Below, one piece after another: positions 1-38,032 of a stretch of DNA of 38,032 bases; the stretch's first letter is position 1; every line of letters starts with the position of its first letter. The position numbers were made by a program, and so were the translations under genes. The notes beneath the pieces are model-generated. The model did no database searches. It worked only from the letters and a program-made list of their open reading frames with translations, and was not told the DNA's origin. The stretch comes from Alloscardovia omnicolens DSM 21503 (GTDB lineage: Bacteria; Actinomycetota; Actinomycetes; Actinomycetales; Bifidobacteriaceae), in NCBI RefSeq assembly GCF_000420505.1, contig NZ_ATVB01000015.1, forward strand, positions 1-38,032. The letters run 5' to 3'.

Positions 1-21
1 TTCATCCCCACAAATCTCAAT

Positions 22-1524
22 TTACAAATCTAAGAGCTTTTCTAACTCATCCATTTCGTGACTAATTTGCCTTTCCATGTCACGAATGTTCGACATAATT
101 TCTTGTGTTGGAGGGTATTCCACTGGAACGTACTCGACCTTCTTGTACTTATTAACACTAAGGTCGTAGTCATTTTCTGCAATCTCTTGCTTTGGCACAA
201 AGAATGATTGCTCAGTACGCTCACGACTCTCTTCCCCCTCAAGGTTTTGGAAACGCTCGAGAATATCAGGAATGTCATTATCCTTTATCGAGCTGCGCTT
301 ATCATCAAGACTAAAGCCATCTGCCTTCATATCATAAAACCACACGTTATCTGTGCCGCCATGCCCAGTCTTAGTAAAAATAAGCACAGCAGTTGATACA
401 CCAGCATATGGTTTAAATACCCCCGAAGGCATAGAAATAACTGCTTCAAGACAATTGTCTTCAATGAGTGCCTTACGAATATCCTTGTGCGCTTTCGAAG
501 AGCCAAAAAGCACCCCATCAGGAACGATGCATGCGCAACGACCTCCCACACGAAGCATACGCAAGAACAAGGCAAGGAACAGAAGTTCTGTCTTCTTTGT
601 CTTACATACCTTCAGCAAATCTGTGGAAACAATGTCATAGTCTAAACTGCCTTTAAATGGCGGATTTGCGAGTATCAGTGAGTACTTCTCATTGTCTGGA
701 TTCTGATCTGAAAGACTATCACGGTACTCAATAACAGGATTTGCAACTCCATGGGTCATCATGTTCATAGCGCCAATGCGCAGCATAGTTCGATCCATAT
801 CAAAACCATGGAACATCTGGTTCATGTAGTGATCTTTGTTCTGAGCATTGAAGAATACTTCTTCTTTACAATTGTCTTTCAAGTATTCACTTGCTTCTAC
901 AAGGAATCCAGAAGTTCCACAGGCAGGGTCACAAATAATTTCGTCTGTTTTTGGTTTCATAAGGTCAACAATCATACGAATGATGTGTCTTGGAGTTCTA
1001 AACTGGCCATTTACGCCTGCTGTAGAAAGTTTTGAAAGTAAATACTCATAAATGTCACCACGAACATCAGCATCTTTAAGTTCTACAACCTGTGCATAAA
1101 TTCCATCCATTGCATTCACAATTTTGTCAAGCATTAGCGGAGTTGGAATCTTAAAAATTGCATCTGACATATACTTTGAATATGCGCTCTCCGTATCGCC
1201 ATGCAGATTCTTAATAAAGGGAAATACCCATTCTTGCATAGTGGTATACATTTTCTCTGCAGGAAAATCATGGAAAATGCTCCACTTAAGCTGAGTACCA
1301 TCAATACTGCGAGCACCTATCTGAACTTCTTCAGCAAATGGACTCTCATATGATATGCCTAACATTAAGGCTTCTTTAGCATGGATATTATCATTTTCAT
1401 CTAAATCGTGAATAAACATCAGATATGTCATTTGTTCAACGACTTCAAGTGGATTAGTTAAACCACCTGTCCAGAAAATTTGCCACAGACTATCAACTTT
1501 ATTTTTCAATTCTCCTGTAATCAT
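22..1524 (-). CDS. hsdM: Type I restriction-modification DNA methyltransferase subunit (HsdM)
   Basis: N6-adenine DNA methyltransferase subunit of a type I restriction-modification system; it transfers methyl from S-adenosylmethionine to adenine once paired with a specificity subunit. In the 500 residues I see an all-helical HsdM N-terminal domain (about 1-140), the SAM-binding motif DPACGTSGFL (199-208) and the catalytic NPPF motif (287-290). Length is typical of HsdM. The start at 1524 is supported by an AAGGAGAAT ribosome site lying over the 3' end of the upstream Fic gene, only 5 nt away, so the two are one operon. No hsdS or hsdR is inside the window; with transcription leaving the left edge, hsdS probably follows. 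The gene is AT-rich and accessory in character. Family call is confident; target specificity cannot be read. Confidence 0.95.
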   Translation of the reverse strand: MITGELKNKVDSLWQIFWTGGLTNPLEVVEQMTYLMFIHDLDENDNIHAKEALMLGISYESPFAEEVQIGARSIDGTQLKWSIFHDFPAEKMYTTMQEWVFPFIKNLHGDTESAYSKYMSDAIFKIPTPLMLDKIVNAMDGIYAQVVELKDADVRGDIYEYLLSKLSTAGVNGQFRTPRHIIRMIVDLMKPKTDEIICDPACGTSGFLVEASEYLKDNCKEEVFFNAQNKDHYMNQMFHGFDMDRTMLRIGAMNMMTHGVANPVIEYRDSLSDQNPDNEKYSLILANPPFKGSLDYDIVSTDLLKVCKTKKTELLFLALFLRMLRVGGRCACIVPDGVLFGSSKAHKDIRKALIEDNCLEAVISMPSGVFKPYAGVSTAVLIFTKTGHGGTDNVWFYDMKADGFSLDDKRSSIKDNDIPDILERFQNLEGEESRERTEQSFFVPKQEIAENDYDLSVNKYKKVEYVPVEYPPTQEIMSNIRDMERQISHEMDELEKLLDL

Positions 1525-1529
1525 TGCAG

Positions 1530-2585
1530 TTATTCTCCTTCATTCCACACGTAAGCGGTGTAACGTCCACCGCCAATTTTGGTAACTTCATCGTTATCGA
1601 GCATGTCTTTAACTGCTCGCTGAATTGTTATTTTGCTAATATCGGGACACAGTTGCACAATCTCCGCCATAGTGATTTTCCCTAGATGTTTTTTTACAAC
1701 ATCTTTCACACGGTCATACTTTGATAAATCATTATTTAGCAATAGTTGAGAGCGGTCTGAAAAATCTCTATAGGCGGCAACTATAACTCCCAGCATATAA
1801 CGAGTAAACGGTTCATAATCATTCTCCCCGTTATGCCAACTGATTGAGGATTCGTATAAAACTTCATAGTATGTTTCTTTACTATCGGCAATCAGCTTTT
1901 CAATACTGATATATTTACCCACGAAATACCCAGCGCGATACATTGTTAGCAATGTCAAAAGTCTACTCATACGACCATTACCATCATTAAATGGGTGAAT
2001 GCACAAAAAATCTAGAATAAACATTGGCATGACCAGCAAAGGATCAAGTTCGCGTTGTTCAACAGCATCAGTATAGGCACTACACAATTGCGTCATATAC
2101 TCTGGTGTTTCCCATGAATGGGCAGGCTCAAAACGTACTCGTTGCGATCCATCAGTAGCAGTTTCAGCTATCACATTATCTGAGTCTTTGAATTTCCCTC
2201 CAAAAGAACTCCCGGTGAACTTATACAAATCGCGATGAAGTTGAAGAATAACCCCAGGTTTTACAGGAATGTATTCAAAGCTCTCATGAATCGTATTAAG
2301 AACATCACGGTAACCCGCTATCTCACGCTCACTGCGATTGCGTAAAGTTGTCTTATTCTGCACAATCTTGCTAAGACGATCTTCTGCCGTAACAATTCCC
2401 TCAATACGATTAGAAGCTTCAGTACTTTGGATTTTTGCAATCTCTAGCAAATCCACTAATGCAGAACTTTTAGTCTCCACAAAAATTTTTTGCTCGCCTT
2501 TAAACTCATGAATTTTAGCCACAAGCTGCATAGTCTCAGGAGTTAACAATTTTTCGTACTGCTTTTCATATTCAAAATTTCTCAT
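1530..2585 (-). CDS. Fic-family protein (class II, N-terminal inhibitory motif) with C-terminal winged helix
   Basis: Fic proteins usually transfer AMP from ATP to a hydroxyl on a target protein. The 351-residue product carries the complete core motif HPFNDGNGRM (about 197-206), with the catalytic His and the GNGR phosphate-binding residues. Upstream is SNRIEG (about 58-63), which fits the (S/T)xxxE(G/N) inhibitory helix of class II Fic enzymes that blocks the ATP pocket with its Glu. The C-terminal 60 residues look like a winged helix-turn-helix, as in many DNA-associated Fic proteins. A longer frame opens 13 codons upstream, but a strong AAGGAGGTG site sits 5 nt before the chosen ATG. It leads the operon with hsdM. 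Target and exact role (regulator, toxin or partner of the restriction system) are unknown; autoregulation is possible given the palindromes upstream. Confidence 0.93.
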   Translation of the reverse strand: MRNFEYEKQYEKLLTPETMQLVAKIHEFKGEQKIFVETKSSALVDLLEIAKIQSTEASNRIEGIVTAEDRLSKIVQNKTTLRNRSEREIAGYRDVLNTIHESFEYIPVKPGVILQLHRDLYKFTGSSFGGKFKDSDNVIAETATDGSQRVRFEPAHSWETPEYMTQLCSAYTDAVEQRELDPLLVMPMFILDFLCIHPFNDGNGRMSRLLTLLTMYRAGYFVGKYISIEKLIADSKETYYEVLYESSISWHNGENDYEPFTRYMLGVIVAAYRDFSDRSQLLLNNDLSKYDRVKDVVKKHLGKITMAEIVQLCPDISKITIQRAVKDMLDNDEVTKIGGGRYTAYVWNEGE

Positions 2586-2588
2586 TTT

Positions 2589-2598
2589 CACCTCCTTA
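2589..2598 (-). promoter_or_regulatory. Ribosome binding site fixing the Fic start
   Basis: On the minus strand TAAGGAGGTG is followed by GAAA-type spacing and ATG at 2585. AGGAGG lies 5 nt from this ATG, which decides it over two upstream in-frame ATG codons that lack such a site. Confidence 0.8.
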
Positions 2599-2622
2599 TC
2601 TTTCATCTCGTTATCTAACTTC

Positions 2623-2654
2623 AATTACATCATTATTGAGAAAATGATGTAATT
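2623..2654. promoter_or_regulatory. Palindromic operator candidate 1 (12-bp arms)
   Basis: AATTACATCATT (2623-2634) and its exact inverted copy AATGATGTAATT (2643-2654) flank an 8-nt centre. It lies immediately downstream of the predicted transcription start of the fic-hsdM promoter, a usual place for a repressor site. Confidence 0.65.
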
Positions 2655-2661
2655 AAGCATA

Positions 2662-2690
2662 ATTTTAGAACCCAAGTTTTCTCGAGTCAA
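2662..2690 (-). promoter_or_regulatory. Sigma-70-type promoter of the fic-hsdM operon
   Basis: Reading the minus strand, TTGACT (2685-2690) and TAAAAT (2662-2667) are separated by exactly 17 nt. Transcription would start near 2655, about 70 nt before the Fic ATG. Both hexamers are close to consensus. The -35 overlaps the left arm of one palindrome and the start site abuts another, so the promoter looks repressor-controlled. Confidence 0.75.
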
Positions 2691-2720
2691 TTACATCATT
2701 TTGGCGTGTTTGATGTAATT
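2689..2720. promoter_or_regulatory. Palindromic operator candidate 2, overlapping the -35 box
   Basis: The same sequence recurs: AATTACATCA (2689-2698) and TGATGTAATT (2711-2720), a 10-bp inverted repeat with a 12-nt centre. Its left arm covers part of the -35 hexamer TTGACT of the fic-hsdM promoter. A diverged half-site, TGATGCAATT, follows at 2731-2740. Confidence 0.65.
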
Positions 2721-2743
2721 AAATTTTAAATGATGCAATTAAA

Positions 2744-3085
2744 ACCTCGGACTAAAATCCGAAATCAGCACCCCATTACGGAAATAATCACCACGCATTA
2801 CAAGGACAAAAGACCAGCCTAAACTTAAGCAACAAGTGGCGCCAAACATTATACAATGAATGATAGCCGCTTTACCCAATAGCACCCTCGTAGCAGCATA
2901 AAATCTACCTGTCCCTGTCTGCCATTTCTGCAAAAATAAGTGGTGGATATGTGCGTTTTTCTAAGTGAATTTTTACCTCTCTCTTCCCCAGTAATTGAGG
3001 TTCTAGAGGCAAAAAGGCAAAAATCGAAACAATAAAATCGCACAGTACACGATAACGAGATAATACGAAACACGAATAGGACATA
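2744..3085. other. Intergenic region without a recognised gene
   Basis: About 340 nt between the operator array and ettA. Short frames exist on the minus strand (for example 2739-2933) but they have no ribosome site and no family resemblance. I see no tRNA fold or terminator. The ettA promoter must lie near the right end, but no convincing -35/-10 pair stands out. Confidence 0.4.
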
Positions 3086-4765
3086 ATGGCTGAGTTTATT
3101 TATCAGATGATTAACGCTCGCAAGGCTTACGGCGATCGCGTGATTCTGGATAACGTCACCTTGAACTTCTTGCCTGGCGCAAAGATTGGTGTGGTAGGAC
3201 CTAACGGTATGGGTAAGTCCACACTGCTCAAGATTATGGCAGGCACCGAGAATCTTTCCAATGGTGAAGGCGGCATTACCCCTGGCTATACCGTGGGTAT
3301 TTTGCAGCAGGAGCCACCTCTGAATGAAGATAAAACCGTTATTGAAAACGTACGTTTGGCATATGGCGATTTGTATGCAAAACTGAAGCGTTTTAACGAT
3401 ATTGGTATTGAAATGGCTGATCCAGACGCTGATTTCGACGCTTTGATGGCTGAGATGGGCGCTCTGCAGGAAGAGATTGACGCCAAGAACGCATGGGATT
3501 TGGATAATCAGATTGAGCAGGCTATGGACGCTTTGCAGTGCCCTGACCCTGATTCGCCTGTAACTGTTCTGTCCGGTGGTGAGCGTCGCCGCGTTGCTTT
3601 GTGTAAGTTACTGCTCGAAGCTCCAGATTTGCTTCTGCTCGATGAGCCTACTAACCACTTGGACGCTGAGTCTATTTTGTGGCTGGAACAGTTCTTGCAC
3701 AACTATCAGGGCGCTGTTTTGGCTGTTACCCACGACCGCTACTTCCTCGATAATGTAGCTGAATGGATTTGCGAAGTTGATCGTGGTCAGCTCTTCCCTT
3801 ACAAGGGCAACTACACCACGTACTTGGAAACTAAAGCTAAGCGTTTGGAAGTTCAAGGTCAGAAAGACGCTAAACTTGCTAAGCGTTTGAAGAGCGAGTT
3901 GGAGTGGGTACGCACCTCTCCAAAGGGTCGTCAGGCGAAGAACAAGGCTCGTCTCGAACGTTACGATCAGATGGAGCAGGAAGCACGTAACTCTAAGAAG
4001 CTTGACTTCTCGGAGATTCAGATTCCACCAGGACCTCGTTTAGGTTCTACTGTTTTGGAAGCAAACCACTTGCATAAGGCGTTTGGCGATCGTGTGCTTA
4101 TTGATGATTTGAGCTTCACATTGCCTCGCAACGGCATTGTCGGCATTATTGGTCCTAACGGTGTGGGTAAGACCACTTTGTTTAAGACGATTGTCGGTTT
4201 GGAAGAGCTGACCAGCGGCGAGCTTAAGGTTGGCGAAACTGTGTCGATTTCTTATGTTGACCAGAATCGCGCCGGTTTGGATCCAAACAAAAACCTGTGG
4301 GAGGCTGTTTCTGATGGCCTTGACTATATCGAGGTGGGCGGAGTAGAAGTTCCAACCCGCGCGTATGTGGCCAGCTTCGGTTTTAAGGGTTCCGACCAGC
4401 AGAAGCTGACAGGCGTTCTGTCTGGTGGTGAACGCAACCGTTTGAATTTGGCTTTGACTTTGAAGCAGGGCGGCAACTTGCTGCTTCTCGATGAGCCTAC
4501 AAACGATTTGGATGTGGAAACTCTGGAAAGCTTGGAGAATGCTTTGGAATCATTCCCAGGTTGTGCAGTAGTTATTTCTCACGATCGTTGGTTCCTCGAT
4601 CGCGTTGCTACCCACATTTTGGCATGGGAAGGCGATGATGATAATCCTGCCAAGTGGTTCTGGTTCGAAGGTAACTTCCAAGCTTATCAGGAAAATAAGG
4701 TGGCTCGTTTGGGTGAAGAAGCATCCAAGCCTCATCGCATTCACCGTAAGCTGACGCGCGATTAA
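3086..4765 (+). CDS. ettA: ABC-F ATPase, energy-dependent translational throttle protein EttA
   Basis: Soluble ABC-F protein of 559 residues that binds the ribosomal E site and couples nucleotide state to translation elongation; it has no membrane segments. Two ATPase modules are complete: Walker A GPNGMGKST (38-46) and GPNGVGKTT (about 355-363), signatures LSGGERRRV (about 161) and LSGGERNRL (about 445), and Walker B boxes ending DEPTNHLD (about 185-192) and DEPTNDLD (about 467-474). The linker between the modules has the basic GRQAKNKARLERY stretch typical of EttA. Length and sequence follow E. coli EttA (555 residues) nearly throughout. It is monocistronic, with its own terminator downstream. 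The ribosome site before the ATG is weak (AGGACAT). It is unlikely to be a resistance-type ABC-F because of its close EttA match. Confidence 0.97.
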   Translation: MAEFIYQMINARKAYGDRVILDNVTLNFLPGAKIGVVGPNGMGKSTLLKIMAGTENLSNGEGGITPGYTVGILQQEPPLNEDKTVIENVRLAYGDLYAKLKRFNDIGIEMADPDADFDALMAEMGALQEEIDAKNAWDLDNQIEQAMDALQCPDPDSPVTVLSGGERRRVALCKLLLEAPDLLLLDEPTNHLDAESILWLEQFLHNYQGAVLAVTHDRYFLDNVAEWICEVDRGQLFPYKGNYTTYLETKAKRLEVQGQKDAKLAKRLKSELEWVRTSPKGRQAKNKARLERYDQMEQEARNSKKLDFSEIQIPPGPRLGSTVLEANHLHKAFGDRVLIDDLSFTLPRNGIVGIIGPNGVGKTTLFKTIVGLEELTSGELKVGETVSISYVDQNRAGLDPNKNLWEAVSDGLDYIEVGGVEVPTRAYVASFGFKGSDQQKLTGVLSGGERNRLNLALTLKQGGNLLLLDEPTNDLDVETLESLENALESFPGCAVVISHDRWFLDRVATHILAWEGDDDNPAKWFWFEGNFQAYQENKVARLGEEASKPHRIHRKLTRD

Positions 4766-4784
4766 TTTAGCGCATATATGCATG

Positions 4785-4814
4785 AGAGAGCGTAGCTGTA
4801 AAGTTGCGCTCTCT
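4785..4814 (+). terminator. Intrinsic terminator of ettA
   Basis: AGAGAGCG (4785-4792) pairs perfectly with CGCTCTCT (4807-4814), followed by TTCTTCTTC. It lies 20 nt after the ettA stop. Confidence 0.7.
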
Positions 4815-4850
4815 TTCTTCTTCACATCTGCTCCACGAAAATCTCAGACT

Positions 4851-4965
4851 ATTTTCAGCTCTTCATGGAGTGTTGCTCAGCTTGCGCGCGTTATATATAC
4901 ATCACGCAAGGAAGAACAGCATATGGTTCCTCCCCAAGAAAACTAAATCCTCTCTTCTTCTCTCT
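4851..4965 (+). repeat. Non-coding element, copy A (imperfect direct repeat of 15908-16046)
   Basis: This segment can be aligned over about 115 nt with copy B downstream of the second GH3 gene. Shared blocks, in the same order, are TTATATAT, CATCA-GCAAGG, GAACA-CA, GTTC-TCCCCAAGAAAA and a C/U-rich run containing CTTCTTCT. Neither copy encodes protein. The two copies bracket the whole GH3/LytTR cassette in direct orientation. Confidence 0.65.
4873..4901 (+). promoter_or_regulatory. Promoter candidate of small RNA A
   Basis: TTGCTC (4873-4878), 17 nt, TATACA (4896-4901). The corresponding place in copy B has TTATTC, 17 nt, TATGAA, so both spacing and AT-rich -10 are conserved between the copies. 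A start near 4908 is predicted. Confidence 0.4.
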
Positions 4966-5030
4966 ATGCGATGATGTTACAGAGCTTGAAACCTTCACGG
5001 TACAGGCTGTGTAACATCATCGCTTTTGTG
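4908..5030 (+). ncRNA. Candidate small RNA A
   Basis: Inferred transcript of roughly 120 nt from the promoter candidate to a strong hairpin. The body has little secondary structure by eye and two pyrimidine stretches, TTCCTCCCC (4926-4934) and CCTCTCTTCTTCTCTC, which could pair with purine-rich Shine-Dalgarno regions, as C-rich loops do in Gram-positive small RNAs. The downstream gene is convergent, so this is not a leader. Existence of the RNA is an inference from conservation between copies plus promoter and terminator; an alternative is a structured DNA element. Confidence 0.4.
4968..5027 (+). terminator. Long hairpin with T-run ending candidate small RNA A
   Basis: GCGATGATGTTACA (4968-4981) pairs perfectly over 14 bp with 5010-5023. 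Inner pairing of AGCTTG with CAGGCT extends the stem. TTTTGTG follows. Confidence 0.6.
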
Positions 5031-5080
5031 TATGAGTAGTGTTTTGCTCTTGCGCGAGTATTGATACGTTCAAAAAACAA

Positions 5081-5177
5081 GGGAGGTTCTCAGACCTTCC
5101 GAGATGCTTTCCAAACATTGGAAACGTTCTGCCAACGTTTTGACTGAAAGCAAGTCACTTCTGTCTGAGAACCTCTC
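5081..5177 (-). terminator. Multi-hairpin element, probable terminator of the first GH3 gene
   Basis: A 13-bp perfect outer stem (5083-5095 with 5163-5175, extended to 15 by a wobble and a G-C pair) encloses further inverted repeats: TTTCCAA/TTGGAAA at 5108-5124, two AACGTT copies, and TGACT/AGTCA. Read on the minus strand it lies about 20 nt after the GH3 stop and is followed by TTGTTTTTTG, so it can end that transcript. The large interior is unusual for a simple terminator. Confidence 0.55.
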
Positions 5178-5195
5178 TTTTATAAATAGTTATGA

Positions 5196-8100
5196 CTATA
5201 CCGCTTTTTTAGCTGCTCGAGCCGCCGCTCGCGCTTCTTTGCGTTCCTTACGCTTAGCTTTTTTAAGAGCTTTACGAGCGTTTACCCTCTCCACAGTATG
5301 AGGCAGATGACGCCACACACTGAAGAAGAGCAGGAGCGCTGCAAGAAGATAGAATGCAACTCGTACTGCGCCAGTAATCTGCGCTAAACCATTATGATTT
5401 TTGAATACTGAACCTGGCATTGCACCATTCATAGCACGCGAGTTAGCTACCGTGTACAAGTATCGATGAGCCGCATCACGCGCATACGCATAGACTTGTG
5501 GATTGGTTAAATCTATGCTCTTTCCTGTTGGATCAGTAGCATTGAGCAGTTTAATATCAGCACCTGCTTCAATCATCTGCTCATTATCCATAAATACACC
5601 AGTATTTGCGTTATCGGTAATAATGGCACCACTAAAGCCCCATTCACCACGCACTACGCCGCTAATCAGAGCATAACTACCGCCAGTCCATGTTGCACCC
5701 ACACGGTTAAACGCAGTCATAATTCCGCGAGTAGCTCGGGATGTTGTTTCTGCATTCTCATATTTTCCGCCAGCAGTTTTCTTCACATATTTCACGGTAT
5801 TAGTGAGCTTGAGATTGTCTTCGAATGGCTTCATATAGATTTCGCGAGCAGACTGCTCATTCAACCATATAGCAATAGACATTTGCCCTACACCGTCACC
5901 ACGATGATTTTCTTGATCATTGAATGCGAAATGCTTCACGTATGTGTAGATGCCATTATCTGCAAGCACTTGAATTTCTGCTTGAGACATAAGAGAGGTC
6001 AGGATTGGATCTTCAGAATAATATTCGCCATTACGACCGGAATAAGGTGCACGATGAATATTCATCGACGGAGCATACATACCCGCTACCTTATCAAGCA
6101 ATGCTTCGTCAGACCGTAGCTGACCAAATTCCTTAGCTAACTCAGTGTTATAGGTTTGAGACAGCATCATAATATTCGGATAGTTATATCGAATAGCACC
6201 ATAAAGCCACGAGCTTGCAGAATCAGCTTCATAATTGAATGACGAATTAATCGAGTCAATTGCAGATACTCCATAGCCAGAATTACCAATCAGCTCTTTA
6301 TATTCTGCTTCTGTTAGCTGGTCTAGCAGATTTTCCCAAGCTTTATCGTCAAATTCCAAGCCACGCATTTCAATAAGAGTTTTACCATTTTTCTTACCAA
6401 AAACTGGTGTAGCGGTTTTCTTTTCCGTACGTCCAGAAGCGTGAGACTTCAGTTTCTTGAGTAATCCCTCAGATGCCTGCTTAGAGTAGGTATATGCTTT
6501 ACCATCTTTACCATTAATTTCATTACCCCACGTAGAAATCTTTGTGGAGGCTTCACCATCATGTGTTGGGAAAGTACCCTGCCAATCTTGACGAGTTAAA
6601 TAGGTAATATCGCCCGCAGCGGCATCAAGCTGATTTGTAATCTTTCGCCCCGTGACGTTATCAGTAGAATAAGTTACCGTATCCACATCCGTATTTTCTG
6701 GAGTATAGCTTGCCACAGTTGCTGCATTACCTTCAGCAGTCATTCCATCAGCAATACCCTTACCTGCGCGTGCAAGGAAGTTATTTGTTGCATCATGGGC
6801 ATTCTGAGCATCAGTAAATAAGTATTCACCAGCATCCAGAATATAAGTACGAGCACCCTTCGCATCATAAGCTTTAAGCAAGTCCTTCTTCACATCAATG
6901 TGAACAGTTTCAGATTCGCCAGGCTTAAGTTCCTTTGTTTTGGTAAAACCAACAAGTTGAGCAGCAGATTTCTCTACTCCATGAGCCTTATCATAATCAG
7001 TGTATGGAGATTGCATATAGACTTGAGCTACATCTTTACCAGCAACAGCACCCGTATTAGTCACAGTCACTGTAGCTTGTAAAGTCTGGTCATCTTTCTG
7101 AGACAGCGTAAAATTGCTATGCTCAAAAGAGGTATAGCTCAAACCATGACCAAATGGATATATCACTTGCTGATCGTACGTGTAATCACCAGCATTGCCT
7201 TGGTTCATAACCTTATCGAAATAACGGGTTTCATAATAGCGGTACCCTACATAAATGCCTTCTTTATAAGACACATAATTATAGTTCGTCCACTTGCCTG
7301 CTGAATCAACATACTCATAATCCCCAAAGTTCTGAGCAGCTGCGGATTGGGAAGCATCTACTTCAAAAGTATCTACCGTACGTCCGGAAGGATTAATCTC
7401 ACCTGAGAAAACTTTACCCACACCATCATTAAGGCTTTCAGCAAGAACTACTGCTTTAATGTGAGGGAAATCTTTGAGCCAGTCAAGCTGTAAAGCTGCG
7501 TTAGATTTTACTAATACAGTGACTGCATCAAAATGTTCATTCAAGTACGACAAAAGCTCCAATTCTGTAGAGTCAGGTTCGAGATACGACTTTTGTTTAT
7601 CTTCATCGCTCTTGGCATGGTTATACATAGATCGAGGCATATCTCGACCTTCGCCAGCCACACGAGACCATACAAATACTGGCATAGTTCCTTGAGCAGA
7701 ATCTAACAGATCTTTATGAGACTTGAGCATACTGAGTGGAACTTCGTTAATCGTAAAATCTTCCCGAGCGCCAAAACCAATCGACCCAGGACCTAAACCG
7801 TAGTTCTTCGTTTCATCTGAATTATAAAAATCCCATAAAGTGTTATTAACTTTAAAACCTGCAGACTCAAAGATTGTTTGCAGACTTCCTTGACCAGAAC
7901 CGCCAAGGAAAGATACCAGGGGAGTAAATATTCCCACATCCATTGCCTGCCGTGTTCCTGAATTGATAGAGAAGAAACTGACTTTCGTTCCCTTCTTCAT
8001 AGGCAAAGTATTATCATCATTTTTAAGCAATACTGTGCCTTCACCAGCAATACGGTTAGCTAAATCGTCTTCTGCTGCGCGAATATTTTCTTTAGTATGT

Positions 8101-8315
8101 TGCGCAGTGTAATAGTTGAGATTAACACCTGATGTATCTGCTCGGGAATTATCCACTGTGTGGCTATATAACCCCGCAATGCTTCCTACCATCTTATTGG
8201 AGAATCCACCAATCGCAGTTCCTGCTGCAAGAAAGCCTACAGCAGCTATTACAGATACCGTGGTCTTTACTATACGACCAACTCGTCCCGTACGACGAGA
8301 GCTATTTTTACTCAT
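5196..8315 (-). CDS. Membrane-anchored GH3-family glycosidase-like protein with permuted domains
   Basis: The 1039-residue protein belongs to glycoside hydrolase family 3 (beta-glucosidase-like), but its GH3 C-terminal sandwich comes first (about 85-320, with VAGEGRD at 219-225), then a fibronectin-III-like domain (about 385-500), then the catalytic barrel (about 650-930). Barrel motifs visible are NIHRAPYSGRNGEYYSEDP (752-770), KHFAFND (794-800) and GFSGAIITDN, whose Asp901 is at the nucleophile position. Transmembrane segments lie at about 17-38 and 981-1000, followed by a very basic Lys/Arg/Ala tail, so both ends are probably cytoplasmic and the enzyme faces outward. The DGPxGF substrate-binding motif found in the second copy is absent here, so activity may be altered or lost. 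The start has an AAGGAGGAG site. It lies 88 nt after a broken kinase gene and may be the last gene of that operon or have its own promoter. Confidence 0.88.
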   Translation of the reverse strand: MSKNSSRRTGRVGRIVKTTVSVIAAVGFLAAGTAIGGFSNKMVGSIAGLYSHTVDNSRADTSGVNLNYYTAQHTKENIRAAEDDLANRIAGEGTVLLKNDDNTLPMKKGTKVSFFSINSGTRQAMDVGIFTPLVSFLGGSGQGSLQTIFESAGFKVNNTLWDFYNSDETKNYGLGPGSIGFGAREDFTINEVPLSMLKSHKDLLDSAQGTMPVFVWSRVAGEGRDMPRSMYNHAKSDEDKQKSYLEPDSTELELLSYLNEHFDAVTVLVKSNAALQLDWLKDFPHIKAVVLAESLNDGVGKVFSGEINPSGRTVDTFEVDASQSAAAQNFGDYEYVDSAGKWTNYNYVSYKEGIYVGYRYYETRYFDKVMNQGNAGDYTYDQQVIYPFGHGLSYTSFEHSNFTLSQKDDQTLQATVTVTNTGAVAGKDVAQVYMQSPYTDYDKAHGVEKSAAQLVGFTKTKELKPGESETVHIDVKKDLLKAYDAKGARTYILDAGEYLFTDAQNAHDATNNFLARAGKGIADGMTAEGNAATVASYTPENTDVDTVTYSTDNVTGRKITNQLDAAAGDITYLTRQDWQGTFPTHDGEASTKISTWGNEINGKDGKAYTYSKQASEGLLKKLKSHASGRTEKKTATPVFGKKNGKTLIEMRGLEFDDKAWENLLDQLTEAEYKELIGNSGYGVSAIDSINSSFNYEADSASSWLYGAIRYNYPNIMMLSQTYNTELAKEFGQLRSDEALLDKVAGMYAPSMNIHRAPYSGRNGEYYSEDPILTSLMSQAEIQVLADNGIYTYVKHFAFNDQENHRGDGVGQMSIAIWLNEQSAREIYMKPFEDNLKLTNTVKYVKKTAGGKYENAETTSRATRGIMTAFNRVGATWTGGSYALISGVVRGEWGFSGAIITDNANTGVFMDNEQMIEAGADIKLLNATDPTGKSIDLTNPQVYAYARDAAHRYLYTVANSRAMNGAMPGSVFKNHNGLAQITGAVRVAFYLLAALLLFFSVWRHLPHTVERVNARKALKKAKRKERKEARAAARAAKKAV

Positions 8316-8340
8316 CTCTCCTCCTTCGATAGTGAGTGAT

Positions 8341-8352
8341 GAGTCTAGACTC
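8341..8352. promoter_or_regulatory. Perfect 12-bp palindrome upstream of the first GH3 gene
   Basis: GAGTCTAGACTC is self-complementary and, with one bulge, extends outward into GTGA/TCAC. It lies 26 nt upstream of the start codon. A regulator site is possible; no family assigned. Confidence 0.35.
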
Positions 8353-8366
8353 TCACATCTGCACTG
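8351..8366 (-). promoter_or_regulatory. Shared GH3 upstream motif, copy 1
   Basis: On the minus strand CAGTGCAGATGTGAGA matches 14 of 16 positions of CAGTGAAGATGTGATA ahead of the other GH3 gene, in the same orientation relative to the gene. With the preceding A it contains ACAGTGCAG, one mismatch from ACAGTTNAG, the repeat bound by the LytTR regulator AgrA. Confidence 0.4.
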
Positions 8367-8402
8367 TTATTCAAGGAAGATTTACGCCAGTTGTTTTTAA
8401 GA

Positions 8403-9795
8403 TTACGCGAATTGCAGAGGAAGGAGAATAGTGAGACTAAAGGTTTGGTTCTGCGTATTCACAGACATATGACCGCCGTATTGCTGCACAACATAGCGTA
8501 TTGAACGCATACCAAAACCATGCTCATAATTACCTGGTTTTGAAGTTTTTAACAGATTATCTGTATACTCACGTTCCCCACTAAATTGATTTATCTGCCG
8601 AATAACAGTCATACTTCCCTGTTTAGAAATATCTAATGTAATAGACTTACTTAAGGTATCGGTATCAATTTTTTCTACTGCCTCAATAGCATTATCCATA
8701 ATGTTTCCCACGAGAGAGTAGATATCCACGTATTCCATATGCCCCACTGCAGATCCATCAACTAAGCAATTGAGCGCAATACCTCGTTGAGAGCAATACA
8801 AGCTTTTCTCATTGAGAATAGCGTCAATAGCCTGATTACCTGTACTAAAGAGAGCATCATATTGGCTGAGTGTATCGTGAATAAGCTGTTCAGCTTGAGC
8901 ACCTTGTTTTTGTACTACTGACGTATTCGATAAGAAAAACTTTTTTAAATCATGCATCTTCATATTGATAACATCACGATATTCTTGACTTATCTCGTAA
9001 TGCCGTTGCTGTCTATAGTTAATATCCTTCATTATTTCGACTTCGCGCAACATGTGATTTCGTGATGATACCAAAAGGAGCATGCTCATTACCATGATGG
9101 AGCACACCATATCGTAGACACGCACCAGCAAGTTGAGATAATAATACCAATTATTTAAACCCTGAATAGCTACTGCGGGAATACCTAACATGAAGAAGAG
9201 GTGATTAGCAAAAATTACAAAAGCGAATACTGCTATGCACGCTAATATCCATCCGTGTCTATCGCGCAATACCTCAACTAATCTCTGCCGTGCGACCTAC
9301 TTTCCACCAGATAACCACTACACAGATTACGTAGATACAGAAAATGAGAGCCTTAGATTGTGGATTAGAATAGAGAAACTCCATATTACCTTGATAAATA
9401 GGTGCTCCTACAGCCTGCACTATATCTGCTATAGCATGTTCACATGAGTAACCCAAGGCTACACTAACAATAACTACTAATAGTGATGACTCTGTAAGAG
9501 CATTAATAGCAATAATGAGTACAATAAGCTCGACTAGCAAAGGAAAATAGCTAATCCCTTTAAGGTATATTCCTTCTGAATGATACAAAACCGGACCGTT
9601 AAGAACCATAGTGAGGAATAAAAATATACCAAGAAATACCCAACGCCATTCATACCCCGCCCATGGACGCCAACGGAGCGAACGAGAAAAAATAAGCGTG
9701 CATCCAAAAAGATACACAGTAAAAGTTGAAGGAAAAGAAGAAGTAAGCAAAGGTGCTGGCCACAGAAAAGCCCATATATTCTGTATAACTCCCAT
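8403..9795 (-). pseudogene. AgrC-like (GHKL) sensor histidine kinase, frameshifted
   Basis: Two adjacent frames form one kinase. The first (9795 to 9274, 173 codons) has several membrane helices and stops soon after VVIWWKVG. The second (to 8403) continues with ARQRLVEVLRDRHGW, two more helices, the HDLKKFF phosphoacceptor region, the N box NIMDNAIEAVE and the G box GFGMRSI. Removing one G of the GG at 9296-9297 joins them, and the join then aligns with the neighbouring kinase through this region. The first frame has a good GAGGAGAT ribosome site; the second would need an unsupported TTG start. It would sense a signal at the membrane and phosphorylate the LytTR regulator encoded just upstream. 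A sequencing error or phase-variable slip cannot be excluded. Confidence 0.8.
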
Positions 9796-9826
9796 CTTAA
9801 ATCTCCTCCCCGAGACTATATAGCTC

Positions 9827-10588
9827 TTATTTCAACATATGTGTGGCAGCAGACTTCACCGCCAGAAGCGCATCGAACACAGCCACTTTCTTTCCTCTGC
9901 TCATACCCACTGTATACGTTTTATCAGCTTCAATAATAAGTTCTTTATCAGTAAAGCCTGCGACAAAATGTAAATTCACTAAACAGTAACGGTGACATTG
10001 AACGAAATCTACTGGTTCAAGAAGAGCTGCATATTCTTTAAGAGTGCCCCACACCACATATACCGCACCATTGGCATCATGCACATACACCATATGATCT
10101 CGCACTTCTATATATGTAATATTCCGAGACGAAATAAAATGTGTTCCATCACTGGACGGCAAAGTAACCATCACATCGCGTGAATTCATTTCTACCCGAG
10201 CAAGAGCTCTCTTCATAGTTAAAGCAAAAGTAGCATAATCAAAAGGTTTAACCAGATAGCCAATCGCACTGACTTCGTAACCTTTAACAGCTAATTGCGT
10301 CACTTTCGTGGTAAAAATAATAGGCTTTGAGCCATGTTCTTCAAGCGTTTCGCGATAGACAGAAGCTGCTGTCATACCATCCATACCCGTGCCGTCTTCG
10401 CCAGGCATCTCGATATCGAGAAAAATCATATCCGCACTGCAAGCGCGCTCATCTGCTAGAAAATCTTCAGCCGATTTATAACGCTGTACTTCTATTCCCA
10501 CATTCTCACTGTGTGCAAAACGTTCTATAGCCTGCTGGGTATGAGCAGCATCAACGTCTGTATCCTCAACAAGCGCAATTTTTACCAC
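9827..10588 (-). CDS. LytTR-family response regulator
   Basis: DNA-binding response regulator of 253 residues. The receiver domain (about 3-125) has the acidic pocket (VEDTD near the N-terminus), phosphoacceptor Asp58 in FLDIEMPG, and the conserved Lys in LVKPF (about 117). A LytTR DNA-binding domain follows (about 145-245), with the family pattern FISSRNITYIEV and FVQCHRYCLVNL. A GTG start is chosen because AAGGAGG lies 6 nt before it; an upstream gene, the second kinase, ends 11 nt away. It sits between the two broken kinases, in the order regulator-kinase-regulator-kinase, and probably pairs with the kinase at 8403-9795. All receiver and DNA-binding features are intact, so it could act without its kinase or with cross-talk. 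Confidence 0.93.
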   Translation of the reverse strand: MVKIALVEDTDVDAAHTQQAIERFAHSENVGIEVQRYKSAEDFLADERACSADMIFLDIEMPGEDGTGMDGMTAASVYRETLEEHGSKPIIFTTKVTQLAVKGYEVSAIGYLVKPFDYATFALTMKRALARVEMNSRDVMVTLPSSDGTHFISSRNITYIEVRDHMVYVHDANGAVYVVWGTLKEYAALLEPVDFVQCHRYCLVNLHFVAGFTDKELIIEADKTYTVGMSRGKKVAVFDALLAVKSAATHMLK

Positions 10589-10599
10589 TGAAAACCTCC

Positions 10600-11970
10600 T
10601 TATCTCGGTATCGGAATAACCACACGAATCTCAAATACTTTCGTCTCGTTATCTGCTTCTACGTGCACATTTCCTTCGTAATCATGCGTTACCGCAGCAA
10701 TCGACTTCATACCAAAACCGTGAAAGCGCTGATTTGTTTTTTGTGATACTGGCAGACCTGTATCTTTAGATAACTGCACCTCGCCGGCATAAAAGTTTGA
10801 TGCTTCGATAATCGAGTAACCATTTATCACATGCGCTCTCAGTTCTATAGCGCGGTTAGCAGGGTGGAGATGAGGATTTTGCACAGCTTCAATAGCGTTA
10901 TCGAGAATATTACCGAAAAGAGCTGTTATCTCGGAAGGTTTCAAAAAACTAAAGCCATTACCATCAACCATTGCAGACAACGCAATATCATGAGCTGAGC
11001 AATACAGACTTTTTTCTGTAAGTACTGCGTCAATCATATCGTTTCCTGTTTGATAGATGGAGTCATACACACGAATAGCGTTTTCTAGCTCGTGCATAGA
11101 TTCAGTAGATACTTCAGATAACTGATTGTGTGTGCCATCGAGATTTTGAATTTAAGCACGTACGCTTGCTAAACCTTTTCGCACATCATGGAATTTAGCA
11201 TTCACTAGTTCCATATTTTCCCGACTCATATTGTAATGTTTCATTTTGGCTTCGTTCAGCTGAGTCAGTAAATCAATATCATTAATCAGACGATCTCGTG
11301 TGGACACCAAAAGTAGCACAGCCATTCCTAAAAGGGTACATAGGAAATCAAGAATACGGAAAGCAATATCTATCTGCCAAGGCATCACAACATGTTCTGG
11401 ACGCATGAGCAAGACCATATTAAATACAATGGCACATACTAATACAAAAACGCTTAATGCAACCCATCGTACAGATTGTTTTACAGCTTCAACCTGTACG
11501 TGAAAACGCTGAGCTAAGTATTGCACAGCGAACACATACATACCCGCGAGCACACATAATCTAAGAATAACATCCCATGGCGTAGGCATAGGAATGAAAA
11601 CCTGCACTGCTGAAGCTGCGGCAAAACCTAAATGTTGTAAACCGTACCCCATAACTGTATACAGCAAAGCTTCAATGCCAGATACATCATAGAGTTCGCG
11701 AACAATACCAGCAAGCAGACATGCGTATATCAAGTACAATAGGCACCGCATAGGGAAAACAAGTGAATTAAGTTGTTCAAAACTTACTACCAGCGCCCCA
11801 CCAATAATCGACACTGCAAAATACGCGCAAACAATCGAAGCAAACAACACTGTTGCTAGCAGTTTTGGTCGCCATCCTGCTTTAAGTAATGAATGCGGCG
11901 AAACAACCAGCACGGCAATCAAAGTTTCTATAGGAAAACTTAAAAATGAATAATCTACGACGAAATTCAT
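10600..11970 (-). pseudogene. AgrC-like (GHKL) sensor histidine kinase with an internal stop codon
   Basis: A single 457-codon frame interrupted by one TAA (11152-11154). Before the stop are about six membrane helices and the phosphoacceptor region KFHDVRKG (His about 261). After it, in the same frame, come the N box NILDNAIEAVQ and the G box GFGMKSI of the ATPase. The truncated product would have the His but no kinase domain. A restart at 11097 would have no good ribosome site. The ATG overlaps the stop of the upstream regulator (ATGA), typical of a coupled two-component pair. The rest of the reading frame has stayed open, so the lesion looks recent. A CAA- or GAA-type codon changed to TAA would explain it. 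Confidence 0.85.
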
Positions 11971-12671
11971 GCATTCCTCGCATGGAATTCGAGGAGTTTA
12001 TTCGAAATCTCTCGGCGGGCAGAACGCGACACGTGCAGTAAGGTGTCGTGCACCATAATGTCGCCGGACACCGGATCGTACTTGTTCACGTGTGCTAAAT
12101 TCACCACATTGTATCGGCTAATGAGGGCGAAATTCGAGTTCTCCACTTGCGTGAAAGCTGCTTTGAGGCTGTTCCATGCGGTGAGCACACCGTGTGCCGT
12201 GTAGTAGTAGAGTTTGTGGGACCGCACTTCCATATAGTAAATATCGGAGGTTTTTACGTAGAGGTTACCATCCGTTGTTTCGATAGCAATCTGCTCCACC
12301 ACGTGCGAGGAAACGATACGTTCGATTTTGCGCCAAGCGAGCGCGAAGCTTTCTGCAGAAATAGGCTTAACCAAGTAGCTGATTGCATCTACCTCGTAGC
12401 CTGCTACCGCATACTGTGCCATGCGCGTGGTAAAAACGATAACAACTTGTTGATCGTACTCACGGATAGCGCGCGCTGTTTCAAGACCATCAAGACCATG
12501 CATTTCTATATCCAGAAAAATGACATCGAAATCATGTTTATCTTTATACGCTTGAACAAACTCTGTTCCTGAACTAAAAATGATAGTGTTACTCGCAGCA
12601 TCACGAGACAACACTAATGTCTTAGTATCTTCAGCTTCTTGCATCACATCATCAATGATGGCTACGCGCAT
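11967..12671 (-). CDS. LytTR-family response regulator, first gene of the two-component operon
   Basis: A 234-residue regulator with receiver domain (IIDD at 5-8, phosphoacceptor Asp54 in IFLDIEMHG, Lys in LVKPI) and a C-terminal LytTR DNA-binding domain (about 130-230). The frame is open a further 31 codons upstream, but GAGGTGAG lies just before the ATG at 12671 and the receiver domain begins exactly there, so I take that start. The stop overlaps the start of the second kinase by ATGA. The gene heads the minus-strand operon and is divergent from the second GH3 gene; the shared region holds a LytTR-like direct repeat, so autoregulation and control of the GH3 gene are plausible. No signal-peptide gene of the agrD type is visible nearby. 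Confidence 0.93.
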   Translation of the reverse strand: MRVAIIDDVMQEAEDTKTLVLSRDAASNTIIFSSGTEFVQAYKDKHDFDVIFLDIEMHGLDGLETARAIREYDQQVVIVFTTRMAQYAVAGYEVDAISYLVKPISAESFALAWRKIERIVSSHVVEQIAIETTDGNLYVKTSDIYYMEVRSHKLYYYTAHGVLTAWNSLKAAFTQVENSNFALISRYNVVNLAHVNKYDPVSGDIMVHDTLLHVSRSARREISNKLLEFHARNA

Positions 12672-12742
12672 GTTCTCACCTCTATTCCTTATCCTCAACT
12701 TTACACGAGAGGCTAGGTGAACTAGAGCACAATGCGTCGTAA

Positions 12743-12772
12743 GCAATTCACGAAATACAGGCAACAGTTTAG
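12743..12772 (+). promoter_or_regulatory. LytTR-type direct repeat candidate in the divergent region
   Basis: ACAGTTTAG (12764-12772) is a perfect match to the AgrA-type repeat ACAGTTNAG. Exactly 21 nt upstream, GCAATTCAC (12743-12751) matches five of eight fixed positions. Paired 9-mers about two helical turns apart are the known LytTR arrangement. The site lies about 90 nt upstream of the second GH3 start and of the regulator operon start on the other side. Confidence 0.5.
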
Positions 12773-12824
12773 GAAATGCACCTCTCGTCCATTTGCTGCC
12801 CTACATACCATATGAATATCACTT

Positions 12825-12840
12825 CAGTGAAGATGTGATA
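12825..12840 (+). promoter_or_regulatory. Shared GH3 upstream motif, copy 2
   Basis: CAGTGAAGATGTGATA, 19 nt before the GH3 start, matches 14 of 16 positions upstream of the other GH3 gene. It contains a short palindrome, CTTCAGTGAAG, and is flanked by ATCAC/GTGAT. Confidence 0.4.
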
Positions 12841-12859
12841 AAAGATTAAAGGAGAGATC

Positions 12860-15847
12860 ATGACTAAGAAAGTTGTGAATGAACAGGTATCAAAGCCGAA
12901 GAAACAGCGCTTACCTATGCGTAACGGCTTCTTCCTGACTATTTGGATTCCTATTACTCTTATTTGCGCATTATTTGCCACTATTTTGTATGCTGGTTTG
13001 AATTTTGCCAGCGGCGCAATAGATGTTGCTGTGGGTGGAGGAACGTATACACCGAAGAACGGAAAGAACACGAAAGGCGCAGACCTCAACTTTTACCCGA
13101 AAAAGTATAAGAATATTAACGAAGCGATGGAAGCTTCAGGAAAAGTTACTCAAAAAATTGCTGATGAGGGCATGGTTCTGCTAAAGAACGATGGCAGCTT
13201 GCCTATGACTTCGCTAGGAAAAATCACTTTGATGGGACGTGGTGCAGCAGACCCTCTCTACGGTGGTACTGGATCAGGTCATACGAATACCGATACGGCT
13301 ATTAATATTAAAGCCGGTCTTGAAAAAGCTGGGTTTACAGTCAATCCTACGGTTTATAAGCAGCTCGACACCTACGCAAAATCCCATGCCGCTAAAGATG
13401 GCGGACGCATTAATATTAGCTTTACTTTTAGTGGTTCCACATATCGCATTGGCGAAATGCCAGTGTCTAAATATTCTGCTGCATCTACAAAGTCTTTTGC
13501 TCAATATAATGATGCCGCAGTTGTCGTTATTGGTCGTACAGGTGGCGAGGGCGAAGATTTAACCACCGATATGAGCAAGTGGGATGATAACTACACTCCT
13601 GGTCAGCATTCTTTGGAACTGAACAAGGATGAAAAAGACCAGATTGCTTTAGCAAAACAGAATTTTAAGAAGGTTATTGTTGTTGTAAATTCTTCTCAGC
13701 CAATTGAGATGGGTGAGCTGCAGGATGATCCTCAGATTAATGCAATTATTAACTCAGGAACTCCGGGCGCTACTGGTTTCTTATCTCTTGGAGAGATTAT
13801 TGCGGGTACGTTGAACCCTTCTGGTCACACAGTTGACACGTGGGCGCGCGATTTCACGAAGGATCCTACTTTCGTCAATATCGGTTCGAATGAGTACACA
13901 AACGCAGGTAAAATACGTTCCTTCTTTGTGAACTATGAAGAAGGTATTTATTCTGGCTACCGCTATTACGAAACTGCGGCTGCTGAAAACTTTATTAAGT
14001 ATGATGAGGCAGTTGTATATCCATTTGGTTATGGATTGTCTTATACCATTTTTGATTGGTCGAATCCTCGTTACACGGTAGATAGCAAGAAAGGTACTAT
14101 TACTGCTGAGGTTACCGTTACTAATACCGGTTCTGTGGCTGGTAAAGACGTGGTTGAACTCTTCTATTCCGCTCCTTATACCCACGGAGGTATTGAAAAG
14201 TCTGCAGTAGATTTGGGCGAGTTCGCTAAGACAAAGATGCTCAAGCCAGGCGAAAGCGACACTGTGAAAGCTACGGTAAAGATTGAAGATATGGCTTCGT
14301 ACGACTATAAGAACGCTAAAGCCTATGTTCTCGAAGCTGGTGACTACACCCTAAGCTTGCGCACAAACTCGCACACTATTAAAAACGGTGTAGATACCTT
14401 CACCTATAACGTTCCAGAAACGATTACATACTCTGGCAACAATCATCGTTCTAGTGATAAGAAAGCTGTAACCAATCAGTTTGATGAACTAAGTGCAGCT
14501 TTTGAGTCTGGACAGAAAACTCTCTTGTCTCGTGCCGATTTCGCAGGTACCTTCCCGCAAGTTCCTGATGATGCAGATAAAACTGCATCTGAGGAATTAC
14601 TCAAGAAATTAAATAATTTTGAAACGGATATTACGAATTCCGTAATAGCAAAGGCAGAGAAAGCAGATGGTAAAACAATCAGCATGCCAACAACGGGAGC
14701 AAAGAATAATATTCAGCTTTCCGAGCTGCGCGGTCTGCCATACGACGATCCAAAGTGGCAGAAGTTCCTCGACCAGCTCAAGGTGAGCGAGATGGTTGAC
14801 ATGATTGATGACGGAGCATATGCCACTGATGCCGTAACTCGCCTCGGCAAGCCTCGTGCGGTTGATTTCGATGGCCCTGCTGGTTTTAGCTCCTTTATTA
14901 GCAGTATTCATGGTTCTGCTTTCCCAACCGAAACTTTGATTGCTTCTACTTGGAATCGTGATTTAGCTGCACAGATGGGTGATGCCATTGGAGAAGAAGG
15001 CCTGCAGCTGGGTATTAATGGTTGGTATGCTCCAGCAGTAAATATTCACCGTAACCCATTTGCTGGCCGTAACTTTGAGTATTATTCAGAAGACCCTACA
15101 CTGTCCGGTAAACTCGCCTCTGCCGTAGCAAGTGCTGCTATGAACCGTGGTATTGTAGTCTTCCTTAAGCACTTTGCTTTGAATGATCAAGAACAAAACC
15201 GTCAGGCTAATGGTTTGGATACATGGGCAGATGAACAAACTATTCGCGAAATCTACCTCAAGCCTTTCGAAATTGCTGTGAAAGAATCTTCTGCTCAAGT
15301 CAAGTATCAAGCTGAAGATGGTTCTATTCAAACCAGCACTATCGGTTTAAACGGTATTATGAGCTCCTACAACCGTATTGGCGGCGTATGGGCTGGCGGC
15401 GATTGGCGTGTTCAAACAGCTGTGTTGCGCAACGAGTGGGGCTTCCAAGGCGCTGTTATTACCGATTTCGCTACGATTGCTTCCCCATACATGGTTCCTA
15501 TGCAAGGCGTGGCTGCTGGATCAGATATCCAACTGACATGGCGCATTTTCGAAAAGTTTAAGAATACAGATAATCCAGCGGCTGTATATTTCTTACGCAA
15601 AGCTGCTCACAATGTCATGTTTGCAACAGCCAACTCCAGCTCGCTTAATGGCTATGCATATGGAGCAGGCACAACATGGCATGCTCCTTGGTGGCGCTGG
15701 GTTCAGTGGATTGGTACTGCAGTATTTGTTGCACTCACCTTGTTCCTCATCTACTGGATGGTTAAACGAGTTCGTCGAGTAAGCCCTATTCGTAGAGCAT
15801 GGCGCGAACAGCGCAAAGCACTCAAGGCTGCTCGCAAGAATCAATAG
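12860..15847 (+). CDS. Membrane-anchored GH3-family glycosidase with permuted domains
   Basis: Second GH3-type protein (995 residues) with the same unusual order: sandwich domain first (about 95-330, with GGEGEDL at 228-234), fibronectin-III-like domain (about 390-500), catalytic barrel last (about 620-890). The barrel has DGPAGF (671-676), NIHRNPFAGRNFEYYSEDP (728-746), KHFALND (770-776) and GFQGAVITDF with Asp869 as the expected nucleophile, so it looks catalytically complete. Transmembrane segments at about 24-46 and 949-968 and a basic C-terminal tail imply both ends inside and the enzyme outside. The probable substrate is a beta-linked oligosaccharide; which one cannot be read. The start has AAAGGAGAG. 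It diverges from the LytTR operon and is clearly a distant paralogue of the 5196-8315 gene. Confidence 0.92.
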   Translation: MTKKVVNEQVSKPKKQRLPMRNGFFLTIWIPITLICALFATILYAGLNFASGAIDVAVGGGTYTPKNGKNTKGADLNFYPKKYKNINEAMEASGKVTQKIADEGMVLLKNDGSLPMTSLGKITLMGRGAADPLYGGTGSGHTNTDTAINIKAGLEKAGFTVNPTVYKQLDTYAKSHAAKDGGRINISFTFSGSTYRIGEMPVSKYSAASTKSFAQYNDAAVVVIGRTGGEGEDLTTDMSKWDDNYTPGQHSLELNKDEKDQIALAKQNFKKVIVVVNSSQPIEMGELQDDPQINAIINSGTPGATGFLSLGEIIAGTLNPSGHTVDTWARDFTKDPTFVNIGSNEYTNAGKIRSFFVNYEEGIYSGYRYYETAAAENFIKYDEAVVYPFGYGLSYTIFDWSNPRYTVDSKKGTITAEVTVTNTGSVAGKDVVELFYSAPYTHGGIEKSAVDLGEFAKTKMLKPGESDTVKATVKIEDMASYDYKNAKAYVLEAGDYTLSLRTNSHTIKNGVDTFTYNVPETITYSGNNHRSSDKKAVTNQFDELSAAFESGQKTLLSRADFAGTFPQVPDDADKTASEELLKKLNNFETDITNSVIAKAEKADGKTISMPTTGAKNNIQLSELRGLPYDDPKWQKFLDQLKVSEMVDMIDDGAYATDAVTRLGKPRAVDFDGPAGFSSFISSIHGSAFPTETLIASTWNRDLAAQMGDAIGEEGLQLGINGWYAPAVNIHRNPFAGRNFEYYSEDPTLSGKLASAVASAAMNRGIVVFLKHFALNDQEQNRQANGLDTWADEQTIREIYLKPFEIAVKESSAQVKYQAEDGSIQTSTIGLNGIMSSYNRIGGVWAGGDWRVQTAVLRNEWGFQGAVITDFATIASPYMVPMQGVAAGSDIQLTWRIFEKFKNTDNPAAVYFLRKAAHNVMFATANSSSLNGYAYGAGTTWHAPWWRWVQWIGTAVFVALTLFLIYWMVKRVRRVSPIRRAWREQRKALKAARKNQ

Positions 15848-15861
15848 AAGAATGAACTAAT

Positions 15862-15897
15862 GGTGTGGCTTTTACCCGTGCTGGCAAGAGCCACACC
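15862..15897 (+). terminator. Hairpin after the second GH3 gene
   Basis: GGTGTGGCT (15862-15870) pairs with AGCCACACC (15889-15897) 14 nt after the stop. The following TCATTCTC is a poor T-run, so termination may be partial. Confidence 0.5.
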
Positions 15898-15907
15898 TCA
15901 TTCTCAG

Positions 15908-16046
15908 GAATTTCTCAGCTTTCTTTGGGGGTGTTATTCAGGTTTATGCGGTTATATATGAACATCAAGCAAGGTTGAACAACACCAGCACTGAAGTTCT
16001 TCCCCAAGAAAATTGAACCCCTTCTTCTTTTCTCTCTTTCTCTTAT
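15908..16046 (+). repeat. Non-coding element, copy B (imperfect direct repeat of 4851-4965)
   Basis: Aligns with copy A through TTATATAT, CATCA-GCAAGG, GAACAACA, GTTCTTCCCCAAGAAAA and a long C/U run. It carries a few extra nucleotides relative to A. It lies between the second GH3 gene and tesB. Confidence 0.65.
15934..15962 (+). promoter_or_regulatory. Promoter candidate of small RNA B
   Basis: TTATTC (15934-15939), 17 nt, TATGAA (15957-15962), at the same place as the promoter candidate in copy A. Weak as a stand-alone match; support comes from conservation. Confidence 0.35.
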
Positions 16047-16089
16047 GAGTTCCTGTTGACTCCCCATGGAAGTCAACAGGAATTTTCAT
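15969..16089 (+). ncRNA. Candidate small RNA B or tesB leader
   Basis: Inferred transcript of about 115 nt, ending in a 12-bp hairpin with TTTT. It has the same TTCTTCCCC and CTTCTTCTTT-type single-stranded pyrimidine stretches as candidate A, but a different hairpin. Because tesB starts 30 nt beyond, read-through would make this a tesB leader, and the hairpin an attenuator. The RNA itself is inferred. Confidence 0.4.
16050..16086 (+). terminator. Terminator or attenuator hairpin upstream of tesB
   Basis: TTCCTGTTGACT (16050-16061) and AGTCAACAGGAA (16071-16082) form a perfect 12-bp stem with a 9-nt loop, followed by TTTTCATA. Confidence 0.6.
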
Positions 16090-16118
16090 ATAGCGAAACT
16101 ACTGCAGGAGCTTCTACA

Positions 16119-17030
16119 ATGACGCGTATGACTGATTCTTCTCTTGATCACATTCTTTCTGTTCTATCTCTCGATACTGTTGAACGCGATGAGACGCATT
16201 CCGTTTTACGCGGCGAATCGCTCTATTTTCCAACCGGTCGCGTTTATGGAGGTCAAGTTATTGCTCAGTCTGTAATGGCTGCCAGCGCAACTGTAGATAA
16301 TCGTTTACCTCATTCTGTGCACGGCTACTTTATGAGTGCGGGAGATATTAAGCAAGACGTACGCTTTGATGTAGAAAATCTGCGTGATGGTCGCTCGTTT
16401 TCTAGCCGCCGCGTAAACGTTACTCAAGAACAAGGCGCGATTTTAACGGCTATTGCCAGCTTCCAAACTCCCGGTCAGGAGGGCGTGGATTTCGCTGACC
16501 CCATGCCGGCGGTCGTGCCAGATCCAGAAACTTTACCGAGCGCTAAACAGCTTATGGCTCCGTTTGCTGAACACTCTCCTTTTGCGCATTACTATGCCAC
16601 GCAATCGCCTTTCGATATTCGTCATGTTACGCCAAGTGTTCTTTTAGGACGACCGAGTACCTCCTCCTCTGAACCGCATAATCGCTCAGGCTTTCAGATG
16701 GTATGGATGAAGATTGACGGTGAAGTTCAGGTGGATCAAACCACTCATCGTGCTTTACTTGCCCTTGGTTGCGATCAGCTTATGCTTGAACCGATTTTCC
16801 GTCGAGCAGATTTAAGCTTAACCACTCCTGGTATGCATTTTGCAAGCTTAGATCATTCCATGTGGTGGTATCGCAATGTAGATATGAACGAATGGCATTT
16901 ATATGTGCAAGATACACCAACAGCAGCTCATGGACGTGGCTTAAGCCAAGCAAAAGTATACGATACACACGGCAATCTCGTAGCAGCAATGGTTCAAGAA
17001 GCTATGGTGCGCGTGCCAGAAAATAAATAA
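16119..17030 (+). CDS. tesB: Acyl-CoA thioesterase II
   Basis: Cytosolic thioesterase that hydrolyses acyl-CoA to free fatty acid and CoA. The 303 residues form a double hot-dog fold; the N-terminal half has VYGGQVIAQS and HSVHGYFMSAGD, and the C-terminal half has SLDHSMWW (Asp near 244), a Ser/Thr region at about 268-275, and AAMVQEAMV (Gln near 292), matching the Asp-Thr-Gln triad of E. coli TesB. The frame is open 21 codons further upstream to a TTG, but that part runs through the terminator hairpin; GCAGGAG lies 8 nt before the ATG at 16119, which I take as the start. It is monocistronic, with a hairpin on each side. Confidence 0.93.
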   Translation: MTRMTDSSLDHILSVLSLDTVERDETHSVLRGESLYFPTGRVYGGQVIAQSVMAASATVDNRLPHSVHGYFMSAGDIKQDVRFDVENLRDGRSFSSRRVNVTQEQGAILTAIASFQTPGQEGVDFADPMPAVVPDPETLPSAKQLMAPFAEHSPFAHYYATQSPFDIRHVTPSVLLGRPSTSSSEPHNRSGFQMVWMKIDGEVQVDQTTHRALLALGCDQLMLEPIFRRADLSLTTPGMHFASLDHSMWWYRNVDMNEWHLYVQDTPTAAHGRGLSQAKVYDTHGNLVAAMVQEAMVRVPENK

Positions 17031-17040
17031 CCTTATAGAA

Positions 17041-17066
17041 AAGGAGGTGAGTTTTTTCACCTCCTT
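17041..17066. terminator. Bidirectional terminator between tesB and the convergent block
   Basis: AAGGAGGTGA (17041-17050) and TCACCTCCTT (17057-17066) form a perfect 10-bp stem. T-rich sequence follows on both strands. The stem happens to be a perfect Shine-Dalgarno sequence, locked in a hairpin with no start codon after it. Confidence 0.8.
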
Positions 17067-17071
17067 ATTTC

Positions 17072-17986
17072 TTAAGCTCGTTTATCTAAAACATTCGCTA
17101 AATGCAAAGCAGTTCCCGTGCTATGCGCTGAAATATAGCCTTCATCATCTTCGTCGAGATTATCTTGAGGAGTAATAAACGCTTCGACCAGTGTTTCACG
17201 TGCAACCTCGTCGGTTGTGCCCGCTACTTGACGAATCCACTGCACAAAATGCTCATCGTCTGGGAAAACAAGCATATTGGAATCGCCCATAAGAGCAGCA
17301 ATATCGCCATAGCTTGGATAATCACAGTTCGCCGTAGCAGCATTCTCCTGCTGCTCTACGAGGGCAATAATCGCTTCATCATCTGCATGAGTTTCACGCA
17401 TAAAATCCCATAATGCTCGCACACCGTGAATAGCTGTAAACGGATCTTTGCGAGGGTTCGAGCGTGAGTATACGTTAAAAACGAACCAAGCCTGAGGATG
17501 AACCGTCACGTTTTTATATGCTTGGTTTTTCTTCCAATTATGACTTTTACGCACGTTGGTAATAGAGTCAGTTAGGGACTGCTCTAATAATTTTTCTGTA
17601 CGTTCAGATAGAACTGACCATAAAGCTCGAGCATCCTTGAAACGTCGCGCATTACCTGAACCGTCTGCAGCTACGCGCGCGGCACGTTGAGCAAGATTTT
17701 TTACGCTCGTTACGGAATAATCAGCGTTCTCTTCAGACGTAGTACCGGTAACGCCCACTTCCTTGTGTGCATTATCTGCGCTTGCATTTTCTTCTACAAG
17801 CGTCATTACATCAATAAAGAGGTTACGGCGATTATTAACTAATCGGTCGGTTCCCAAAGGGTATTGCTCTTGCTGGGTGTAGCTGTGGAAAAGCTGCCAC
17901 GTCGGATTGCGTTTACCGGCGGGCACTGTGCTTAACCACAGTTCAATATTCTTCGTGCCTGCTGGCACGCGCAACTCAAAATGCAT
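17072..17986 (-). CDS. Unrecognised protein, last gene of the folate operon
   Basis: I do not recognise a family. The 304-residue product has no signal peptide or membrane segment and is rich in Asp, Glu, Ala and Asn. Its N-terminus (MHFELRVPAGTKNIELWLS) looks like a beta-strand region, and the middle (about 85-160) is charged and probably helical, with an acidic C-terminal stretch (NLDEDDEGYISAHS). The start overlaps the stop of the DUF3180 gene by one base (TAATG), which implies translational coupling, and the gene ends just before a bidirectional terminator. Position suggests a conserved partner of this actinobacterial operon, not a folate enzyme. It appears intact. Confidence 0.75.
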   Translation of the reverse strand: MHFELRVPAGTKNIELWLSTVPAGKRNPTWQLFHSYTQQEQYPLGTDRLVNNRRNLFIDVMTLVEENASADNAHKEVGVTGTTSEENADYSVTSVKNLAQRAARVAADGSGNARRFKDARALWSVLSERTEKLLEQSLTDSITNVRKSHNWKKNQAYKNVTVHPQAWFVFNVYSRSNPRKDPFTAIHGVRALWDFMRETHADDEAIIALVEQQENAATANCDYPSYGDIAALMGDSNMLVFPDDEHFVQWIRQVAGTTDEVARETLVEAFITPQDNLDEDDEGYISAHSTGTALHLANVLDKRA

Positions 17987-18450
17987 TATTTGCTATCCTT
18001 TTCCTCACCTGTTGGTGGCATAAGGCACCAGATTTCGCTTATTACTCCTAATCCTACGTCAATCAAGCATGCGATGGCAGCCATAGCAGTTTCCCAGGAA
18101 ACGCTTGCGAAATACGATACATCAGCATGTTGAATAACCACAACAAAAATACCTACATACCAGCCAAACAACGTGGCTGCTGTACATCCCACAGCTTGAG
18201 CCATAACGAGCGTATTAACGCTACGTTCAGGAGGCATTTTGGAAATCTTACCTTGAGCGAACTGATGAACTTGCCATGCTGACCACGCCACCACAGCTCC
18301 CACACCCATAATAGAAGCACTCACATACCACGGAGCACTCACCATAGAGGAGGCATGATGCGTCATAAGCGTGGCAACAATCAAGCCAAGGAGAAAGCCA
18401 ATCAAGGCAAGAAGTGGATAATACCACCACGGAGTACGCCGTGCTTTCAT
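17986..18450 (-). CDS. DUF3180 membrane protein
   Basis: A 154-residue integral membrane protein with four predicted helices (about 9-28, 40-60, 80-108 and 122-145) and a basic N-terminus. Its size, topology and place directly after folK fit the DUF3180 family, which follows folB-folK in many actinobacteria; no biochemical role is known to me. A frame seven codons longer exists, but AGGAGGC lies 6 nt before the ATG at 18450. That ATG overlaps the folBK stop (ATGA), and its own stop overlaps the next start, so expression is coupled on both sides. Confidence 0.8.
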   Translation of the reverse strand: MKARRTPWWYYPLLALIGFLLGLIVATLMTHHASSMVSAPWYVSASIMGVGAVVAWSAWQVHQFAQGKISKMPPERSVNTLVMAQAVGCTAATLFGWYVGIFVVVIQHADVSYFASVSWETAMAAIACLIDVGLGVISEIWCLMPPTGEEKDSK

Positions 18451-19421
18451 GCGATGCCTCCTAAAATCCAATCCGTTGATTCTAACTCTAAACCATCAGC
18501 ATCAGGTGCTGATTCAACCAGTTCAGCCACTACCCCACCGTGATTACCAGGAAGCACAGCGTTTGGATTCACATCCAACCACGGACGTAATACGAAAGCG
18601 CGCTGCCATGCACGAGGGTGAGGCAAAGTTAAGCCTGGATTATCGCTTGTAAAACCATCAAAATCAATAATATCAAGGTCGAGTGGACGCGAATCCCAAT
18701 GCACGTCACGAGTTCGCCCATGGGCTGCTTCAATCATGTGCAAAGATTCGAGAAGCTGCTGAGCATCCAATGTTGTGCTTAATTCCACTACTGCATTAAA
18801 AAAGTCGGGCACATCTCTAAGAACTCCCCACGGTTTTGTGCGATACAGTGCAGAAATCCCCGTTATTTGATTTCCAGCCACAGCATCCATTGCCACGATC
18901 GCGGTGCGGAAGGTTTGAGGAACATCCCCGAGATTACCGCCCAAAGCAATAACCGCGGTATGCACACGTGGTTGCTGATCATCGTCAGCAGTGCGTGATT
19001 CCTGCTCACGCTGTTGCGCAGTATATAACGAGGCTGCTGTAGGAGTGCTCTGCTCCTCATAGTCACTTTGTGCGCGTTCAATCGTAACCGAAACATCGCC
19101 AAAATCTTGCTCAATAGGAGCCTGAGGCTTATGCACAGTTACTATCGTTTTCTTTACTCGCCACGAGAGCAAAATACTATCGGCAATACGCTGTGCTAAA
19201 CGCTCAATCAAATCACAATGCTCACCGCGAATCACAGATACAATACGATCTGCAATCTGAGCGTAACTAACAGTATCAGCTAAATCATCACTACGAGAAG
19301 CATCAGATAAATCCATATACAACACAGCATCCACCACAAAAGGTTGTGGTTGAGCGTGTTCGAAGTTGAGAACACCGTGTGTTCCTTCTGCTCGCACGCC
19401 AGTAAGTGTTATATAGTCCAT
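18447..19421 (-). CDS. folBK: Fused dihydroneopterin aldolase / HPPK (FolB-FolK)
   Basis: A bifunctional folate enzyme of 324 residues. The N-terminal part (1-117) is dihydroneopterin aldolase, recognisable from ITLTGVRAEGTHGVLNFE and VTVHKPQAPI. A polar linker (about 118-152) leads to 6-hydroxymethyl-7,8-dihydropterin pyrophosphokinase (about 154-300), with VIALGGNLGD (157-166) and the signature RPLDLDIIDFD (245-255). The aldolase makes 6-hydroxymethyl-dihydropterin and the kinase activates it for FolP, encoded immediately upstream (35 nt). Such a fusion is common in bifidobacteria. Both halves look complete. Confidence 0.95.
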   Translation of the reverse strand: MDYITLTGVRAEGTHGVLNFEHAQPQPFVVDAVLYMDLSDASRSDDLADTVSYAQIADRIVSVIRGEHCDLIERLAQRIADSILLSWRVKKTIVTVHKPQAPIEQDFGDVSVTIERAQSDYEEQSTPTAASLYTAQQREQESRTADDDQQPRVHTAVIALGGNLGDVPQTFRTAIVAMDAVAGNQITGISALYRTKPWGVLRDVPDFFNAVVELSTTLDAQQLLESLHMIEAAHGRTRDVHWDSRPLDLDIIDFDGFTSDNPGLTLPHPRAWQRAFVLRPWLDVNPNAVLPGNHGGVVAELVESAPDADGLELESTDWILGGIA

Positions 19422-19456
19422 TGCTCCTCGCTTTTCTGCCTTGAGTCTGAGTACTT

Positions 19457-20323
19457 TTACTCGGCGTGCGCGCTCTCACGCACCACTTGCACTGCTAAAC
19501 GGTTGCGCGGCACATCATGCACACGAACAGCCCATGCTCCCTGCTGAGCGGCAACAACAGTCAGGCTTGCTGTTACGTCATCGCGAGCGGCTTCGCTATC
19601 GCTCAATCCTGCCCGTTGCACAAGCTGAACTACAAAACGCTTGCGTGAGGCTCCAATCAGCACTGGATACCCCATAGATGCAAAGACATGTGTCTGGTTA
19701 ACAAGTGGCATATTATGCGCAATAGTTGGTTTAGAAAAGCCTAAGCCTGGATCAATAATAATGCGTTCAGAAGGCACACCTGATGCTTCTACAGCGCGAA
19801 CTTGCTCAAGGAGTTCGTCATAAGTATCGCGCACAACGCCATGCTCATAATCTGTTGTTTTTGTCTCGCCCTCGCCATCGAGCCATGCGCGCCAATGTTG
19901 CACAATATACAAGCAATCGGAGTTAGCCACAACGCGCGCAATATCTGGGTCGAGCTGACCGCCAGATACATCGTTAATAATATGTGCACCCGCCTCTAAA
20001 GCTGCTTGAGCAACGCTTGCTCGGGTGGTATCTACACTGACTGCAATCTGAGGATAATGCTCAGTAACAGCGCGAACAGCCGTAACCACACGCTCTTTCT
20101 CTGTCTCTTCCGGCACGCGCACAGCTCCCGGACGAGTGGATTCAGCACCAATATCAATAATATCTGCGCCTTGCTCAATCATCAGCTGAGCATGAGCAAA
20201 AGCTTTATCTGCCTCAAGGTAACGCCCTCCATCAGAAAAGGAGTCCTCAGTAATATTCAAAACTCCCATAACCAAAGTTCGCTCAGCATGAAGTAGGTTA
20301 TACAGTAATTCCTGACGATTCAT
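19457..20323 (-). CDS. folP: Dihydropteroate synthase
   Basis: Joins 6-hydroxymethyl-dihydropterin pyrophosphate and p-aminobenzoate to give dihydropteroate, the sulfonamide target. The 288-residue TIM-barrel protein shows VLNITEDSFSDGG (21-33), DIGAESTRPGA (57-67), a DVSGG segment and the C-terminal RVHDV motif that binds pyrophosphate. Length is normal. AGAAGGGA precedes the ATG. The 117-nt gap to folE holds no clear terminator, so it is probably transcribed with folE and folBK. Confidence 0.96.
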   Translation of the reverse strand: MNRQELLYNLLHAERTLVMGVLNITEDSFSDGGRYLEADKAFAHAQLMIEQGADIIDIGAESTRPGAVRVPEETEKERVVTAVRAVTEHYPQIAVSVDTTRASVAQAALEAGAHIINDVSGGQLDPDIARVVANSDCLYIVQHWRAWLDGEGETKTTDYEHGVVRDTYDELLEQVRAVEASGVPSERIIIDPGLGFSKPTIAHNMPLVNQTHVFASMGYPVLIGASRKRFVVQLVQRAGLSDSEAARDDVTASLTVVAAQQGAWAVRVHDVPRNRLAVQVVRESAHAE

Positions 20324-20440
20324 AGTATCCCTTCTGTCATTTCCTTCTGCTTATCTTCTGCCGGCGTGCATACGGAGGCAATCTATGATTAAGGAGCCAT
20401 AAGGCGTGTCTTTTACAATGCACTCTTAGCGCGTGAATAT

Positions 20441-21016
20441 TTAACGCGCGTTTAAGATAAGACGCATAGCTTCAGCGCGTGTAGAGGAGTCACGCATAAT
20501 ACCGCGTACTGCCGAAGTAAGAGTATGTGCTTGACTTTTTTTGATACCGCGCATAGACATGCATAAATGCTCGCAATCCGTAACGACGATAACGCCTTGA
20601 GCATGTAACTCATTCACGAGAGCATCAGCCACCTGTTGGGTTAAACGCTCTTGCACTTGCGGACGACGCGCATACATGTCTACTAAGCGCGCAAGCTTAG
20701 ACAAACCCACCACTTCCCCATTGCCTGGAATGTAGCCAATATGAGCTACACCATGGAAAGGAAGTAGATGATGCTCGCACACGGAGTAAATCTCAATATC
20801 GCGCACAAGAACCATTTCTTCTGTATCCACAGCAAAACGTTTGGCTAATACCTCGTCGGGATTAGAGTGCAGACCTGCAAAAAGCTCACGACCTGCACGG
20901 GCAATACGATCAGGAGTGTCAAGCAAGCCCTCACGTTCAGGATCTTCACCAATAGATTCGAGGAAAAGACGTACGGCTTGACGTACGCCTTCCTCATTGT
21001 ATTCGCCCTTACTCAT
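20441..21016 (-). CDS. folE: GTP cyclohydrolase I
   Basis: First step of folate synthesis: GTP to 7,8-dihydroneopterin triphosphate. The 191-residue protein has [12 protein letters not shown] with zinc ligands Cys80 and His83, the third ligand Cys152 in EHLCMSMRG, and [13 protein letters not shown]. The frame continues 58 codons upstream, but this extension is the ftsH 3' end read in another frame; the start at 21016 ([10 protein letters not shown]) gives the normal family length. That ATG overlaps the ftsH stop by 8 nt, and the ribosome site is weak (AAGG), so translation is probably coupled to ftsH. Confidence 0.96.
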
Positions 21017-23300
21017 CGAAGCCTTGCGCCTCATTCTGTTCAGCGTTCTGCTCAACAGTGTCCGAGGCAGTGTGCGCAGTTGCATCTGTATCCGCTGCAG
21101 TTTCTGCTGAAGTTTCTGACACGTGTGTTTCGCCAGTTTCTGCTGATGCGTCTCGTTCTGCTGATGAGTCTCGCGCGCCCGCCGTGGCATCCACCGCGAC
21201 AGAACTGCGCAAATTCTCTGGAATAGCTACCGGCGCAATCTCAGAAACCACGCGGTTAGACGCCGACAGCCATTGTTCGCGCTGCGGCGCCTTCTTGAGT
21301 GGAGCGAAAATAGCCGCAAGCTCGTTCGCATCCAAGGTTTCTTTCTCCAAAAGCTGGCGTACCAGTTCGTCCAACACGTCGCGATTGTTCATAACAATCT
21401 CGTAGGCCTCGTCATGAGCAGTCTCAACGAGCTTTAATACCTCATCATCAATAATCTGTGCTGTATGCTCGGAATACGTGCGTGGTTGCAACGAATCTAA
21501 ACCACCTTGGTTCGACTCATCGCTCCACTTAATGGCACCCAACTTGTCGGAGAAACCGAATTCCACCACCATACGGCGAGCAATATTCGTGGCTTTCTCA
21601 ATATCATTAGATGCACCCGTGGTTGGATCGTGGAAAACCACTTCCTCAGCCACGCGACCACCCATAGCATAAGCCATCTGATCGAGAAGCTGATTGCGAG
21701 ACTGGCTGAATCGGTCTTCTGTTGGCATCACAGCTGTGTATCCCAAAGCGCGGCCACGAGGCAGAATCGTAACCTTCGTTACAGGATCGGTGTGATGCAA
21801 AGCAGCAGCCACCATAGCATGACCACCCTCATGGTAGGCGGTATTGCGCAGTTCTTCCAAAGCCATACCATTGCTGCGACGACGAGGACCACTCATCACA
21901 CGGTCAATAGCCTCATCAATAGCACGCGCATCAATCAAATCAGCGTTTTCGCGTGCTGTCAGCAAAGCAGCCTCATTGAGAACGTTTGCCAAGTCAGCAC
22001 CGGTAAATCCAGGAGTCAGCACTGCCACACGATGCAAATCAACACCAGGAGCAAAAGGCTTGCCCTTAGCATGAACCTTCAAAATATCTTCGCGCCCCTT
22101 CAAATCAGGAGCTTCTACAGCCACCTGACGGTCAAAACGACCAGGACGAGTCAAGGCGGAATCCAACACATCTGGACGGTTCGTCGCGGCAATAATAATA
22201 ATATTGTCTTCTTTATCAAAACCATCCATCTCAACTAACAGAGCGTTCAAGGTCTGCTCACCAGCGCCGCTTCCATTAGCAGAAGCAGACGAACGGCGGC
22301 GACCCATCGCATCAATTTCATCAATAAAGATAATTGCTGGAGCGTTCTTCTTTGCCTCTTCAAAGAGTTCACGCACACGAGAAGCACCCAAACCAACGAA
22401 AACTTCTTCGAAGTCGGAACCCGCCATCGAGTAGAACGGCACGCCAGCTTCACCAGCAATAGCGCGAGCAATCAAGGTTTTACCCGTTCCTGGAGGGCCG
22501 TAGAGCAGCAAACCGTGAGGAATGCGCGCGCCCAGCTTGCGATACTTGGTTGGATCCTTGAGGAAGTCTTTAATTTCTTCTACTTCAGTTACGGCAGCCT
22601 CTTCACCCGCAACATCGGCAAACTTCGTCTTAGGAATATCGGCTTCCTGCAAGCGCTTATTTTTATTGCCTCCCAGAGGGCCGAGCATACCGCCGCCCGC
22701 ACCGTCTCCCAGGCGCGACATGATCCACCACATCATGCCGAAGAGCAGAAGGATTGGCAGCAAAGACGACAAAATGCCCATCCACGGATTACTAAACTGA
22801 ATGTTTACGTTGTATCCGTCTTTAATCTTGGACTTCTGAACGAGTTTGTTGAGCTCCTCGGCCTGTGCGGACGAGAAGTAGAACTGCACCTTCTTACCGT
22901 AGTTCTTTTCTGTTGGACCGAAAGTCTGCTGCTGAGACTTTGGCAATTTCTTCTTAAAGTCCTTCTTTAAGGTCAGCTTAACGGACTGATAGTTATCCGT
23001 AATTTCGACGCGCTCAGCTTGACCTTCTTTAATCAGAGAGAAACCGTCTTTTGTATCGATGCTTTGCACATCTGATTGATTGACAAAGAAAAAGACGCTG
23101 ATTAAGAGAGCGCATACCAACGCCATCCACAGCCATGGACGCTGCCACCACTTTGAGTTATCGTCACCGTTACCGTTAGGTAAAGGAGGACCTAATGGCG
23201 AACCAGAATTATTATTCTTGTTATTCTTGTCGCCCGGGTTGCGCGGATCGCGCGAACCACGTGGATCGCGTGGGGCAAACGGATTATTATTATCTGCCAT
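21009..23300 (-). CDS. ftsH: ATP-dependent zinc metalloprotease FtsH
   Basis: Membrane-bound AAA+ protease that extracts and degrades membrane and soluble proteins. The 763 residues comprise a disordered Asn/Pro/Gly-rich N-terminus (1-50), TM1 (about 56-74), an extracytoplasmic domain, TM2 (about 175-196), the AAA module with Walker A GPPGTGKT (268-275), Walker B IIFIDEID (323-330) and the second region of homology [19 protein letters not shown], then the zinc protease with HEGGH (490-494). The Ala/Glu/Thr-rich tail (about 690-763) is long and low-complexity, as in other actinobacteria. folE overlaps its end. The 170 nt before the start may contain its own promoter, but none is convincing. 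Confidence 0.97.
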
Positions 23301-23469
23301 ATTCTGCCTTACTTCATGAGCACACTGTTCACTATACTCAACACTTTATGGTTTATACACTGGGCGTTCTAGTTTTTGCGCTGTATGTTGCGCGGGTCTT
23401 TTTGATGCTTCGCTCCACCTGCTAATCAACGATTTCGTAGCACAAGCGCTAACGCAACCTCTCGCGCAG

Positions 23470-24024
23470 TTACGCTTCGTATACCTCTGGTTTGAGCACA
23501 GCAATAGAATCAAGATTGCGATATTTCTCATCGTAGTCAAGACCGAAGCCTACAACGAACTCATCAGGAATAGTAAATCCCTTATATTTCACATCGACCT
23601 GAGCAATATGACGAGCAGGCTTTTCCAAAAGCGCAAAAACTTCTACAGAAGCTGCACCTCGGCGCTTGAGTTCGTCAATCAGCCACTCCAAAGTTAGTCC
23701 GGAGTCAATAATATCTTCCACAATCAGCACGTCACGACCAGCTACATCACAGCCTAAATCTTGACGCACTGTTATTGTGCCGGAGCTTTGCGTACCTGAA
23801 CCATAAGAAGACAGCGACATAAAATCAATCTCTACAGGAATACTCACAGCTTGAGAGAAAACTGACATAGTATTTACTGCTCCCTTAAGCACGGCAACAA
23901 GCAGAGGATACTTTCCTGCATAATCAGCAGATACCTCAGCCGCTACTTCTTGAATTTTATCGCTAATCTCCTGGCTGGAGATGAGTTCTTCGGCTATATC
24001 GTCACGTACATCAGAAATTTGCAT
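23470..24024 (-). CDS. hpt: Hypoxanthine phosphoribosyltransferase
   Basis: Purine salvage enzyme that attaches hypoxanthine or guanine to PRPP. The 184-residue product has the PRPP loop VLIVEDIIDSGLTL, the LKGAVNTMS segment and the FVVGFGLDYDEKYRNL C-terminus of the family. A start 11 codons further upstream is possible, but MQISDVRDDIAEEL gives the usual bacterial length, with GGAAAG as a modest ribosome site. The start lies inside the end of tilS (14-nt overlap), the conserved tilS-hpt-ftsH arrangement. Confidence 0.95.
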   Translation of the reverse strand: MQISDVRDDIAEELISSQEISDKIQEVAAEVSADYAGKYPLLVAVLKGAVNTMSVFSQAVSIPVEIDFMSLSSYGSGTQSSGTITVRQDLGCDVAGRDVLIVEDIIDSGLTLEWLIDELKRRGAASVEVFALLEKPARHIAQVDVKYKGFTIPDEFVVGFGLDYDEKYRNLDSIAVLKPEVYEA

Positions 24025-25099
24025 AGTCACTATCTTTCCATAACTGAATGACCTCATACAGCTTATTCGCTACAAGAGGTGTAGAAATCTTCACAGTTTT
24101 CTTTTTCTGTTCTATCTGAGATAGCTCAAGAAGAGAAAAAATGGCTGATTGAGTTGGCCGAATGTCCAGATTTTCGAGTGCTGTAACTAACACGCGGCGC
24201 TGGATGGCTGCCGGGAACGCGCGCAAAGCTCGGATTTTTATTTCGAGCACACCATTTTTTTCGCGCATAACACGATTGTATGCATCGTTTACCGCTTCGT
24301 GAATGATTTGCGCATCTTCGCGCGAGGATTGCGCGCTGTTAGCTAGGAGCTGCACAACATTACGCTTGGTTATGCGCGACAGGAGCGGGAGCACATCGTG
24401 ACGGATGCGAGAACGCACAGGATAACTACTGTCGAGTTCGCCTTCTACATCTTGCCCGTTCGTGGGGTCGTCCCAATAGCTCAGATTATATTCTTGGCAT
24501 AGTTGCGTTGTGTCTTCACGTGAGAATTCCAGCAGGGGACGAACAAAACGCATATGGTGAATATGGCGTTCACGCGCGATTCCTGTGAGAGCTTCTGGCG
24601 AGGGCGTGCGCAACAACTTCATAAGGATGGTCTCTGCCACGTCGTTGCTGGTGTGAGCTACTAACACGCACGCGGCATTGAGTTCTTTGGCGGTGCTTGC
24701 TAAAGCCGCATAACGCGCGTCGCGCGCGTCGGATTCGAGACCAGCGCGTGTGGAGGGGACGTTGATGGATACGATGCGCACGGGGGAAAGTCCAATGTGT
24801 GTGCACGTGCGGGCTGTGCGCTCGGCAACGCTGTGCGATGCTTCTTGAAGCTGATGGTTCACCACAACAGCGCCAACGTGGTAGCCACGTGGTGTTAAAG
24901 CTTCATGAGCTACGGCTGCGAGCGCGAGAGAATCCCTGCCACCTGAGCACGCCACGAGAACAAGCGGATGCTCCTGAGAAGAGCTGGGGCTGGCGCTGGC
25001 GTTCTGCGATTTATGCGAATCCACCAACTCCACTGTTTCTCGCACAGCTGCATTCACAGCCGCGCACGCCCAAGCTTTTAAATCGACTGCCTCTGCCAT
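24011..25099 (-). CDS. tilS: tRNA(Ile)-lysidine synthetase
   Basis: Modifies C34 of the CAU-anticodon isoleucine tRNA to lysidine, so that it reads AUA instead of AUG; essential. The 362-residue protein has the ATP pyrophosphatase loop SGGRDS (52-57), then VVVNHQLQ, VLVAHTSNDVAETILMKLLR and VRPLLEFSRED of the N-terminal catalytic domain. It is shorter than E. coli TilS, as usual for actinobacteria. Its ATG follows the dacB stop directly (TAGATG). Confidence 0.95.
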   Translation of the reverse strand: MAEAVDLKAWACAAVNAAVRETVELVDSHKSQNASASPSSSQEHPLVLVACSGGRDSLALAAVAHEALTPRGYHVGAVVVNHQLQEASHSVAERTARTCTHIGLSPVRIVSINVPSTRAGLESDARDARYAALASTAKELNAACVLVAHTSNDVAETILMKLLRTPSPEALTGIARERHIHHMRFVRPLLEFSREDTTQLCQEYNLSYWDDPTNGQDVEGELDSSYPVRSRIRHDVLPLLSRITKRNVVQLLANSAQSSREDAQIIHEAVNDAYNRVMREKNGVLEIKIRALRAFPAAIQRRVLVTALENLDIRPTQSAIFSLLELSQIEQKKKTVKISTPLVANKLYEVIQLWKDSDYANF

Positions 25100-26557
25100 C
25101 TACAATGTCACCAAACCATCTACAAAAGTATTCATGGCTGGAAGAGCTTGTATAGCGCTTTCTCCGTTGACTATTACCACGAAAATGAGTGCTCCCCCAT
25201 TGGTGCGCACCACGTTTCCGGCTAAGGAGCGTACCCCTTCTAAGCTTCCTGTTTTCGCACGTACCAGACCGTTTGTTTCGGCATTAAAAGCGCGATTGAG
25301 GAGGGTGCCATTGTAGTGCGAAATTGGCATGCCGACGGCTGCATTCCATGTCAGTCCTGCTGTGTTTAGGTACGCAGATTGAACTTGAGCCAATAATTGT
25401 GGTGTAATTGCTGAGCCATCTCCCAAACCGCTGGTATCTGCCATCACTAAACCATCAGTAGAAATACCATGCTGCTTAAGCACGCTCACCACAGCATCGG
25501 AAGCACCAGCATGCGTATTGTCATGTCCTGTGCGCAAAGCAAGTAAACGTCCTAAGAGTTGAGCCAAAGAGTTATCGGAATTAGTTAGCATCAATTGAAT
25601 AATTTGCCCTAATGGAGCAGATTCTACCTGAGCAATATCAAAAGCTGATTCAGACGCAGAAACTTGCGGAATGTTCTCATTAGTAAGTTTTATGCCTCGA
25701 TTGGTAAGAGCTTGAGCAAAAGTTTCTGCCGTACTAGCTGCCGGATTTGCATAACGCTGCGGATACCACGGGCCTTCTCCATCAGGATTAGCTGGCGGCT
25801 GACCATACCAGTTGCGCGCTTCATCCACAGCCATTGAAGACGTTTCCATCAGATTCGTATAGCCTTGATTCACTGGACTAGAAGCATTTTCTATCTCAGA
25901 CAAAGAATCATGATTAAACAAACTATCGTCATATTGCAGCGACACCTGCGTAATACCGCGCGATTGTAAAGCCTGTACGGTCTGGTCAGCTAAAGTAGCT
26001 AGACCTGCTCGACCATTCACATGCTGTGCATCGTTTGCACCAGACCCCAGCAAAATATCTCCGCCACCTACCAAAGTAAGTGCGGCAGACGTGCTATCGC
26101 TGGACGACTTCTCCATTTTCACCGTGGTTTTTAATGTCTCTTGTGAAGGGAAAGTCACGCTTGCAGCATAGCCTACCAAAGTTTTTAGCGTAGAAGCTGG
26201 AGTAAGAGCATCACTAGCGTTCGCTGAGGCTACTTCTTTACCCGCCGTTGTTGCAATAAGAACTCCTGCTTTTACTCCTTGAGGTAGAGACGACATGAAA
26301 TTATCGATTAACTCTTGAGCCTGCGAAGCGTTAATATCTTTATGCGCCACGCTTGCAACTGTTTGTTTGCCCACCTTTCGCACGCTACGCTGGGGATTGA
26401 GAGCTGCAATACTGCCTTCGCGATAAATACGCGAAATTCCAGAGATACTGCCAGGAACAATACCCGCAGCATCTGCCATAACGTATCCGCCAGCCAAACA
26501 TAGAGTTGTTAGCGCGCTTAAACCAATCGTGCATGCGCGTTTAAGATTAGTTTTCAC
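25100..26557 (-). CDS. dacB: D-alanyl-D-alanine carboxypeptidase / endopeptidase (PBP4, family S13)
   Basis: Trims peptidoglycan peptides outside the membrane. The 485 residues begin with a basic end and a hydrophobic signal or anchor (about 7-27). All three penicillin-binding motifs are present: STLK (122-125, catalytic Ser122), SDN (327-329) and KTG (435-437). GTG at 26557 is preferred over an ATG 18 codons upstream because GGAGGAGGG lies 8 nt before it and the signal peptide starts there. It overlaps the end of the glycosyltransferase gene by 11 nt. Confidence 0.93.
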   Translation of the reverse strand: MKTNLKRACTIGLSALTTLCLAGGYVMADAAGIVPGSISGISRIYREGSIAALNPQRSVRKVGKQTVASVAHKDINASQAQELIDNFMSSLPQGVKAGVLIATTAGKEVASANASDALTPASTLKTLVGYAASVTFPSQETLKTTVKMEKSSSDSTSAALTLVGGGDILLGSGANDAQHVNGRAGLATLADQTVQALQSRGITQVSLQYDDSLFNHDSLSEIENASSPVNQGYTNLMETSSMAVDEARNWYGQPPANPDGEGPWYPQRYANPAASTAETFAQALTNRGIKLTNENIPQVSASESAFDIAQVESAPLGQIIQLMLTNSDNSLAQLLGRLLALRTGHDNTHAGASDAVVSVLKQHGISTDGLVMADTSGLGDGSAITPQLLAQVQSAYLNTAGLTWNAAVGMPISHYNGTLLNRAFNAETNGLVRAKTGSLEGVRSLAGNVVRTNGGALIFVVIVNGESAIQALPAMNTFVDGLVTL

Positions 26558-27821
26558 TGCGAGAACCCTCCTCCATAATCTGTTCAGCTGCACTTCCGCC
26601 TGCATGAGCAATCGGCTTCCACTGGCTCTTAGAGAAAATAGCTACAAAAGCAATAGGCACGTAACTAGCCATATAAATCGGGAAGCTGAGACTGTATGCC
26701 ATTAATTCTGGAAGAGTAATATTCAATTTATCGCGTTCTACAAAACCCGAGAAAGCTGCTAACAGCATCATGCCCACAAAACTGGTAAGCACAGACGATA
26801 TCCAGCCGGTTAAACCTGCACTAATCGAGAACCAAGAAATATATCCTAAAGCAGCGTAAATAATACCCAAAACAAAGCGAATCAAAGAAATAACCATAAA
26901 CGGGCAAACCATTAAAGTCATATCTATAGCAGAAAAATCTCGCTCTTTAATAGCCCACTGCATCATAACTTTCCCGTAGTAACGGAAAACTTCCAAATAA
27001 CCCTTCGACCAGCGCACACGTTGCGTCCAACTGGTTTTGAAGTCAACAGGCTGTTCATCGAAAAACATAGCAGATCCGCAAAAACCAATACGGTCTCCAT
27101 GCAAAATGCAATCCATGCTAAATTCCATATCTTCGGTGAGCAAATGGAATTTCCATCCGTCGTTGCGCTCCATGATGCGTCGCGAAAACATGAAACCTGT
27201 GCCTCCCACATGGCAGGACGTTCCCAAAGCTACGCGCGTCACGTTCAAAAAACGCGATTCGCGCACGAACCATAAAGCCGCTCCCGAGGAAACCCAGTTA
27301 TCCGCCAAATTCACAGAATTTCGGTAACTAGTCAAAGCTTCAAAACCTGCCTGACGCGCTTTATTCATTTCGGCAATATAGTTTTTATCGAGCAGATTAT
27401 CAGCATCAAAAATGAAGAACGCATCATAATTCTTCGCATCCCCGGTAGCCATCATCGTGCGCAACAAATATTGCAAAGCGTAGCCTTTACCCACCTGCGT
27501 CTGGTTAAAGCGCTCAATAACATGACAGCCCAAACTGCGCGCAAGCTGTGCTGTATTATCTGTGCAATTATCCGCCACAATCCACGTATCTATAAGTTCT
27601 TGCGGATACGTTTGGTTGTGAATGGAACGGATAAGGTTGCCAATAACCGCTTCCTCGTTTCGAGCAGAAATAAGAACCGCATATCGCCTATTTTGTGGCA
27701 CGTCACGGAAGGTTTGCGGCTTGACGAGCATGCCCACAATCACAATTCCCACTTGGTATACGATAGTAATAACGCCCAAGATGGTAATAATCAGGTCAAG
27801 GAACGACAGCAATCCATTCAT
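26547..27821 (-). CDS. Membrane-bound family 2 glycosyltransferase
   Basis: Inverting GT-A transferase of 424 residues that moves sugar from a nucleotide sugar to a glycan or lipid at the inner membrane face. A membrane helix (about 7-32) leads to the GT domain: ISARNEEAVIG (51-61), FIFDADN (DxD at 139-141), LTEDMEF and QRVRWSKG, the last two typical of processive cellulose-synthase-like enzymes. Three or four C-terminal helices (about 300-410) follow. Overlap with dacB suggests a cell-envelope role. Acceptor and donor are unknown. Confidence 0.88.
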   Translation of the reverse strand: MNGLLSFLDLIITILGVITIVYQVGIVIVGMLVKPQTFRDVPQNRRYAVLISARNEEAVIGNLIRSIHNQTYPQELIDTWIVADNCTDNTAQLARSLGCHVIERFNQTQVGKGYALQYLLRTMMATGDAKNYDAFFIFDADNLLDKNYIAEMNKARQAGFEALTSYRNSVNLADNWVSSGAALWFVRESRFLNVTRVALGTSCHVGGTGFMFSRRIMERNDGWKFHLLTEDMEFSMDCILHGDRIGFCGSAMFFDEQPVDFKTSWTQRVRWSKGYLEVFRYYGKVMMQWAIKERDFSAIDMTLMVCPFMVISLIRFVLGIIYAALGYISWFSISAGLTGWISSVLTSFVGMMLLAAFSGFVERDKLNITLPELMAYSLSFPIYMASYVPIAFVAIFSKSQWKPIAHAGGSAAEQIMEEGSRSEN

Positions 27822-27875
27822 GTATAGCTCAGTCCTTTGGTTACGGATACGTTTTTTCTGTGCGATTATTCAGGA

Positions 27876-29393
27876 TTATTTGCGATTGTTCTCCTGATTA
27901 TTTTTCGCGTTAAACCTCGAACGAGAACGCGCCGGCTTAGCAGGTTGAATAGGTGCAGCAGAAGAGGCTTGGGTTTTGCTCTTTGATTTCTTCTCGCTCT
28001 TTTCTTCAGACGCAGCTGAAGACGACATAGATTTACGCAAAGACATGGACTGTGGGATTGCTCCCGTGCTTTCTACAGACTCACGGAAGCGAATCAAATC
28101 TTCAGCAGTAATATGCTGCTCATCCGCATTCTTCGGACGAATCTGAACCATCATCGTCTCAGAAATCTTTTCTCCTGCAGCCTGCACGCTTTGTGCAATC
28201 TTAGAAGCCTTCACAGGCTTTGGATCATCAAGAAGTTCAGAATCAATTAGCTCATAACGCTTCAAATATGTGCTGAGCAATGCCTGGATGCTCGCAATAA
28301 TCGGTAAAGCAAGGAAGCCGCCGAGCGCTCCCCACACAGCAGTAAAGGCAAAAACGCCCAGCAAGGAAATAGCAGGATTGAGATCCATAGTCGAGCGCGT
28401 AATCATTGGACTGACCAAATTATTTTCGATCTGCTGATAAATAACAATGAAAATAATAATGTAAATTGCTGGACGAATACCGTTAGTTCCCCACGCAAAA
28501 ATAGCTGGAAGCGCGCCACCAATATAGGTACCAATCATTGGCACGAACTGCGAAATAATACCGCAAGCCATGGCAAGAGGCAGCCAGTTTGGCACGCGCA
28601 GAATAATCATGAAGATAGACAGGCAGATGGCGTTAATCGCAGCCAAAACAATGCGCGAGTAGAGGAAGCCGGAAATCTGCTCCTGCACAACCGTCCAGGT
28701 AATAAGGAAGCGCTTTTGGGAATCCTCCGGCAAATAGTGGCAAATAACTTTACGCATATTCGTGCCGTACGCGCTCATATAGTAGGTCACCAAAATAACG
28801 GTAAGCAAATCAAGCATGGCTCCAAAAGCAGAGCCTGCAGTATTAAGCGCTTGGCTGGCGAAAGAGCCAATGCTGTCGGTTTTAATACTTCCTAAAATCG
28901 TCCAACTCAGGTTCGAGATTGGTGGAAGCTCGTAGTCGAACTGACCATGCAACCACTGCCCCACTTGTGCATACAGTCTCGGCAAACCCGACACAATGGA
29001 GACGAGCTGATTGACCATGAGGTTACCGAAAACGCCGATGAACGTGCCGATAAGAATAAAGAGGAAGAGAAGCGTAAGACCGGCGGATACGTTGCGCTTC
29101 CAACCCTTGGCGATGAGCCAGCGCACTACCGGCTCAATTGCGAACGCCACGAACAGCGATATGACAATATTGAGTAGCACACCCTGAAGAGCAATCGCCG
29201 CATGCCATGCGAAGTAGCCAAGTGCAGCGGCCAGCAGCGCGTAGAACAGCGCGTGTTTATACCATTCTGGCGGGCGACGGCTATCGCCTTTGCGCGGGAA
29301 AATGGCCGCCAAGTCTGCAGATTCTTCGCGCGTTTGCGTGTTTTTCGTCTCTTGCGTTTCTTGCGTCTTGTGTGCTTCTCGTGCTTGGGTCAT
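27876..29393 (-). CDS. AI-2E family (PerM-like) transporter
   Basis: A polytopic membrane protein of about 505 residues with some eight helices, including a long central amphipathic region and a GxxxxLPAIFAWG-type segment in the second half, as in the AI-2E (formerly UPF0118) family. Substrates of this family are diverse or unknown, so autoinducer export should not be assumed. The N-terminus (about 30 residues, Thr/Gln/Glu-rich) and the C-terminal 130 residues (Ser/Lys-rich) are polar and probably disordered cytoplasmic tails. Start chosen at MTQAREAHK; a GTG ten codons upstream is also open. First gene of the minus-strand block. Confidence 0.85.
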   Translation of the reverse strand: MTQAREAHKTQETQETKNTQTREESADLAAIFPRKGDSRRPPEWYKHALFYALLAAALGYFAWHAAIALQGVLLNIVISLFVAFAIEPVVRWLIAKGWKRNVSAGLTLLFLFILIGTFIGVFGNLMVNQLVSIVSGLPRLYAQVGQWLHGQFDYELPPISNLSWTILGSIKTDSIGSFASQALNTAGSAFGAMLDLLTVILVTYYMSAYGTNMRKVICHYLPEDSQKRFLITWTVVQEQISGFLYSRIVLAAINAICLSIFMIILRVPNWLPLAMACGIISQFVPMIGTYIGGALPAIFAWGTNGIRPAIYIIIFIVIYQQIENNLVSPMITRSTMDLNPAISLLGVFAFTAVWGALGGFLALPIIASIQALLSTYLKRYELIDSELLDDPKPVKASKIAQSVQAAGEKISETMMVQIRPKNADEQHITAEDLIRFRESVESTGAIPQSMSLRKSMSSSAASEEKSEKKSKSKTQASSAAPIQPAKPARSRSRFNAKNNQENNRK

Positions 29394-29452
29394 AGTGCAT
29401 ATTATTCCACCTGCCCCAAACACGAGCGAAGGACGTTTATGAGCACGAGCTA

Positions 29453-29488
29453 CGCCCGTTTTCGCGCCCGTTTTCGCGCCCGTTTTCG
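29453..29488. repeat. Three tandem copies of a 12-bp unit
   Basis: CGCCCGTTTTCG is repeated three times without interruption in the region between the divergent AI-2E and glycosyltransferase genes. Each unit is a little over one helical turn. It could be a regulator array or a neutral microsatellite. Confidence 0.7.
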
Positions 29489-29512
29489 CGCAAATAGCCT
29501 CGTTCTACTACT

Positions 29513-30382
29513 ATGGGCAGTATGCTTTCTGTTTCTATTGTTATTCCTACGTGGAACGAGTCGCGCCGCATTCTTTCGTGTCTGCGCAACGCAACTACCC
29601 AGACAATGCCCGCGCACGAGATTATTGTGGTCGATAACCGCTCCACAGATAATACGCACGCGCTCGTTGAGCAATTTATTGCCGAACATCCGGGAACGAA
29701 TGTGCGCTTAACCGAGCAGAACGAGGCGCAAGGACTCATTCCGACGCGCAACAAAGGTTTGGATATGGCTTCGGGCGATATTGTGGCGCGTATCGACGCG
29801 GACTGCATGCTTAAGCCGAACTGGGTAGAGATAGTGAGTGCCTTTTTCGAAGCGCATCCTGGCACTGCGGGCGTTACTGGTTCTGTGTGTTACTACGATA
29901 TGCCGTTGCCTCCGATTGGCATGTTTTTTGACGGTTTAGTTCGCGAGAAACAGTACAGCGCCGACGGTATGCCGCTTCTTTTCGGCTCGAATATGGCGAT
30001 GCGCAAAAGCGCGTGGGAAACGATTCGTCCGCTCGTGTGTGAGGATCGCGAAGACGTTTTCCATGAAGATATTGATTGCAGTCTGCACCTTTTTGATGCC
30101 GGCTTAACCACTCAGTTTTGCGCTAACCTCGTTGTGGCTGCCAGTGCGCGCCGCATGGGAACAAAACATGACTCTTTTAAGGCGTATATGCGCCGTTTCC
30201 AGACCACTTTTGACGCGCATCCAACGCATGGGCGCGATGGCTACCCTGAGCGCACGCTGTTAAAGCTGTATCCTTTGCTCAATACTATGCATCACGTGTA
30301 TGGCGCATGGTGCTCCATTTTTAAGATCGACACACCTGAACTCGTGTGGAAGAGTTTTAGGTGCAGAGTCGGTCTCAATTAA
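29513..30382 (+). CDS. Family 2 glycosyltransferase
   Basis: A soluble GT-A glycosyltransferase of 289 residues: SIVIPTWNESRR (8-19), VVDNRSTDNT, RIDADCM (DxD motif) and a VFHEDIDCSLHL segment with the acidic catalytic region. No membrane segment. The natural start may instead be the ATG three codons in. Neither has a good ribosome site, so the gene may be leaderless. The next gene begins right after the stop in the same frame. Confidence 0.85.
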   Translation: MGSMLSVSIVIPTWNESRRILSCLRNATTQTMPAHEIIVVDNRSTDNTHALVEQFIAEHPGTNVRLTEQNEAQGLIPTRNKGLDMASGDIVARIDADCMLKPNWVEIVSAFFEAHPGTAGVTGSVCYYDMPLPPIGMFFDGLVREKQYSADGMPLLFGSNMAMRKSAWETIRPLVCEDREDVFHEDIDCSLHLFDAGLTTQFCANLVVAASARRMGTKHDSFKAYMRRFQTTFDAHPTHGRDGYPERTLLKLYPLLNTMHHVYGAWCSIFKIDTPELVWKSFRCRVGLN

Positions 30383-30397
30383 GAGAAAGAAAGAACC

Positions 30398-31144
30398 ATA
30401 ACAGATCCAGTAAATCAGTCGCAGCAGCCTGTGCAGCCAGCTCCTGCTCAGCCGGCGCCAAGCAATCCGGGAGAGATTCCTAACCCGCTGAACACGCAGT
30501 TTAACCAGGAAAGCGCGGAAGCGTTTACCAACTTTGTGAACACTACTCAGAGCGAGATTAAGAACTTCTCTACTTTGGCTTTCCTTAACCGTGCGAACCT
30601 TATGAATTTGCTCGCTAGCGCAGCCGGCGTGCTCACTTTGCTTGTTATATTTATGCCGTTTATAACGATTGGCCATATTCTTAGCTATAGCGGTTACGAT
30701 CTTATGCGCGAAAATAGTTCCAGCGATACGCTGTTTGTGCTCATTTTTGTTGTGGTAACCATCGTTTTGACTGCGTTGAGCTACGTAACTAAGAAGGCAG
30801 GCGTAACGCTATCCGCAGGTATTTTAGCTATTTTGGCAGGTATCGTTGGCGGGCCAATCGGCATTTTTGATATGCAGCAAGCCAATGAACTCGGCGGCGA
30901 CTTTGTTTCTAACCCAGTCGGCACCGGCTTCTTCCTTTACACGATCTTAGGATTCGTTATTCTCGTGGCAGGTATCCTTTCCGTCTACTATTGGTGGAAA
31001 AACTACCAAGTTTCTAGGGCTTCTGCTCCTGCGCAGCCTGTTCCTCCTATGCAGACGCCAACACAAGCTCCTATGACGAACGCGCCAGTGCAGCCGGTGC
31101 AACCAGTACAGGATCCACATAATCCTAACCAGTTCAACGCTTAA
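30398..31144 (+). CDS. Four-helix membrane protein with Pro/Gln-rich ends; start codon apparently ATA
   Basis: Unrecognised family. The product has a Pro/Gln/Ala-rich N-terminus, four membrane helices (in the order LLASAAGVLTLLVIFMPF, FVLIFVVVTIVL, SAGILAILAGIVGGPIG and FLYTILGFVILVAGILS) and a Pro/Gln-rich cytoplasmic or extracytoplasmic tail ending near NPNQFNA. In frame, the coding pattern seems to begin at ATA-ACA-GAT (30398) after an AGAAAGAAAG purine run, where ATG would be expected; the first ordinary start, GTG at 30431, has no ribosome site. The upstream glycosyltransferase stop is in the same frame, 15 nt before the ATA, so the start must lie between. Hairpin terminator downstream. 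Confidence 0.7.
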   Translation: MTDPVNQSQQPVQPAPAQPAPSNPGEIPNPLNTQFNQESAEAFTNFVNTTQSEIKNFSTLAFLNRANLMNLLASAAGVLTLLVIFMPFITIGHILSYSGYDLMRENSSSDTLFVLIFVVVTIVLTALSYVTKKAGVTLSAGILAILAGIVGGPIGIFDMQQANELGGDFVSNPVGTGFFLYTILGFVILVAGILSVYYWWKNYQVSRASAPAQPVPPMQTPTQAPMTNAPVQPVQPVQDPHNPNQFNA

Positions 31145-31163
31145 ATAAACTGCTGTAAAGGCT

Positions 31164-31197
31164 AGGCGGGGTGAAGAAGCAGATTCTTCTCCCGCCT
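31164..31197 (+). terminator. Intrinsic terminator of the plus-strand pair
   Basis: AGGCGGG (31164-31170) and CCCGCCT (31191-31197) with inner GAAGAA/TTCTTC pairing, followed by TTGTTGT. Confidence 0.65.
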
Positions 31198-31224
31198 TTG
31201 TTGTACCTCTTTTGCAGAAACAGC

Positions 31225-31267
31225 AACGGGGTGGAACCGATTCTCTATGAATCGGTTCCACCCCGTT
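31225..31267. terminator. Perfect 19-bp hairpin between convergent genes
   Basis: ACGGGGTGGAACCGATTC (31226-31243) pairs perfectly with 31249-31266 around a 5-nt loop; one more A-T pair closes it. T-runs are short, so it may stabilise mRNA ends instead of ending transcription. Confidence 0.6.
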
Positions 31268-31272
31268 TGGGG

Positions 31273-31304
31273 AGTTGTGCTAAGTCTTACGACTTAACAC
31301 AACT
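31273..31304 (-). terminator. Hairpin after the surface protein gene
   Basis: AGTTGTG-C-TAAGTC and GACTTA-A-CACAACT pair over about 13 bp with one mismatch, six bases after the stop of the surface protein on the minus strand. Confidence 0.5.
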
Positions 31305-31309
31305 TTCGA

Positions 31310-34300
31310 CTAGGCGCGGCGGCGTAGTGTAGCGATAGCACCTGCAATCATGGCCATGAGGGCGATGCTTGCTAGAGCGATCACGTTTACACCGGTCTTA
31401 GCCAGTGGGCTCGACTTTGCAGTCTTACCTGTCTTGGTTGCAACCTGGCCGGTCTTGTCGTTGCGGTTAGGATTGGTTGGCTTGCCGTTATTGTACTTAC
31501 CGGTTACCTCGTCCCCATCGTTCACACCGTCATTATCGGTATCTGGGTTGGTTGGGTCGGTATTGCCTGGCTTGCCGTTTGGATCGAACTTATCGTCCTT
31601 AAACGGATTCTTAGAACCATCCACCTCATCCCCATCGGAGATGCCGTCTTTATCGGTGTCTGGGTTCTTTGGATCGGTGCCGTGCTTCTTCTCGTCACCA
31701 TCATTCAAACCATCATGATCGGTATCTGGGTTGGTTGGATCAGTACCATCCTTAATCTCAGTACCATCATCAACACCATCCTTATCCGTATCCTTCGAGT
31801 TAGGATCAGTCTTCGGATCAGTCTGGCTTGGATCATCAACAGTCTTGCCGTTCTCATCGACCTTCGTGTTGAGTTCGTCACCATCCTTCACACCATCACC
31901 ATCAGAATCAGGGTTGGTTGGATCCGTGTTACCTGGCTTGCCATTTGGATCAGACTTATGATCCTTAAACGGATTCTTATCACCAGAAACTTCATCACCA
32001 TCGTTAACCCCGTCCTTATCGGTATCTGGATCAAGAGGGTTAGTACCGTGCTTCTTCTCGTCACCATCATTCAGACCATCGCCATCAGTATCAGGATTCT
32101 TAGGATCAGTTCCATCCTTCTTTTCCTGATCATCAGGGACACCGTCATTATCATCATCGTTATCCGTGATGTCTGGAGTACCGTCACCGTCAGTATCCAA
32201 CTGGAACTTAGCGTTCGCATTATCAGTGACAGCGCCAGAATCAGCAGGATAGGTTACGACAACCGGAACAGTAATCTGCTCGGCGTCGGCACCATCCTTA
32301 CCAGCAGGCACCACGGTCACACTAATCTCGCCAGTAGAAGGATTGATGCTTACGGCGTAACCCTGAGGAGCCGTGAACTTAGGATCAATAGCGAACTTCG
32401 TACCTGTTGGATACTCGTCACCCGTATTCGTTGGCTTCACACTCGTGGTAGCGCCCGCCTTCACGATGGTGTCTGCATAGCTAGGCTCAGGATCGAGAAC
32501 CTTATCAGGAGACTGAACCGTCACCTTCACAGGAACTTCGTCCTTCGAACCATCAGGATAGGTGACCGTCACTGTCTCTTCAATAACAGTGCCAGGGGTA
32601 GCCTTGTCATCAATCTGAACTGTTACTACACCAGCGTTTGGATCAACGGTTACAGGCGAATCCTTAGGAACCGAGAACTTCGTACCCTCAGGCAGATTCT
32701 TATCACCCGTTTGAGAAACCTTCACCGTCTCACCAGGCTTACCCTTACCCGGCTCATAGCTTGGATCATGCTCAGTGTTCTGCTTCGGTTTGTCCACAAC
32801 AGTTACAACAGTATTGATTGTTTCTGTTGTGCCATCTGGGTAGGTGACCAACACATTGACCTTGTATGGCGTGGTGGCCTTCACTTCTGGAGCGGTACCC
32901 GAGAAGGAACCGTCTGCATTGAAGGTTGGATTATCCAAACCAGCAGGAGCCGTGTTCACGAACTTGAAGGTCGTACCAGAAGGAACAGCAGGATCAGAGG
33001 TTGGTGCAGCAACCGTGTAATCATTGAGCTCAACAACCGTTACCGGCTTATACGTTGGCTGGTACAGATCCTTATCGTCCTTCTTGACTACCGTCACCTT
33101 CACAGGTACTTCGTCCTTGGAACCATCAGGATAGGTTACCGTAACCATTGTCTTGATTTCATCGCCAGGCTTAGCCTTGTCATCAACCTGAACGGTTACT
33201 TCACCAGTGTTTGGATCAACCGTTACAGGAGAACCGCCAGGAACAGAGAACTTCGTACCCTCAGGCAGATTCTTATCACCCGTCTGAGGAACCTTCACAG
33301 TCTCACCAGGCTTACCAGTCTTGTCCTCATAAGAAGGATTATGAGTCTGAGCATCGGCTGGAGCATTCTTCACCTTAATCACAGCGTCGATAGTTTCCGA
33401 GGACTTATCCGGATAGGTCACCTTCACCTTAACGGTGTAGGTTGTATCCTTGTCAACGCTTGGAGCAGTACCAGTAATAGCACCGTCAGCACCAATCTGG
33501 AGACCAGTCAAACCAGCAGCATCTTCGATAGCGAAGGTGGTCTTCGCTGGCACAGCAGGAGTGGACACAGGAGCAGCAACCTTAATCGCAGCACCTTCGT
33601 TTACCTCGATAGCTGTGTAAGCAGGCTGATACACATTTTTATTAGGATCATTTGGATCAGTCTTCGGATCAGTCTGAGACGGATCGTCAACAGTCTTGCC
33701 GTTGTCGTCGACCTTCTTGTTGAGTTCCTCGCCATCCTTCTTACCATCACCATCAGAATCAGGATTCAACGGATCCGTGTTACCTGGCTTGCCATTTGGA
33801 TCAGACTTATGATCCTTAAACGGATTCTTCGAACCGTTTACCTCGTCGCCATCGTTGACGCCATCCTTATCGGTATCAGGATCAAGAGGGTTGGTACCGT
33901 GATCTTTCTCTTCCTTATCAGTCAGACCATCGCCATCAGTATCAGGATTCTTAGGATCAGTGCCGTCCTTCTTCTCGTCCTCGTCCTTGATGCCGTCGTT
34001 ATCATCGTCGTCATCCTTGATATCTGGAGTACCATCACCATCAGTATCAAGCAAGAACTTAGCGTTCACATTATCGGTCACAGCACCAGAATCAGAAGGA
34101 TAGGTTACGACAACCGGAACAGTAATCTGTTCGGCGTCTGCACCATCCTTACCAGCAGGAGCAACCGTCACACTAATCTCACCAGTGTTCTGGTCGATAG
34201 TTACGGTATAACCCTTCGGAGCCGTGAAGTCCTTATCAATAGCGAACTTCGTATTAGAAGGATACGCATCACCCGTATTCGTTGGCTTCACCTTGGTGGT

Positions 34301-37072
34301 CTTACCCGCTGGAACAATTGTATCCGCGTAGCTAGGTTCAGGGTTCACACTAGCAACCGTCACGGTTACCTTGGCAGTGTCCTTCGAACCATCAGGATAA
34401 GTAACTGTTACAGTGCCCTCAATCTTGTCGCCACTCTTAGCGGAATCAGGAATCTTAACCGTCACTTCACCAGTGTTTGGATCAACCGTTACAGGAGAAC
34501 CGCCAGGAACAGAGAACTTCGTACCCTCAGGCAAGTTCTTGTCACCCGTCTGAGGAACCTTCACAGTCTGGCCAGGCTTACCCGAACCAGGCTTATACGA
34601 AGGATCGTGCTCATCGGCCTGAGGAGTCTTAGGCGCAGGAACATCCTTGACAGTCACCTTTACGGGCTTGCTTTCAGACGTTCCATCTGGATACGTTACC
34701 TTCACAGTAACCGTATACTCAGTATCCTTCTCAACCTTACCTGCAGTCGCAGTAATAGCGCCTGTTTTCTCGTCAATCTTCAGATCCTTCAGATTGCTTA
34801 AATCATCAGGATTGGAAATCTCGAACTTCGTTCCAGCAGGAACAGCCGGATCAGAAACAGGAGCAGCAACCTTAACAGGGTCTCCTTCGTTTACTGTTAC
34901 ATCTGTATAAGAAGGATCGTAAACGTTTCGATCTTCCTTGTTCGCAATTACGAAGTGCGTCATAACCTCGACGGAGCTCTCGTCTGTAAAGACAGCTACA
35001 ACTGGTACGTCAATCTTGGTGCCTGGCTTAGCGTCAGCTGGGGCGACAACCGATACAGTACCGGTTGCCTTGTCGATGGAGACTTTGTAACCCTCTGGAG
35101 CAGTGTAGGTCCCAGGAATGCTGAACGGTTCCTTCGCTGCTAACTTTGGATCGAGCTGATCGGCAGGAATGCGCTCTTGCTCATCTGTAGTGGTCAGGTC
35201 GAAGCCCTTTACATCAGACGTTCCAGTAGAACCTGCCTTCACACTCACATCGTCATATACAGGTCGAGAACCAACAATAACAGTATACGTATCTACACCA
35301 AACGATGTACCACGAGTTCCTGTTTCTGCGTTAACTGGATACAACGTAGCCGTAAAGTTCGTTGTCTTCGTCAATCCCAAACCAGCAGTCTTGAGTGGGA
35401 AGGAAGGAATAGTACCGTCAGCGTTTGCAGCTACAACTGGTCCGGTTGCTACAACCTTACCTGTAGAAGTATTGATCCATTCAATCTGGTACTTCACACC
35501 GCCTACGAATTGGTTTGGCAAACCGGAAGTTTCAGTTTCTGCAACATCTCCAGGAACACCAGAATTGAGGATATCCTTACCGTCAGTTACGCGGAAGTTC
35601 ACGTAATCTGGATACGCAGCCAAAATGATACCGTCGGCCTCATTCCAGTTGAAGTTGTTCTGCCAGGTAGCCAGCAAGCCGTTGTACTGACCGAGACCCA
35701 TGTAGCCGTTGGTCATCCATGGCGTACCGAGAGCAACACCTGGCTTCATATCGGTGGATACGAACAACCAATCGCGGTTGATGTGCTTGGAAATGTTGCC
35801 ACCGAGCATGGCGACATCGCCTGCGGAAGTAGACCAGCGATCGATGGTTGGAGACTCAGCGATCTTGTGGTACGCGTTGTTCACCTTGTCGATGTTTGCC
35901 TTAATTAAAGGCATAGTACCTGGATTGTTCCATGTGGCGCCATACGTGCCCTTGAACTGGATGTTGAATAATCCATCGGCGCTCACCTTAGCCGATGCGG
36001 TTTCTGCAATCCACTTGTCCTGACCTTCCTTCGCCATCTGCACGCGAATCCAGTCCTGCAGGCTTGCTTCGTTGTCGATAGTCCAACCAGCACCACGAAC
36101 TTCCTTCGCAGAAGAACCAAACGTAGAGGTCGGCTCAGCGTAGATCTTCTCCAGCGCGTAGTCGGAGAGATACGAGGCGTATACCGTCGCGTCTTCAGCA
36201 GCAACATCAATACCCTTATCGAAGTAGTACTTAGGGAAGGCTGCACCACTAGACCAACCCTGAGCACCAGCAGCTTTAACCAGCTCCCAGTGCACATCAC
36301 CACGGACCATACCGAGCTTGAACGCAGGAACATTCTTCTCAACGTTCTTGAGGTTGTGCATAACCTCGTTTTCAGGCTTCAAACCGTAACGAATATTCAC
36401 ATGATCAAGACGATCCGGTCCAACGCCATCACCAATCTCAGCATCGTATGCATAATCGCGTGGACCCCAGCTACCGTTGTAGTAATTCGACAACTGAGTG
36501 AGATGATCCTTATCAGGATTATCCGCCCAAATGCGCCACTTCTCACCCTGAGGAAGATTGGGATCTGCATCGAAGGTGTAGGTCTTACCAGTTTCCGTGG
36601 TAAAGTCCTTCATCTTAATGGCATATTCGCCTGATGCGTTCGTTGTGGTCGTGTAGATTGGAGAAATAGATCCATCCTTTTCCATCCACTGAGCATACAC
36701 ACGCACACCCTGCATAGGAATAGGCGGGAACCCTGCATCATTCAAATGAACTTTATAGTTACCGTAGCGCTGAACATAAACCTGACCAGTAATCGTCTTC
36801 GTTCCGTCTACGCTCGAAGGAGACTCGATTGCATCCTTATATCTACTTGCTTGATCGGAGTACGTGTATCGTTGCTGGCCAATGCCAGTCTGATATACAC
36901 CATCCTTATTAAAGCCTGGGTAATTAACCCCGGCTTCAGCAGGAGTAGAAGCCGATGCGAAGCTCCCGCTTAAACCAAAACTTGTGGCAACAAGAGCAAT
37001 CATACCTACAGAAGCTATGAGCTTCCTAAACCCTAATCGCCCGTTACCGGGGTAATGTTTTCTATCTGTCAT
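31310..37072 (-). CDS. LPXTG-like surface protein with Rib repeats and calcium-binding TSP3 repeats
   Basis: A 1920-residue cell-wall adhesin-like protein. Signal peptide about 1-42 (cleavage near SFASA). An N-terminal region (about 90-200) looks like a CnaB or carboxypeptidase-regulatory fold, followed by a unique domain to about 600. From about 600 to 1005 and 1146 to 1620 come Rib/alpha-like domains, recognised by YDPSY/HDPSY openings, GTKF, TGEVTV and VTYPDGS. Two thrombospondin type-3 blocks with DTDGDG and DPDTDKDGVNDGDE motifs (about 1007-1145 and 1624-1870) should bind calcium. The tail is a sortase signal: LAKTG (1890-1894), a hydrophobic stretch and RRRA. The ribosome site is weak (AAGAGA). 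Repeat blocks are near-identical at DNA level, so copy number may vary. Ligand unknown. Confidence 0.93.
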   Translation of the reverse strand: MTDRKHYPGNGRLGFRKLIASVGMIALVATSFGLSGSFASASTPAEAGVNYPGFNKDGVYQTGIGQQRYTYSDQASRYKDAIESPSSVDGTKTITGQVYVQRYGNYKVHLNDAGFPPIPMQGVRVYAQWMEKDGSISPIYTTTTNASGEYAIKMKDFTTETGKTYTFDADPNLPQGEKWRIWADNPDKDHLTQLSNYYNGSWGPRDYAYDAEIGDGVGPDRLDHVNIRYGLKPENEVMHNLKNVEKNVPAFKLGMVRGDVHWELVKAAGAQGWSSGAAFPKYYFDKGIDVAAEDATVYASYLSDYALEKIYAEPTSTFGSSAKEVRGAGWTIDNEASLQDWIRVQMAKEGQDKWIAETASAKVSADGLFNIQFKGTYGATWNNPGTMPLIKANIDKVNNAYHKIAESPTIDRWSTSAGDVAMLGGNISKHINRDWLFVSTDMKPGVALGTPWMTNGYMGLGQYNGLLATWQNNFNWNEADGIILAAYPDYVNFRVTDGKDILNSGVPGDVAETETSGLPNQFVGGVKYQIEWINTSTGKVVATGPVVAANADGTIPSFPLKTAGLGLTKTTNFTATLYPVNAETGTRGTSFGVDTYTVIVGSRPVYDDVSVKAGSTGTSDVKGFDLTTTDEQERIPADQLDPKLAAKEPFSIPGTYTAPEGYKVSIDKATGTVSVVAPADAKPGTKIDVPVVAVFTDESSVEVMTHFVIANKEDRNVYDPSYTDVTVNEGDPVKVAAPVSDPAVPAGTKFEISNPDDLSNLKDLKIDEKTGAITATAGKVEKDTEYTVTVKVTYPDGTSESKPVKVTVKDVPAPKTPQADEHDPSYKPGSGKPGQTVKVPQTGDKNLPEGTKFSVPGGSPVTVDPNTGEVTVKIPDSAKSGDKIEGTVTVTYPDGSKDTAKVTVTVASVNPEPSYADTIVPAGKTTKVKPTNTGDAYPSNTKFAIDKDFTAPKGYTVTIDQNTGEISVTVAPAGKDGADAEQITVPVVVTYPSDSGAVTDNVNAKFLLDTDGDGTPDIKDDDDDNDGIKDEDEKKDGTDPKNPDTDGDGLTDKEEKDHGTNPLDPDTDKDGVNDGDEVNGSKNPFKDHKSDPNGKPGNTDPLNPDSDGDGKKDGEELNKKVDDNGKTVDDPSQTDPKTDPNDPNKNVYQPAYTAIEVNEGAAIKVAAPVSTPAVPAKTTFAIEDAAGLTGLQIGADGAITGTAPSVDKDTTYTVKVKVTYPDKSSETIDAVIKVKNAPADAQTHNPSYEDKTGKPGETVKVPQTGDKNLPEGTKFSVPGGSPVTVDPNTGEVTVQVDDKAKPGDEIKTMVTVTYPDGSKDEVPVKVTVVKKDDKDLYQPTYKPVTVVELNDYTVAAPTSDPAVPSGTTFKFVNTAPAGLDNPTFNADGSFSGTAPEVKATTPYKVNVLVTYPDGTTETINTVVTVVDKPKQNTEHDPSYEPGKGKPGETVKVSQTGDKNLPEGTKFSVPKDSPVTVDPNAGVVTVQIDDKATPGTVIEETVTVTYPDGSKDEVPVKVTVQSPDKVLDPEPSYADTIVKAGATTSVKPTNTGDEYPTGTKFAIDPKFTAPQGYAVSINPSTGEISVTVVPAGKDGADAEQITVPVVVTYPADSGAVTDNANAKFQLDTDGDGTPDITDNDDDNDGVPDDQEKKDGTDPKNPDTDGDGLNDGDEKKHGTNPLDPDTDKDGVNDGDEVSGDKNPFKDHKSDPNGKPGNTDPTNPDSDGDGVKDGDELNTKVDENGKTVDDPSQTDPKTDPNSKDTDKDGVDDGTEIKDGTDPTNPDTDHDGLNDGDEKKHGTDPKNPDTDKDGISDGDEVDGSKNPFKDDKFDPNGKPGNTDPTNPDTDNDGVNDGDEVTGKYNNGKPTNPNRNDKTGQVATKTGKTAKSSPLAKTGVNVIALASIALMAMIAGAIATLRRRA
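31450..32200 (-). repeat. Second TSP3 calcium-binding repeat block
   Basis: About 240 codons of Asp/Gly/Asn/Pro/Lys-rich repeats with the DxDxDG pattern. It is longer than the first block at about 33640-34050, and the two share long stretches of almost identical DNA. Confidence 0.75.
33640..34050 (-). repeat. First TSP3 calcium-binding repeat block
   Basis: About 137 codons of DxDxDG-type repeats between two groups of Rib-like domains. Confidence 0.75.
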
Positions 37073-37197
37073 AATTCATCTCTTTTTCTTTCTAGATACA
37101 AAATTGATGAATGTAGGTGCCCATAGAGCTGCAATGCTTACACTCACAAGTAAAAGTGAAATGCTTACGCATCTCGCTTCTTCATTGTGAGGTATTC

Positions 37198-37227
37198 ATA
37201 ATATTTCCCCTCTATAAATACACCCAA
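37198..37227 (-). promoter_or_regulatory. Promoter candidate of the surface protein gene
   Basis: On the minus strand TTGGGT (37222-37227), 18 nt, TATTAT (37198-37203). It would give a leader of about 120 nt. The C10 tract lies 14 nt upstream of the -35. The region has no other gene; a 39-codon open frame (37076-37195) encodes a hydrophobic stretch ending RKKKR but lacks a supported start. Confidence 0.4.
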
Positions 37228-37241
37228 CTCCTAAAACGCTA

Positions 37242-37251
37242 CCCCCCCCCC
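37242..37251. repeat. Homopolymeric C10/G10 tract
   Basis: Ten C on the plus strand between the surface protein promoter candidate and the end of the insertion element. Such tracts change length by slippage. Length could alter promoter activity. Confidence 0.85.
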
Positions 37252-38032
37252 GGAAATAGGGTTATACGACAAGTATTGTTGGTGGGGGTGTTATTCGTTG
37301 AGTGCGTTGAGTTGACTTTTGGGTTGGATCATGTTAGGTCTGCCCAACTGATGGCTTATCCGTAGTGTTGGCGTTGAGCATGTTCGTGTTCGCTGTGGTG
37401 TATGGCCAGTTGTGTGTAGATATTTTTGATGTGTTGATCGGCGGGCATGATCTGGATGAGTTGTGCTGCGGGTAGAGGACATTGTGTGTGCATGTAACAC
37501 CACCACATGCATGCTTTGATACGGTGCAGTAACAACCAGTCACGATGCGCGCGTAGCATAGCGCGTAGTCTGGCGTTATAGCTTTCTATCTGGTTATTAA
37601 AAGCAGGAATAATTGCCTGCTTAGTCACCTCGGAGTTGAGGTAGGTGAACAGGTCGCCTGCACGTAGTCTGGTGTTGAGCATGTTACATGCTCTTACGAG
37701 ACGCTCGTGAGTGTTGACGATACACCCGTTAGTGAGAACGGTTTTCTCGACAAGCATGTGTTTATACTGCGCGCACCAGGTGGTATAACAACCGATCCAC
37801 GCGGCTTGTTGTTCATCATTGATAATACGGGTAAGTTGTTGTGATAAAGCGTAGAGTTCTTGACCAGCCTTGAATCATTGGATTCCTAGTAGTACGCGAT
37901 CGTACATTCGCACTGATATGGAAAAGACAGCGTTGAATTCTGGTATCAGACCATTGCGCGTGGCATACTTTAGCAAATCCTGCACCACCATCAGTGACAA
38001 CCACGTCAGGAGGAGCGATACGTGCCAGTAAT
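37252..38032 (-). mobile_element. Partial IS1249-like (IS256-family) insertion element
   Basis: Right-hand part beyond the window. The left boundary is estimated just after the C tract, where GGGTTATACGACAAG could be the terminal repeat; the other end is not visible, so this cannot be confirmed. Confidence 0.55.
37356..38032 (-). pseudogene. IS1249-like transposase, C-terminal part, frameshifted and cut by the window edge
   Basis: Two frames join into one transposase. The upstream part reads VVTDGGAGFAKV and QRCLFHISANVRSRTTRNPMI, carrying one catalytic Asp region of the IS256 group. The downstream part, in another frame, reads AGQELYALSQQLTRI, then LVEKTVLTNGCIVNTHERLV, NNQIESYNARLRAML (the region of the final catalytic Glu) and IKACMWWCYMHT. 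The shift falls near 37870-37880. The start lies outside the window. The element is probably inactive unless the shift is a read error. Confidence 0.85.

Follow-up and report, generated by a model that had tools for sequence, protein, structure and literature searches.

Two segments in a 38,032-nucleotide stretch of the Alloscardovia omnicolens genome (the window, meaning the whole stretch of DNA analysed) are, on comparative grounds, paralogous members of a Bifidobacteriaceae-wide family of predicted stand-alone small RNAs (sRNAs) of about 100–130 nt. The gene family is apparently unnamed so far and is probably switched on by a stress-sensing regulator of the PhoP type; no Rfam family fits the copies tested. 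To our knowledge, regulatory RNA is little studied in bifidobacteria. A family found in most of the genomes searched, and tied by its promoters to one conserved two-component system, would offer a concrete way into the stress regulation of probiotic species and of bacteria dominant in the infant gut, and would open up a scarcely charted level of regulation in common gut bacteria.

Segment 1 (4842–5027) and segment 2 (15902–16086) contain common blocks in the same order, as had been described in the sequence-only reading that this analysis followed up. Their features are listed below; the transcripts probably start near 4904 and 15965, as judged from the position of the −10 element.

4842–4880, plus strand: copy 1, putative PhoP half-sites (TCTCAG 4842–4847, TTTCAG 4853–4858, CTCAG 4876–4880), at a near-constant distance to TTATAT across copies
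4891–4897, plus strand: copy 1, −10 element TTATATA
4904–5027, plus strand: copy 1, predicted small RNA, 5′ end approximate
4932–4965, plus strand: copy 1, conserved core CCCCAAGAAAACUAAAUCC and pyrimidine tract
4968–5027, plus strand: copy 1, intrinsic terminator with an outer stem of 14 bp followed by TTTT
15902–15941, plus strand: copy 2, putative PhoP half-sites (TCTCAG 15902–15907, TCTCAG 15913–15918, TTCAG 15937–15941)
15952–15958, plus strand: copy 2, −10 element TTATATA
15965–16086, plus strand: copy 2, predicted small RNA, 5′ end approximate
16002–16044, plus strand: copy 2, conserved core CCCCAAGAAAAUUGAACCC and pyrimidine tract
16050–16086, plus strand: copy 2, intrinsic terminator with a stem of 12 bp followed by TTTT

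The likeness of the two segments is confirmed, and it reaches further than first described. With segment 1 as sole query, segment 2 was recovered at E 9e-8, and two better, previously unseen copies appeared on another contig (E 1.8e-10 and 4e-9). The comparison with shuffled sequence that had been named as a possible refutation gave a local alignment score of 76 for segment 1 against segment 2, versus at most 29 in 1000 dinucleotide shuffles; without the promoter the body scored 45, again versus at most 29. Each segment ends, as had been noticed, in a strong hairpin followed by TTTT, and the two hairpins are unrelated in sequence. The promoter region is shared too, but the promoter-like pair originally proposed is better read as TTATAT with upstream CAG half-sites than as a −35/−10 pair. 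Family members have CAG half-sites on an 11-bp grid and TTATAT in the promoter and, as a rule, a pair of compensated 5′ hairpins; they also carry an unpaired AUAAYUGAACCC block and a C/U tract almost free of purines, and the terminator changes from one paralogue to another.

At least six copies are present in this Alloscardovia genome, one of them without the promoter block. The core pattern at 0–1 mismatch recovered five copies there, and its reversed control none. A strict pattern scan of named genomes gave no match; a relaxed scan returned Alloscardovia theropitheci, A. macacae, and one WOR-3 MAG that we take as chance. A profile built from 12 Alloscardovia sequences (R1) matched 155 of 189 Bifidobacteriaceae genomes at E ≤ 0.1, a cut-off at which up to about 19 chance genomes are expected. 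A structured covariance model was attempted, but RNAalifold gave zero pairs in the 33-sequence alignment, and the second model (R2) is therefore sequence-only. At E ≤ 0.01, R2 matched 167 of the 189 genomes, 164 of them at least twice, and 153 of the 161 good ones; its training sequences came from 27 matched genomes, and the independent finds are 140 of the 162 others. The same search gave no match in 147 other genomes sampled from the class. The survey of the Bifidobacteriaceae that had been proposed as a covariance search thus yielded further copies in this sequence-only form and, with the terminator counts below, bears out the idea of an sRNA family with a conserved body and exchangeable terminators.

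Counts on individual copies draw on retrieved sequences, the only R1 and R2 matches inspected. Of 115 retrieved matches, 100 could be parsed from the −10 element, 50 of which were nonredundant and short; the folding set comprised 28 of the 50, with the main Alloscardovia loci left out. Alignment A5 retains 22 of the 28, after removal by hand of L060, L105, L119, L161, L163 and L168 (longer or different 5′ parts), and includes a Bifidobacterium-type copy from A. theropitheci (row L100); alignment A6 retains 33 of 40, seven long sequences having been dropped. One of the 115 matches is without the core motif and was left out of one count, while the terminator count used all 115. The promoter table covers 17 + 62 nonredundant copies of 91 (the 62 include one A. 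macacae copy, L101), the CAG box count 76 nonredundant of 92, and the core table 64 nonredundant copies.

C-rich segments also occur in the 6C RNA of Actinobacteria, but neither 6C nor any other family in Rfam 15 matched the window or 8 Alloscardovia loci at gathering score. At permissive E, a 601-base stretch around copy 1 gave six sub-threshold matches, four of them to microRNA families over the terminator hairpin, and 20 further loci at E ≤ 0.05 gave one, outside the RNA (L145:108–188, minus strand); all were taken as chance.

A terminator stem of at least 7 bp followed by a T-run was found in 108 of 115 copies, compared with 10–18 in ten shuffles. Two compensated 5′ hairpins are seen in many members outside the main Alloscardovia type, whose 5′ part is unlike this form. 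In the two helices 92.1% of cells are paired, and covariation is 0.511 versus 0.263 (sd 0.027) when shuffled and at most 0.160 when slid. Fold scores of individual Alloscardovia RNAs are often unremarkable (z −0.4 to −2.5 in six of nine). The tract is 98% C/U and purine-free at 14 consecutive positions (11–24) across the 64 nonredundant copies, of which 53 contain TTCTTC (15.4 expected), 57 contain CTCTC (20.6 expected), and none contains the anti-Shine-Dalgarno word CCUCC (16.6 expected). The A-rich part, AxAAYUxAA, is conserved at least as strongly as the tract. In its own genome the core can also be read as CCC CAA GAA AAY TRA, the end of a short ORF (...PQEN stop), and among the five own-genome copies the variable sites inside these codons do fall on the synonymous Asn position and on TAA/TGA. 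We rejected this reading because the stop is not conserved: it is lost (YTTA) in copies of G001, G002 and G004, and family-wide 18 of 64 copies have a pyrimidine or gap rather than a purine at position 6. With no common start codon apparent by eye and compensatory changes in the helices, genes for small peptides are hardly credible.

Copies lie beside GH2, GH1/TetR, PIN, tesB, metG/tatD and dcd genes. Those adjoining metG occur in Alloscardovia and in two other genera, so the metG-side position is old. Some placements would suit a cis-acting leader or attenuator of the downstream gene: copy 2 lies directly ahead of tesB in the same orientation, tesB also has a copy in front of it in G001, G002 and G003, and the sixth copy (contig 4) sits between metG and a co-directional TatD-family gene. 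Such a role is nonetheless very improbable, given that the downstream gene is convergent for four of the five own-genome core copies and that neighbours differ among copies.

The promoters point to one regulator for these sRNAs. Of 76 nonredundant promoters, 47 contain CAG-N8-CAG, against a mean of 0.75 after shuffling. This 11-bp box also precedes the gene of a PhoP-type regulator at 27 of 30 loci (the best 30 of 53 matches), compared with 0 of 30 in a coding stretch and at most 2 at other pitches. This sharing of a box between sRNA promoters and the regulator's own gene is characteristic of the functional class of response-regulator-controlled multicopy sRNAs. The regulator (L079/L175) consists of receiver and winged-helix domains (Response_reg and Trans_reg_C), and a HisKA/HAMP kinase gene adjoins it. 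Its best PDB matches are Mycobacterium tuberculosis (Mtb) PhoP (E 4.4e-82, residues 5–242); the recognition helix GGDAAIVESYISYLRKK occurs in 30 of 30, and relative to the Mtb protein E215, S216, Y217 and Y220 are kept, V213 is changed to I and N212 to A. The repeats bound by Mtb PhoP are 7 bp long and strictly 4 bp apart, which gives an 11-bp pitch (PMC4832192), and the box TCTCAGC found here resembles Mtb TCACAGC. A recognition residue (N212 to A) and a box base (TCACAGC to TCTCAGC) have co-changed. Among sampled genomes, sRNA matches were found in 40 of 43 with a close PhoP versus 0 of 18 without. Three g10 genomes (G013, G026, G210) have PhoP and no sRNA match, and G208 has a distant PhoP and a weak R1 match (E 0.043). 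Genome reduction confounds the joint absence of close PhoP and of the sRNA.

The OmpR family as a whole typically uses direct repeats with a pitch of about 11 bp; CiaR's TTTAAG-N5-TTTAAG is another example. Nor is the CAG box exclusive to the sRNAs: the own genome has 29 loose matches versus 8 for the reversed pattern, many within genes, and other genes carrying it include one for an ANTAR regulator. That the family is correctly identified but answers to an OmpR-family member other than PhoP is still rather unlikely, in view of the box at phoP itself in those 27 of 30 best-matching loci, at one pitch only, its likeness to the Mtb site, and the way sRNA presence tracks close PhoP. Mtb PhoR is described as an acid-pH sensor (PMC10723718), and acid therefore suggests itself as the first condition to try.

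It had been suggested that the pyrimidine stretches could cover Shine-Dalgarno (SD) sequences, for example that of the first GH3 gene. We paired four tracts, and 60 shuffles of each, with 55 predicted start regions from the window, L009, L010 and L306. Starts paired better than coding interiors (−10.5 versus −7.9 kcal/mol for copy 2), and shuffled tracts paired with starts at least as well as the real ones in 54, 60, 56 and 51 of 60 shuffles. The GH3 gene's AAGGAGGAGAG ranked among the six best of the 55 for all four tracts, but other strong SDs did likewise. With CCUCC absent as well, generic anti-SD action was set aside as unsupported. Complementarity to the core gave 23 matches in the own genome (two being sRNA copies) versus 30 for the reversed control, hence no enrichment, and a pattern search for long target sites in the own genome and 41 family genomes returned sRNA copies and scattered others, with no repeated target among 21 examined. 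The complementarity of UUGAACCC to GGGUUCAA raised the idea that the RNA pairs with the tRNA T-arm, but several Alloscardovia copies read UUAAUCC and the idea was dropped for that reason.

The YC-rich tract could sequester a pyrimidine-binding protein (Rho, cold-shock or KH-domain), in which case the induced copies would function as a sponge instead of through base pairing. Rho prefers YC, the tract is rich in TTCTTC and CTCTC and devoid of CCUCC, several copies would give dosage, and shuffled tracts pair just as well with start regions as the real ones do. Against this, a pyrimidine binder leaves unexplained the A-rich AxAAYUxAA, which is at least as conserved, and each RNA here has a single tract, whereas known sponges carry many sites; we regard a sponge as possible but doubtful. 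We lean, guardedly, towards a family of PhoP-activated, trans-acting sRNAs whose unpaired segment pairs with mRNA leaders. A PhoP-type response regulator would bind the CAG repeats and activate transcription under envelope- or acid-type stress; the sRNA would then act in trans through its mostly unpaired AUAAYUGAACCC/pyrimidine segment. Most likely it would pair with a restricted group of mRNAs in their G/A-rich leader regions and repress translation of these mRNAs. The 5′ hairpins and terminator would protect the RNA, and the several copies may add dosage and allow terminators and 5′ hairpins to drift. More tentatively, the family may form a PhoP-induced, Bifidobacteriaceae-wide multicopy sRNA regulon that avoids anti-SD pairing, with AUAAYUGAACCC and the YUC tract as a new recognition element bound by a dedicated RNA-binding protein or serving as a Rho/cold-shock-protein sponge. 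The bifidobacterial lineage is not known to carry Hfq; the family would offer a test of sRNA action without it.

The best reading by analogy places the family with the csRNAs, LhrC and Mcr7. Streptococcal csRNAs, which depend on CiaRH, occur as several similar copies per genome, with TTTAAG-N5-TTTAAG direct repeats at 11-bp pitch, a conserved unpaired segment between hairpins, and a terminator (PMC3091779). Several paralogous copies, repeats of that pitch, a conserved unpaired segment and a terminator are also found here, but the repeats are YYCAG-type and not NTTAAG-N5-TTTAAG, the csRNAs described carry anti-SD and mostly CAU where this family has AUAAYUGAACCC and a YUC tract (CCUCC in 0/64), and they come from a different phylum. 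Listeria LhrC1-5 are five CU-rich, two-component-system-dependent copies built of a stem-loop, a single-stranded stretch and a terminator (PMC4132741). Copy number, CU-richness and layout are alike, and two-component control is predicted here; LhrC is described with UCCC motifs in three places (loop A, single strand, terminator loop), in contrast to the one tract recognised here; of the 115 copies, 63 have UCCC close to the core. Mtb Mcr7 is a PhoP-dependent sRNA proposed to mask a ribosome-binding site; its pairing region is a 33-nt loop (PMC4038636). The likeness, by description and not sequence comparison, is that of actinobacterial sRNAs under PhoP control (predicted here), although Mcr7 is described as one RNA with a 33-nt pairing loop and ours is a multicopy family; the PhoP–sRNA link would thereby extend to a second actinobacterial family. 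Among bifidobacteria, published accounts give eleven predicted intergenic sRNAs in B. animalis, with a 4.12-fold value for IGR-392 on acid treatment (PMC4338058), and housekeeping RNAs and riboswitches in B. breve (PMC5746004). We claim no link between IGR-392 and the family, as the two copies in G171 have other neighbours.

The two copies in the window flank a block that lies outside the sRNA family:

3086–4765, plus strand: ettA-type ABC ATPase gene, bordering the block on the left
5196–15847, no strand assigned: inserted GH3/GHKL/LytTR block
16119–17030, plus strand: tesB-type acyl-CoA thioesterase gene, bordering the block on the right

The sequence-only reading suggested that this 11-kb block was an insertion, or a duplication with the element, between ettA and tesB, and proposed to check whether relatives have the genes adjacent with a single element. 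Insertion is supported in part: ettA and tesB are neighbours in the three genomes of other genera examined, and of five Alloscardovia genomes, four have them separated by the block, while in the other one just a LytTR/GHKL part lies there. That the sRNA elements are duplicated ends of the GH3/LytTR block, or arrived with it, is not supported, since only G000 and G001 carry a copy at site 1, a copy ahead of tesB is present in G000, G001, G002 and G003, and the family is genome- and family-wide. Copy 2 has a terminator similar to the one found in a sister species on the copy ahead of tesB.

The window carries two predicted sRNA genes around a set of GH3, GHKL and LytTR genes:

3086-4765, ettA
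4842-5027, predicted sRNA gene, copy 1
5196-15847, block of two GH3 proteins, two GHKL-domain proteins and two LytTR regulators (Pfam)
15902-16086, predicted sRNA gene, copy 2
16119-17030, tesB

The sequence-only reading held that the same promoter and body blocks recur, in order, in both segments, and this was borne out: copy 1 and copy 2 align with a score of 76, compared with a maximum of 29 in 1000 dinucleotide shuffles, and the body alone scores 45 (shuffle maximum 29). Their hairpin terminators, as also claimed, are unlike each other, and that of copy 2 agrees with the copy before tesB in the Alloscardovia genome G003. With copy 1 as query, a search of the A. omnicolens genome (G000; 1.85 Mb, 43 contigs) returned copy 2 at E 9e-8 and copies on contig 5 at E 1.8e-10, 4e-9 and 2.5e-5, along with chance-level rows. 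The core pattern gave five matches at no more than one mismatch, all forward, and another at three mismatches; the reversed pattern gave none in this genome. Contig 4:105492 was added by a later model as a sixth copy (E 1.5e-9), together with a weak candidate for a seventh (E 0.036). One copy, at contig 5:27206 (L009:3158-3268), has no promoter block and has probably decayed. It adjoins a PIN-domain gene, and a sister-species copy with a promoter (L156:7277) has a similar terminator.

In three genomes of other genera (G023, G061, G171) ettA and tesB are adjacent. A GH3/GHKL/LytTR/GH3 block separates them in the Alloscardovia genomes G001, G002 and G003, as in the window, and G004 has only the LytTR/GHKL part between them. 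As far as the eight genomes show, the block is thus an insert of the Alloscardovia lineage, and this part of the earlier proposal is partly borne out. The suggestion that the elements are its duplicated ends is not, since the sRNA copies are unevenly placed: the copy after ettA occurs in G000 and G001 only, that before tesB in G000 through G003, and G001 has one additional copy after the second GH3 gene. They are therefore dispersed family members near the block. The G001 copy after ettA (L158:5186-5343) has two core-like blocks in tandem, and a sister species carries a second GH3/LytTR set (L157:11408-16210) beside another sRNA copy. In each block GH3 protein the Pfam GH3 C-terminal domain precedes the N-terminal one. 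Elsewhere in the window, a 1920-aa minus-strand ORF (31310-37072) encloses an open frame of 1039 aa that runs on the other strand.

Further copies had been expected in related genomes, and they extend across the Bifidobacteriaceae. All five Alloscardovia genomes examined have them, and a pattern scan yielded two records of real copies, in A. theropitheci and A. macacae. Two family models were built from sequence only. R1 (12 Alloscardovia sequences) matched 155/189 Bifidobacteriaceae genomes at E≤0.1, a cut-off at which chance would account for up to about 19; the matches retrieved have the architecture of the Alloscardovia copies. R2 (33 sequences from 27 genomes) matched 167/189 at E≤0.01, 153 of the 161 of good quality, and 140/162 with its source genomes removed, at 1 to 11 matches per genome (a single match in 3). 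The listed genomes lacking a match are mostly small or incomplete, and in a class-wide control R2 matched only G000 (0/147 others). Of the 44 copy-bearing loci that span about 3 kb or more, 24 contain dcd (dCTP deaminase) and 10 contain metG. The metG loci belong to three Alloscardovia genomes, a single g13 genome and six genomes of genus g15, which makes this position common to three genera. No Rfam 15 family fits the copies tested, and searches of open-licence literature for bifidobacterial sRNA families and for a bifidobacterial PhoP system brought up no description of this predicted family.

Many members fold into two hairpins in their 5′ part. From 22 sequences chosen by hand, RNAalifold derived 10 pairs, 8 with double changes, a count by itself within the shuffle range (reached by 58/500 shuffles). 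In these helices 92.1% of cells are paired, and covariation is 0.511; shuffles give 0.263 (sd 0.027), and sliding the partners never gives more than 0.160. The 33-sequence alignment yielded no consensus pair. Single-sequence folds of 100 RNAs gave mean unpaired values of 0.60-0.86 for the AxAAYU positions of the core, 0.39-0.57 for its xAA part and 0.63-0.87 for the adjoining C/U tract. In 108/115 copies a terminator follows, with a stem of 7 bp or longer and a T-run (10-18 in ten shuffles).

The promoters carry CAG half-sites at near-constant positions, counted relative to TTATAT: they end at -44, -33 and -11 in the Bifidobacterium type and at -45, -34 and -11 in the main Alloscardovia type (17 promoters). 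Of 62 nonredundant promoters assigned to the former type, including a single A. macacae promoter, all have A at -12 and 60 have G at -11. CAG-N8-CAG, an 11-bp pitch, occurs in 47/76 promoters (shuffled mean 0.75), and pitches of 10 and 12 in 14 and 11. A doubled TCAG box has 29 matches in G000 (reversed control, 8), which include both window promoters, many places inside genes and a few directly before genes. One stands directly before a response regulator gene (receiver and winged-helix domains) that is followed by a HisKA/HAMP kinase gene, and the best solved relatives of this regulator are Mycobacterium tuberculosis PhoP. An HtrA-type, trypsin-like protease gene on contig 14 (L093:1500-3017), with TTTCAGGTTATTCTCAG just upstream, is a possible member of the same regulon; an ANTAR response regulator gene on contig 21 (L094:1500-2204) has TCTCAGTAACTTCCCAGT close to its start.

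Searching 61 genomes matched phoP in 53. In the 30 best of these, CAG-N8-CAG lies within 110 nt upstream of phoP in 27 loci (coding stretch 0/30, backwards 1/30, reverse complement 0; other pitches at most 2), and the recognition helix is identical in all 30. Four of the six base-contacting residues of M. tuberculosis PhoP are kept, with V213 changed to I and N212 to A. N212 contacts, among others, A6, the third base of TCACAGC (PMC4832192). At the corresponding position these boxes mostly have T or C, a suggestive sign that the residue change may be matched by a box-base change. Close PhoP (E below 1e-90) occurs in 43/61 genomes, 40 of which have R2 matches (exceptions G013, G026, G210), and R2 matched 0/18 genomes with distant or no PhoP, G208 having a weak R1 match; G012 and G026 were read by elimination, and this co-occurrence is confounded by genome reduction. 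Genus g10 (G013, G210 and also G026) keeps close PhoP with no sRNA match, possibly by secondary loss, and both g10 loci inspected (L191, L193) carry the CAG-N8-CAG box.

A short-ORF reading of the predicted transcripts fails. Tract positions 11-24 contain zero purines in 64 nonredundant copies, with UUCUUC and CUCUC over-represented and CCUCC absent (0 vs 16.6 expected). Real tracts pair more strongly with 55 start regions than with coding interiors, but most shuffled tracts outdo them at these starts; each of the four tracts has its best site where a 173-aa ORF (9274-9795) starts. Complements to the core show no excess in G000 (23 matches vs 30 for the control). The proposal that the pyrimidine stretches generically cover Shine-Dalgarno sequences is thus not upheld: missing CCUCC, better-pairing shuffles and no complement excess make the RNAs look unlike generic blockers, so that specific targets or a protein partner would be needed. 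Our choice, with moderate confidence, is the former: PhoP would induce the predicted sRNAs, and these would act in trans by pairing with particular mRNAs. The main rival, in which the RNAs would serve as a protein sponge, takes the second course and seems rather unlikely. As to neighbors of these putative trans-acting sRNAs, all but one of the five core copies of G000 face a convergent ORF, and co-directional genes lie downstream of copy 2 (tesB) and of the contig 4 copy (a TatD-family gene).
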